A stretch of 64,000 nucleotides of DNA, from assembly GCA_032768795.1 (NCBI GenBank), contig CP136491.1, forward strand, positions 2,418,001-2,482,000, read 5' to 3'. The notes beneath the pieces are model-generated. The model ran no database searches and had not been told where the DNA came from. It worked only from the letters and a program-made list of their open reading frames with translations. A program made the position numbers and the translations under genes. The stretch comes from Tremella fuciformis. Lineage: Eukaryota > Basidiomycota > Tremellomycetes > Tremellales > Tremellaceae. This document shows, piece by piece, positions 1 through 64,000 of the stretch (positions are counted from its first letter, which is position 1; every line of letters starts with the position of its first letter).

Positions 1-2285
1 GGCTTTCCAGAAGTTTGTCGATGTGAGTCTTACTGCTCGGATACCAGGCCTAGGCTGACTCTCAGGAAACAGAGCGCAAGCCAGAGTCGCGCAAGCTTGA
101 GCTCAACGGCTACTTGACCAAACCCACGACGCGTCTAGGAAGGTACCCTCTTCTGCTTGGGGCGGTTCTCAAGTATACCCCCGAAGATCACCCCGATCAC
201 AAGGTGCTGCAAGAGGTCATCAAATCCATCAAAGCCTTTTTGAACAAGGTCAACATCGAAAGTGGAAAGAGCGAGAATATCTTCGAGTTGGCCCAGCTGG
301 AACAACAGCTCATCTTTCGCCCAAATGAAAACATCGACCTTCGTTTGCGAGACAAGTCCCGAGAGCTCGTCCACAAAGGCCCACTGAAACGGCGCGGAGG
401 ATCCCGAGAAGAGATAGCCGACCTGCTCGGTTTCCTCTTCGATCATGCTTTCCTCCTCGTCAAACCGAAATACGTCAACAAGGCCGAACAGTACAAGGTG
501 TACCGCCGGCCGATCCCGCTGGAACTGCTGGTCGTTATGACTCCCGACGAACACTACAACTCTGGCAAGTTGTCAGCGGGAAGAGCAAGACTCATGGCGC
601 GACCATCAGCTGGAGGTATCAAGTCTTCCTCTTCGACACACGTGCCGCCCAAACCCGAGTCGAAGCATGGCTTCAGCATCACCATTGTGCATCTTGGAAA
701 GAAGGGTTATTCGATGCAGCTTTGGGTGGACACCTATGTGAGCAGGAAGAAGTGGCTGGAACATATCGACAAACAACAGTCGGTCTTGAGGGAGAGGAGC
801 TGCGTGTTTGTGCCCGAGACGATCACAGAAGGCTACTTTCATGGTTTACGAAAGGTCAATTGCGTCAGTCCATATGGTGAGTCGAACCTCTCGTTCCCTT
901 GCCACACGCTGAAGTGTAGATCAAGGCAATCGGGTCATCTACGGTACGGACGAGGGAGTCTACTTTTCCAACTCTCGCGAGGAGAAACTGCGCGAACCGG
1001 TCAAGGTCATCAACCTCCTCGATGTCACCCAGGTCGATGTGATTGAGGAGTTCCAACTTCTTATCGTGCTTCACGAGCGATCCGTCACGACCTTTCCACT
1101 TGAGTGTCTCGACCCTTCCGACCCGAACGCGGCACTCAAGCGTGGGAAACGTATCTCGTCCCATACCTCTTTCTTTAAATCCGGCCTATGCCTCGGCAAG
1201 ATGCTGGTCGCAGTTGTCAAGTCGTCCACGCTCTCCTCGACTATCAAAGTACTAGAACCAGTCGACCAGAGCATGCGCAACAAAAAGCAACAGGGGTCCT
1301 TCATGCGACGGTTGAACGGGCAAAATGAGAGTCTCAAGTTGTTCAAGGAGTTTTATATTCCTACGGAAAGCAGCTCTATCCATTTCCTCAAGACCAAGCT
1401 GTGTGTGGGGTGTACTAAGGGCTTCGAGATTGTCGACCTGGAGACGCTGGACTTGCAGGGCTTGTTGGATCCCATCGATCAGAGCCTGGACTTTGTGCTC
1501 AAACGCGACAATGTGAGGCCGATTGCAATCTACAGGATCGAGGAGGACTTCTTGTTGTGCTACGATGGTGAGTTGGTCTCTTGGCCCAGGGGTCGTGCTC
1601 ATTGCATCGCAGAATTTGCATTCTACATTAACAAGAATGGATGGCGTTCGCGACCAAAATGGGCGATCATCTGGGAGGGCATGCCGACGGCATTTGGTCA
1701 GTAATTAGGCAAAGGCAGGACATTCAGCTCATCCCAGCCTTGCACTATCCATATATTGTCGCATTCGAGCCAACCTTCATCGAGGTGCACCATGTGGAGA
1801 CAGGTCATCTTGTGCAGATTATTCCTGGCAACAACATTCAGTGTCTCTTTGCGGATACTCCTCCTTCGCGCATCAATATCCCGTCCATGGTCCCCAACCG
1901 TCAGCTCATGTACCCTCAACCTCCTCCCGGACCCGGCGGTCCTGGCCATCGCCCTCCTGCACAAGGCTATCCTGCTCTGCAGAATGCTGCGCCGAACGGT
2001 CCCTACGGTAAAGCCCTCCCACCTGGACCTGGCGGGCGCCCGATGCCGCCTCCGATGCAAGGCGGGTACCCGCACATGAACGCGATGCACATGGGACACA
2101 TGGCCCCGCCGCCGCCGATGCCTCGATTTGCCCGACCCCAAGTCATCTTCACGAGCGATGATGGACACGTCCAATTCCTAAAGTTTCCCCCTCCGCAGCC
2201 GCGCCCAGCGGCCAGCAGTATCAATAACAACCACACGGCGCCGTCAGCGCCGCCTTCGGTTCACCGCTATCGGCCGTCTCAGTGA
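1..2285 (+). CDS. ROM2: Rho1 guanine-nucleotide exchange factor, DH-PH-CNH type (3' part)
   Basis: Partial gene entering from the left edge. Exons 1-22, 66-876, 920-1567, 1613-1696 and 1738-2285 join in frame. The first part reads as the end of a DH domain (RKLELNGYLTKPTTRLGRY), followed by a PH-like stretch, then a citron-homology (CNH) domain from about 920 (GNRVIYGTDEGVYF) to the motif GNNIQCLFADTP near 1850. A Pro/Gly/Met-rich tail and a short ending (VIFTSDDGHVQFLKF) follow. Fungal Rom1/Rom2 activate Rho1 at the plasma membrane in the cell-wall integrity pathway, downstream of wall sensors and TOR; the domain order fits that family. The N-terminal half lies outside the window. The introns are 41-45 nt with CTGAC-type branch points. 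Another Rho-GEF of the same architecture is the only real alternative. Confidence 0.9.
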
Positions 2286-2606
2286 CTCCTATCTACGATA
2301 TCACGGTATGACGTCTCTCGCCCGCTTTCGCTACGATGATGGAAGACTCACTCTCGACAATATTCATAATTGGCTTGTCTACTGTATCACCTAGCGAGAA
2401 GCATATGACCGAGCATGCATCCACGATCGGCACGCGCCCCTCGGTCGCCCACACGGTCTGCCAGTATCGCGGCGGCAGAGGGCCATGTGCGTCCGCGAGG
2501 GCGGACCAGCGGTGCTCCCCAAGCACGCCTCTTCTGTAGATCTACCGTATAGTTTCCTGAGAGGAGTGGGGGTCGATGTTGCACCATGACTTGGCTGAAA
2601 GCCGCC
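2286..2606. other. Convergent intergenic region
   Basis: The plus-strand Rho-GEF and the minus-strand LYR gene end towards each other here. I see no coding pattern on either strand, only 3' untranslated sequence. Confidence 0.6.
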
Positions 2607-3104
2607 TCAAGAGTCCCACGCTTTCCTCCCTCCCCGCCCGATCAACTTTGCGCCATGACCAGAAAGACCCGTCAGCCCCAGACTGGGTATGAGCACCTTG
2701 ACACTCCGCTCAAAGGCGGACAGTTGCGTTTGCAGGGTCCCCTGCGCTGCCTCAGCGCCTCGCGCAGAACGAGTTTGTGAAGAATCAGCTGACGAGCTCG
2801 GTGACCCCCTTCAGACGGGCGAGGTCTCCGCGGAAGTAGTCGAGCGTCTCTCGTCGGGTTTGCGGGTCGGGCAGTGCTGCTTTCTCAGCGCCGTCCCGTC
2901 CGATTCCGCCCCCTGCGGGCCCGCAATGGGTATGCTCACGTCGGGTGGCCCGTACCGCCGAGCGGTAGGCGTGCAGCAGGCTGGTCTGGAGGAGGAACTG
3001 CGGGAGTTCAGCGGCGGGCTGAGGGGGTAGAGGCCGGGACGTACATGATGGAGCGTCAGGCCTTTGGCTGCTCTTGGGGTCCTCGCGGTTCTGCCCGTGC
3101 TCAT
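2607..3104 (-). CDS. LYR-motif protein, LYRM2-like (mitochondrial)
   Basis: Four exons on the minus strand: 3104-3045, 2997-2940, 2876-2794 and 2741-2607, giving 111 aa. The join of exons 1 and 2 reads LTLHHFLLQTSLLHAYRSAV, which matches the LYRM2 opening (LTL..FL......YR), with the LYR-type Tyr-Arg. After it comes the conserved Arg/Phe-rich helix (TRRETLDYFRGDLARLKG). LYR proteins are small matrix adaptors that bind acyl-ACP and help assemble respiratory complexes or Fe-S enzymes; the basic N-terminus (MSTGRTARTPRAAKG) suits import. The last intron (2742-2793) and the C-terminal 45 residues are less certain. The start lies only 154 bp from that of ATG101 on the other strand. Confidence 0.65.
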
Positions 3105-3258
3105 CTCTGCTCCTGCGGTGGACCGAGTATGCGTCGAGGGATCGAGGTGCAAGTACAATACCGAGATCGTCAGGTCGTGTGCTTGACTTTTGCGCGGTTT
3201 CACTCTCTTTCACACCTTGCGTCTCCTTTCTTCCCGCTGCCATGGCCATGCGCAGAAC

Positions 3259-4263
3259 ATGGACACGCTCAACAGCATAGAACTGGTCCGTCTCACTGGC
3301 GGGCAGGACTGGCGCACGCTCACACCCAGACCGTCCAGCCAGGTCAGCTCCGATCGTCCCTCCGCGCCGTGCTCCACGCCATCTTCTTCCACCGGACACT
3401 GGACAACGTCGAGCCAGAGACATACGACTTTCTCGACTATCACGTCGTGCGCCCCCCTCTCCGGCCACGCCCGCCGACCGCAATGGCTGACGCCAGGCCT
3501 CTGCCCCGGATGCCGCGCTCGAAAGGGACATCAACGCCAAGGTGGACGAGTTCCACCGCGAGACGGTGCAGAGGTACATGACGAGCGGACAGGTCGGTCC
3601 CGCCCCACCCACCGGTCGGCGCCCGTGGCTCATGATAGATAGCGGTCGTATTCCTGCAGCGCAAGCCGAAAAAGGGCTGGTTCGCAGTGACAGAGGCGAG
3701 CGCACTTCAGTAGTGGCAACCGCACCGGCGCACACGCTGATGCTGTAGGAGCTCGTGCCGTGGGAGGAACACCTCATCACTGTCAACCTGAGCGACACAG
3801 TGCGCTCCGCGCCCGGAGGTCTGCCGCCACTGCATGTGGCGCTCATGCAGGTGCTCTCGTTCTGCGCGGAGAACAAGGCCAACGTGCCCCCTCTGGCAAA
3901 CACGTCTGGATCATCGGTCAGCTCGATCTGCGCACTCCGAAGGCAGGGGTAGCTGAGCAGAAGGAGCCCCATTTGTCGCACCAGATCCTCATCTCGCCTC
4001 CGCCCCCTCACGAGCTGTTCGAACCGTCCTCCCCGCCCCGCCTGACGTCTCCCTTGCCTCCCGCTGCCGGCGTGCCGAGCGCCCCGAGCGACAGGCGGGA
4101 CAGCCGGGAGCGCTCGTCGTCCCCCGGCGTCTTCCCAAGGGAGGGCAACGGCCCTCTTGGATACTTGGGACAGGCAAGAGACGGGCTGCGGGCTGTCGGC
4201 GCCAGGGCGGGCGCAGCCGCGGCTGGATGGAGTGGGAGGGGCAGGGGCACAGGCGGGAATTGA
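3259..4263 (+). CDS. ATG101: Autophagy-related protein 101 (Atg101)
   Basis: Six exons: 3259-3285, 3330-3446, 3497-3592, 3639-3695, 3749-3916 and 3961-4263 (255 aa). Recognisable Atg101 blocks are the N-terminal strand SIELTVQPGQLRSSL, the helix AVLHAIFFHRTLDNV, the strand GQIAVVFLQRKPKKGWF, the WF-finger-like loop around PWEEHLITVNL, and the helix LMQVLSFCAENKANVPPL. Atg101 is a HORMA-fold partner of Atg13 in the autophagy initiation complex of fungi that lack Atg29/Atg31. The last exon adds about 70 Pro/Ser/Gly-rich residues beyond the usual end, unlike the core in composition. The fourth intron (3696-3748) uses a GC donor (GAG|GCGAGC); a GT donor 9 nt upstream is possible and would drop three residues. 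Confidence 0.85.
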
Positions 4264-4423
4264 TTCGGCGTCGTCGGCTGTACCATCACTGCCCTAGTCC
4301 CGTTGTAAGTCTTTCAGTATCGTAATGCATACTGCATCTGCACTTGCAGGCTTGTCTCCTTCATACAGCTACTTGGCTCTTGCTTCTCCTTTCGCCGACG
4401 CACGACGCTCGCCGCGGAAACAC

Positions 4424-4980
4424 CTACTCCTGCCAGCCGTACTGGGGCGAGAAGGCGCGGGGGTAGCCCATCGAGGTGGAACGCTGCGGCGAGCCGACCC
4501 CCGTCGGGATGCCCTGTCGCCGTCAGCCCAATTCTCCCCTCGTAGGACCAAACTCGCCTTGATCGACTTGACCATCTGGTCGATGGCAATGATGACAGCC
4601 AGCAGGTCGGCGACCAACAGCGTGTCGGCGCCGATGTAGTTGTTGACCGTCGGGAGGCTCGCAATGACCGGAGGCAGGTTGCGGCGTATGACCCTGCAGG
4701 CGCGACGCCACTCGTAGAACCACTCCTTGGCCATGCTGTCGTCCATCGGCATCTCGTACGCGGCCTTGCGGTACGCCTCGGCCTGCTCGACAAAGCCGGG
4801 CTCGACCTCGGCGACAAGGTCGCGCGTCTCGATGGCCCACCGGGGGTCCATCATCATGGCGGCGTTCTTGACGTCGGCGCTGAGCGGCGACGGGATGTCC
4901 ATCTCGATGAACGACTGCCCGCGCAACTGCGGTCGGTCGCGCGGCGTCAGGGGGGTCGCGGTGGTGATGACGACGGACAT
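4424..4980 (-). CDS. Unknown protein, member 1 of a tandem paralog pair
   Basis: Two exons (4980-4558 and 4513-4424) give 170 aa. The intron has a GC donor (AAG|GCGAGT) and a CTGAC branch point, and its removal gives a short Gly/Ser/Tyr-rich tail ending YGWQE. The next gene (5254-5834) is a clear paralog: both share a central (E/G)WRRACR(A/V)I block, followed by L(P/R)P.IA.L and a hydrophobic helix rich in V, I and L (near VADLLAVIIAIDQMVKSI here). The helix may be a buried or membrane-associated segment; I see no signal peptide. I do not recognise the family. It ends 160 bp from the 3' end of ATG101 on the other strand. Confidence 0.75.
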
Positions 4981-5253
4981 GATTGTCTGAGTGGGTGTTG
5001 GGAAAGGCACGATCGTTGGTTGGTGGATCTGGATCTGATGAGAGGCGACATGAAGCGGAAAGGTGTGAATGCGTACTTATACGCGCGACGGGACGCCTCG
5101 AGGCAAGGCGACAGGCATCATCGTGTTGAACGAGCGTCATAACCAGCACAGCACAGCATCGAGGACGCGGCCCCAACATCATCGCCAGCGGGCAGACTAT
5201 CGCGTGCGTGCATCAAGACTCTACCAAGCGGACCTGGGCCCTTCTCGCGCCAG

Positions 5254-5834
5254 CTAAGCGTGCCAGCCCCGCACGCGGTCGTACTCGTCCAGCAAAGGCT
5301 GCTTGACAAAGCTCTTGGTCCGCCGTATCCCGCCCTCGTCCTCGGGGGTCATTTCCTGTCCATCAGCCAGACTCGTGGGAGGTAGAGTAGCTGTGGGGGT
5401 GCGCTTACGACGATACGCCGCAGCATGAGCTCGAGCTGCACGATGACCAGGTGCAGGTCGACCACGGCCCGCGCGCGCATCCCGATTGCCCGCTGCACCT
5501 GTTCGAGACGGGCAATGGGCCTCGGAAGGGAGAGCAGTATCGCGCGGCAGGCGCGGCGCCACCCGAGCAGCCACCGGAGACGCTCGTCCATGTCCTCTGG
5601 CACGTCGTAGGCGATCGCGCGGTACTCGGCGATCTCCTCGACCCAGGCGCCGTCGTGCTCGTGCACGGCCTCGAACGCCATGTTGGCCCAGTCGCCCATG
5701 AGCGCTTGGGTGGCGGCTGTGTGTGTCTCCCTCGTCAAGGGGATGGGGCTCTCGAACTGGATAGAGGTCTTGAGGTAGAGAGGGCGCTCGACCGGCGCGT
5801 AGGGGATCGCCGACTCGCCCAAGTAGGTCGTCAT
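5254..5834 (-). CDS. Unknown protein, member 2 of a tandem paralog pair
   Basis: Two exons (5834-5409 and 5355-5254) give 175 aa. The single intron (5356-5408) sits at the same place as in the neighbouring paralog, right after the hydrophobic helix (VVDLHLVIVQLELMLRRI), but here with a GT donor (GTAAGC). The core WLLGWRRACRAILLSL aligns with the neighbour. The C-terminal exon is charged (EMTPEDEGGIRRTKSFVKQ) and unlike the neighbour's tail, so the tails have diverged faster than the core. The start chosen is the Met that aligns with the start of the paralog; an upstream in-frame Met exists. Function unknown. Confidence 0.75.
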
Positions 5835-6602
5835 TGCGCTCTCTGGGAGCTGAGATATGCTGGGCTGAGGAAGAGAGTGAACAAGGCCCTGGCACGTCTG
5901 CGCTGGCAGAGCAGCTCGGTGTGTCGGGCATGAGGCGTATGTGTGCGAGGACATGACAGTCTGTCCTGGACATGTCCCTGCTGACACGAGGTGATGCTGA
6001 TGAATGCGAGGATGTTAACCAGATCTGGCCATGTACTAAGGCGACGAGTATATCAATCAGCGTGTGCTGTCATCACATGGCAAAGAAAGGATCTGTCACA
6101 ACGCAGACGCAGACTGGCAGTCAAGCTGCTCACCTTTGACCTCATGTATTCGGCCGCCTGGGGATAGCCACCTCAACTGCCATCTACCTCTGTACAGCCT
6201 AATCAAATGCCTTGTGAGATGCATCGGAGGCCCGTCTTTGACGATTTGGGTACAGTATCCGAGCGGCCGTATGGTTTACCGACTTGGACTGATAACTCCT
6301 AAGCTGTCTTGCTGGTGTCTTCGAGACGTTGGATATCTGGCGAACAGCCGTCGGATGAGACTGCCGGCGGCACCATGACCTCAAGTCGTCCAAGGAACGG
6401 GACGAGAACAGAGCACATGACTGCGACGATGTTCCCAGGCCTGCGCGGACATCCGGAGCAAGAGTCTCCCCGATGAGGGGAGGTGGGATGTGATACTAGT
6501 TTCACTAGCAGCAAGCCGGTCGCTCCTTTCGGCTTTCGTTCAACCAAATCCCACGACTCCCTTTCATTCGCGCTGTGAGGAGTCTCGCTGTCCGCACAAC
6601 AA
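5835..6602. other. Intergenic region with divergent promoters
   Basis: This lies between the start of the minus-strand paralog and the start of the plus-strand membrane protein. Open frames here are short and lack the local intron pattern. A CAAATGACAG just before 6605 could be a 3' splice site, so an upstream exon of the membrane-protein gene cannot be excluded. Confidence 0.45.
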
Positions 6603-7097
6603 ATGACAGCTGGCGTCCCGCTCTTCGCAACAACACCCAACAGCATGCCGGTGGTACTCGAGCTCTCTCAACGGAGCGACGACAATGACCAGACCGCGGG
6701 CAGCTCCACGGCCGGCGAGCTCGAGTCTGACACTGGACTGAGCGGAACACTGCGTAAGTCTTCGCCCCCGGTCCTAAACCTTGCTCGCACGCATTCTCCC
6801 TGCCCCTTCCACCCAATGGCGAGCGCCCACAGCTGACCACGAGTGGAGATCCTCATGCCACTCGTCCTGGGCGTCATCCTCCTCGGGGCGCTTGTCATCA
6901 TGTGGCGCAACCCGGACAAGTGCTGTCCGAAGTGGCAGGCCAGCGCGCGCAAATGCGACGTGTGCCATCGCAAGATCGACCTCGACGAGCAGAACAAGCA
7001 GTCTAGCTTCCCATACAAGAAGTGGGGAAGGCAGTGCTGGCGGCATGGCGGTTGCGAGCAGTCGAAGAAGGAGGACGAGGGGAGGGCATATGACTAG
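6603..7097 (+). CDS. Small single-pass membrane protein with Cys-rich cytoplasmic tail
   Basis: Exons 6603-6753 and 6844-7097 (134 aa), joined by an intron with a perfect GTAAGT donor. Exon 1 encodes an acidic Ser/Thr-rich segment of about 50 residues. Exon 2 opens directly with one transmembrane helix (ILMPLVLGVILLGALVIMW). The tail has a basic start and a CC, then CDVC, then QCW...GGC: a CxxC pair followed by two further cysteines, which could bind zinc. Topology by the positive-inside rule is N-outside, C-inside. No signal peptide is visible, so either it is a signal-anchor protein or the true 5' exon is missing. It is the first of four small genes of this layout in the window. Function unknown. 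Confidence 0.6.
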
Positions 7098-7431
7098 GAC
7101 ACTCGGCTCGGGTCATGCATGTATGTTTGACGGGAATCAGGAAGCGCTGCCCTGCTCGACCACTCACGGGGCTGAGCTGATTGTCTATTCTACCAGATCG
7201 GGTCCGACCAGAGAATCACACAGAGCGTCGCTTTGACTCGCGCACAGTAGACAGACACCGCAAGCATCCTTTATTGTCGTGGGTGTGGTAGACCAAGGAG
7301 GACCGCTCCGTCACTGCTACAGCGGATACTGTATTACGAATCGTGCGTTCGTGTTCAACTGCTGAGTGTCCTGACCTGGGGGTCACAATATCATCCCGGG
7401 AAGTTCCACCCGTTTCGCAGCAGAATCGAGG
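7098..7431. other. Intergenic region
   Basis: No convincing coding sequence. It could hold 5' exons of the next small membrane-protein gene, whose visible first exon is only 28 nt. Confidence 0.4.
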
Positions 7432-7629
7432 ATGGCGCTCAGTCCCGAGGTCGAGAAGAGTGAGCACGTCTGCTAGGAGCCCTGCGCCTGACTCTCAGTC
7501 CTCATCGTTGCGCCGATCATCATTGCCGTCTTGCTCGGGCTACTCATCTGGTCGGTGAAAATAGCAGAACGGCACCAGCGAAAGGAGAGGGAAAAGGTGC
7601 ATGGACCGTCAAAGGCGCGAAAGCGGTAG
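7432..7629 (+). CDS. Very small single-pass membrane protein
   Basis: Exons 7432-7459 and 7499-7629 (52 aa). The 39-nt intron has GTGAGC and CTGAC...TCAG signals and lies just before the helix. The product is almost only a transmembrane segment (LIVAPIIIAVLLGLLIWSV) plus a strongly basic tail (RHQRKEREK...KARKR). The layout (short head, phase-1 intron, helix, basic tail) matches the genes at 6603 and 7916. A longer ectodomain encoded by upstream exons is possible and would make this a partial model. Confidence 0.5.
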
Positions 7630-7915
7630 GACGAGCCTGACTGAGTACGCGGCTGGGCTGTACGGTGAAGGCGTCACCATTGCTGGGGACCGTGAATGTA
7701 ACGCTTGAAGGGTGTAAGGGCTGTTTTCAGTCGGACGTGTCGTATCCTTTGAGAAATATACTCCAGGTGATCCTTTCGATCACACCCGTGACCTTCCCCA
7801 TTGAATGGTGACCGGTGCTTGGCACCACGCAGCTTATTGGAGCTCTGCTAGGACACACTTCTGTCCGATACTCCTCGCCATCGGACCTCAGCCCAAGCTG
7901 CAGCGAACGCACCAG

Positions 7916-8218
7916 ATGGCCCCTTTTGACACGTCTGGGATCGATTCGGCGGCTAGCGACGTGTCCCAGGCGACCGACACCGCCAAGAGCATATCGCCCA
8001 CAGACATCGGTCGTGAGTGAGCCATTGCGCCCAGGTACCCCGGCAGCTGAGTGCCAGTGGCCGTTGGTTTAATAGTTGCTGCCTTGCTTCTTGTCGGCAT
8101 GGGCATCGGTGTTTACAAGGCCAAGAGGAAGGCAGAGGAGAAGAAGGACCGGAAAGAGCTGCACAAGTGGGAGAAGGAGCGCGAGAAGGAAGAGCAGCAA
8201 GAGCACGGTCGTAGCTGA
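7916..8218 (+). CDS. Small single-pass membrane protein with charged tail
   Basis: Exons 7916-8012 and 8058-8218 (85 aa). The head is Ser/Asp/Thr-rich (SGIDSAASDVSQATDT). After the phase-1 intron (GTGAGT donor) comes one helix (LAVGLIVAALLLVGMGIGVY), then a Lys/Glu-rich segment (KRKAEEKKDRKELHKWEKER) likely to form a cytoplasmic helix. It is third in the row of similar small genes, all on the plus strand. No known domain recognised. Confidence 0.6.
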
Positions 8219-8371
8219 GGTCTTTCGGTGATGTTGTGATATGAAAGTGCCACACTGGTCAGAGTGCCACATTGAGCTCGGACTCGTACTAATAGCGTTG
8301 GACGCGAATTGCTCCTGTCTAAATGTCGACGTGCTGCACTAGCCCAACGACTGACTCTATGAGCCGACGAG

Positions 8372-9204
8372 ATGAGCCGCTCGCCGTCCCCATCGCTCTC
8401 AGATGCGGACCTGCTGGACGATCTTCCCGAATCGTTCGATTATGCCGCCCACCGAGAACGGCGCATGGAGGAGCTCGCGTCGGAGCAGCGACGGCTGAAG
8501 GACATGCAGAATAGCGACGGCGAGGCAGGACGGGTCGTCACGCACAATCAGGAGAAGCCCCTCATCGAAAGCATATCGTCAGGTGCTCTCCGCGTCGTTG
8601 TCGCGCGCTCATGGAGCAGGAAATGCAAGTGCTCCGTCGTCCACTTTTTCCACCCCGACTTTCAGCGGTGCCGCATCATGGATGAACGACTAGCAGTGAG
8701 TGGGCTTGGGTCGTCTACACAAGGCACTGAGAGCCAGCAACTGGCGCCAAAGTACCTGCATACCAGCTTCATGCGGGCATCGGTGGCCGACACGCCGTTC
8801 CTCGTCGCCAAGTTCGGCATACAGGTCTTGCCCTGTGTATTGGCATTCATCGACGGGCACTGTGTGGACAGGTCAGCTGCCTCCGAGGGCCAGCGGGGGC
8901 TGATGGGCAGATTGATAGGCTTTGAGGAGCTAGGCAACAACGACACCTTCTCGGCGAACGCGCTCGAGTTCAGGCTCAAGCACTCAGGTCAGCCGTCGCT
9001 TTTGTGCGCGATGCGATGCGCGGAACGTTGATTTCAGGCGCCCTGCCGACACGGCAAGAGCTCAAGGAGGGCATCATGGGCGGCAATGCAGAACGGGACG
9101 GGAGTGATTCCGAAGGCGAAGGGGCCCGCGAGTCGCGGCCAAGAAGAGGAAAGACTGGGATTCGGAATGGGCTGTTCAACGCCGGAGAGGATGACGACTT
9201 CTAA
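8372..9204 (+). CDS. Phosducin-like thioredoxin-fold protein (Plp1/TXNDC9 type)
   Basis: Exons 8372-8695, 8738-8871, 8911-8987 and 9038-9204. The N-terminus carries a charged helix (RERRMEELASEQRRLKDMQ). The thioredoxin fold follows: CSVVHFFHPDFQRCRIMDERL, the block FLVAKFGIQVLPCVLAFIDG with the cis-Pro (LPC), and then LIGFEELGNNDTF. The resolving CxxC is absent, as expected for this family. Plp1/TXNDC9 proteins act with the CCT chaperonin in tubulin and actin folding. A further in-frame intron of 42 nt (8578-8619, GTCAGG donor) is likely, because it removes a poorly matching segment before KCSVVHF; it does not change the frame. The C-terminus is acidic (AGEDDDF). Confidence 0.8.
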
Positions 9205-9389
9205 CAGGCCGTCTGGCGCATATGTATGTGAGTGCCGAGTTGGGTCGAAGGCTGATTCCAGATACCTTGCATTTTCCATACCAGATTCAGACCCGGATCA
9301 GTCACGCATAAGCATTATACAACCGCCTGTCCCGCACAACCGCGTCGCTCAACCCAGAAGACGTGAACTTGACATGCCAGATCTCAACC

Positions 9390-11240
9390 TCACCGCCGCT
9401 CTCGCAGACGGTTCGCCCATTTGCCGCCATTGGCGCCTGACGAACCTGAACCCAGGGCTGCGCTGCCGCTCCCGCTCCCGCTCAATGGGGTCAACCTTGC
9501 CTTTGGCGGCGGTGCCGGCGCAAGTCCGCCCTTTGGGATCATTGGCCGGTCCCTCGGGTTATTCATCGGCACAAGCACGGTTGTGCGGACGCTCTGGGGA
9601 ACGGAGGGGACGTTGTCGGCCGGGTGAGAGAGCCAATCTGCCTGGAAGGCATTCGCGAACGTCTGTTTGACGCGATCGACCATCGCTGGTGCCGCCGGCG
9701 GTTGGGTCGTTGGCCCGGGGGCTAGCCTGGCTTCGGGTACCGGTGGAATCTCGGGGACGAGGTCAGACGATCCTCCGCCTCGCCTCGTTGCATGTGCGCT
9801 TGGTCTGGCCGTGGGCTTTTTGCCTTTACCCAGCAGACGGTTGACTTCGCCGTCGAGGCCGGTGCCGGGTGGCGGATGGCTGGGCTGGCGGTGCTGCGTG
9901 GCCTGTCGGTCTCGCATGGCTTGAGCCTGGGCGGCTTGCTGTTTGCTCAGGTGGGGCTCTGGCTTGCTGGGCTGCTTGGTCGGTCGAGCGGGCTGCACTT
10001 TGCGAAAGGCATTGGCCTGATCATGTCCGGGCTGCCTCGGGGCTGCGCGCGTCGGTTGACGTGTCGCTGCTCTGACGGGCGGCGTTGGCAATCTGGGCGT
10101 CATGGATCTCGCCGAAGACGAAAGGGACGAGTTGGTATACGGTGTGCGGGCTGGCGGGATCAGCGGTCGGCCTATCGAGAGTCAGTACCTGCTGCGCATC
10201 CACTCTGCTGCACAAGCCGCGACTCGTGCGGAGGGCTTTCGTATCGAAAGAGTGATGTCGATCGCTGACTACTCACCACTCCCGCTCCCCGCCGAGTCCT
10301 GACGTCGCGCTTCGAGCCTGCGGCTCTCGACTCTCTCCCTCTCTGCGGCACTCATCAATCTCGCCTCCTCCAATTCGCGATTCGCCTCCTTGATCTTGGC
10401 CTGCCTGCTCTTCTCGACACGCTCCTCCGCCTCGAGCTGCTTTTTCAACTTGACCTTCTGCTCGACGTACTTGAGGCGCACGGCGGCCTTCTTCATCGAG
10501 TCGTACGTCGAGAACACGCTATCTCGGAAACTCTTCTTGCTCGGGGGCGTCGGCGTGGGCGTCGGGGTGTCTGAGGGGCTGGGGCTTCTCCGACGAGGGG
10601 GATACGGCCTGCGGCCCCTCCGGGCCGACCGCTCGCGGCGCCGGCGTCCGCGCCGGCGCCCGTAGTCGTACGAATAATCGCTGTCGTCGCTCGAGTAGCG
10701 CCGGCGCCTTGGACGGCGTCTCCGCCTGACCGTCCCTCCGTCCGACATGCTGTCGTATTCCGTGTCGCTGGCGCTCGACGCGCTCGCACTGTCGTCCTCG
10801 GACGAGTCCGGCCGGCGCCGGCGGCCCTTGGACCGTTTCTTGCGCTTGCCGGCGCGCTGGGCGGCCTCGGCCTCTTGCTCCACTGCGCGCTTCTCGGCGT
10901 ACGCGCGCTCGACCTCCTCGCGCTCCAGCTGCAGGGCCTTGGACCGGTTCTCCTGCGTCTTGCGCCGGTGCTTGAGGTACACCCACAGCGCGATGCCGAG
11001 GAGGGAGACGCCCGCGAGGGTGATGCACAGGAGCTGCCACCACGAGAGGCCGCCCAGCCCGCCCGAGCTGCCGCCGGCAGACTTGCTGCTGCTGCTGCTG
11101 CCGCCGGTGGTGGTGGTGGTGGTAGTGGTGGTCGACGTCGGCGCGGCGTCTTGGCGCGCCGCCAGCCGGGCGGGCGTGATGGTCGCGCGCGGTGGCGGGT
11201 CGTCACCGGAGTCAGTGCAGGTGGGCTGGAGCGGCGGCAT
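9390..11240 (-). CDS. Single-pass membrane protein with long coiled-coil cytoplasmic tail
   Basis: Two exons (11240-10277 and 10171-9390) give 581 aa. The N-terminal 65 residues are Thr/Ser/Gly-rich with a run of Thr, a likely O-glycosylated ectodomain. One transmembrane helix follows (LLCITLAGVSLLGIALWVYL), then a basic stop-transfer, a Glu/Arg-rich coiled coil (REEVERAYAEKRAVEQEAEA), Arg/Ser clusters, a second charged helix, and a Pro/Gln-rich disordered tail. The intron (105 nt, GTGAGT donor, CTGACTCTCGATAG end) joins the two frames cleanly. This is the layout of the small membrane proteins at 6.6-8.2 kb on a larger scale. No catalytic domain is visible. The nearby plus-strand frames are shadows. 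Confidence 0.75.
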
Positions 11241-11539
11241 GGGCCGCCATGTCGGCCCTAGGTGGCCTGCTCGTCTCGTCTGCGGCGGCGCGGGGTCAAC
11301 GGACTGCCTTGAGGATCGAGTCGGACCAAGTCAAGTCGCGGGGCACAGGCTCGCAGTGCGTCCCCCCACGGTGCGCTCGACTCGAGGGGAGCGCCGGGCC
11401 GGCAGACAAGGGGCCGCGAGGTGAAAGGAGCACGACAAAGGAGGTCCTCGATCGCGGTACATGCACGTCGTCTATAAGCCCGGCGCGCCTCTGTCTGGCC
11501 GCGCGGCGGCGCGAAGAAGGCTGCGCCTGCGCTCACGGG

Positions 11540-12235
11540 ATGAGCTACTCGCCGTGGCAGTCGCGCGTGCGGCTGTCCAACCTGTCCCCGACGCTGATGC
11601 CCGTCCACATTCAGCACATCCTCACGCACCCGCCGAAATTCGGCGGCAAGCAGCGCGTCGCGAGCGGCGTCAGCATGTGAGCGAGCGAGCGTCGGCCGCG
11701 CCGCACCGCGCCCGGCTGACGCGCAGGATACAGATATACACGGTGCCGCGGCGGAGAGAGAGACGCGTCGCGCTGTGGAGCCGCCTGTCCGGCCTGACGC
11801 TCTCGAAGTTTGATTCGGCTCCGGCATCTTTGGCCTCCGCGTCAGCTTCGACCGTCTCGGTCGCGTCGACGGCCGAGCAGGGCCAGCTGAGCCGCACCAC
11901 CGGGGCGGTCCCGCCGTCGCGGGTGGGGGTGGGGGTCGGGGTGGGAGAGGTGACGATGTGCGCCGGGGAGACGGTGGCGTATATCACATTCACGGACGAG
12001 ATCCACCGTGCGTCTGTGCCGTGCCGTGCTGTATGTTTCGAGGTGCCCATGCTGACGGGCAGTATGGCGCGCGGTGGCGATCTTCTCGCATGTGACCATT
12101 GACGGCCTTGCCCCGCGGGTGTCTACGCTGCGCTGGACGTCGGCGCCGCTCGTGAGACTCCGCCGGCGGCTCTTCTGCTCTGCAGGGCAGGGATGTAGGG
12201 ACGGCCGTGTCGAAGTGGGGCGAGGGGGGGTATAG
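11540..12235 (+). CDS. Unknown protein, about 196 aa
   Basis: Exons 11540-11676, 11727-12007 and 12063-12235. Both introns have CTGACGxxCAG ends and the total is in frame. The start (MSYSPWQSRVRLSNLSPTLM) and the block SGVSMIQIYTVPRRRERRVA look like globular sequence; the middle is low-complexity, with Ala/Ser/Thr then a Val-Gly run (VGVGVGVG). The third exon (WRAVAIFSHVTIDGLAPRV) precedes an Arg-rich end. No family recognised. It is divergently transcribed from the large membrane protein about 300 bp away. The last exon's length is the least certain part. Confidence 0.55.
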
Positions 12236-12417
12236 GGGGGGGAACAAGGAGCAGTAAGACAACAGTGCATAGTGTACATTCATTTGTACCTTTTTTGAAC
12301 CAACATGTCCGACCAGAACTGCCTGGAGGCTTCCGAGCCGCCAATCCAACATGAGACCTTTGAACCTCCCGATTATTCAACTTCTTGCCCCAAATCCCGC
12401 GAAAGTCTATGCTGCCA

Positions 12418-14221
12418 CTAGTTGCCCTCGACCTCGTCCATTGCCGTGATGAGCCGGCTGATCGCCTGGAACATCAAGCCAGCCCGTTGTGTCTCTGCAG
12501 TGCCTCCTTCCTTGGCAGTGCCCTCGGCGGCGGCCGCCGCGTGTTGCCGCATAATCTCCTGCGCCTTCTTCTCGAACGCATTGAAGACCTCTCGGATGGC
12601 CGCGCGCCACGAGTCCCACACGACACCGACAATGTGTTGCTCGATCGCCTCGGACAGACCGGTCCCTGCGAGGCGTGCACCATGGAGGGTGATCTGCGCC
12701 GAGTTGCCAGAAGCCGAGTTGATCGGCGGGAAAGGATACGTGAGGAGCGTGGTGGATCGCGAGAGCAGGGCGAGTTGAGGCAGGGTTTGGTGGGGAGTGT
12801 TGCAGTGGGGGCAGTGCGTGAGCGAGTGGAACAGTCGGAGCGAGCGGGAGAGTGGGGCGAAGACCGAGAGGGTGAGGGGCGTGCTCGATCCTGCCTTGGG
12901 CTCGAGCGGTAATTGCGATAGCAGAGACAGGACGTGAGGGACCAGCTGCTGATGTTGGCATGCCGGGTAAGAGGCAAGACCGGGTATGTTCAGTGCGTCG
13001 CTCGAGACGTGCTCGCCCGTCTGCCCGCCGTCATCTCCGATATGTGACAAGTCAAGCAGTGCCAGATGAGGATCTGGGTTTTGCTGGTCATCCCCTTGTC
13101 CGTCGCCCTCTTGGTGCTCGCCAGTGTGGTCCACATGCGACACGCCGACGCCCGACTCGTTGAGCGAAAAGATGGCATCTCGCAGTGCCGATGTGGTGTG
13201 CTGGTCCATGTCGCCCGTGGTGGGAAAATCGTCCGCGTTGAAATGCGGTTCAGGCGGCGGTGGCGGTGCGATGTACGGCAGGTTTCGGACGTAGGTCTGC
13301 AAGGGCAGGTCGGCCAGGTAGCCGTCCACGGCGATCGACTCGAGCATCTGCTCGTCGGTCATGCCGATCATATCCTCTTGTTCCTCGTCCGAATTCAGAC
13401 CCATGTCGAGGGCAATGTTCATGGCCATCTTGTCCACTTCTGCATAGCTCCAGGGCTCTTTGCCAAGTTTGCGTTTCTTCATGAAAGACGGTGGAGGGGG
13501 GAGAGACGAGTGATGCAGGCGGGACACGTGGAGTTGCTTCTGCTCTTTCGGTACGGTCCGCCGTCTCTGACGGGGGGCGTAGATGCAGTGCCAGCCGCCT
13601 GCGGCGCATCGCGAGCACGTCGGTCTGTCGCCCGAACATCGCTGCTTGGCTGCATGGCATAGGTCGCAGGCTGTCTGGTCAGCTCTGTGTCATGGTCGCT
13701 TGCTCATGCGAGACGCGGAGAGGTCGACGAGATCAGAGACGTCCACGAGCGTATGGTGTGGTGCGTCTGTATAATTCCCCAAGGAACGGTAAGACTGGTG
13801 CCAACATGTGGTTCATCACATAGTGTAAGGAGATAGGATGGTGGTGGAATGAATGCAAACGAGGGGCCGAGGGCTCACCTTTACGGATGCTCGGTGGTCG
13901 ACCGTACGCTCCTCTTGGCGACAGGTCATCCCCTGCTCCCATGGCCAAGCTGAGATCCAGCTCTTCCGCGCCGTGCACGTCATCGTCGTCCCCTACGGTG
14001 GGTATATCCAATCCGTGAACGTCGACGTCGACGCCGACATCGACCACGCCATGTTGACCATTGTCCAACTTGTGATGATCTGAAAAGTCTGGTTGTTGCA
14101 AGTTGTGATGAAAATGGGGTTGATCGTGATGACCCAAGCCCAGCTGATGCGCTGCAGCTCCTACGGCTGAAGCGAGAGCGTCGTTGTCTGCCTGCTGTTG
14201 AGAGTCTAGTTGGTTGTCCAT
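12418..14221 (-). CDS. Zn2Cys6 transcription factor
   Basis: Two exons (14221-13879 and 13670-12418) give 531 aa. The 208-nt intron splits the protein just before the zinc cluster, which reads ACDLCHAAKQRCSGDRPTCS and continues RCAAGGWHCIY: six cysteines in the C-x2-C-x6-C-x5/6-C-x2-C-x6/7-C pattern. A basic linker (RQRRRTVPKEQKQ) follows for DNA contact. The N-terminal exon is Gln/His/Asp-rich and contains Val-Asp repeats (VDVGVDVDV), a likely acidic activation or regulatory region. The rest has an acidic segment and a C-terminal helical part, without the classic fungal-TF middle homology region that I can recognise. Target genes unknown. It shares a 260-bp divergent promoter with the cargo lectin. 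Confidence 0.85.
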
Positions 14222-14481
14222 TATAACTACCAGTACAGTACTGGATGTCGGCGGTGTTTACGGGGATAGCGACGACGGTCAACGAGGCGACTTTGAAGCC
14301 AACAAAGGGGAACAACATCAAACAACCCCGAAAGGTGTTTTCTTGTTATATTCCCGCAGTGGCACATTCACGGGTGGCAAATCGGCATTAGTCGGGGTTA
14401 CGTGTATGTGGCACCTTGTCACCACCCCCTACGTCACTTCACTGCTGTTGCTGCTGGACGACTCCCCAACGACCAACGACC

Positions 14482-15832
14482 ATGAGACGGCTATTGACGA
14501 CTTTGACGACCGTGATACTGGTATGGACAGCATGGGCAGAGGAGAAACAAAAGGACTCTCTCGAAGGCATGATAGAGAGGGTACATCCACCCCAATCCCC
14601 CCTTGTGGACCCGAGACACTGACCGAGGACAGACGATGCCGTTGAAGACCCACAGCATAGCCCCACCATATGTAGATAGCGACCTGCAAAACCGCTGGTG
14701 AGTGATATCCCTGGCCTCTGTCTGGCAAAAGCAGAGCTGACTCAAGGTGGGACTTTGGCGCCGACGCCGTCATTGTGCATCCACTTCCACCCCTCTGGCA
14801 CCGCCCGTTTACATGCTGATCGTGCAGAACACGGCCAAGCACGTCCGGCTCACACAGGACAAACCCTCTCAGAGCGGGTGGCTATGGTCCCGGATGCCAC
14901 TGAGCCTCACCAACTTTCAGGTCGACATCGAGTTCAAGGTGGACGGCAAGGCTCACAACATGTTCGGCGACGGGTTCGCGGTGTGGATATCGAAAGATCG
15001 GGCGCAGTATGGACCCGTGTTCGGAAGCGTGGACAAGTTTGACGGGCTGGGCATCTTCTTTGACACGTGAGCGAGCTTGCTCGTCGGTGTATCCGCTGAT
15101 GGTAGATACGCCAATTCGCGCCATTCGTACAAGTGGCCGAGAGTGACGGCTATGCTGGGCGACGGGAATACAGAGTACGACAACGCTGGCGATAATGCCG
15201 CTCACGAGCTGGCTGCGTGCTCGGTCAGCTGACCAGAACGTTTGCGTCCGGCTAGAGCTGACAAACAGGAAAACTTTCGCCGGCGAGATGTCCCCACGAA
15301 AGCTCGCATCACGTACATCAAAAATCGCCTCTTGCAGCTCAAACTCCAGACCACCAAGGAGGATCAGTGGACGGTGTGTTTCGAGGCCGAGGTCGACTTG
15401 CCACCACAACCTTACTTGGGCTTCTCGGCCTTGACTGGTGACGTCTCGGACAACCACGAGTGGGGTTTCTCCATGCAGTCTAGGCATGTCGCTGACGATC
15501 AGTATCGTGTCTGTCAGCACGTATACCGTTCATCTCAAATCCGAATATCGGGACGAGCAAAAGCCCTTCGCAGCGGGGTCGGCCAAACGAGACATGAGAA
15601 AACGAGCAGACAAGGGAGGTTCGACTTCTGGAGCGGCCGGGTGGTTCTTGTTTATTCTCAAGGTGGGCCTGCTGTCTCGACGGAAATTTCACTCTGATTG
15701 ACCAGATGATTGGATTGTTGGCATTCATCGCATTTGTCGTGGCCGCCTACGTGGGTTTTTTCACAGCCGTCAGGATCCAGCTAACGAGGGGAGCGCACCT
15801 ATACCGCACAGCAGTCTCGCAAAGCCTGGTGA
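14482..15832 (+). CDS. L-type lectin, ER-Golgi cargo receptor (Emp47/VIP36 type)
   Basis: Eight exons: 14482-14580, 14633-14697, 14747-14774, 14828-15066, 15106-15223, 15269-15459, 15503-15662 and 15706-15768, with the end at about 15812-15832. A signal peptide (LLTTLTTVILVWTAWA) is followed by the lectin fold: WWDFGADAVI, LTQDKPSQSGWLWSR, and the metal/sugar site region GDGFAVWI...GLGIFFDTYANSRH with the expected Asp and Asn. Then come the strands EDQWTVCFEAEVDLP and GYFSALTG-like LGFSALTGDVSDNH. One transmembrane helix (IGLLAFIAFVVAAYVGFF) and a six-residue tail QSRKAW end the protein. Emp47/VIP36 proteins carry glycoproteins between ER and Golgi. The tail lacks a canonical C-terminal KKxx retrieval signal, so recycling may use another cue. 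Confidence 0.88.
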
Positions 15833-17349
15833 ACATGTCGAGGTGTGGGAAAAGTAGCATGTGTCTTGCATCTTTAGCATCATTCGCATTGCAGCATGTA
15901 CAGCAGCAGCATGGCAACCTCTCGGCAAGGGGACAGTTATTCACGTGATGATTCCCACTGCAGCAGTTGTCGCTCCTCGTACTCTTAGCGCCACGACAGC
16001 CACGGAGGCCACCAGAGCCACCAGAGCCACCGAGTCATGGCCATGCAAAGGCCTAGAGTGTGGCTGCATGCATGGCTCTACAACGATGGACCATAGGATG
16101 GTGGAGGTACAAGTAACTTTAAATTTCAGGGTAAATCCGACGGGACGATCCCGTGCTCCCGCTTTTATTACACCTCATCTTTTACTCTCTTCTACTCTCG
16201 CATCTCGCATCTCACCTGTGGACCTCGCGTCTTGGCAGGAGCCGGCCACCTCAGGCGCTGTCGACCTCGGACGACTCGGATAAACACCACACGACGCCCC
16301 TCGGCGTGACCTCCGTCGTGGCGCCAGCCCCGGGCGCCCCTACACCGTTGCTAGGACAGGGGGTGTATGACGCTTCACGGTCGTTCAAAGCACCAATTGT
16401 TCGGGACGGGTGGGATGTACTACGCTCTGTTTGATGGATCCGGGTACCTGTCTCCGCATCGCTGCTCGACACACTCCACCTTTCACCTCGCACCTCTTGC
16501 TCAGCATTGCGTTGCACCAGCTCGGGCGTCCCCTGATGGGCCGACCCCCTGGCATGCCTCGCTCGAGTCTCGGCATCGATCGAGCACAGCCTGCGAGCCG
16601 ACCGAACTGCAAATACAGCGCCGAGGGCTGGCGCTCGCTGACTACCTGACAACCACTGACGTACATCCCAGCTGCACCCTACCATGGACATGGGCTACTT
16701 CGCGAGCTCACCTCGCCTCGGTGGTCGCTAGCCCCCGTTCCTAAGCCATCCCGGTATAGGAACCAGGCCCAGGTCCATAGTCAACAATAAGCCGCCTCCC
16801 GTCCCGGCGTCCCGTCGCCGATATCGCAAACCATCGCCTGCGCCTGTCCGCGGGTCCGGCCGCCCGGCGCTGCGTGGTCGAGTCGTCCATTGTCGATTGT
16901 CCATGCGCGAATGAATGTCGATTGTCGACTGTCGAGCTCCAAGCCTGAGCTCGAGGCCATGGGGCATGGTCGAGCGGCCCCCTGATGCGGTACGTGGCGG
17001 GAGGTCTAGCTGCTGCGCTCCTCTGGGCTGGGCAATGCCAGCTGGCCCTCGCCTCGCCTCGCCCGTCCTCTTGTCCTCTATTCCTCTTGTCCTCTTGTCC
17101 TCTGTCCTTGGTACTGACCAGCCAACGAGGGTTACTCGGCTCGGTCAGCGCACCCTGATGGATTCATTCCCATTCCCACACCAGCCCCAATCTGTCTCGG
17201 CACAGCTGGCCCAGCGCTGGCGAAAAGACGGACCACAGCTCCCTCGCGAAAGATATAACCCGCCCGCCCGCACTGACTTTTCTCTACTCACGTCTGAACG
17301 CCCCCCTCTGCCTTCGAAAGCACAACCTACTCCCGTGGTACTTGTCAAA
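15833..17349. other. Gene-poor region of 1.5 kb
   Basis: No gene model with consistent splice signals could be built on either strand. Contents seen: a short imperfect CCACCAGAG repeat near 16007-16031, a possible open stretch at 16260-16430 (reading TTPLGVTSVVAPAPGAPTPL) without a convincing start or continuation, and CT-rich tracts at 17075-17110 (repeats of TCCTCTTG) and 17270-17300. The CT tracts probably belong to the promoter of the downstream secreted protein. A non-coding RNA is possible but has no direct evidence here. Confidence 0.4.
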
Positions 17350-18140
17350 ATGCGCTTCACGTCGCTCCTCCTCCTTGCGCCCCTTGCGGCCTTTGCAGCG
17401 CCCAAGCCCGCCATGCCTCGCCCGGCCGCGCTCGCCGACCGCGCCAGCACCGGCACCGGCAGTATCGACCTCACCCCGCGCGGCTTCACCTCGTACGAGG
17501 CCCGCGGCGGCGGCATGTGGCAAAACTGGCGCGGCCCCCCCGCCTGCTCCAACAGCCACCAGGTGCAGAGCTGCAGCAACCAGGGCCACGACTGCAACAA
17601 GCAGTGCCAGTGTGTGCCGTGGCAGGGTTGCGGCGAGGGCGCCAAGTGCGCCTGCGAAGAAAAGGGCGGCTCGCTCGGTGAGTCGTCGTCCACTCCCTGT
17701 CTCTCAACGGAACATGTACACGGGCGGGATGGGGCTGACCACCAGACTCGAGCTGCAACTGTATCGTGCCCACCGGCACATGGGGCCACGGCGGCGGCGG
17801 CGGCCACGGCCACAAGCGTGGTCTCTTCTGCCCGGAATCGCAGACCGCGTGCCTGCTCGACCCCACCTCGTCTCGCCGGGCCTACGAGTGCGTCGACCTC
17901 GCGGCCACCATCGACTCGTGCGGCGGCTGCATCTTCGAGGGCGCCGGCCAGGACTGCACCGCGATCGAGGGCGCGGACGAGGTCGCGTGCGTCGCCGGCA
18001 GCTGTGCGGTGCGCCAGTGTGCGCCCGGCTGGGCGGTCAACGTGAACGGGACGGCGTGCGAGGTCGTGCGGGGTCGCGTGGACGGGCAGAGGGTGCTCAA
18101 GGGCGCGCTGCGCACGGCGGACAAGTTCTGGGGCTTCTAG
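17350..18140 (+). CDS. Secreted cysteine-rich protein with CPL1-like domain
   Basis: Exons 17350-17677 and 17746-18140 (240 aa). The signal peptide is RFTSLLLLAPLAAFAAP. A first Cys-rich block (CSNQGHDCNKQCQCVPWQGC) and a Gly/His stretch precede the CPL1/PriA-like domain: RRAYECVDLAATIDSCGGC, GQDCTAIEGADEVACVAGSC and CAPGWAVNVNGTACEV. This domain is typical of secreted basidiomycete proteins; in Cryptococcus a protein of this class (Cpl1) affects capsule formation and host interaction, which is established for that species only. A CT-rich promoter tract ends about 240 bp upstream of the start. A large minus-strand frame over the same bases is a shadow. Confidence 0.85.
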
Positions 18141-18276
18141 TTGGAGATGGACAAACGAACACGGATACGGACATTGTTTCGAGGGAGGGAGTGGTTTTGG
18201 GTATAATCCTGCGTTGCCGTAGACCTGGCCGCATGTATCACTAGCACAGAGCGTATAGTATGCATGGCCCTTCCAT

Positions 18277-18304
18277 GCACAATGCACAATGCACAATGCA
18301 CAAA
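18277..18304. repeat. ATGCACA tandem repeat
   Basis: Four near-perfect copies of a 7-nt unit (ATGCACA) lie between the secreted-protein gene and the aldo-keto reductase. Directly downstream, at about 18389-18412, a second short repeat of TTCTCA units occurs. Both lie in the likely promoter or 5' leader of the reductase. Confidence 0.7.
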
Positions 18305-18422
18305 GATGAGACGGTTCTTGAAGCTGGAGGGTTTCTATGGACGGCCTCCACTTGGAATATCCACTACGAGTACCGTCAAACTACTCTGTCATTCTCATTC
18401 TCATTCTCATACGCTCAAAAGC

Positions 18423-19747
18423 ATGGCAGCAGTGGCCACGAAGATGGCGCGCATGCCGCCCATCATGTACGGCACAGCATGGAAGAAGGCGCGCACCACC
18501 GAGCTCGTCGTGCAGGCCGTCAAGGCCGGCTTCAGGGGCATAGACACGGCGTGTCAACCCAAGGTCTGTCTGTCTCGAGACGGCCTCGGATCGGATCAGA
18601 CCTGACCTGACGCACAGCATTATCGGTATGCCGGCCCTCGGGCGGACGCCCATTCTGCAGGGGGGAAGGCTGACATACTAGGGAGGATCTGGTCGGGGCG
18701 GCACTGAGGACGCTCTTCGCAGAGGGGGTGGTCGCGCGAGAAGACATGTTTATTCAGACCAAGTGCGCCCCCCTTCCCCCTTCCCCCACCACCACCACCA
18801 CCACCATCACCACCCCTTCCCCCCAGCACCGGCTAATACCACACAGGTTCACCTCGATAGACGGACAAGACACCGCCCAGCCGCTGCCGTACGACCCCTC
18901 CGCGCCGGTGGACGAGCAGGTGCGCCAGTCGTTCGCGCGGTCGCTGCAGAACCTCGGCGTGGGGTACATTGACGCGGTCGTGCTCCACTCTCCGCTGCGC
19001 ACGCGAGAGGTGCGTGCCCCACCCCCCCCCCCCCCCCCTGGTCCTCACTCGCCCCGCCCCAGTGCGGCGCTGACGCACAGGCAACGCTGCTTGCCTACCG
19101 CACGCTGGAGGGCCTTGTCCACGAGGGCAAAGTCCACATGCTGGGCGTGTCCAACTGCTACGACCCCGAGCTGCTGCGCTGGCTGATCGGCGAGGCGCGC
19201 GTCAAGCTGGGCGTCGTGCAGAACCGGTGGGCCCACCTGCTTCCTTACCTGCCTTCTGGCTCGCCCCGACGGGGCTGACGCGCAGGTGGTACGAGGGGAA
19301 CAACTGGGATTGGGCCAGTCAGTCGCCCCTTTGCGCGGGCCTGCGGGGCTGATGGGCAGTCTACGATATCTGCAAGGCCAACGACATTGCCTATCAGTGC
19401 GCCGCGCGCCTCTTGTCGTCGCCCGGCTGACCACAGGTCGTTCTGGACGCTCAGCGGCTCCCCGACGCTGCTCTCGCACCGCCGCCTCCTCAAGGCCGCC
19501 AAGAAATACGTCATGACCCCCGAACAGACCGTGTACAAGCTCGCCCAGCTGTGAGCTGCGTCCTCGTCTCGCCGCGCCTCGGAGCGGGCCGCGGGTGGCA
19601 TGGCTTACGCCCAGATGGGGCATCACGCCGCTGTGCGGATCCACGAGTCTCCAGCACATGCGGGACGCCCTGCGCGTCGAGCAGATCTCCGAATTGACAG
19701 AGGACAAGCCGAAAGCCCGCGAGCTATGGACCATGATGCGCAGATGA
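18423..19747 (+). CDS. Aldo-keto reductase
   Basis: Nine exons: 18423-18563, 18618-18625, 18682-18762, 18847-19009, 19081-19226, 19286-19317, 19360-19396, 19437-19550 and 19615-19747 (284 aa). Family signatures are MYGTAWKKAR, GFRGIDTACQPKHYREDLVG (catalytic Asp, then Tyr), DMFIQTKFTS (catalytic Lys), VVLHSPL (His), LGVSNCY, and the cofactor-binding GITPLCGSTS. It is a cytosolic NAD(P)H-dependent carbonyl reductase of the short type related to bacterial and fungal 2,5-diketogluconate-type reductases; substrate unknown. Exon 2 is only 8 nt (CATTATCG) but supplies the His-Tyr-Arg of the active site, so it must be included. Introns contain a (CAC)n run near 18785 and a run of about 17 C near 19022. 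Confidence 0.88.
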
Positions 19748-20079
19748 CAAGTGTCGAGGTCGGTGCGCAACGAGCCGATTGGGGGCAACTCGGGCGCCGC
19801 TTGCGACTCGGCAGCCCCGATACCTGTCACCCCCTGCCTGATCTGGACCCACGGCGAGACCGCGTGGCAGACTCGGCAGGCCGCGACATGCAGCTTGTCT
19901 GGCGTTCGCCTTGCGCGCACGCTCTGTTCCCTCGATACTCTGATACTCGACGCGCCGTACTTGGCCAAATGGGGACGAGCTCCGGTCAAAGGATGAGACA
20001 CAGCATGCAGAACCTTTCCGACGGCAAGTGGAAGGCCAAAGTTCCTTGTCTCACAATCCGCATACCGTACTCATCACCC
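19748..20079. other. Intergenic region
   Basis: This lies between the aldo-keto reductase and the first member of the tandem family. A frame is open upstream of 20080 but shows no family similarity, so it is treated as leader or promoter. Confidence 0.5.
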
Positions 20080-21024
20080 ATGCTCTCTGAGCCTTACGCC
20101 GTCAACCCATGGGACGTGGACTGGGAGGGCTTTGTCGATTTCTTAAGGCTGCACAGTGCTGATCCCGACCGAGAATTCCAGAGGAATCGCCTCATGCTCC
20201 TGCAAGATATTGACGACGTGTCGAGAGCCAGCTGCGAGGCAGTGCAAAGGATCATGCCTGACAAGATGACAGGGAATGGGTTGAAAGAGAGCAGGAGTGT
20301 CCTGGCCGAGTGGCGAGTTCACAGGTCAGCGGGCACCACTCGCGCTGACGGCCCAGCGGCACTCATTGCCGCTCCAAGCAGTCGCGGCAGCGACGAGCCA
20401 TGCGACATACGCTCCATCATCGACCGGCTCGACTGTCTCGCCCTGCGCTCGGCGCAGTTTATGGACACGTCGTTCAAGCTCGCCGCTCACCCGCCCCGGA
20501 CAGATCACTTGACGCGAGTCATATTCGTCGCCCTGCCCGATCCGGGGGACGCCGACTCGTGGGTGCGTCTCACCGGCGACGATGCGAGGCGCGAGAAGCG
20601 CTGCTCGTACTACGACAGCGGCGCGGCGCGGCTCGCCAGCACGCTCATGTGCGCCTCTAGGCCGGACCTCCGGTATCCGGGGCAAGACGCCGAGAACATG
20701 TGGACGGCCATACAGGCTGTCGCGACGGCGCCGGGCGGCGGGGGCTCGCTCCGCCACGCGAGCGTACTGAGATACTCGTGCAGCGGCGCGACCCATCTTC
20801 TCAGCAGTTCGGACAGTCTGGATCGAGCGGTGCTCGAGACCAATTGGAGGCATCTGCTCATCAGTGCCAAGAAGTTTGTCCATACATTCACCGAGATGCT
20901 GCAGGTCGAGCTGGGCTCTGCGCGGGGGTGGGACCCGCTTAATGGCTATGATGGGGAGGATGACTATGGTGCCGAGCAAGTCGCGCTTCCTGACTCATGG
21001 CGGGCGATGAGTGTGGATCGGTGA
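20080..21024 (+). CDS. Tandem family member 1, unknown
   Basis: Exons 20080-20324 and 20379-21024 (296 aa). It opens with EPYAVNPWDVDWEGFVDFL, the family start pattern (aromatic/Val, then Pro, then a helix). The middle has FMDTSFKL and DSWVRLTGDD, the equivalents of the more typical F..xW and SWRRR motifs of the other copies. The C-terminal helix (LLISAKKFVHTFTEMLQVEL) is shared too. The 54-nt intron (GTCAGC donor) lies at about the same alignment position as in members 4, 5 and 7. No signal peptide, transmembrane segment or known catalytic motif is visible; the sequence looks like a soluble, mostly helical protein. I do not recognise the family. Confidence 0.7.
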   Translation: MLSEPYAVNPWDVDWEGFVDFLRLHSADPDREFQRNRLMLLQDIDDVSRASCEAVQRIMPDKMTGNGLKESRSVLAEWRVHRSAGTTRADGPAALIAAPSSRGSDEPCDIRSIIDRLDCLALRSAQFMDTSFKLAAHPPRTDHLTRVIFVALPDPGDADSWVRLTGDDARREKRCSYYDSGAARLASTLMCASRPDLRYPGQDAENMWTAIQAVATAPGGGGSLRHASVLRYSCSGATHLLSSSDSLDRAVLETNWRHLLISAKKFVHTFTEMLQVELGSARGWDPLNGYDGEDDYGAEQVALPDSWRAMSVDR

Positions 21025-21344
21025 GGGCTCACTTCCATACATGTGCCTCTCTTTGGGGGGAATATGCGACCCCTCTGACCCGCGATGCCGTGACCTTTAC
21101 AACTGTCTGTGTGGCGCGGTGTCGTCCCCGCAAGACCGAAGGATCCGGTAGGGAAAGGAAGAGAACGAGGGCCTTCTCCAAGCGGGTTTGGCAGAGTGTC
21201 AAGTCTGACCTTTTCTCTCCAAAGGGATGGGGAAGGCTCAAGGATGAAAGGACAGGGGAGAGGGGAGAGTGAAGATGTCTCGAGCGTCGGCCGCCCCAAC
21301 TTGCTCCTCAAGACATAAGCTGCCTGTCCGAACTCTCCCCAGTC
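21025..21344. other. Intergenic region within the tandem array
   Basis: Spacer between family members 1 and 2, probably terminator and promoter. No coding pattern seen. Confidence 0.55.
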
Positions 21345-22313
21345 ATGCAGAGGACGGCGCCCGTCCTTGTCACCCCGCAGTCTGTCGACTTTGTGAGGGC
21401 CAAGGAGCTGTGGGCCACTACCGCACGCGACCAAGACAAGTCATATAGGGGCGATGTTTCCCGGCTCAAGCGCATGATCGAAGAGGCAGAAGCGAGCGAC
21501 GAGGCGCTGCTGCTTCGCACGGGCTGGTCGGGTGCCACGCCAGACCGGGCAACGACGCGACGGCACCTGATGGCGCAGCGGTGGGCCCTGATGCGCATCG
21601 CGCACGGAGATACGGGGCTCTTCATGAGTGCGCCCAACTTCGACCACGGTGTGCGACTCTCCACCCCGCGGGACTTTCCCGTCGACACGCTGCACGCGTG
21701 GCGCACGACAGATCTCGACGTCTGCTCGGCCGTCGCGCAGCACTTTCACGAATACTGGGTGCCGACGGGGACGGACGGTGGCTCACAGGCCGCGTCAGCC
21801 GCGGGCATGTTCAGGGTGGTCACGCCAGGAGGGGAGGATGAGGGCGTGAGCTGGCGGCGTCGCTGCGTCGGCGCCGACCTCTCATTCAAGGACAGCATCT
21901 GCTCCCACGTCTTCCAGGGCGGTATCGACCGGCTGATCGGCTGGGCGGCATCGTTCTCCCTGGACGCGCAGGCCGTCGTCGACTACGAGGAGGGCTGCGC
22001 GCTCATCGACGCCCTCGGCCACTCGCTGCAGGAGGGTCTTATCCGGTATCCCCCCAATCCCCCGCTTCAAACGCTTTGGTTCCACCGGCTCGACTCTCTC
22101 GCGGCCAGCTGCACCCGCCTCGAGAGCGCGCGGGCGTTGTCGTATCGGATGCAGGTGGACCACCTGGTGGCGACGATGACCTATGTGGATGCGTTTGCGG
22201 CGGACGCGCTGGCGGGACCGATGGCGGCCGAGTCGATGGGGCTCTTCAGTGCGCAGGGCGGCACGCGCGCCGAGACCGAGCTGCCGGGCGAGGACCCGTG
22301 GCTGTGTCTGTGA
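21345..22313 (+). CDS. Tandem family member 2, unknown
   Basis: Single exon of 322 aa, no intron needed. It starts with APVLVTPQSVDFVRAKELW, which aligns closely with the starts of members 3 and 4. The central motif is HFHEYWVPT, followed after about 30 residues by VSWRRRCVG. The C-terminal half is helical with LIGWAASFSLDAQAVVDYEEG and a final helix near YRMQVDHLVATMTYVDAF. Soluble, cytosolic or nuclear by appearance. Codon use and GC content resemble the surrounding conserved genes, which argues against recent transfer from a distant donor. Function unknown. Confidence 0.8.
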   Translation: MQRTAPVLVTPQSVDFVRAKELWATTARDQDKSYRGDVSRLKRMIEEAEASDEALLLRTGWSGATPDRATTRRHLMAQRWALMRIAHGDTGLFMSAPNFDHGVRLSTPRDFPVDTLHAWRTTDLDVCSAVAQHFHEYWVPTGTDGGSQAASAAGMFRVVTPGGEDEGVSWRRRCVGADLSFKDSICSHVFQGGIDRLIGWAASFSLDAQAVVDYEEGCALIDALGHSLQEGLIRYPPNPPLQTLWFHRLDSLAASCTRLESARALSYRMQVDHLVATMTYVDAFAADALAGPMAAESMGLFSAQGGTRAETELPGEDPWLCL

Positions 22314-22696
22314 CGCCCAGCGCGCAGCGCCCAATTGGATAAACCTCTGCACTGTACAGTACGCACGCACGCACTTGCACTTGGTATGTTCATGCTTCAT
22401 TGCGCCATATGCATATGTAGCTCGGCCTCTGTCTTCTCGGGCACCCCTTTACGAACATGCAGCGCGATTGCAGCTGTTTGGCGGAACCCTCGAGCCCAGG
22501 CTCCTTTGCGCGATGCTCCCTTCTTCCCACAAACTCGCCAACGAGGAGCAGAGGTGGGGCGTGGCAGACAGTGTGGGAGGTGGAAGACCGCCTCTCGAAG
22601 AGCGGCCGGTGTGCTGGTCGTCTGAACATACTATACACTGTACAAGGCTGCACCTGACCTGCAGCAAACAATCCCCGAGCTCCCTTTCGATACGAT
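22314..22696. other. Intergenic region within the tandem array
   Basis: Spacer between members 2 and 3. It contains a short CGCA-type run near 22361 and an AT-rich CATACTATACACTG about 70 bp before the next start, which may be a TATA-like element. No gene seen. Confidence 0.5.
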
Positions 22697-23680
22697 ATGA
22701 GCATGCCTGCGCCAGTCGTCGTCACACCCCGCTCGGTCACTTTTGCTGCCGCCACCCGCATGCTCTCCGCCTTGAGCGACGACAGCACGCGGCATGGGCA
22801 GGACGCCCAGGCCCTGCTGCGCCGACTGGAGACTGTACAGCAATCGGACAGGACGCTGCTCCTCAGCACGGGGTATACCGGCGAGTATCCCAGCCGAGAA
22901 CAGATGAGGACGTATTTCCTGGAGCAGCGTTTCTCAAAGACGAGGGCTGCCGATCGCATGGACCGCGTGCACTTCAGCGTCGCCCATGTGGCCAAAGTCG
23001 ACGGCGTCACAGTGACAAAGCACGATAGGCAGCTGCACGAGCAGCTGAGCAAGTGGCTGGACGAGGATGATGCGGCGGCGCGCTCGGCGGTCGCGCAGTA
23101 CGCCAATACCTCGTGGGAGGCGGCGCTCGGTCCAGACTACGTGTGCCCCACGGCCGACGCGATCCTGGACACGGTCGCCTTTGGCGAGGCGCGCACGGGT
23201 CTCACGTGGCGTCTGCGCGCCGAGTCGGAGGTCGCGCCTGCCAAGGCTGCCGCGTCGCTGTTCCACCAAGGCAGCATTGCCGAGCTGGTGGGCCTGATTC
23301 TGGGGGAACCACAGAGCGCGCGCGCGTGGATCGATATGGAAGAGAAGGTCAAAGCGATGTTTACCGTCGCCGATAGCAAGTACCGTGGAGAGCTGACCTA
23401 CCCAGCTGCGGATGAAGAAGCAGCGTTGTGGAAGGCCGGGCTCACCTCCATTGAGCATCACACTAGGCCGTTACGGGCGGCAAAAGGGCAGGACTACGAG
23501 CACCAGAAGGAGCTCTATAACAAGGCCGTCGGCGCAGTCAAGTTCTTCGCTCAGACTGCTTTGGTGCAGACGTTGCGTGGCATGAGCAGCGGACGTCCTG
23601 AGGTGCAGGACCGGACTCGCGAGTCCTTGGTGGGCAAAGTCGACAAGACCGGGTGGATCGTCTCCGTCGTCTCGCCGTAG
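22697..23680 (+). CDS. Tandem family member 3, unknown
   Basis: Single exon, 327 aa. The start PAPVVVTPRSVTFAAATRM is nearly the same pattern as member 2. The core has YANTSWEAALG and then LTWRLRAE, the local version of the W-R-x-R motif. The following block LFHQGSIAELVGLILGEP aligns with SLHQAG in member 6 and LFHGSGAFLLATRLF in member 7. The C-terminal helix contains LYNKAVGAVKFFAQTALVQTL. No signal peptide or membrane helix. Function unknown. Confidence 0.8.
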   Translation: MSMPAPVVVTPRSVTFAAATRMLSALSDDSTRHGQDAQALLRRLETVQQSDRTLLLSTGYTGEYPSREQMRTYFLEQRFSKTRAADRMDRVHFSVAHVAKVDGVTVTKHDRQLHEQLSKWLDEDDAAARSAVAQYANTSWEAALGPDYVCPTADAILDTVAFGEARTGLTWRLRAESEVAPAKAAASLFHQGSIAELVGLILGEPQSARAWIDMEEKVKAMFTVADSKYRGELTYPAADEEAALWKAGLTSIEHHTRPLRAAKGQDYEHQKELYNKAVGAVKFFAQTALVQTLRGMSSGRPEVQDRTRESLVGKVDKTGWIVSVVSP

Positions 23681-23894
23681 CTTGGGACGTTGACAATGTG
23701 CCTATACATCTGACCGTTTGCCCATATCAAGTTGTTTCTCCTTGTATGCACTGTAAGATTTGAATTATCACGCCGTTCGCAAGCCTCGCTCCTTTGAGAG
23801 TGCGAGACAGATTTGCATGTTACAGTAGTCTTCTTCAGACTTGACACGCATACTCTCATATCACTTCTATTGCTGGTTGTCGGCTTCTGAAGAT

Positions 23895-24918
23895 ATGGAT
23901 CGCGCCGAGACAAAACGACACGCCGTCCCTCTCCTTGTCACTCCCCTTTACATAGAATTCGAGGCTGCCAAGACCCGCTTGAATGACCACGTCTCTGATG
24001 GCGAGGAAGCGTATCGGCTCTTGGCCGCAAGCATACTGGAGGCGACCTCCCGTGCGGAGGCCGGAAGGGATAGGGGCTCGGGCGAAGCACTGGGACTTCA
24101 GGTGGACAGGCTGGAATGGGGTGACCTACTGATGATAACCTTCAGCGCAAGACATCATCTGGCTAGGGCGGTGGGGCGTAGGGAAGAGTGCTTTTTCCTC
24201 GAGAGATGGCACCGAGCCCGGACAGGTCCAGGAGACGCCAGAACAAACAAGCCGCCACGAGACCTTCAACGCATGGATCGACGCCGAGTTGGAGCTCCGA
24301 TCCGAGGTCGCACGTCCTCAGAATACATACTGGGCGCCCGTCACACCTAGACCCCTCGTCCCGACCCCGCTCAACTTCAGTGTGCTTACCCCTGCACACT
24401 CGGCCAGCGTCGAGTGGATCAGGCGCGGAGAGCCGGACACGCCAACCATTGATGACAACATCAAGTCGCTGGCTTGTCAGAGCCGCCTTGACTTCCTGGT
24501 AGGCTGGGCGCTGCTGGATGACATCTATGAACCGGAAGTATCGGTGGTGAGGGAAGAGTTTCTGAAGGCGGTGCAAAGGGTTTTGGAGGCGTATGCGTCT
24601 GGACACATGCGACGTCCCGCTGATCCCGAAGAAGCCGACGACTGGACACTGCACTTCGACAGGCTAGCTTCCACTTTCAATGAGCTCAGCAGGTTGAGGT
24701 CAGACACTTACAGCTCGCAGCACAGGGCGCCCACCCGGAGCATTGCGAACGAAGCCCGCTACCTGGCTCGGATGGTCCTGCGGAGACCGCGCGCAATCGA
24801 GGACTTATGGTACGACGAGGCTACCAACAGATATGTCTGGATCAGAGCGGAACAGTCTTCAGTTGATTCATTGCCCGAAATATCAGATCGGCGTGCTGTC
24901 AATGACAATTTCCAGTGA
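23895..24918 (+). CDS. Tandem family member 4, unknown
   Basis: Two exons (23895-24170 and 24226-24918) give 322 aa, the same length as member 2. Read without splicing the gene looks frameshifted, but a 55-nt intron (GTGGGG donor, GGACAG end) restores the frame and the family pattern. The start HAVPLLVTPLYIEFEAAKTR matches members 2 and 3. The centre has QNTYWAPVTP and then SVEWIRRGEPD, the Trp-x-Arg-Arg motif. The end (NEARYLARMVLRRP) is shorter than in members 5 and 7. The weak donor means the splice should be tested with RNA. Function unknown. Confidence 0.65.
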
Positions 24919-25536
24919 GCACTCCCATGCTTTTGAGTGGTCCGTCCTCGGGGATGAACGTCCCGCGCGCCATGGAGCATCCGCGGGCTGAGTTGTCAGG
25001 GAGCGTGATCCGTGCGCGACCAACGGCACGTGTCCGAAGGACTCTGGTCTGATGCAATCAAGGCGCACTTGACTTGCACGAGCGGACGATTTGAGACTCG
25101 TTGGCATGCATGAGCTTTCGCAGCTTGCTTTTGGCTTCTCGTAGCGTTGGTCCTGGTCGACGTGGGGGCTTAGAGTCATTTGACGCTTCGGATTGACTGG
25201 GGTTCTGTGGCTATTTGCAATGCCCAGTTGGTCTGCGCGTTGCAATGATCCTTGTCTTTTCCCACTGCCGCAGGTACTGTATGCAAGAGCCTACCATACT
25301 CGTTCACCCCTCTCTGACGTCGCTTGAGGCCCTATCGCAAATCTCTTCCTGCGATGTTGGCTTCTGAAAACAGTGCTCCGTTCACTTGGCGCTCCACTAG
25401 ACCGAGCTCGAAAGGAGACCGTATTTGTTGGGATGCTTCAGCCGCCTTGAATGTACGATACAAGAATCAGGGAGACAGAATTGAGAATCCCCAAGACACT
25501 CGATTTCCCGCACAACCTTGCCTCTACTCTTCTAAC
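24919..25536. other. Intergenic region within the tandem array
   Basis: At 618 bp this is the longest spacer in the array. Short open frames on the minus strand do not show family similarity. No relic of another copy could be recognised by eye. Confidence 0.5.
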
Positions 25537-26642
25537 ATGTCGTGGACGAACCCCTACGCCGTTAGCACCAGTGACGTCAACCTCGTTGAAGCGAAGGAAT
25601 TTCTCGATCACTATAGCCCAAGTTCCCTTCCCTTTGCCAGCGAGGCAGACTTCCGCATAATTCGAGAGGCGATACAGAAAGCTGACACCCTCTGCGATGA
25701 AGTAAACGCATTACTTCCTGAAGGGAAGTACCGCCTAGCGGATAATCCGGTCCACGTCTTACAGCGGGCCAACAACGAAGTTTTGGCGAAGTCTTCCGGT
25801 GAGTAGATCGGTTTGATACTCGGATGCAGGGGTTGATGATAGACGTTGGTGACCAAAAAAGTCGTGACGTGATAAAAGACAAGGTCAACGAGCTTCATGG
25901 AGTGATCCATACAGCCAGACTGGCGCACGCCGAGTTTATCGATTGCAATTTCAAGCGAACGAGCGAGGTGATGGCCTACGAGGACGAGGGCGAGGACCAG
26001 TCGTTCGTCTTGGTGAAGCCACCTGTTTTGGATGACGACCTCGAATTCACTGCAATGACCGACAACGACAAGCCCTGGAGCCAGAGGCGCAAGGCCTTTT
26101 ACACGATCAAAGCCGCCCACCTGGCGAGTCGCACAATGACGACCTGGTCGGTGGCGCATGACCTCGGGCCCGAAGGACGGTACGAGGAGGACCAACTTGT
26201 CACCGTTCGCGACGTCGTCAAGAATCGAGACACTATCAAGGCCACCCTATCTGCTCTCGATCCCAAGATGGGTAACGAGGGTCTGCAGAGCCTTGAGACC
26301 CTTGTACAGGCGCTTGCTAACTTTGAGAGTACATTGCAACCAGCCTTCGACGAGCGGAAGCGAAAACTGACATGGGTGGCGGTGGTCGATGCTGCAGAGG
26401 AGTACGTGCTGACCTTCGCAAACCTGATGAATGTCCCCATTAAATCCAAAGCAGGCTCTGCACAAGCGCCGATGGACTCTAACGCAGATACCGAGATGTC
26501 TCTTGATTCTGCGTCCCCAGCTGCAGAAGCCTCGGAGTCTGATGCTAAGGTGATGGATTTGTCTAGGGTCTGTCTTCCTCTATCAGCAATGGCGCAGACG
26601 ACTTCGCCGTCCACCACCCCTTCCTCTAACTCCTCGCATTGA
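25537..26642 (+). CDS. Tandem family member 5, unknown
   Basis: Exons 25537-25798 and 25843-26642 (353 aa), with a strong GTGAGT donor in phase 1. The start NPYAVSTSDVNLVEAKEFL carries the family pattern. The centre has AEFIDCNFKRT and PWSQRRKAF. The helix VAVVDAAEEYVLTFANLM aligns with the last helix of the other members. An extra Ser/Pro/Asp-rich tail of about 60 residues follows, absent from members 2-4. Function unknown. Confidence 0.75.
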
Positions 26643-26998
26643 TCACTTGCTTAGATGCCATCCTCTGTTTAGTGTTTAGAGATTGTTATACGAACTGTAT
26701 GCATACATGCTTCCTTGGACTGGGCGTTGGGAATTCAAATGCAAGTTTTCCCAGTCCAACGTCGCATTCTGGCATTCGACATGAATCCCTCCCTTGGTGC
26801 ATTCAATGTCACATCGCCCCCAGCCACCCCTTTCAGAGTCAACTCCACATACCTCGCCGCCTTCTGCCGTATCGTGCTACTTCAAAGTTCCAGACGAGTC
26901 CAGCCTATTTGAAAGGAGGAGCGAGAGGAAAGGCTTGACTCATGGTCGATATTCCACTTCTCCACGACACTTGACTTTGCCCAATTCCTCGCCTTGTC
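26643..26998. other. Intergenic region within the tandem array
   Basis: Spacer between members 5 and 6. No coding pattern recognised. Confidence 0.5.
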
Positions 26999-28021
26999 AT
27001 GACAGAGACGACCTCGTACATCATCGCTCCGCAAGCACTTAGCCTTGAGAGGGTATCTCCGCTCTTGCGAAAGGACGCGACACACGAAGATGAGCTATGC
27101 CGGAAAAGCGCTACCGACATGCGGGCACTTCTGCAGGACTTTCGGACCACGACTACCACCCTCCTGGGGAGGTTTGATCGACGTAGTGAGGGCCCTGACA
27201 AGGACCGCCTTTTCATCACTCGCACCTTCTCTCAGACCTTGCAAGAGATAGAGGTCCTGGAGAGTAGAGACTTCAGGACACAGGCTGAAGAGAAGGCACT
27301 CAGTCGGGACAATGACGACCGGCTGGAGCTGGAAGCCTGGCACTCGCAGGACGATGCACTCCGCTCCAAGCTTGCAAGTCACTTTGACACATTCTGGGAA
27401 CCGATCTTTCATCCTTCATACGAGCTTCCTGACGACGCGCTCTGGTTCTTCGTCGCGACGCCAGGCGACGTCGTGGAAGGGATCACATGGCGCCGTCGCT
27501 TGCCCCCATCATCCGAGCGCCAATCGAGTGAACTGGCTCTTCGACGTTCACTGCATCAAGCGGGTTCCGATCATATGGTCGCTGTTTCGAATGGGAGCTC
27601 GGAGTGCAACGATGTTGGGATCAACGGACTCCATTGACCAAGCCGCGTAGCACACCTGAGGAGTCTGCAGACACTCAGAGGGAGCTGGCCGGGAATCGAA
27701 GTTTGCGCGCCCATTCTGACTGAACAGGCAAAGGCTTCTCATGACGGGCTTGAACCCATCGTGCAACATTATGACAGCTACCTCAAATACCAGCCGACGA
27801 CTTCCCTCATGAGTGACGAGGTTCGATGGAATTCTACCAAGTATAATCGTCTCACTAGGGAAGCCATCGAAGATTTCGTCCAGAAACACGTCGAACCCCG
27901 ACTGTTGCCCGTTGTGCGCGGCACATCGACATCCGCCTCCTATCGCTGCAGGAAGCCAATCAAGCTGCGGCCTGACCATTCAACGCACTGCATACAGAAC
28001 CAGGAGGACCTCTACGAGTAG
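26999..28021 (+). pseudogene. Tandem family member 6, interrupted by an in-frame stop
   Basis: One continuous frame from 26999 to 28021 carries family sequence on both sides of a single TGA at 27635-27637. Before it: TSYIIAPQALSLERVSPLL, HFDTFWEPIF, GITWRRRLPP and SLHQAG. After it: KASHDGLEPIVQHYDSYL and a C-terminal helix LTREAIEDFVQKHVEPRLL that aligns with the other members. No frameshift is needed, and the distance between the flanking blocks equals that in members 3 and 7, so the stop replaces a sense codon. A 57-nt intron from 27615 to 27671 would remove it, but its GTTGGG donor is poor and it would delete family-aligned sequence. A recent nonsense mutation is the simplest reading; stop readthrough or a sequencing error are alternatives. 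Confidence 0.6.
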
Positions 28022-28508
28022 GGTCTTCGTCCAGAGTTGGTTCTGCTCGAGTTGCAGACTCTAGAGTTATGTCTTGTTCATCCTGTAAACCTACATTTCG
28101 CTCGCCTGTCAATGCGATTTCTCGACTGCTTCGACTCCATGTCAAAAAAGGTAAAGTTTTTGCATTTACAGTTCTCCTGTGCGTTGCGCAAGAAAGAGTG
28201 TCTTGATTCCCTGGCTTAAATGGTCTGCACGTCACGTACAGTACTATACGTGTCAGATCCACAGTTGTTCGTCCACACGCCTTCATGCCCGTCTGCAGCT
28301 TCGTATCTCCACTCAAGACGTCTGAACTTGCCGCTCCGTTGTGGAGCACGGAGCGGGCCGCCGGGAAGAAGGCCCGCCATCAAGCGCGTCCCATACTATA
28401 TATCGGCGCACGCTCCATGTGAGGCTCCCCCGTACCGTGACCCCGAGCCGCCGGCAGCCGACCTGAGACACCGCCTGCTCACTTCTCTCTCCAATACCTG
28501 CAACCCGA
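28022..28508. other. Intergenic region within the tandem array
   Basis: Spacer between members 6 and 7; it contains the TATA-like element listed separately and no gene. Confidence 0.55.
28397..28403 (+). promoter_or_regulatory. TATA-box-like element of family member 7
   Basis: The sequence TATATAT lies about 106 bp upstream of the start codon of member 7 in otherwise GC-rich DNA. Position and composition fit a TATA box, which in yeasts is often linked to regulated rather than constant expression. Confidence 0.4.
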
Positions 28509-29700
28509 ATGTCGTTATCCAAATCCTACTCCATCAACCCCTTCGCGTGCAGCTGGAAAGAGCTCGACACTGCTCTGGCGAGCATATCTACATGGGGAAA
28601 TACGGACGAGAAGGCGTCTGCGGACATCCAGTCGCAGCGACGCCGTGAGATGCAGATCCTGGTCAACGCCAGGCTGGGAGAGCCGGACGAACGCACGAAG
28701 ACCGTGGACTCGGTGGAACAGAGAAGAACCCTCGCCAGACTGCGATCCGCCCTTCGATCACTCTCACAGGAGAACGGTCCGTACTGCACCCTCAGCCCAG
28801 CCTCACCATGTGCTGACTGCAGACCCGATCGAAGCTGCAGCCACGCAGGCGGACTTCAATGCCCTGAACGACCTCATTCGTGAGTACGACTCGGTCAAGG
28901 ACATCTCTGTGAGGTGCATTGACACGTTCTTTCTGCGTGGCAAGGAGACATCGCCTAGTGTGCCGTTTCATTGGCCCGTCGACCTCGTACCTCTCGAAAA
29001 CATGGAGGTGCCGCCTTTCTGGCGCCGGCGCTCCCCTGACGACGAGGCTACGATTGCGAAGCGCTCCCTGTTCCACGGAAGCGGAGCATTCTTGCTGGCG
29101 ACGAGGCTCTTCGCCGTACCTCGACCGGACGCGATGCACAGCGGTCAGCAGGACGAGAATCGCTGGTCGGCCATCAAGACTGTGGTGGCGGACTGGCTCA
29201 ACGGCAGACTCACTCTGCCCGCGCTGTCAAGCCCGGAAGGTATAAAGTGCCACGAGGGGCTGACGGTCCTCACCTCCGCGCATGATGCTCTGAAGGAAGC
29301 GTCTAGGCATGCGGCCAGCCTCAAAGACCGAGAGCAAGAATACCTTGCATGCCTTCGGGCGGCGATGACTTACGTTACGTTGTTCACGGACTACCTCAAG
29401 GTCCCACTCGACGTGCCGACGCAGTACTACAGCCACCCAGTCAAAGTGACTGCTAGATTCAGCTATCAGGACAACTCCGAGGCGCTGCTAGATCTCTACA
29501 AATTTGGTGCGGTGATTGAAAGTCCGACTGAGGTCGACCCGGAGCTCGCAACCAGGCGCTCGGCAGCTCCTGACGAGACGGGACGACCCAAGAAGGACAC
29601 CGTTGAGTGGGAATCGTACTCGACTGACCGTCTCGCACCGGACACGTGTCACATACGGATTCCCGCCCAGCTTCCCATATCAATGCAGCAGCGAGACTGA
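28509..29700 (+). CDS. Tandem family member 7, unknown
   Basis: Exons 28509-28776 and 28823-29700 (381 aa), phase-1 intron with a GTCCGT donor and a GCTGACTGCAG end. The start YSINPFACSWKELDTALAS follows the family pattern. Central motifs are CIDTFFLRGKE and PPFWRRRSPDD. Next come SLFHGSGAFLLATRLF and the C-terminal helix CLRAAMTYVTLFTDYLKVPL. A tail of about 90 residues, unlike that of member 5, ends the protein. Function unknown; soluble by appearance. Confidence 0.78.
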
Positions 29701-30092
29701 GGCCGCTCTCAGTACTCGTCCGCGGCCCCCTCCATGGCCTGTTGGATGCAGCTTTGTCTGATACTTTCCGTGTGCCCCGTTTTGCGGAGAATCGCTGGCC
29801 AAAGGAAGCTGAGTGTCTCATCGCACCGAAACAGCACCACCCCCTTTGACGACGACCGCGGTGGTCTTTTCATTGTCCACCTCCTGCCTCGACTGGACTG
29901 GCTGCCCCTTCAGTATTAAGCCGTATCAAGAGTGGTGCCCGAGCCCTCTCGAGCCTCTGGCAGGTTGGGATATCGTGATCACACGGCGGGTCGACGCTCT
30001 TTACAACACTGATAGATCTGTTGGCGGTGTGAGTACGGTGCGTTCTTGATCCGGACGAAGCTGCTGATGAGTGACCTACAGCTGCTTGCAAA
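29701..30092. other. Intergenic or unplaced upstream exon
   Basis: The plus-strand frame at about 29815-30040 reads like a small ectodomain: a Thr-rich start, SCLDWTGCPFSIKPYQEWC, then WDIVITRRVDALYNTDRSV. It ends at a GTGAGT donor and is followed by a GACCTACAG acceptor just before the next gene. It may be the 5' exon of the membrane protein at 30093, but I could not find a start or a fully consistent phase. Confidence 0.4.
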
Positions 30093-30425
30093 ATGAAGCT
30101 CCACGTACTTAGGAGCGATGATGACACCTCATCATCGTCGGCCGCTTCGTCCTCGTCCGGAGATAGTGACAGCCATACGGGCATGTATGTCGGTGAGTGG
30201 CGACTGGTCGTCGGCGCACTCCTCAGACAGCCGTGGGAGGTGTGCGCTGCTGTGGGCGCCTCCGAGCATGCGGCACCGCTGACAGAAGGTATCGCCATCG
30301 GACTGGTCGTACTCGTGGGAGGCGGCCTGGGGTTTCTGCGCTACCGCAAACGGAAGAAGAGCAACGCAGCCAAGGACGCAGAGGATGACGGGGACAAGGC
30401 GAAGAAGACAGACGAAGACGTATAG
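30093..30425 (+). CDS. Small single-pass membrane protein with Ser-rich head
   Basis: Visible exons are 30093-30193 and 30291-30425. The head is Asp/Ser-rich (DDDTSSSSAASSSSGDSDSH). After a 97-nt intron (GTGAGT donor, GCTGACAG end) comes the helix GIAIGLVVLVGGGLGFL and a Lys/Asp-rich tail (RKRKKSN...AKKTDEDV). The layout (polar head, phase-1 intron directly before the helix, charged tail) repeats that of the genes at 6603, 7432 and 7916. The start is uncertain because an upstream exon with cysteines and tryptophans may belong to this gene. Function unknown. Confidence 0.55.
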   Translation: MKLHVLRSDDDTSSSSAASSSSGDSDSHTGMYVGEWRLVVGALLRQPWEVCAAVGASEHAAPLTEGIAIGLVVLVGGGLGFLRYRKRKKSNAAKDAEDDGDKAKKTDEDV

Positions 30426-30693
30426 ATGTGGGACACTTTGTTGATCGCCGGCCTGCACCCCTTGTATCCTAGAGCAGCCCGCCTCGCTCCGTTTCGTCGA
30501 GGCTTCCATAGCTGCGCGAAACATCAGGTTACAGTCGATGCAGGTGCCACACTCGTCAACTGCCACTTTCATCGCTTGCCTTCCCTTCCTTCCCTTGCCC
30601 CTCCCCGACAGCCCGATGAAGCGCTGTAGATTTCATGACCTTCCACCTCGACAGCGACGACCAGTGGCTACACAGGAGCACACAGCCGGCGCC

Positions 30694-31244
30694 ATGTCCT
30701 CAGGCTACCAGCCCCTGCCCCAGTCCGATCCCGACGCATCGCCACGCGCCGCCGACCCGTCGTTCCGGCCGCTGCGCGCGTCTGTCCAGGCTGAATTCAA
30801 CCGCCCCCCGCCGAGCTGGTGGAAGCGCGCGCTCCTGGTCCTGGCGCTGGTAGTCATGGGCTGGCTCACCGTCAAGCTGGGAGGCATGAATCGCAAGCCT
30901 CAGGTCATCTACGCCCAACGGTGAGTGTCGGCTCTGCAGGGGACGAGGCAGCGCGCGCGAGGGGCATAGGGCTGATCCCCGTCGCTAGCTATTCCGAGCA
31001 GTACAAGTACCGCCCGGCGGCGTCGCCCGTCATCACCGAACACCTCAAGGACGGGCGGATACGGATCCGGGGGGCGACGCTGGGCGGCGTGGGCGTGCGG
31101 GAGGAGGATATCCCGTTGAGCGAGGCGCAGAGGAAGCACAAGGAGAAGAAGCAGAGGGAGGAGGCGCGCGAGGCGGCGATGAAGCAGCTGGGACTCAAGA
31201 CGCGGCGGAAGAAGAAGGGGAGAACGGACAAGGATGAGATATGA
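30694..31244 (+). CDS. Single-pass membrane protein, basic C-terminus
   Basis: Exons 30694-30920 and 30989-31244 (160 aa). The N-terminal 45 residues are Pro/Ser/Asp-rich. One helix (RALLVLALVVMGWLTVKLGG) spans the membrane, followed by RKPQVIYAQRYSEQYKYRPA, which looks conserved. A Lys/Glu/Arg-rich helix (LSEAQRKHKEKKQREEARE) and a polybasic end (KTRRKKKGRTDKDE) complete it. Reads like a conserved fungal ER or nuclear-envelope membrane protein, but I cannot name it. The intron has a GTGAGT donor. Confidence 0.7.
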
Positions 31245-31318
31245 CCCCCGGATGACCGATACGACTTTTGCCCATATCACCCAACATCACGCACAGCATG
31301 CATGGTATATGACCGACC

Positions 31319-32991
31319 TCATGCCGACTCGCTCTGCTGCGACGTGGATCTCGCCTGGGCAGCCTCCCACTCTCTCAGCCAGCTCGGCTTGAACTCGATC
31401 AGCTGCGCTTTACTCTGCTCGACGTCCTTGGACATTTGCGCCCGGATCTCCGACATGGGCTTTTTCTCCAACAGATTCTTCCCCGCCGACATGGACACCA
31501 CGACTCCCTGCGGGTCGTCGCCTTCCGGTAGCTGCGAGGTCAAGTCGGCCAGACCCTTCGCACACTTCAGCGCTACTCCGATACAGGCTGGTGTCGCCCA
31601 CCTGTAATGCGCCGATGCCTTTGTGGACATTGGCGCTCTTTTCCATGTACTCGTCGTTCTCTTCTCTCTCTTTTCCGCCCCAGCTCAAGATCCTGGCGTC
31701 CTCCCAATTTATACCCTGATCTTCTGGGTCAAGATCCAGTAGAGGCGAAGCTGCTATGGATCTGGTGGATTTTGGCGGCGGCGACATCCATTCCATATAT
31801 TTGTCCGCGAGCATTCTGCCCGTGAGGACAATCTGCTCTCCAGTTGTCCCAGCACCAATGGCGATCGGTGCGATGGGCATCGTGAGCTGGACATTCGGAA
31901 GGAATGGAGCGGGATTGATATAGTAATTGCTGGTGAAGCGACCACTAGAGTACCCGATCAGCCGCGGTCTCGGATCGAGGTATAGGCTCACTGTTCGACG
32001 ATCTCAGGAGGAGGCGGCCAGCTCAATCGGCATTTGCCAGCCTAAGATCAGTCACGGATCATCTAGCTTCAGACGAGGGCCCACCGCCGCGTCGTGCGCG
32101 TCCATGACAACAGTATATGAGCGCTTGCCCTCGTCTTTTGACGTGTGCTCAAACTCGGCGAGGTATATCGGGAACATGATTGGATAAGCAGCGAGCTGTC
32201 CTTTCAGCCATGATTCCGGGTCTTGCATTGCAACGTACCATCGTCTCTTTCCACTTGCTTTCATCAATCTTCAGGCCCTCCCACGTCATCCGCCCGATGG
32301 TCTTCCTGAGTTTGCTCATCAAACCGAATGGCGAGACGGTGAAGGGCACAGGAACAACGTCAAATCCGTCGCCTAGCTGCTTCAAGTCGTCTTGCGGGTC
32401 GTAAGCCGGAAGCTCATCGGGTAGTGGCGGAACCGCGAACGAGAGATACGATAGCGGAGCGAAAGGATTGCCTTCTCGTCAGCGTCGTTGGCGGTGGGGC
32501 TCGAGGCGACCGTACCGGGGACGTATCCCTCTTTGATGCCTATCCACCCACTGGAAGCCCTTCTGTTCCTTGCCTGCTCCACCTTGCCCTCCATCATGAG
32601 ATCTACCCGCCATATCGGGTACAAAGCCGCCTTCATATCCTTCAACTTGACATTCTCGCCCATCCCAAACTCGCGCACGAGCGAGGTGACGGAAGGGCCG
32701 AATATGCGGAGCAGAAAGGCGTAGGCGAGGTTGGAGATGGTGGCTGCAGCCCTCAGCGGGTGGTACTCTGTGGTACTACGCCAACTCACGAGCTGCCAGC
32801 AATGCGTGCAGGTGCATTTTCTCCAGCGCGCTCTGTGGTGTCTGGCGAAATGGGACCGAGCAGATCTTTGGTGAAGGAGATTTGAGCCCCGAGCCGCCCG
32901 TCGTTGCGGCTGTCGACTGACACCGTCTCACACACCCTTTCATGGCGTCCCGGCAGGCGCGGCTGCTCTGCGCTGTCCTCGTGATCATCAT
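31319..32991 (-). CDS. Mitochondrial protein of unknown function
   Basis: Six exons: 32991-32790, 32743-32516, 32471-32239, 32195-32075, 31990-31602 and 31555-31319 (469 aa). The N-terminus is a typical presequence, rich in Arg, Ser and Thr without acidic residues (ITRTAQSSRACRDAMKGCVR). The middle has well-formed globular sequence: KAALYPIWRVDLMMEGK, GWIGIKEGYVPGNPFAPLS, FDVVPVPFTVSPFGLMSKL and the hydrophobic LAAYPIMFPIYLAEFE. The C-terminus is helical. I believe this is a conserved basidiomycete matrix or inner-membrane protein, but cannot assign a name. The junction of exons 4 and 5 (donor GTCTGA, 84-nt intron) is the least certain. It shares a 199-bp divergent promoter with PEX6. Confidence 0.65.
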
Positions 32992-33190
32992 CGCTTGTCG
33001 AAGAGAGATAAATGCATATGAGAGATGGGACTCTTGGAGGTCGGGAATGTCAGGGGGTCCGTAGACTTTCGCCGGTTTTGCCGAGCCATTCACCAAAGTC
33101 AAATGTCTCTTTCGACGTCGACTGTCACTCTGTTCTCAACCTCTATTGTACAGCTCGGGACTCCACTGGGGGGCCGAGCCGGTCAGGAGG

Positions 33191-36100
33191 ATGGCCACGC
33201 GACTGGGCAGCTGTGATCGCTCTCGAGCTTGGATCAAGGTCGAGGTCCACCCTCTGTTCCCAGCGCGCCTAGACGGACCCTCGTCATCGCAGCAACTTTC
33301 AGAGGTAGCCCTGGCCAGTCCAGCACTGTGGGCGAGCTTGACGAGACGGCGCAAGCCAGGCAGCTCTCGAGAAGAGACCCACGACCACCATGATATCAGC
33401 GTAGCGGTGCGCTGGCCCTTGGAACGACGTCTGGGCAAAGGCAAGCAGAAAGAACGGAATCTAGTTATTCACCTCGAGGAGGACAAGGTTAGTCGGCGTC
33501 GACCTCTGATCATGCTGATCTTTTTCAGCGCTTCAGCTCGTCTCCACGGAGTACGATGCAACTGTATGTTCCCGTACACCTCTATCCTGCGTTTTCAACT
33601 CCGCCGTTGATCAGTGCGATCACTCGGCATGAGCCCATTCCGCTATCGTTGGCGGTTCTCCAGCCCGTCCTCAATCGGCAGGAGGCATCACTGCATGGCC
33701 ATGACGACAAGGAGACATACGATATCGATCCTCTCTTCGAAGCAGGCAAGCCTCGCGCTCCCAGTCTGGCCAATGGGCTTCCGAATGGGCATTCAGACTT
33801 TCGTCCTCGTCCTCGGATACTCAGACAAGGCGACACCGTCACACTTCACTCCAATCAGCAGGACAGATCGTCCCGACTGTTCCGCATTCTCCTGCTGGAG
33901 CCCGTGGACCAAGGTATCCTGTCGCCTCGTACAAAAGTCGTCATTTCCACAAGACCGCACATCGCGACCGAGACTGAACCAGATTGGCTGGATGGCGATG
34001 CCGTCAGCGAGAGCAGTCGTGGTCGAACAAGGCTCTCACTGGCGAATTTCGATGCCGACGCATTCCTCACGACTGATCTATCATTCCACTCTGCGGACGC
34101 GGATGAGTTGCCCGAAGGGCCCATGCTCGGAGACAGTCTCGACTTGGCTCAATCAGCATATTCGTCCACGTCCGGCTCCATCACCCCAAAGCCAGGTGGA
34201 CGGGCCGTCGAAAGTCCATCGCCTCCTGTGCTCGTCGACGACCTGATGCCTGGGCCGATTGACGGTAGGGCGCGATTCACGGCCATTCGCGCTCTGGGTC
34301 CTTCAAGATCTGCCTTGAGAACCGAGGCCGACAGTGTCTGTTGGGTTGGTGTCGCAAGCCTCGGCCGAGCTGGCATTTTCGACGGTGATTGGGTGAGTGT
34401 TGAGCTTGTTTGCGCAGCACGGAATAATATTTTAGGTTCTGCTGCGGTCTTCTGCCGGAACGAGCGAAAGACTTGTCAAAGCCGTCGCATGGGAGCGGTT
34501 GGACGAGACGGCAGACGACATGCGCGTTGTGTCAAGATCCCCACGCCCTATCGCTGATCTGACAGACCTATCAACGCGATCCTCCTTCCACCACTCCTGT
34601 ACCGCGCACTTCTGCCGAAAAACGTCTCAAACACCGATATAGTCGTTTCACCAACATCATTCGGAGCACGGTTGCCCACTCTGCCGGTGGCCAAAACGAT
34701 GACTCTCGCTCGTATCGCTACTGCGGAGGGCATCGACAAGCGGTACGAGCGCTCCTGGTTGCGCAGCCTCAAGGAATACGTTTCACCGCATAGAGCTTCC
34801 GACACTTCCGCCACTGCAGTGAGCATGCGCTTGGTCCGAAGGGGAGACATCCTGGCCGTGCCAGTTGAGCAGAGTCGGCCCTTGAGAGATGGAAACGGAG
34901 ACCCTCCTACAGACAGCGACAGTGACGAGGACAGTAGCGGTCGGAGTCGGGTGGAGGACGGCGAGGACGGCGGGATGCCCTCGATTCAAGGCAAGCAGAA
35001 ATTGCACCCAGCCGTCGCATATTTCATCATAACATCGTTATCATATGAGCCTATCACCTCACTAGAAGATGACTTTTCGTCCTCGACATCTTCCAAGGCT
35101 CGAGCGGGCGAATTGGGATGTTGGGTCGACACTTGGGAAGAAGGTTCTACCAAGATGGTTTTGACCGGGGTGGAGAGGGCGCATATTGCGGCTCGAGAAG
35201 CCGATAACAACTGGCTCGGACATGGTCAGCACTCATATACCGATGATAGCCCACTAACGTTGTCAGAGCATCCGCCACCTCCTTATAGCGTTCGAGCATC
35301 GAGCAAGCTGAGGGACATGCTGCGGACAGCCCTAATTGCCGCACATCAGGTGTCCCATCTGCCTCTGTCCGTCCTCGTCAAGGGCACGCGAGGCGCGGGT
35401 AAGATGAGCATGATACGCGCCGTGGCGGCTGAGGTGGGCTACAGCCTGATCGATGTGAGTCGGCACATGCATCTGCCAGCAGCAACTGATGACAGGTCGA
35501 CGGCTATGAGCTAGCAGGCGAAACGACTGCTGCCATGCAGGGCATTCTGCAAGCCCGAGCGGACAAGGCTAAGGCGAGCGCCCCCTCCATGCTGGTCATA
35601 AAGCACATTGAGGCATTGGGGAAAAAATCGGACCTCTCGGCTTCTGGTCGACCCCCTGCCGCACTGCAAATACTTGAGGATACGCTAGAATACCTGCGGC
35701 AGGGCGTGCGAGACACGGCGCTTCCTTGCCTTCTCATTGGGCTCACATCTGATGCGGAAGCTGTTCCCCCCGAGCTCTTGTCTTGCTTCAAGCAGCATGT
35801 CGGCCTCGATGCTCCAGATGAGGCGGAAAGACTGGCGATCATTGGCGGCTTATTGTCGTCGCTCTCAATGGCGTCGGACGTCGATTCCCAACGGCTCGCT
35901 TCGCAGACTGCGGCTTTCCATCCTGGCGACTTGAAGGCTCTCCTGCATCGTAGTCACGATCTAGCTCTCGCTCGCGCGCTGCAGGAATCTAAGCGTCCTT
36001 TCATGGACCTGAACGCAGCTGGCGTCTCTCTGACCAAGGCAGATGTCGACGCCGCACTTAGCGATGCGCGCACAGCCTATTCAGCGAGAATCGACGCGCC

Positions 36101-37119
36101 GCAAATCCCCAACGTCTCGTGGTCTGATGTCGGAGGTCTCGCTGCCGCGAAGGCCGATATTCTCGACACGATTCAGCTGCCGATTGAGCAGCCCGAGCTT
36201 TTCGCTGACGGACTGAAGAAGCGTTCAGGTGAGCCGCTTAGCCTTGGCAGCCGCGGGAAGGACTCATTTAATAGGCATCCTTCTCTACGGCCCACCGGGA
36301 ACAGGGAAGACCTTGCTCGCGAAAGCCGTGGCGACATCCTGCTCGCTCAACTTCTTCTCGGTAAAAGGCCCCGAGCTTCTCAACATGTACATCGGAGAAT
36401 CGGAAGCCAATGTCCGTCGGGTGTTTCAGCGTGCGCGAGATGCGTCTCCTTGTGTCATATTTATGGATGAGCTCGACTCTGTCGCTCCAAAACGCGGCAA
36501 CCAGGGTGACTCTGGCGGCGTCATGGATCGAATCGTCTCTCAGCTGCTTGCCGAACTCGATGGAATGTCAGCAGGTGACAACAGCAGTGTATTCGTCATG
36601 GGCGCTACCAATCGACCCGATCTGCTTGATCCTGCTCTGCTGAGACCCGGCAGATTCGATCGTATGCTTTACCTCGGCGTAGCGCAGACGCATGAAGCTC
36701 AGCTTGGCATCCTTCAAGCTCTCACTCGCAAATTTCGCCTCAGCCCGGCTCTCGAGCTGGTCGACGTGGCCGAGATGTGCCCGTTCACATATACCGGTGC
36801 GGACTTCTACGCGTTGTGCTCCGATGCCATGTTGCGAGCCATGGCCCGCCAAACCGACATCATCGACCGAAAAGTAGCAGCCCTGAATTCGGATGGCTTG
36901 CAGCACGAGTGGCCGACCCCGTTGACGGTTCAGTACTATCTGGAGCGACTGGCCTCGGAAGAAGAAGTCCAAGTGGAGGTGAATATGACGGATTTCGTGG
37001 AGGCGCTGAGGAGCCTGGTGCCCAGTGTCAGTCAAGGCGAGATGGAGCATTACGAGCGAGTACAAAGAGAGTTCAAGGGATTCGAGATTGGGCGCAAGGA
37101 GCCGAATGGTCATTCATGA
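33191..37119 (+). CDS. PEX6: Peroxisomal AAA ATPase Pex6
   Basis: Seven exons: 33191-33487, 33529-34392, 34436-34530, 34566-35224, 35267-35454, 35496-36228 and 36275-37119 (1226 aa). The N-terminal half is divergent, as in Pex6. The D1 ATPase has a weak Walker A ([20 protein letters not shown]) and no clear Walker B. The D2 domain is canonical: [20 protein letters not shown], Walker [16 protein letters not shown], pore region [18 protein letters not shown], Walker [17 protein letters not shown], sensor/Arg finger [20 protein letters not shown]. Pex6 with Pex1 extracts the ubiquitinated receptor Pex5 from the peroxisome membrane. The D2 block with a degenerate D1 and this length distinguish it from Cdc48 and Pex1. 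One intron (34531-34565) is only 35 nt. Confidence 0.92.
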
Positions 37120-37446
37120 TCGACCAGATCCTTGGTTTTTGGGCAAGCAGAGGTGAGAGCCATTTCCATTTGGAGTGTGCTCCATTGCCAACCTGCAGTC
37201 ATGCAACACATACAGGCGGTCAAGTTGAGCGCATGATGCCCGTTTCGCCTGTTTCTTGACGCTGGAGTTGATCAAAGGGTAGCACCCGGGGTCGCTCACA
37301 AAGGACCTTTGTTTCGACTTTCGATGTACGATCCCTGCGCGCGACATATTAGCATGGTTCAGCCCAGTAACCCATCCAGTGTGTGCTGCCAGCAGCTCCT
37401 CTGACCACTACTCACCGACTCGTACGATCACTTGTCGTAGGTCGAA
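37120..37446. other. Intergenic region, possible 5' end of the TOR-like gene
   Basis: Short plus-strand frames, including one beginning ATGGTTCAG at 37354, could be a first exon of the next gene, but I could not join one in frame. No long HEAT-repeat coding sequence fits in this space. Confidence 0.45.
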
Positions 37447-40400
37447 ATGATCGGGTCGCAACATATCCTTCATCGGATCATACCCCTGATCTGCCAGGCC
37501 TTGCTGACATCACCTCAAAAGGCGGTATGGCTGCACGGTCTAGGCCTTCTTGCCTCGCCCAAGCTTCGCGGCGCTATGTATCAGACATCCTCCATCTGGC
37601 TCCCCATCCTGCTCAGAGGCCTCGAAGTCAACCGAGAGAAAGAGGTCATCTTCGCCGCCCTTCAGCTACTGACCGAAGTGGGCGGAACGATGGAAGTCAT
37701 AAAGACGTGTCTGATCAAACCGCTCAAGCTCCTGGCCAAGGACAGGCGAATCATGTACAGCCCCGAGCTGGAGGGCGCTGCCAGCAAATTGAGCCTCGTC
37801 CTGCCCCTTCCTAACGGCAAGAAGCTCGGACGGGCGCGGAGTGTGCGTCCTCTTCTCCGACAACCCCCCTTGGCTTCTCCCACCACGGCGCTGAGGGGGC
37901 GGGCGAGGCTTGCGCTGATAGCATAGGCTCTTGCTACGATTTCCAGGACCCCGACTCCCCGGCCTACTTCTCTACGGGACCACCCCGTCTTGAGCAACAT
38001 TCTTGCGCGCAACCTCCCCGCCAAAGGCCGGTCCGTGCAGCACGCATGGACGACCACGCTCCTAGCGCCCATTCACGAGAAGCCCAAGGTATGGACGGAC
38101 AACCTGTTCCTGGCGACACTCGAGGCGAGCGGGGTACCCGAAATGGTGATCGCTTCTCGCGTAGGCTTCACTCGCGGCGCTTCTGTGCGTGGCAGCTGAC
38201 CACCAGCTCGGCCCATCGGTACATGCGGACCTTTTCCAGACCGCGTTCATGAAGTGTTATCAGCGTATCAAGGAGGCTGACCCAGCGTTCAAGGTAAGAC
38301 CTGTGCCCGCGTTTGTCTGACGGGCCGGGCTGACCAGGCAGGGGCGGGTGGATGCGGCATTGCAAGAGCTGTTGACTGACACCACTGTCTCGGCGGACAT
38401 TGCGCTCATCATCCTCGAGGCCCTCGCCTTTCTGAACAAAGAGCGCCAGGTCCTCCCGCGTGCGGTTCTCGACGCGGCGAAGAATTGCGCGCTAGGCAGG
38501 TGGCAGGGGGATCTGAGTCAGTCGATACCGGCCATCGTCGTGTAAGCTGCGCTGCGCGAGAACGGGAGTCCTGCTCACAACCCAGGTGGTATGCCGAGCA
38601 GGACACCGAGGCCAATCTCACCGCGGATAACCTCGCCAATTTGACGGAAGTCAACATACGCATGGGTTCGGCGTGTGAGGCTACGAACTGGGTGATTTGA
38701 GACCGAGTTCTGATGCCAGGCTACGACTCTGCCTGGTCGTCGCTCCAGTGGCTTCGCGATGACTACCACACGCCGCCGGATCCGCTCTGGATCACCCAGC
38801 TCAGTCATTGGCAGAGCGCGCTGCGCGCTCAGGAGGAGGTGGACAAGAGGATGCAGTCGATGAGCTTCGGATCATTCAATACCAAGATGATCTGTCGTGA
38901 GTCTGCGTGCTGATGTCCGTCGACGTTGGCCTGAGCACAGATCACGCCTTGGGCGATTTTGAGAAGGGATACCGATTGGCCCTCAGCCTCTTTGAGGGCC
39001 TGAACGATCATCAGCGGCGGCAGACCGCCCACTGGGCAACTGCCTCGGCATGGCACATGGTGCGCCCAACATTCTGCGAGCCGCCGAGATTCAGGGAAAT
39101 ACTGACGTGCAGGGCGACTACGAGACGATGGCCGACTATCTGGCGTTCCACCCGAAAGGCACGTCGAAATCCATCTACAAAGCCATCATCGACGTCCAAC
39201 ACGGGCAGTACGCCTCGGCCTTCCAGCACATCCGCAAGGCTCAGGCACTCGCGTACGACGAGCTCCAGTCGCAGCTCGTCCTGGGGCCTCACGTCGCACT
39301 CAAGACGCTGGCAAAGACGGAGCTCCTCGTGGAGCTGAAGGAAGTCATCACCTTCAAGTCGCAGCCCGAGCAGCGCGACTGGATCCTCGACGTCTGGCGG
39401 AACCGGTTCCAGCGCAGTCATCCGGATGCCAATACGTGGCTGAAGCGCCTGGCCGTGTGGAGCCTGGCAACGCCGCCGACGACCATGGAGCTGCAGCTCT
39501 GTTATATCGACTGCGCCAAGCTCTGCGAGAGCAAGGGTATGACCGAAGCCGCGAAGCGGATCATGGAGATGATCACTCCATGGTCTTATGAACCGGTGAG
39601 CCATTGCGTCCTACCGGGCGTGCCAATGGTCCGTACAAGGCTCATTGATCAGGGGGATAATGTCGAATACACCAAGATGCGCTTTCAGTGGAAAGACGCC
39701 ACGCAGTCGGGCAATGTCAAGGGTCAACAGAGGACGCTGCGGCAGATGCATGAGCACACCGCGAGGCTGATCCAGACGCTGCACATCGACAAGGGGGCTC
39801 TCGAGGCCGAGGGTCTCGGGCTGCGGCCAGTCACTACTGCCAGTGGCCTGAGCACCATTGACAAGGAGATCCTCGCCAGGCGGTATTGCCGCCTTGCGGA
39901 GTGGACAGAGACGTGTCAGGGCAACGATTGGGTGGCGGTGAGTCATCTGACCTGATGCCGCGCCCTCTTGCTCATTGATAGGATCCCGACTCTGAGGTCT
40001 ACCGCTACTACTCGCTCTCCTCGAAGCTGGATCCTATGTGGTTCAACGCCTCGTATTCCTTAAGCGAGGCTGCGATGAGTATCTTCGAGGGCAACTCGTG
40101 CAGCCGTTCTGACCCCATCGCTGTGAATTCATACGGTAAGTTGCTTCGAGTCGTTCTCGCGAGCTCGCCTTGACGGGCAGTGGTTCCCGCCATACGAGGC
40201 CTCTTCCAGGCGATCCGGACGCCCGAGTCACCGGAGAAAGGCATCAAAGCCCTGCTCCGCCTCGTCACCCTCTGGCATCGTTTCGGCGAGTCTGACTCGG
40301 TCTTGCTCGAAGTCTCCTCGCAGCTCGCCGCGACGTCCGTCGCCGCATGGATCGACGCGATCCCTCAGCTGATCGCGCGGCTCGGCACGAAACACAAAGA

Positions 40401-43017
40401 ACTCCAGGCCTTGCTCATCGAGCTGCTGAAGAACATCGCCAACCAGTATCCGCACGCGGTCATATGGCCCCTGATGACCGCCAGCCAGACCAAGGCTACC
40501 GACGGCGAGGCGGGCGCCCGAGTAATCATGGACTTTGTGTGCTCCATGCCAAATGGCGCTCGCTTGACGCACCAAGCGGAGCTGGTGGGGATGGAGCTGA
40601 TCCGGTCGAGCAATTCGTGGTTGGAAAAGTGAGTCCCGCTCAAAGTGTTCAGCCGAGACTGACTAAAGGTGGCGCACGATGATCGATCGCGTGCTGCCCC
40701 GCACGGAGCTCATGGAGATCGCTTGGCACGAGGTCCCAAGCGGCTGGGAGACAGAGGTCGCAACGCTTGACGTGAGGTCTCTCCAGCCTCGTCTGCTATG
40801 AAGCTGACCTGAAGTGCCCCGAAACGCCTGACGAAGAGACATTCAAGCAGACATACGGAGTACGGATCCAGAGCATTTACCGCACGCTCGTGAAGTATCG
40901 TGCCACCCGAACGATTTCGTTGGTCCATTCCGCATACAGTGATCTCTACCGCGTACGCATCTTTTGTCGACCGGCAATCAGCTCAGGCGCTGACTGCAGC
41001 TATTTGGGGAGATTGATGCCCAGCTCAACCACTGGAAGATACCCGGTGCAAAATTGCAGCTGAGCAGTGCGGCGCCCAAGCTGCTCTCGCTTCGTGACTG
41101 CATCCTCACCGTACCCGGTCAGTCCGGAGGATTACCACATAGATGGGGTATGCTGACCTACTCAGGTCAATATGACCCCAATCTAAAGTTGGACGATCAA
41201 GCGTTCATTGACGGGTTCCGCCCGACAATGGACATCTTGACGTCCAAAATGATGCCCCGCAAGCTGGTCATTCTCAGTTTCAAGAAGAACTTTACTTTCC
41301 TTCTCAAAGGCGGGTCGCGCTCGGGACGGCGCTTCGTCAAAACTGATTGACAGGCAATGAAGACCTGCGCGGCGACGAGCGCGTCATGCAGCTCTTTACC
41401 CTGGTCAACACCTTGCTCAACCATGAGCAGGAGGCATTCAGCCGAAACTTGCATCTCTTGCCCTACGAGGTGGTCCCCCTTTCGCCAAGTGCCGGCCTGG
41501 TCAGCTGGGTTCCAAACACGACTCAGTCAGGGGCGCTACACCCGCATGCGCTCGACGAGCTGACGAGGCAGATTGCAGGCTCTGATCCAATCGAATCGAG
41601 ACAAAGACCGCAACTCCAACCTGGCAAACAAGGAGCTCGCTTCTCTCCTCGGCGTGAGTGACGTTGCTGCATTTAGGCAAAGCGCTCATGGCAGTACGAC
41701 CCGAGCACGTTCGATCTCAAGCGGGACAATCCTCGACTGGACCCGCCGGCCGAGTCGGAGAGGTACGACAAGCTGCCGTTGGAGACGAAAGTCAAACGGC
41801 TCCAAGCGGCCCTCTCGCACTCCAACCAGAGTGAGCCGTTCTGCTCGCTTCTTCAGCGTCGGAGCTCACGGCCAGGCGACCTCAAGGACGTGCTGTGGCA
41901 GAGAAGCCCCTCAGCTGAGATCTGGATCAGTCGACGTACCAACTTTGCGCGAACCATTGGTGTTGGCAGTGCGTTGCCTCTCTGACGCTCGAACTTAGAT
42001 TGCTCACCCCAGGCTTTGTGGGCTACATCATCGGCCTGGGTGACCGACACGGCCTGAACATTCTTGTTGACCAGCTGACCTGGGGCGCACTGCACATCGA
42101 CTTTGGCGATGTCAGCTACAGCCACTTGGGCGCGATGAGGTTGAGCTGACTAGAAGTTGTTTGGCGTTGCGCAGGAAAGAAGCTTCCTGCCCGAGAAGGT
42201 GCCGTTCAGGCTCACAAGAATGATGACGAACGCCTTCGAGGTGAGTTGCGGTCTGCGCTGGGAGCCGCGTATCTCGCTGAGCCTAGCTCGCTTCGTCGTA
42301 CCCTAAAAGCCGCGCTCCGGGCTCGCGAGGGTCCTTCAAACAAGCCAGCATCGTCACGATGCAGGTGATGCGCGAAAGTAGGAGCACCCTGCTGGCAATG
42401 CTCGAGGCGTTCCTGTACGACCCGCTCCTCTCGTGGACAGGCCACACCGGCCCTTCCATTGCGTATGGCCCGAATGGTGAGCCCGCGCTCCTCCTGCCCA
42501 CGCAGCACATGGCTGACCACAGGGGGCGCCAGCAGTGTGACTCTGCCCGAAAGCGACAGCGACAGCGACGGCAAGGGTAGCGGCCTGATGAAGCCCTACG
42601 GAAGGGTCATGAACCAGTCGGTCGCTCCTGTCGGGCGGCAGCAGAGCGAGGCGGACCCGTTCAGGCGTATCGAGAACTCGTTGATTGCTGCATACCTGGA
42701 GAGCGACAGTTACATGGCCAAAGCCGGTGAGGGCGGCATGACCAATACCAAAGCTCTGAGTGTGGGTGCTGTCGTGTCTCGCTCACAGGGAGTGCTGACA
42801 CCTAGGTCCTAGCTGAGATCGAGCGCAAGCTGGCGGGCCATGACAGCGTCACAGGAGAGGTCATTCATGTCAAGCAGCAGGTACAGCAGCTCATCGAGGA
42901 AGCGACGGATCTGCGGAACCTCTCCCAAGGTGAGTGGTCGGGCTTTATATTTCATCTTGTAGGCGACGGGCTGATGACGCCTCAGGCTACGTCTTGGGGT
43001 GGATCCCGCACTGGTGA
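37447..43017 (+). CDS. TOR-family kinase, N-terminally short (TOR-like)
   Basis: I traced 25 exons from 37447 to 43017, in frame throughout (1471 aa). Order: a short HEAT-like start (KAVWLHGLGLLASPKLRG); the FAT region (RDHPVLSNILARNLPAKGRS, GDYETMADYLAFHP, WIDAIPQLIARLGTKHKEL); an FRB-like part (EETFKQTYGVRIQSIYRTL); the kinase (PRKLVIL, FLLKGNEDLRGDERVMQLF, catalytic GLGDRHGLN, HIDFGD, LPEKVPFRLTRMMTNAFE); and the C-terminal FATC (EEATDLRNLSQGYVLGWIPHW). TOR kinases of fungi are usually near 2400 aa; here PEX6 ends 327 bp upstream, leaving no room for the main HEAT array. Cryptococcus is known to have a second, TOR-like kinase, and this may be its relative, with full-length TOR elsewhere. 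Exon 15 ends at a GC donor (41310). All core kinase residues are present. Confidence 0.85.
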
Positions 43018-43219
43018 GCATTGTCGAGCGCCTTGCATGGGTCTCGTCTGGCCCGAGTTGCTGTTGTATCGTTACACTCTGTACAGATTGCATGAATGCT
43101 CTGGCTCGGAAGGCTCAGAGAGGTCTCTCCCAAACAACACCTCCACCACCGAGGTCCAACTCAATCATTTCGTTGCCATCACTCTTTCCTCTCATCGCCA
43201 GAGCAGTGACGACCACCTC

Positions 43220-46144
43220 ATGGTTAGTCTACGCGAGAGACACTCGCGGCCGTCCTACGCGAGCATCCATGAGGGATTACAAAACCTCTCGTCGGATGAG
43301 GATGAGCCCGGCGTGTCAGGCTCCGCCCCTGCCGGAGAGGGCGAAGCGGGCGCCGAGGAGCCTGCCTCAGACCAAGACGCTCAATCGTCTTTCTCGTCAG
43401 GCGGGTCGTCCGCATTCGACCCAGACGCCGAGAAGGAGCGTCGTCGGCCAAAGAGCGGGGTTCCCAGTGCACGGGAGGATGAGCGTCAGCCGTCCTCATC
43501 CCCCGACTCGTTGTTCGACGATGAAGATATGGTCGACGAGGATGGAGAACCAGACGCGGACGAGCACCCGGATGTCGGCCAGCGCCCACGAGCCGCCTCG
43601 ACCGTCTCTATCGTGGAGATCAAGCCCTCCATCCGGCCCAAGTCGACCAAGGCGGCGCCGACCACATTCCCGGGCACATCTGAGATTGCGCGGCTGCCGC
43701 CCATCTACCGAGACTTGATCCAGCAGTCGACCAAAGAGCTCACCAAGCCGCCCCTGCCGAGCAAGGCCCCGAACCAAGGCTGGCTCTTCAGGATCCTCAA
43801 AGCCGAGTCGCTGCCGTCGGGCCCGGGAACACCTTACACTGCGCGTCTGGTGCAGCCGCCGAGGCATCGACAGGTGGGGGAGGTGAAGCGGACGGCCGAG
43901 CCGGAAGACGCCCTGGAGCGAGAGGAAGCGCGGCAGAACAGGAATTGGGAGCTCATGGGGACGTACCCCCTGCTCTCGCCGTGGCAGACATGGGAGGGAG
44001 AGGGGTACTGGCCAGAGACGTACGTGGGACGGCGTGGCGCCGGGGAGAGCAGCAGGCCGAAGAAGAAGAGCAGACTGCTCGACCCGGACGAGTGGATATC
44101 ACGGGACGAGGTCAGGATGGGACTCGACAATGTCGGCCGGCTTCCATCCAGCCACTTGACACTGCTTGATGCCAAGTCGGCCCATCCACATGGACCGAGG
44201 CACGAGCTGACGATCAGGAGAGCCGCCCTACATATACCGGCCGTTGCAGACGGTGCTGTGCGATCCCGGATCCGCTGTCATATCGGTCCACATGGAGCTC
44301 AGAGACGAGTGGACCTGGTTGCTTTTGATCACAGACCAATCCGTATATCGCTACCATATCCGTGTACTGAGAGCTGACAAACAGACGACTACCACCCAGC
44401 AGCAGCTGGCTTTCTGTTCAACGCCGGCGGTCCGATATGGGGCATCGACTGGTGCCCTTATCCCCAACGCTTATCTGCCGCGCAGAATTTCAGGCAGTAC
44501 TTGGCAGTATCGACACTGCCAGATATCGACACGCGCCCCACACTTGGCACCAAGGGTTCCACAGATGCCCCAGGCAACATCCAGATTTGGTCTATGATAC
44601 CGCCAGCTTCACCGCAGGCCGACGGCGATGAGCCGATGGATGGCAATGATGCGAAGGGCCGCATGAGCTGCGAGATGGTGCTCTGTGTGCAGGGTGGTCC
44701 TGTCATGGATCTAAGGTGGATGCCCATGGGTGCATGGGACGAAGTGAGCTCAATGGCTCATAAGGAAGCAACTTGCTAAAATGGTGGCAGTATGAACCCG
44801 GTGGACCTGCAGGGCAGAGCTTGCCCAAGCTGGGGATCATCGCCGCACTGCACTGCGATGGCTCTGTGTCTTTCTGGCCTGTGCCGCACCCGCTCGCCGT
44901 CAAGCAAGCCCGTGGAGTCGCATCTGCTCAGACGCTATACGGTCAGCGCCATGACCACCACCACCAGCAGTACTGACAGCTCAGTCCATCTTCCTGCTCC
45001 TTTGCTCAGAGTCGCGATCCCAGACGCCTGCTGCACCTGCCTGGACTGGATGACTGGCTCGCGCCTCGCTGTCGGGCTGTCCAATGGTGTGTATGGAGCA
45101 CGTATGCGAGTGATACTGACCGGTAGGACATGTTGCCGTCTGGGATGTGCTAGATGCCTTGCGGTCTGGTCAGTCGGATGTGCTACCGGCGGTCTACGCG
45201 GCAGTATCACTGTCGGGGATTCGCGACATCGCCGCGGCCCACACGCCGTCTTCTGATGGGGCCGGTCAGGCTCGATGGGGAACCGACCCATTTTTCCTTG
45301 TGTGCGGCGGCTGGGATGGATCGACCGTGATCTTGGATGTGCGAGATCCAGACTTCCCAATCGAGTTCAACCGGAGTCGAGGTGAGCATCATCGCCTGCT
45401 ATTGACGACCCACAACTGCTGATATGCTCATAGCGTCGTCAATGGCGGTCGCGTGGTCGTCCCAGCTCGGCTCGCCCTTCTACATCGATACCGAGTACTT
45501 CCTCGTAATGTACAAGCTCCGGGGGATGGGCGAAGGCAAGGGGCAATACATGGCGTTCCAACAAGGTCCAGTCTGGGTAAGTGCTCCTGTTTATGATGGC
45601 TCGATCGCTCATTGCACAGGGCATTGGCACTTCGGACTACCACACGATGCTGCTCACGGCCGGCTGTGACGGCTCGGTACTGCTGAGCAATTGCAAGCAA
45701 GGCTTTCACCGGGGCAGGGGAGAGGCGAGTTGCCATGGCAACAACGGACAGCTAGGGGGAGCTGACTTGCAGGGCTTGATGCAGCAGAGGATGATGCAGA
45801 TGGACTATGACCTTCACACGGGAGAGTACCGTCTGCTTGACAATTTCCTCCCAGAGGTGCGTGACAGACCGACGAGGTCATGTCACGCTGACGAACAGCA
45901 TATATCACTCGAGGTGACGCTCAACAGAGTGGCAAAGGACAAGGCCAAGTCGAGTAACCCGATGTTGATGAAATCGGCGTCTTGGCTACCGCAAGTCGCC
46001 GTCCATCGTGTGAGATGGAACGATGCGAATGGCCTGTCTAACGCAGGTTGGTATGCCGCTGGTACGGCGAGTGGAATGGGACGGGTCGAATGGGTCGAAG
46101 GGAGGTTCAGAAAAGGTCAAATTCCAAGAGTGGTCGAACGGTAG
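43220..46144 (+). CDS. Transcription factor TFIIIC WD40 subunit (tau91/Sfc6/GTF3C2 type)
   Basis: Ten exons: 43220-44175, 44218-44342, 44385-44743, 44791-44941, 44985-45086, 45127-45381, 45434-45576, 45620-45724, 45773-45856 and 45899-46144 (841 aa). The N-terminus is acidic and disordered. The conserved part starts at EGEGYWPETYVG and RCHIGPHGAQRRVDLVAF, then enters the WD40 propeller: GGPIWGIDWCPYP, QYLAVSTLPDID, GNIQIWSM, ALHCDGSVSFWPVP, CTCLDWMTGSRLAVGLSNGH, FLVCGGWDGSTVILDVRDP, LLTAGCDGSVLLSN. TFIIIC binds the internal B box of tRNA genes and recruits TFIIIB for RNA polymerase III. The eighth intron (45725-45772) has a GC donor. The start lies about 200 bp downstream of the TOR-like stop. 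Confidence 0.87.
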
Positions 46145-46354
46145 ACTCTTGCTGCTTTCCTCTTCCATGTTGTATGTCACCATCTGGGATTCTCATTTGA
46201 CAGACATTTCAGGCATGTACCCATAGCAATAGCAGTGAGATATGCATGACCACGCTGCAGACCTCGCAGCCAATGCAAGTTACGTAAACGTCACGTCGAG
46301 CTCGATGCTCAGGATGACGTCGAGGTCGCGAGGAAGCCTCTCTCGTCCTCCTCT

Positions 46355-47764
46355 ATGAGTCCCAGTCTGGCTCTCTACGCCTGTGGGTCCAACGCCTCTG
46401 GTCAGCTCGGGATCGGCCATCTCGACGACGTCCACCGCCTGACGGCATGTCACCTCGACCCGTCCGTCCACGACGCCCTCGCTGGACACCGAGCAGAAGT
46501 CGTCGACCTGTGCGGGTCATCGGCACATTCCTTGCTCCTCCTGCGCCTCACCGAGCCCGACCCGCCCGAAAGAAAGCAGAAGCAGCCCCGGACACTCCTG
46601 CTCGGTGCGGGCACGAACACCCTGGGGCAACTGGGCCCGCGGTGTAAACTATGGGCCGACACCCGGCCTGAACTGGCTTACAAGCCGCTCGACCTGCTCA
46701 CCCCCCTTGGCCTGACGCACGACGAGTGGGAGCCCTTCAAGGTGGCCACAACGTGGACGACGTCTTTCGTGGTCTACCGCCGCACGGGCACGTCGCCCCT
46801 CGACGCCCCACCGGCCGCGGCGTCCTCCTCGAACCAAGCCGCGGGCGGCTCGAGCAGTCCGCCGCCGACGCAGATGGTCGTGACGTGCGGCTCGAGCGAC
46901 TTTGGCGAGTCCGGCTTGCCCCCCTCTTCTCACCAGATGGGCCGAGTGGCCATCACCACGCCGGGCGACATGCCGAGCATCGTCGACCTCGCTCTCGCGC
47001 CTGGCGAGACCGTCGAGCATATCCGCGGCGGTCAGCGGCACGTCGTGTGCGTGGTGCGGGGCGCGAGGGGCGCGCAGCGAGTCGTGGGATGGGGCGCGAA
47101 CCGGCGGGGCGAGCTCGACCCGCTTGGCGCTGCGCCTGCGCCGCCATCAGCGGCTCCGCGCCCGCCTGATAGCGACAAGAGGAAGGGGAAAGCGGCCGTG
47201 AGGTCGACGACACTCACGCCCACCGTGTTGCCTCTCCGTCTGGAACCCGGGGAGGCGGTGGCCGACCTCGCGCTTGGGTCGGGCCATACGGTGCTCCGTC
47301 TCAGTTCGGGCAGGCTGGCAGCGTGGGGCTCGGATCTCAAGGGGCAGATCGCGGGCCTGGACGAGGCGACAGGCGTCGCGCAGGTCGCGGCGACATGGGG
47401 CGGGACTTATCTGCTTGACGCGAGGCGGGGACTATGGAGCCAAGGGAGCGACTCGCACGGGCAGCTGCTGCGTCCTACGGATGGTGCAGGCCCAAGAGGA
47501 CAAGTGGACCTCGCCGCCTGTTCGGAGGGCGAGCAAGGCATCGTGAGTCTACGCACGGGGTCGGAGCACGTCCTGTTGCAGCTTGGCAGGGAGCAGGGCG
47601 CAGACGAAGTCTGGGCCGGGGGATGGAACGAGCATGGAAACCTGGGTCTGGGGGATACGACCGATCGCCCCGCTTTGGAGAGGGTGCCTCTTCCTGCTAG
47701 TGTACGGCGGGTCAGAGGCGTTTGGGGCGGGCTGGCAGCCACCTGGATTTGGGCGGAGGGATAA
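46355..47764 (+). CDS. RCC1-repeat protein (Ats1/Kti13-like)
   Basis: Single exon, 469 aa. RCC1 blades are clear: ALYACGSNASGQLGIGHLDD at the start, TLLLGAGTNTLGQLG, VVTCGSSDFGESG, VVGWGANRRGELD, LAAWGSDLKGQIAG, GLWSQGSDSHGQLL and VWAGGWNEHGNLGLGDTTDR. Seven blades suggest a complete propeller with low-complexity inserts (Ala/Ser/Pro near residues 150-170 and 260-280). No signal peptide or extra domain. Among small stand-alone RCC1 proteins, yeast Ats1/Kti13 acts with Elongator and diphthamide synthesis; the size fits, but the link is inference. Lack of introns is unusual beside its neighbours. Confidence 0.85.
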   Translation: MSPSLALYACGSNASGQLGIGHLDDVHRLTACHLDPSVHDALAGHRAEVVDLCGSSAHSLLLLRLTEPDPPERKQKQPRTLLLGAGTNTLGQLGPRCKLWADTRPELAYKPLDLLTPLGLTHDEWEPFKVATTWTTSFVVYRRTGTSPLDAPPAAASSSNQAAGGSSSPPPTQMVVTCGSSDFGESGLPPSSHQMGRVAITTPGDMPSIVDLALAPGETVEHIRGGQRHVVCVVRGARGAQRVVGWGANRRGELDPLGAAPAPPSAAPRPPDSDKRKGKAAVRSTTLTPTVLPLRLEPGEAVADLALGSGHTVLRLSSGRLAAWGSDLKGQIAGLDEATGVAQVAATWGGTYLLDARRGLWSQGSDSHGQLLRPTDGAGPRGQVDLAACSEGEQGIVSLRTGSEHVLLQLGREQGADEVWAGGWNEHGNLGLGDTTDRPALERVPLPASVRRVRGVWGGLAATWIWAEG

Positions 47765-47949
47765 CTGCCCGTCTACGTCTACTGCATGACGTGCGCACTG
47801 GAGGGCATCTCATCAGATTGTACATACACCTATGTTGTTGCATCTTAGCGTCCACTAAGACCGATCTGCCAAGTCCAGGCACGATCTCATCTTTCCATCT
47901 TTCGGTCTATAATCTCGCCTATCATCCGCCTCTCGTCAAGGTGTCCGGG

Positions 47950-49381
47950 ATGAAGCTCTCCATGTACCACCCCGACCAGCCAGAACCTTCCCTGCCGCCC
48001 CTGTCGCTGCCCATACCCGACGAGTCGGCAGACCAGCCCGATCCCACATGGGCCCTACCGGCCGTGAGTACCCCTCCCCTCGCCTGTCCACAACGCGGCT
48101 GAGGCCAGGCCGGCCCAGGGGCCCTGTCCGAAATCGTGCTGGGTTGTTCGCCATTCGGCTACGGGATCTACGCCGAGCATAGCAGCTTGATCGACGGGCC
48201 AGAGCCGGTGAGGATCGTGAGGCTTGCGCTGCGCGCGGGCATACGGGCGTTCGACACGTGTGAGTCTGGGTGCGACGGCGCCGTCCAGGTCCTTCTGCAT
48301 GTCCAAAGGTCCTTGGGCACAGGCAGGGAGGTCAGGAGGGGAAGGGCAGGCGGGGCAGCTGACGCGCAGCGCCGTGGTATCACCCCTCTGAGCTCATCCT
48401 CGGCCGCGCGCTCGACGTGCTCAAAGACGAGTGGCCTCGCGAGTCGTACAGCCTCATCACCAAGGTCGGCAAGTACGGCCCCGCGGCCCGGGACCATATC
48501 TACGCCCCGGACGTCATCCGGCGCAGCGTCGAGCGCAGCTTGCGGCGGCTCAAGACGCCGTACCTCGACGTTGTCTGTGAGCAGGCCCCCGGCCGAGAAC
48601 CGAGACGTGGGACGAGGCGCTGAGGCCAGACCTGCACGACGTCGAGTACGTCGCCGCCGGGCCCCCCGTCCCAGCCGGCAATCCGCTCTCCTTCCTCGCG
48701 GCGAGCCCCTCTGCCGCCGCTGCAGCAGCAGCGGGCAGCTCGCGCTACCTCGACCCCCCGCACGCTCCCCTCGGGCCGGGGGACCGTACTTTTCTCGAGG
48801 CACTTGGCGTTCTGCGGGAGTACCAGCGACGCGGGGTCGTCCGCCGCGTGGGGTTCTCGGGATACCCCCTGCCCGTCCTGCTGCGCCTGGCGCTCCTCGC
48901 GCTGCACGCCACCGGCACGCCCGTCGACATCGTCCAGTCGTACTCGCACAGCACGCTGCTCAACTCGGCGCTGGCAGAGGGCTACCTCGCGCGCCTGCGG
49001 GGCGAGGCGCGCGTGGGAGAGGTGGTCACGGCGTCTCCGCTGTCCATGTCGATCTTCGTCAGCGGCCGAGGCCCCGAGTGGCATCCTGTCAACAGACCCG
49101 AGGGGTCGGCCGTCCGCGCTGCGCTGGACGAGGCCAAGGGCTTGTGCGCGGCGCGCGGGGAGAAGATAGAGATTGTCGCGCTTCGGTATGGACTGCGGCG
49201 GCTGGAAGAGCAGGGCAGGGTTGTGCCCGTTGCGGCTGGGGCGCAGACGGTGCAGCAGCTCAGGGAGATGCTGGGCTGTTATAGAGACGCGAGGGATGGG
49301 CGGGGAAGGGAGACGGAGGATCTGGTCAGGGAGGTGTTCAAGCGCAGAGGCGTCGAGGGGTGGAGCTGGGCCAGTCCATGA
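47950..49381 (+). CDS. Aldo-keto reductase, D-arabinose dehydrogenase (Ara2)-like
   Basis: Four exons: 47950-48063, 48109-48259, 48370-48576 and 48630-49381 (407 aa). Family marks: EIVLGCSPFGYGIY, GIRAFDTSPWYHPSELILG (Asp and Tyr of the active site), SYSLITKVGKYG (Lys), YLDVVYLHDVEYV (His), VRRVGFSGYPL, and the C-terminal EIVALRYGLRRLEE. This subfamily oxidises D-arabinose or L-galactose to the lactone, the step before D-erythroascorbate in fungi; that role is inferred from family. An insert of Ala/Pro-rich residues (about 140-175) and the N-terminal Pro-rich 38 residues are extra. An alternative is a related plant-type L-galactose dehydrogenase. Confidence 0.82.
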
Positions 49382-49478
49382 GTCTCGCACGGCGCATCGA
49401 GCAGGTCAAACACAGTCGTATGGTCGCACAAACAACACAAACCGCATCGCATGGCATGAGTCGCGTCGCTACCAATGT

Positions 49479-50927
49479 CTAGCTCGGTGGCTGTCGTGGC
49501 GGCATTTCCAGCTCTGCCAATGCTTCTTTCCGCCGCCCAGTGATTGCACCCCAGATGTACACGATCGCAGTTTCCTGCGGGAGAAACTGCCCTACAACGC
49601 GCTTGTAGCTAGCATACGCGGGGTACTAGGCATCAACGACAGAAGAGACAGACAAGCTGCAGAACGCAGCGAGTCGCTCACCTTGCTCTGCGTGATCCAT
49701 TCCGTCAACGTGGTGCTGGCGCAGAACAAGAGGCTCAGCTGCCTGTCAGCGTCCTGCACATCGGACCGTGTCTCGCGCCGTTGAGGAACAGCTCACAGCA
49801 AGTGGAGGTCCAAACACGCTGCCTCCAATCCACCGGCTCCGTGTGGCATGGCTGCTTTCTCCGGCAGCGACTACAAACAGACTCTGAGAAAACCAGAACA
49901 GCTGCTCCGCTGCAAAGTTGGCGTGTCGCACAATTCCGAATAGGCCTCTTGTCGGGAAGCCCGGATGATACTGGCGAGGACACGGGGCTGGTTTCGGCTT
50001 GCCTGGTACCTCCCAGCCTGGCTGGAGCTTAGACAGCAAAGGTTGCTGTTCGTGAGGACCAGAAGTGGATTGTGTCTGCTTGGACGCAGCGCCGGATGTG
50101 GTGGGATAGGCCATTTCGCCCTGCTCGGCTTGACGGGAATGCTTCGCCTTCTGGTACAGCTGCATCTGCCTGTCTGCCTTGTCTTCGATGTACAGCATGC
50201 TCGCTGCGAAGAGGACGACCAGGAGATCGTACAGGTTCAGGACCGGGGTCGAGTCGGGAGCCATGTCGAATCGGGCGGGCATGAAGGGCTTGACCACGCC
50301 ATACGGCAGGCTGAGGCCAGGAATAGGGCCGGCCGACAGTTCAGCGGGTGGGAGGAGCAAGACCGCCTGCATCGGCAGGCTGAGGCTGAACAGGAGCAGC
50401 GGTTGAGGGATGGCAACGACCAAGATGTGCAAGAGGGCAAAGGCCCATCTGGGCAGCATCTTTTTGACCTGGGAATACCGGTAGTCCTCGCCTCTGAAAT
50501 CGTAAAACCCTCGTCCGGTGGCATGCACGAGCAGCCGGGTCGACCAGGCATACTGCAGGAATAACATCAACGCCAGACGGGGGATGTTGTGTCCGTACAC
50601 GCTGGAAGAGGGGTTGAGCGCGACCCAGACGAAGACGAGGGTCGAGCAGAGCGGCGTGAGGAACGGCCATGAGCGGTCGACCCACGAGATGTTGTTGCTG
50701 AACACCCCGAGAAGATAGATGACAGGGATGTAGACGGTCATGAACAACAGGGGCGGGTGGAGAGGGTGGGCCAGCGGGTCGGAGAGGAACGACATGGGCG
50801 TGGGCGATGGGTGCGTGGCAAGATGCAGCGCGAGGGTGGGCGGTAGGGAGAGGACGGATGTAGGCAGCATGGGCAGGTAGGGCAGAACCGGTCTCGCCAT
50901 GGTCGCCATGAACGATGCGACCCCCAT
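49479..50927 (-). CDS. DUF1295 polytopic membrane protein
   Basis: Three exons: 50927-49797, 49738-49682 and 49625-49479 (444 aa). Several membrane helices are visible (LFMTVYIPVIYLLGVF, FALLHILVVAIPQPLLLF and others). The family signatures are NNISWVDRSWPFLTPL, RGFYDFRGEDYRYSQVKK, FPTRGLFGIVRHANFAAEQL and the last-exon-spanning STTLTEWITQSKYPAYASYK. DUF1295 proteins belong with steroid-5-alpha-reductase-like isoprenyl-methyltransferase folds; no substrate is established for the fungal members. A polar Gln/Ser-rich insert lies before the FPTRG motif. The two small last exons are well supported because they rebuild the conserved C-terminal block. Confidence 0.82.
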
Positions 50928-51394
50928 ATGATTGCTGAAGCTATGCTGAAGCTATGCTACAGCTATGGACAGACGAAGAACGAAGGTGAAGGTGTTTCGG
51001 CGTCGATCGGTGCCTGACATCATCGCTCTGACGTATATGCCACGTGGCTCGGCTCGGCCCTTGGGCTCGGACCCTGACATGTTGAAATAAACGAACAATC
51101 TACGAGCAATTGCTTCAACCTGCTCTCTTTCTTGTCAAACACATATACCCATTGGCAAGGATACACGGCTCGGGAACACCAGAGAAGCAGGAGCTTCTCA
51201 AAGCCTCGGAACTCTCGAGGTCGCGAGAGGGATCGCCGCTGAGCGGCCCGCCAGCACCGCAAGCCGCATTTTGGAAGGCGAGGACACAACGAGTCCGCGG
51301 GTTTGAGCGGCAAGGCGACAAACGGCCACTGTCGCTCTGAACAACAGTCCTATTACTTGCCTGCGCACTCCTCTAGTGGCGAAGACCCGTCGCC
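50928..51394. promoter_or_regulatory. Divergent promoter region
   Basis: This stretch lies between the starts of the DUF1295 gene (minus) and the arrestin-like gene (plus). It contains a near-perfect direct repeat of a GCTGAAGCTATG / GCTACAGCTATG motif at about 50934-50966. No coding pattern. Confidence 0.5.
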
Positions 51395-54300
51395 ATGGCC
51401 CATCCCGCCCGTCTGTCCCTTCGCGCCCCTCCTCACCTTCCCTTCGTCCAGGGCTATCCTGGCATACCGCCCTCTGATCCCTCCTCCCCCGGCCAACCTC
51501 GCCTGCAACCCGCTGTGCACGGAACTGTCGAGCTTCGGGTGGGTAGCACGCCCGTCAAGGCAAAGTGGGTCCGCGTCGAGATTCGGAAGCACGAGATCCT
51601 CCCGCCGGGCTTCCCATCCTCTTCTTCGACGCCCGCTGCAATTTGGGATCACGTAGGGGAGATTGTGACGCTGTGGCAGCCGCCCTCCGGTAAAGAGTAC
51701 GATGTCCTCGAGACCGCCGACTTCAAATTCCTGCTGCCCCTCCCGGCCAACCTCCCGCCGAGCGTGGAAATGCTCAAAGAGACTGGCGTGCGGTACGAGC
51801 TGGTGGCAGCCCTGTGCTATCGCCAAAAAGGCGGGTTGTTCAAGAAAGAGGCGACTCCCATCATGAAGATCTCCGAGCCTCTTCGGATCGTCAAGCATGA
51901 TCTACACTCGGCCTGGCCGCTGTACAATCAGCCAGACACAAAGACGCAGCAAGCCCTCGGTGGCGTGCTCACCTTGACCGTCCAACGGCCGTCGACTGCA
52001 TTCGGACCAACAGACCGCATACTGTTCACGGCCTCGCTCAAGAGTATGCAGGCCAAGCCGTTCAAGTTGAAAGGCTTCGAGTGTAGCATACACGAGGTCA
52101 TCACCGTCTTCCCCGCGCAGACCAACACGTCCACCAACAAGCGGAAATCCAAGCTACCGCCACAGCCGACGGTGCGGAGTCGAATAGTGGCCAGCACTCG
52201 CGCGGCCGTGGACGAGAGCGTCGGCAGAGGCGGGGAGAAATCCGTCAGGGTCGATATGGGCCTGCCATCGGACAAGCTCTTGATGACTGTCAAGCAAGCC
52301 AAGATGATGGCCGTTGGATACGAGCTCGAGGTGAAGACAGTCAGCGAGGGCGCGCCCGAGGTCGCATGTAGTGGCATACAATATACGGTCGGACCGTATG
52401 CCCGTACCCATGCCCAACAGGCTGTGAGGTAGGGCCACGCCAGAAGTCAAGTCGTTCGCATGCTTACAGCAGGGACATTGGCTTTTACGCACCCCTATGT
52501 CCAGGGCAGCCGACACCTGCCCTCACCCCCGAGTCCTTGTCTCGCCCCACTTCTGCCTCATCCACCCCGTCAGTCTCGCAGCCGAATGGGTACTCTTCTG
52601 GTCCAGTCCAATTTCCTTATTCTTCCAATCCACAACCTCCTCGACAACCGATACAGGGTTTTGTCGCGCAAGATTCTCGGCGCAAGTCGTCATCAACCAC
52701 CATCACCTCGACAACGACCACGACGCATGACTTCTCACCTGGCGGCATCCAAAATGGGCGTCCTTACTCGACGATGCCATCCCAGCGGCTCGCTTTCCCG
52801 GACGCCACACCCAGCGGCCTAGTCAGGGGACCATCGATCACGTACAGCCTCGCAGATTCCAGTCAGGAAGAGCCACAGCGCTACACCCAGAGTGACCTTG
52901 GGCATGGCGGCGACAAGCGCTACAGTAGCGGGACCAATGCCACCTTTGGACAATGGGATAATAGCCTGAGGGGGGCGATGAACGCCGGGCCTGGGATGGG
53001 GTCGGTGCCAGAAGGAGGTCAGGCCGTAAGTCTCCCTCTGTCGCGAGGACATTGCGCTGAGTATCTTCAGACAACGCCCCCACTGCCGGTCAGCGCCGGC
53101 CCAGCCCCTTCACGGACGCCACCAACGGCATGGCCGTCGGCCGAGCAAGAGAAGATGAGGCTCTACAATGCTGCTCGAAACCGTGCTGCTGCGGCACAAT
53201 CGGCATCGGGCGCATCTCTGGTTCAGCTCGGCATGAGCGGCCTCGCGGCTGGTCAATTGCCAGATAGTGCGCCACCGGAGTATGAATCTTCGATCAAGTC
53301 GTCGAATGGTCCGCCTGCCAAGACAACACTGGCTCCACCGACACCCACTGGTGGGCGGACGCCCTCCCAGAGCGGCACCTCCACGCCTGTGAGGTCGGTG
53401 ACTCCTACCGGATCTTCCAGTGGGCATGTGGCAGCGGGCAGCTCTTCAAGACCTCCTGTAGCGTATCTGAGTGCGGCAGAGGAGAAGGAGCAGCAGAGGA
53501 GGCGGTACGAGCATGCCCAGCGCAGGGTGGCTTCTGGTCCTCAAAGCTCTTTGGGGCATGACGCCGGTCCATCGACGCCACCATCTGCGGTGGCTCCCGC
53601 GCGCTATGCACGTACACCATCGACCGCTGCCCCGAGCGGTGGGAGGTTGGTGCTGGTTGGTGATCCCGTCTCAAACGATTCGACGTTTGCCTCGTCCTCG
53701 TCGACAGGCCAGTCGGGACCGATCAAGCCACCGGCCGTGCCCCTCTCGAGTCTCCCGTCTGCTCTCAGCGAAAAGGAGCAGATGAAACGGTATTATCAGG
53801 CTCGCGATCGAGTGGACCTGGCTACGCAGCAGCAATCGAGCCCTACTCGCAATGCTGCCGAATCTTCATCGTCTGCAGCACTCGGACCGCCACTCGCTGG
53901 CCCCAGTCAGCCCAAGCCGCCTGCAGCATCAGCCGGCGTTGCGACCGCGGGAGTGGCCAGCGAGAAAGAGCAGATGCGGCGCTACTACGAAGCACAAGAC
54001 CGAGTCAACCGCACGTCTCGTCTGGGATACGGCGACTCCAGCCCTTCTCCGCCCAGCTCGCCTGTTCCCGGTCCAAGCACGTCTGTTCCACAGGCTCCTA
54101 AGCCTTCTACGTCTGGCCTGACAGAGAAAGAACAGATGAAGCGGTACTACGAGGCGATGGACCGTGTGCGGACGGCCACTGGCGGAGCAGGGGCCTCGAC
54201 CTCTGGCCCAACGGCACAGCCTGTGGCCTCTGGGTCTGGATCTGGCCCCAGCGCTGCCCCTGTCGCGGGTGGCAGCTCAAGCTCGGCTGCGCCGAACGGA

Positions 54301-54576
54301 GTAGCTTGGCCGTCGGCAGAACCGCAGAAGCGCCAACGACACGAGTCGCCCATGCAGGCTACCGCACGACAGTCATATGGTCAGAGGGGCCCACCGTCGT
54401 CCCCGCCGCCGCCTGCGGCGTCCAGCTCGTCGCATAGTAGCCCTGTGCAGCCCCGCGCCGCAGAGGACGAGGGGCCGCCGCCCCCCTTGCCCGCCCGACC
54501 CCCTCAGGAGTACGTGCGGCTCTTGAGTCCGGCTCAAGAGGCCGGGCCGAGCTTTGCGGGGCTGCGCATAAATTAG
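51395..54576 (+). CDS. Arrestin-like protein with repeat-bearing C-terminal tail
   Basis: Exons 51395-52428, 52470-53025 and 53071-54576 (1031 aa). The N-terminal 340 residues form an arrestin fold: VHGTVELRVGSTPVKAKWVR, DVLETADFKFLLPLPANLPP, GVRYELVAALCYRQK, LHSAWPLYNQPDTK, then the second sandwich (GGVLTLTVQRPSTAFGPTDR). Fungal alpha-arrestins recruit ubiquitin ligases to membrane cargo. The long Ser/Pro/Gly-rich tail carries a repeated helical motif, best seen as LTEKEQMKRYYEAMDRV, with copies starting near 53464, 53764, 53958 and 54118 and a degenerate one near 53131. No PPxY motif was seen. The 45-nt intron at 53026 has a perfect GTAAGT donor but preserves the frame, so retention would add 15 residues. 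Confidence 0.82.
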
Positions 54577-54586
54577 TTACGAGTAG

Positions 54587-54620
54587 TGCTTGCCCTGCTT
54601 GCCCTGCTTGCCCTGCTTGC
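54587..54620. repeat. TGCTTGCCC tandem repeat
   Basis: Nearly four copies of a 9-nt unit (TGCTTGCCC) lie directly after the stop codon of the arrestin-like gene, in its 3' untranslated region. Confidence 0.8.
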
Positions 54621-54775
54621 ATAGTGCCCGCTCGCTTCAGGAAGACAGATGCAATATGCATGAGTGCGCTGCTATCCCTAACAAACGGACGACACATCGA
54701 TGGCCGTCGCGCTGGCTTCTCTCGCCGCCACGCCCTTTTCCGTGACGACGCAGCCTGCGATCGATCAGCTTGGTA

Positions 54776-56160
54776 CTAGAAGTCGGGGGCCTCACTGATG
54801 AGTTCGGCCGGGGTGACGTCAAAGCTGGGGTTGTACACGCCGTTCCACGGCTCGGCGTCGGCGCCCACGCCCTCCGGGGTGATGCGCACGACGCTCAGGT
54901 CCCCCGTGTCGATATTCCGACCACGCACGAGCGTCGCCTCGATCGCGGGCCGCTGTTCGATGTGGATCCTGCCATGTCAGCGTCGGCCCCCTCGGATTCC
55001 GCCGGGGGACAGAGGGGGAGGGGAGCCCACTCTTTGCCCGTGTGCAGGGAGAGGTCGACGGTCGTCACTGGCGCGGCGACCATGAACGGCACGTCGTGCC
55101 GCCGGGCCAGGACGGCCGCTTGGTAGGTGCCAATCTTGTTGGCCGTGTCGCCGTTGGCGACTATCCTGTCTGCGCCCACGACGACACCGTCGATGTCGTG
55201 CAGCTGCATGAGGGAGCCGACCATCGTGTCGCCTGCGGTGTCAACAGCAAAGCGGGTAGAGGGGCCGCCGGGACGCACAGATCATACAGGCGGGGATCTT
55301 GAGGGTGGTCAGCTCCAGGCTGGTCAGCCTCGATCCTGCGCGTCAACACCACACCCCCTGTCGCGCGACGGCGGGCTCGCCCTGATGATACGGGGTCGTC
55401 TGGGCATAGTAGGCGCGCTCCAGCTGACCCATCTCGTGCAGCGCCGTGATGACGCCCAGCGCCGTCCCGTACCCCTGCGCATCAGCCTTGTCTAGTCGGG
55501 TCGGCTTGGCTCGACTCGCCGATGTCGCCAGACTGCCCGTGTTGCACACCGTCAGGACCCTCAGCCCGCCCGTGCGGTGCTTCGGCCTGTGCGCGAGGAA
55601 CCACTCCGCGCCGAGGCGGCCCATGGTCCTGTTGCGCTCGAGGTCCTCCTCGTGCACGGCGAGACACGCGTCCTGCACGCTGCGCACCAGGCCGGCGGAG
55701 TCGGAGGCGGAGGCGGAGGTAGAGGCGAGGAGGCGGCGGATGCGGTTCATCGCCTCGCCGAGGTTGACGGCGGTGGGGCGCGAGCTCTGCAGGTGGTCGA
55801 GGATCGGGGCGATGTGCTCGCGCACCTGCGCGGGGGGGGCGGCGGCGAGGAGGGAGGCGGCGGCGGCGGAGAAGAGGTAGGAGCGGAGGGAGAGGGCGGC
55901 GAGCGAGGCGATGGCGGGTGCGCCGCGGATCTTCATCGACTTTATGGCGTCGTAGCCTTCGTCAGGGCTCTCGACGGGGATCCATCGCACTTGGTGTCTG
56001 GCGTGTCAGCGGGGAGCGTTGAAACGGCGCAGAGAGGGGGGACCGACGGAAGCAGGAGCTGGTCGATGATCTCGACCTTTTCGAGGTGGTCCCCGGAGAG
56101 GCGCAATGATGTGAGCATCTCGGGCAGCGGCGCCTTGCCAGAGGGCGCTTGGGCGACCAT
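54776..56160 (-). CDS. MRI1: Methylthioribose-1-phosphate isomerase
   Basis: Five exons: 56160-56048, 55997-55381, 55335-55279, 55232-55031 and 54968-54776 (393 aa, the usual length). Signatures: [40 protein letters not shown], the active-site Cys in [48 protein letters not shown] (Asp and Asn of catalysis), and [14 protein letters not shown] at the end. The enzyme turns MTR-1-P into MTRu-1-P in the methionine salvage pathway. Intron 2 (55336-55380) has a GC donor, and its removal restores GSRLT exactly. An Ala-rich insert lies near residues 70-85. Confidence 0.93.
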
Positions 56161-56615
56161 TCCTCCACCAATGCTAGTGGTAAGAAAGAGAGAAGATGAT
56201 GAGGTGATTAAACGTTCGTCCTGTCGACTTTTTCAATCCTCGGACAACCTCCACCCACCTAGGCCACCCAACTCCCCTACAAGTACTCGTATAGTATGAT
56301 TGTCGTGAGTCATGCATCATGTAGTGGGTATATGTTGTGCGACAGTGTCCATGTGTGTAGTAAACTCGCTCTCTCGTGGCCAGTCCAGTGTGAAGCGCCG
56401 TTTGTTGTTGTTGTCTGATACAGGTGTGCTTTGGTACTCCTACCATGTCTCCAATCCCGAGTCTCTCGGACCCGTCCCATCCTCTATGCTTCCCTCGTCC
56501 CATATGATCGCCGACATGCTCCTCCCCGACTGGCATGCTCGGCGCACAGAGCATCCATCCCAGAACGCCATGCACTCGTCTCTCTCCCTCGTACGCCCTA
56601 GGTAGCCCGTGTGGG

Positions 56616-57477
56616 CTATAGGAATTTCAAGCCCAGACTGGCCAGGCTCAGCAATACGGGCGCGGCCATGCCCACAAACACCATGTCGACTCCTAATCTC
56701 CGCCGAGCTTCCGCGCCAGACCGCTTGAAGAGATCCATCGTCGACCGCTTCCGCGATTGCACTGTTTGACCAGACGCCTGTCATCAGCGACAAGAAGATT
56801 ACAAGCAGGCAAATCTCACATTTGTGCCCGTCAGGATCTGTGTTGGCAGCATGTTTGGCGGTTTGGCGGTGAGATACATCGGTGGCATCTTGGCTCCATC
56901 AAAGCGGTTGAGCCTCAGCACATAGTTGGCAGTCGTCGTGTCAATGGTGATTCCCCAGTCGGCATACCAGGTGAATTGGTCATAGTAGGTGATAATATTG
57001 GTCGTTGCCGCACAGGGATCTTGCACCTGGATACGTCCGTCCGAGCCAAACGGATAGAGGGAGATGGAGCCGTTGTCGTTGAGTGTATAGGTGCCGTGTT
57101 GCCAGAGGATGTATGCCTGGATGCAGGAGGGATTGGATGCGTTGGCAGTGTATCGGTATTGCGCTTCTTCGAAGAATCCGGTGTTGGTGCTGCTATCAGC
57201 CTCGAATCACCAGGTAGATCAAATTGCTCACAAGGAATAGGCAATGCCCGTGTTGTTGGGATAGTCAAACTTCATCTCTGCGGGCGTGCAAAAGTCCTGC
57301 CTGTCAGTTCATCGCGCATCGGCGGGAGAGAGGACTGACCCCGCCTGTAGATACCGCGGCATTGCTGCTCCATGTCCCCTCGAGATCGGTGACATTGTTG
57401 GCGGAAGACAAGTCTCCTTGGGCCTGAGCACGAAGGACGAGCGCGAGACCGAGCGCGAGCGACACGCCGCGCAGCAT
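56616..57477 (-). CDS. ROT1: Rot1 homolog, ER protein-folding / cell-wall factor
   Basis: Four exons: 57477-57340, 57296-57232, 57192-56820 and 56777-56616 (245 aa; yeast Rot1 is 256). A signal peptide (GVSLALGLALVLRAQAQG) precedes DLEGTWSSNAAVSTGGDFCT, then NTGFFEEAQYRYTANASNPS, QHGTYTLNDNGSISLYPFGS, DGRIQVQDPC and the hallmark LNRFDGAKMPPMYLTAKPPN. A C-terminal hydrophobic helix (VFVGMAAPVLLSLASLGLKFL) anchors it. Rot1 is an essential ER membrane chaperone-like protein in yeast, found as a suppressor of tor2 mutation and needed for beta-1,6-glucan synthesis and N-glycosylation. Sites N-x-T/S for N-glycans are present. Confidence 0.9.
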
Positions 57478-58060
57478 GTTTGGGCCGCTGTGACAAGGGG
57501 GATCGGGTAGGTGAGGAGGGCGGTCCGGGACACAAGCCTAGAGAAGCTCGATTCGATCAAAGAGCGTTGTCAGATGTCGGAGGCGGAGATCGGTAGGCTA
57601 GCCAAGAGTGAGGAGAAAGTCAAAGGAGCAATGGTCGCCTGGTAAGGAAGGGCGGAGGTGGCCACTGGCGAGAGACGCGCTGTCTCACTGGGCCTCGACC
57701 CCGGATGCGTCTTGTAAAGCGAGCGGGCGGCCGTGGCGTGTTCTGTGAGCACAGGGGGAGGGAGAGAGGGAGAGCAAAGAGAGATCGGGATGAGCTGTTG
57801 ACGAGTGGATGGTGGTAGTATTGGATGCAAAAGAAACGAAACAAGAGCACAGCAACACGCAAGGGAGGAACAAGGCATTCAGGGTCCAACACTGACCCTG
57901 ACATCACCACGCTCTTCCAACCGCAGGGCAAAAGGTCAAACACGAGGGGATGTCGCCGGATAACGCCGATGTGGCACTGTAGCTGGTAGGGGTAACCCAA
58001 CCCAAAAAAGACCATTTCATGACTACTCGAGTACTCGTACATTTACAAAAGTATACGGGG
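57478..58060. other. Intergenic region upstream of ROT1
   Basis: It holds the ROT1 promoter (CT/GA-rich stretch 57740-57790) and the 3' untranslated region of the glycoprotein gene. Minus-strand frames here are Ser/Leu/Pro-rich without family similarity. Confidence 0.5.
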
Positions 58061-59962
58061 TCATATAAGAGCCCACCCACTCGCCAGACCGATCCCCAGC
58101 GCACCCACGAACATGCTCGTCACTGACAAGGTGGAGTGCGAGATTGTGATTGGCGGGTAGACCCGTCTCAGCGCCCCATCCGAGGCATTGCCACCCGTCG
58201 AATTGGTCGCGTTGCCTTGTGTCAACCCCGTGCCCGTCGAGCTGCCAGAGATCTTGGCAGTCGAGCCACTCCCGCTGACACTGCCCGTCTTGCTCGCACT
58301 GACACTGGTCCCAGCCACCAGCCCACCCGATGTCGTCGTCGTGGCACTGCCTGACGCGCCAGACAGGGTTGTCGGCGAAGACGCGCCGGTCTGGGCGGCC
58401 GAGATGGTCGATACGACCCAGGTGGTCCAGCAGCACCCGCCGTCATCATCATCTCCAGCCGCGAGGCGGCGATCGACGAGCTCGTCCGACAGGCTGCCGC
58501 CCGCAGCCGATGTGGCGGTGGTGGCCGCGCCGCTCGAGAGCTTGGTCTGATACCCACCAATCTCAGACACCTGCGTGACGCCCACTTGGGTTGTACCGCC
58601 CGTCGTCGATGCGGCCGAGCTGCCGCCTCCGCCGATAGCGATCGAGGCTGAGCAGGCACACGCCGTGGTCTGGATCCATGTCGTCGACACAACTCCTCCC
58701 GAGTCGGCCCCGCTACTTGCTCCTCCCCCTCCGCCTCCCGAGGCATTCGTGGCCGTAGCCGTAGCCGAGATAGGGACGGCCGTGCCAGAGCCGTCCCACG
58801 AGTAAAGCGGTGGCTGCGTCTGACCATTACTCGCGCTTCCCCCGGACGAACAGGCGGACACAGGCGGTGCGGTGGGCGTGGGCACGGGGCTCTGGCCCTC
58901 GGTGTAAGTCGTGCCGCCCACGACGCCCGGCGGGTCGCCGTCGTCAGCTGAGCAGTCCTGCCATGTGCCGTCGGGGCCGACGGCGTCGCCGGTGTAAAAG
59001 TAACACCCCATCTGGTCGTACGTGTTGGGGCAAAAGGTGGCGTCGGAGCATGCGCGAAAGCAGAACGTCGTGGCCGAGATGAGCATCTGCCGTCAGGCTC
59101 TTCACTTTGCAATACTGGCAAGTGTCGTCATACTCACGACCCAGGAAGAGGCCGTGTCCGAGTCGGAGGTGTAGACCGTTGCGCCATCCGGCATGCGAGT
59201 CAGACTATCAAACTGACCGCCGGCGTCCCCTGGGGCAATATTGATCTTTGTAAAGTCACCACTGGGCGTCAGCATCGTCCATCTCGCTGATCCTCGCATT
59301 AATCTTAAGCCCAGACCGAAAACATGTCCCTCGGTCATACAGGGGAAGAAGAGGAGGCTGTGGAGGGGAGGGGGAGAGGAAAGGGGCTTGTCGCGCGAGA
59401 TCGCCGACTCACCTGCCTGACACCTGGACCCAACTATCCGCCTTGACATAAGTCACCCCGTGCAGGGTACCATCCGGTATAAGCCGCGCCCCGTGCCCGG
59501 ACGCCGCGCACCAAGCCACCACATCCGTGCCGGTGCTCCATATATAGTTGAAGGGATCCGGCGGGCCGTAGAGGCAGAAGTCCGAGTGGGACACGAGGTA
59601 GAGGTTGGGGTTGGAGGCGGATTGCTGCGCCCGTCAGCGCACCACGACCACTGTGCGCGCTCCCCTCAGTGGCTTGAAGCCCTTGTATCCTCGACTCGCC
59701 GAGGAGACTCGACACTCACGCTGTCTGTACTTCTCCTCGCTATCGACTCCGTCTCGTTCCAACCCCTGCCCAGGCGCCGGTCGAGCAGGTACCGCCCGGG
59801 CTCGCGCGCACGCGGGGGGAGGTACTGCGCCCTGGCGGTCCGCGAAAGAAGGACGAGGAGCAGGACGAGCGGTGCGGGCGACGGCGTCCAGCGCCTCGGC
59901 CTCGCCCGTCTCTTTCTCTCCGCGACGTCGTTGGTGCGCGCATGGCGACACGAGCGGAGCAT
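58061..59962 (-). CDS. GPI-anchored Ser/Thr-rich surface glycoprotein (macrophage-activating-glycoprotein family)
   Basis: Four exons: 59962-59720, 59624-59413, 59261-59138 and 59086-58061 (534 aa). The N-terminus has a long basic n-region, then a signal core (PAPLVLLLVLLSRTARA). The Cys-rich head reads SDFCLYGPPDPFNYIWSTGT, VVAWCAASGHGARLIPDGTL, VTYVKADSWVQVSGSGDFTK, SATTFCFRACS and CPNTYDQMGCYFY. A Ser/Thr/Gly-rich stalk of about 250 residues with CACSAS and GGCCWTTWV motifs follows, and a C-terminal hydrophobic segment (TSMFVGALGIGLASGWALI) with a Ser-rich omega region predicts a GPI anchor. The head resembles basidiomycete proteins annotated as macrophage-activating glycoprotein; the name is historical and the cell role here is unknown. 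Confidence 0.82.
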
Positions 59963-60331
59963 GGCGGTCGGCGTTCAGCTTGCGGCTTGCGCTGTGGGCT
60001 TGCCAGGCGCAGCTGACTGTCTCTCGTGCGTGTATGCGTGTGGCGGAGATGAATGAGAACAAGGACGATCGGTGCGCCTCTGCCGCGCATCGCAGCGCTC
60101 TGCAGTCTGCGTGTGGGAGAGAGGGGGAGGCGCACCCTTGTCTTGGAGGCATGACCGGTGTCCTTTGACGGGTGGACAATGGGCTGGGGGCCAGGGTGAA
60201 AGGAGCGTGCGCGGCGCGCGGAGGCGGGTCGAGGCGAGTCGGAGAGGGCAGGTTGGCCGCTCAGTGCGCTACGAGGGGCAGTCAGTAGACTGCAGGAAGC
60301 GGTATACGCGATGCATTGGAAGACAGAGACT
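59963..60331. other. Intergenic region
   Basis: This lies between the glycoprotein start and the 3' end of the glycosyltransferase, both on the minus strand. Probable promoter and terminator; no gene seen. Confidence 0.5.
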
Positions 60332-62342
60332 CTACGCGAGGAACAGCCGCACAAGCTCAGCCCTTGCCTCGCCGGCCGCGCCAGACTCTACACTGTCCAG
60401 CATCCTACGTTCCACTTGGCGCAAATTACGCTTCATGTCCGCCAGGCGCGCGTCGTCCCGCAGCACGCGGATGGCCTCGCGCATCTCGGCCTTGATGTCG
60501 TCGGGGGACTCGGTGACCCTTCCACCGGAGGCGAGCGGCAGGCCTCGCATTCCCGTGTTGACTTGGTGCAGCTGCACCCCGCAGCCCCAGATTTTAGTCA
60601 CTGCCATCATCAGCCGACCACCCTGAGGGACATGAACCTGCGGCCGACTCGCTCTGCGCCGCCCATAGCGTCTGGTCCGTGATGAATGGCCAGGCGATGA
60701 CCGGCACGCCCGCCATGATCGTCTCGATCGAGCTGCCTGCCCCACAGTGAGACTGCGCGTCAGCCCGCCCGGTTGCTCTTCTTCCTTCCATATCGCCACC
60801 TCGCCGGTGCCGCACTCACGACGAAGAACCGCACGGCGTCGTGCTGCAGGACCGTGAGCTGCGGCGCAAAGGAGACCAACATGCCCCGGCCACTCCTCCC
60901 CACCCTCTCCTTGAGCCTCTCGGGCAGAGAGGCATTAGGCGACGAGAGGGCGAACACGAACGGCAAGTGCGGCCGGGCGTCGAGGAGCGTCTCGACGAGG
61001 TACTCGATCAGATCCGGGCGGAACTTGGGCCAGACCAGACTGCCAAAGCTGACGTACACCGTCGACCGGGGCCCGTGAGCCGTGCACATCGAGTCGAGAA
61101 ACTCGACGGCTTGTTTCTCTTCGGGCGCGTAGGTGGTCCGGACGCTTGGGTGGTTAGCTCGGAAGGTGTCATAGTCGAGCTGGGGGCTGTCCGTCAGTCA
61201 GCGCACGGAGCATCTTGCGTCGATGGGACAGACCCGATCGCTTTGATCGGGCCCTCGTACGACTTTTGCAGCTGCGCTTGGGCCCATTGCTCCATCTCGG
61301 GCACGCCGTACGTGACGAGGCCGTCGGCGACCGCCTTTTTGCGCGTCTCGAGCAGCATGGGGATCTTGTAGTTGTACGCCGCGGAGAGCGGCATGGCCGC
61401 CGCCTGGGGTTCTGCTCTGAGCCCTCTTCGTCCGTCATCACCTAGACCCAGACCAACCGTATTCGTCTGTGCTCATGTCAGCGGTGTTTCCTCCACGGCG
61501 GAGACAGGCCCACAGTCGTACATCGGTGGCAGGTCCGGGGCCTCGACGAGCCTGCCCACAGCATTCCGCTGCGCCTGGTCATGAGCAGCCGAGCGTGTGC
61601 GCGCCTTGGGACGAGGGGCACCTTGACTCCTGCATCGTTGGCCGACAGGCCCTCGGCCAGCGCAGCGTCGTATCGCTCCTTGAAGCCATCCCATCTCCCC
61701 CCGTGCTCCGTCGCGCCAAGCAACCTGCCACGCGATCAGCCATGCCGCTCTGCCGACATGCCGGGCTCGCTCACCGGAGCAGCGGCAAGGTCGGCACGGG
61801 ACAGTGGTACCGGCACGGAACGTGCGGTAGACCCAGCGCGTCGGCGACGCCGTTGACCACCTCCTTGGTCGTCCACGGCGCCAGGGGCACATCCTCCCTC
61901 TCAGCCTCGCCCCGCACACTCACCGCTCACCGCACTCACGTCAAAGAGTATCAGCCTCGGATAGCCCCGGCGCTCCTCATCGACCACGAGACCCCGCATG
62001 ACATCCTCGAACCCCCCTCGGAGCCTCAGGCCGGGCTTCAGCTCGTCCTTCTCGGCGCTTTCGTCCTCGACGACCGGCACCACCCGGATCCGCGCCTTGT
62101 CCTCGGGCGCAAGGGTCTGCCGCGCCAGCTCCTCGACCATGCGGGGGTACGGCTGGGGATGGCACACCGCGGTCAGGTTGCATCGCGGAGAGAGGCGCAG
62201 GAAAGTCAGGCCTGTGCGAAGTGAAGCGCGCAGGCGGCCCCTGTTCCATGAGCCACCTCCCGGGTTGGCTTGAGGGTAGGACAACACACCAGCCCGGCGC
62301 GGGGATAAGTACCAGGTGAGGCGTGTCCGTGTTGCTCGTCAT
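60332..62342 (-). CDS. UDP-glycosyltransferase (GT1 family)
   Basis: Ten exons: 62342-62290, 62240-61940, 61899-61775, 61724-61622, 61574-61514, 61466-61458, 61411-61234, 61186-60820, 60752-60638 and 60600-60332 (526 aa). The start HLVLIPAPGW is the acceptor-domain opening. Later motifs are LAPWTTKEVVNGVADALGLP, STVYVSFGSLVWP, LVSFAPQLTVLQHDAVRFFV and the nucleotide-sugar box SHCGAGSSIETIMAGVPVIA followed by WPFITDQTLWAAQ. These enzymes move a sugar from UDP-sugar to small lipophilic acceptors; in fungi sterols, lipids or toxins. No membrane anchor is visible. Exon 6 is only 9 nt; it is needed to connect PPMYDY to EPQAAAMP. Acceptor unknown. Confidence 0.82.
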
Positions 62343-62865
62343 CGTCGAGAAGCGGGTGCATCACCGTCCGCCTGCATCTCTCTCTGAGTTATATCGGGAC
62401 ACTCGGTCGCGGATTCGGTTTGCGAAATCATGCTACTGGACACTAGGTATCGGTGTCGCGTGAAACACCACCGCATGACATCATTCAACGCGACTGAATT
62501 TGATGAGATGGGTCTCGCTTATAGCAGGCCGACTCCGTTCGCTTTCCGGACCGGTATCGATATCGGCCCCATCTAATCAATGCCGCTCTGCAACTCCCAG
62601 CAGTACAATTAACTTACCACGTCGCATGAACAAAAGACTCATACAGCTGACGGGGTCCAATTACCCCGACGCACTGACCGTCCATGCGTGTGTCCGTGTG
62701 TGTGTGTGTGTGTTGCCGATCAGTGATGGGCGTTTCAAGGAGTATCGCCGATCAAGGTACCCTCGATCACCTCCGTGTCGCCGAAATCTCGTTCATGCGC
62801 ATGTTCATTGAGCGTTGACATTGTCAGGTCGTCGGAAGGCGTTAAAAAAGTGACAACACTGCCAC
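62343..62865. other. Intergenic region with (TG)n tract
   Basis: It contains the promoter of the glycosyltransferase and a (TG)n microsatellite at about 62690-62712. A T-run on the minus strand near 62844 belongs to the tRNA gene. No coding sequence seen. Confidence 0.6.
62844..62849 (-). terminator. RNA polymerase III terminator of tRNA-Val
   Basis: A run of six T on the minus strand lies 16 nt after the tRNA 3' end, the normal pol III stop signal. Confidence 0.8.
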
Positions 62866-62950
62866 TGATCTCGGGCGGGCTCGAACCGCCGGCCTCCCGC
62901 GTCTTCACCACGTGTGAAGCGGGCGCTATGACCAACTAAGCCACAAGACC
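62866..62950 (-). tRNA. tRNA-Val (anticodon CAC) with 11-nt intron
   Basis: The 85-nt minus-strand sequence folds into a full cloverleaf: a 7-bp acceptor stem (GGTCTTG with CGAGATC, two wobble pairs), a D arm, an anticodon stem CCCGC/GCGGG, and a T arm GGCGG-TTCGAGC-CCGCC. The A box (TGGCTTAGTTGG) and B box (GGTTCGAGCC) are intact. The anticodon region is 18 nt instead of 7, so an intron of 11 nt sits one base after the anticodon CAC, the normal place. CCA is not encoded, as usual for eukaryotes. Confidence 0.93.
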
Positions 62951-63723
62951 ACCGCCTGTGGACGGTGTGCCTGCGACGTGATCACTGGCGGCATGGCTTC
63001 CACCGTCCGTGCACCGTCCGTGCGAAACAATAGCAACAACACGAACCTCGTTTCGCGAACAATACGAACTCGACTTGAACATCGCCCGAAGTGCATACGA
63101 CTTGTTGTCCGCTAGTGATCAGTGCGGGCTCCGTGTCCGAGCGAGACCTTTTGTGCACGTTTCTCACTCAGGTCGGATCGGATGATACAGAGCCATGGCG
63201 ATGGCCTTTCCACGCCCATCACTCAAACGACTCTCTGCCTCGATGCAATATCATAGGTTGCAAACCGGGAATCAAGCAGTAAGGTCATCGACACACGATG
63301 CGCAAGGGCTACACAGTCAATCACGGCCCTACAGGCTACGAGATCGAGAGACGGACATCCAGTAGACGCTGCGACGGTTCACCGAGACATGGACCAACAA
63401 CAGGCCGCAGACTGAGGATAATCTGCGCTCGACGCGAGATGAGCGGAGCGCCGAGCTTGTTGATCAGCCGACCTCGGACCCGTCACAACCGGCACCGTTC
63501 TACCCCGTTCGCCCTCATTCTTAGTCACCTATTGCATCGACGCCGATGGCGTGTTAATCATGTACACCACCCGAGCGGCGTAAAAATTGCCAAAATGGCA
63601 ATTATGCAGTGTCTCTCATCTATTAAGAGGCTATTTTGCAGTCTGAGCACCTGCACTCAATTGCCCTCTTGTTCTCCTGTGCATAACTTGAGTTTCCTAC
63701 ACGCTATGATCCCTTGCATGGCT
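62951..63723. other. Intergenic region
   Basis: A plus-strand frame from 63298 is open for 185 codons but is Arg/His/Ser-rich, lacks introns and overlaps the better minus-strand frame at its end, so it is not called a gene. The local sequence is more AT-rich than elsewhere. Confidence 0.5.
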
Positions 63724-64000
63724 CTACGCGGCCGCCCCAATGCCCTGCCTTCCTCTGCAGAGCAGCTGCGGCCTCTGTCCTTTGGTCGCGACGCCCTTTC
63801 GCTCAAACGACCTAAGCCCGACAACCACAGCCATCACGGTGAGGGCGATCGTTGACCCCACGAGAAATGGACGCTGTCGCAGCTGAAAGAAGTTGGCAGC
63901 CTCCTGGAGACGCCGTCGTAAACGGAGCTGACCGGTGATGCCGCCATAGAGGTAGCGTCATCGTTCTTGGGGTGTGAGAGCAGAGCGATAGGCATGTACA
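63724..64000 (-). CDS. Possible 3' end of a small membrane-protein gene (partial)
   Basis: The minus-strand frame ending with a TAG at 63724-63726 reads YLYGGITGQLRLRRRLQEAA, then NFFQLRQRPFLVGSTIALTV and MAVVVGLRSFERKG. An amphipathic basic segment is thus followed by one likely transmembrane helix. The frame meets a stop about 50 nt from the window edge, so at least one intron or exon boundary would be needed to the right. It looks like real protein, but I cannot identify it, and most of the gene would lie outside the window. Confidence 0.35.

Follow-up and report, generated by a model that had tools for sequence, protein, structure and literature searches.

Sequence comparison indicates that seven genes lying head-to-tail on the + strand at positions 20080-29700 are tandem paralogues of one unrecognised family that diverged long ago. 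They occupy part of a window of 64,000 nucleotides of the Tremella fuciformis genome (C2:2418001-2482000). The genome comprises 28.1 Mb in 11 contigs; contig C2 measures 3.63 Mb, which places the array away from its ends. The seven same-strand genes of the initial annotation were confirmed, and their spacing, given there as about 1.2-1.5 kb, was measured at 1.2-1.64 kb between starts (20080, 21345, 22697, 23895, 25537, 26999 and 28509, referred to hereafter as g1 to g7).

Two of the genes, g2 (21345..22313, 322 aa) and g3 (22697..23680, 327 aa), were read as single exons. The splice models of g1, g4, g5 and g7 are putative ones that we chose from the sequence alone, and alternatives to them exist. 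The frame of g1 (20080..21024) is open when unspliced, giving 314 aa; of 15 listed choices that preserve the frame, one, an optional 57-nt intron at 20325-20381, would reduce the protein to 295 aa, its possible site being after 82 codons in phase 2. The model of g4 (23895..24918; exons 23895-24170 and 24226-24918; 322 aa) has an intron of its own, in a splicing that is one among many possible choices. In g5 (25537..26642; exons 25537-25798 and 25843-26642; 353 aa) and g7 (28509..29700; exons 28509-28776 and 28823-29700; 381 aa, with the longest tail), the model introns follow 87 and 89 codons, respectively, both in phase 1; the g7 splicing is one of several options. The open frame of g6 (26999..27637) encodes 212 aa. 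Third-position G+C was 0.62-0.83 in the array frames, as compared with 0.61-0.78 in the frames of three neighbouring genes. No 7-mer was common to at least four of the seven upstream stretches, and there is therefore no sign of common regulation.

Elsewhere in the window, an aldo/keto reductase frame (Pfam PF00248, E 1e-6) lies just upstream of the array at 18674-19183, and a Zn(2)-Cys(6) cluster domain is encoded on the - strand at 12421-13689, probably within a transcription factor gene. Downstream are the fourth domain of PEX6, a peroxisome biogenesis gene (34558-35511), and two frames with FAT and FATC domains (38996-44374), probably belonging to one large PIK-related kinase gene. A tRNA-Val(CAC) on the - strand (62865-62951) may hold an intron, judging from its size of 87 nt.

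Membership of a single family was assessed by leave-one-out profile searches against 5,067 decoy frames taken from nearby. All seven copies ranked first with the profile of the other six, at E values of 1.3e-10 (g1), 3.9e-25 (g2), 2e-24 (g3), 1.3e-17 (g4), 0.0015 (g5), 1.1e-14 (g6) and 9.8e-6 (g7), while the best decoy over the seven runs reached E 0.15. The weakest member, g5, was found at E 3.6e-10 when the profile was built from g1 and g7 only. The copies run A B B B A B A along the array, two subfamilies being interleaved: subfamily A comprises g1, g5 and g7, and subfamily B comprises g2, g3, g4 and g6. Neighbours are thus not always nearest kin; the closest A pair, g1-g7, is at opposite ends of the array.

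Within the seven-protein set, BLAST joined the four B proteins to one another (E 4e-21 to 0.006) and linked g1 to g7 (3e-9) and to g5 (0.008); g5 and g7 were unlinked, and no A-B pair was found at E <= 1. Comparison of the A and B profiles by hhalign gave E 4.9e-5 with a probability of 68% over 251 columns. With the rebuilt spliced models, the A-B profile-profile score was 39.0 (E 1.7e-4, probability 50%), as compared with 24.6 for the highest-scoring of 100 column shuffles and with 13.6 and 10.7 in reversed controls. When single proteins were searched with the profile of the other subfamily, only g7 was found significantly in seven tests (E 0.0015, by the B profile); the B profile missed g1 and g5, and the A profile had no significant match to g2, g3, g4 or g6.

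The motifs that the initial annotation had taken as common to all copies were retained to different extents. Its N-terminal motif (P or S, then V/I and P, with the spacing given there) is present in all seven, although the second P site is occupied by T in g5. In the alignment, W-[RIV]-[RL]-R is found in strict form in g2, g3, g4, g6 and g7; g1 carries WVRL, and the motif is lacking in g5. An LFHxGS block can be recognised clearly only in g3 and g7; it is loose in g2, g4 and g6, and barely there in g1 and g5. In all, 23 columns are kept in at least five members. Among them are three R sites and single D, E and T sites; none is H or C, and the others are structural or hydrophobic residues. The hydropathy of any 19-residue stretch did not exceed 1.36 in any of the seven proteins (Kyte-Doolittle scale), and there is therefore no evident membrane span or signal peptide in any of them. 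Judged by hydropathy, the array proteins look soluble.

The duplications appear to be old. DNA matches between copies were confined to short two-copy matches of 16-33 nt, by a method that misses matches that are gapped or under 65%. Of 21 pairs, 13 exceeded and eight fell below the expectation from pooled codon usage in their identity at fourfold sites of conserved amino acids (raw counts), for example 20/53 in g2-g3 (16.3 expected) and 12/43 in g1-g7 (13.3 expected). The largest excess was in g3-g4 (21/38, as compared with 11.7 expected), a pair that may retain some silent similarity. In most pairs, silent sites have come close to saturation. Because the DNA matches are only short and the fourfold sites are near expectation, no recent birth is visible, and a recent expansion finds no support. 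The 'fast-evolving expansion' of the initial annotation, understood as recent or ongoing, is thus unsupported.

Of the birth-and-death evolution proposed with it, only the second half found a candidate. The g6 frame breaks off at 212 residues and lacks most of the C-terminal helical half. In 19 fragments lying 3' of its stop and extending to 28030, similarity to the family did not reach significance (best E 0.79). An open frame continues past the stop at 27638-28021, also without significant family similarity. As read from these frames, g6 is either truncated or broken, or else it is spliced to a tail that cannot be recognised, and it may represent a gene death in birth-and-death terms. The early stop in g6 and the high divergence would also fit a decaying array of former genes. 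This is very unlikely, however, since six copies retain frames of 295-381 aa (in four cases only with chosen or optional splicing) with coding-like third-position G+C, and since core residues are shared despite the near-saturated silent sites.

The initial statement that the family has no known domain still stands. No Pfam match above the curated cut-off was obtained with the seven reading frames or with the spliced models of g1, g4, g5 and g7. The sub-threshold matches were to DprA_WH for g6 (E 0.055), Cas_Csy2 for g4 (E 0.077) and DUF7032 for g7 (E 0.12). Among PDB sequence profiles, the best E was 0.34 for A1 and 0.47 for A2, which is chance level. Nothing on the array family was found in the literature at the level of titles and the first lines of abstracts.

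No eighth copy was found among the 1,038 frames of the window, the best match outside the array having E 0.98, nor in a profile scan of the flanks of +/-100 kb (200 kb, 4,190 frames; best E 0.085). When the 28.1-Mb genome was searched with six protein queries (g1, g2, g3 and the frames of g4, g5 and g7), every match below E 1 was an array member; outside the array there were three hits, with E values of 1.5, 1.88 and 1.95, and profiles at those loci were unsupportive (best E 0.14). These genome and flank searches would miss a more distant third subfamily. An origin as a transposon or dispersed repeat was rejected, as no dispersed copies were seen with the six protein queries or in the +/-100 kb profile scan.

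Two alignment queries were run against 5.8 billion proteins; among the best-word candidates, 7,996 for one query and 7,997 for the other, none was a relative at E <= 10. As a control, a neighbouring RCC1-like frame matched 142 proteins at E <= 0.001, one of them at 67% identity. The organisms of these matches, in the first 90 of 120 listed (142 in total), are ones that we take to be Tremellomycetes, so that the database holds many members of this class. In a tree of 31 rows the RCC1-like frame was joined to the protein at 67% identity with support 100/100, without a resolved sister. The 28-row side that includes the frame was split from three Agaricomycete rows, also at 100/100; the tree carries a long-branch warning. 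By this single gene, the host probably belongs to the Tremellomycetes, with no close named relative in the tree. Judging from these searches, close orthologues of the array genes are unlikely in the sources covered by the protein database; more diverged relatives would be missed.

The failure to find relatives is nonetheless weak evidence of absence because the paralogues are themselves so diverged: their identity is 13-28%, and a single 5-residue word is common to g2 and g3, with none common to g1 and g7. Orthologues as diverged as these would be missed. It is therefore quite possible, if short of probable, that the family is widespread in Tremellomycetes with an ordinary conserved role and evolves too fast for a word-based search, in which case the array is not private to this lineage. 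The age implied by near-saturated silent sites points in the same direction. The RCC1-like neighbour, with its many Tremellomycete matches, argues against it, since close orthologues of the array might be expected if they were present in that database.

Structure prediction with AlphaFold2 was carried out on g2 with a seven-row alignment. The best of five models had pLDDT 76.3 and pTM 0.79, the others having pLDDT 56.6-61.3. A g3 model from a four-row alignment (pLDDT 41.9) was set aside; both query and alignment differ from those of the g2 run, so that the improvement does not serve as a clean control. The g2 model, a fair one, suggests that the protein is all-helical and consists of two halves, which are linked through a short two-strand beta element bearing the conserved W-R-R-R. 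An internal duplication of the two halves was rejected, as the score of the N half against the C half (10.3) fell short of the top score in 50 shuffles (13.9). With the g2 model, Foldseek gave no match at E <= 0.001 in the PDB (best E 0.25), and none was found at that threshold in a viral fold library (best E 0.23). The C-terminal half of the model aligns with four-helix bundles, at the level of common bundles. It is at this level only that it matches the focal adhesion targeting domain, talin R7R8 and the vinculin head, which are four-helix-bundle adaptors.

A size of about 320 aa and the helical content of the model would suit several all-helical enzyme folds, and the kept D, E and R sites might contribute to an active site. 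That the array encodes a much diverged family of such enzymes is nevertheless distinctly improbable: neither Foldseek against the PDB at E <= 0.001 nor Pfam above its cut-off gave a match, no H or C site is kept, and there is just one D and one E site. It is unlikely, if slightly less so, that the proteins form a new fold class of two helical bundles and a beta element with the conserved WRRR, belonging to one deep Tremellomycete lineage, in which the interleaved A and B genes encode hetero-oligomer partners.

We tentatively propose that the array encodes diverged, soluble helical binding or adaptor proteins kept by separate partners, a reading that we put short of probable. The proteins would be cytosolic or nuclear and not enzymes. 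Their conserved core would join the two helical halves, and the diverged helix faces and tails would provide binding surfaces for different partners, perhaps pairing A-type with B-type members; the copies would have been kept because each took on separate partners. We counted in favour of this proposal the family evidence, the coding-like third-position G+C, the long divergence, the helical g2 model, the hydropathy and the lack of kept H or C. Against it we counted the dependence of structural confidence on the best of five g2 models, the failed g3 model, the weak A-B cross-profiles and the fact that the structural matches are to common bundles. A tandem, diverged set of genes without a known domain, soluble by hydropathy and with one possibly broken copy, is also what might be expected of genes for self/non-self recognition or conflict, their diversity kept by selection. 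We consider this a poor prospect, as there are no recent duplicates and no Pfam match above cut-off.

The array provides a defined, testable case of the persistence of an orphan tandem family, in which silent sites are near saturation and the core is still recognisable. It adds a family absent from Pfam, together with a workable fold hypothesis and a profile applicable to sister genomes. Lineage-restricted tandem arrays of uncharacterised paralogues are a general kind in fungal genomes. The present array differs from them in that no recent copies and, by the genome protein queries and flank scan, no second locus were found. It resembles them in that the genes are again head-to-tail, on the same strand, diverged and without a known domain.
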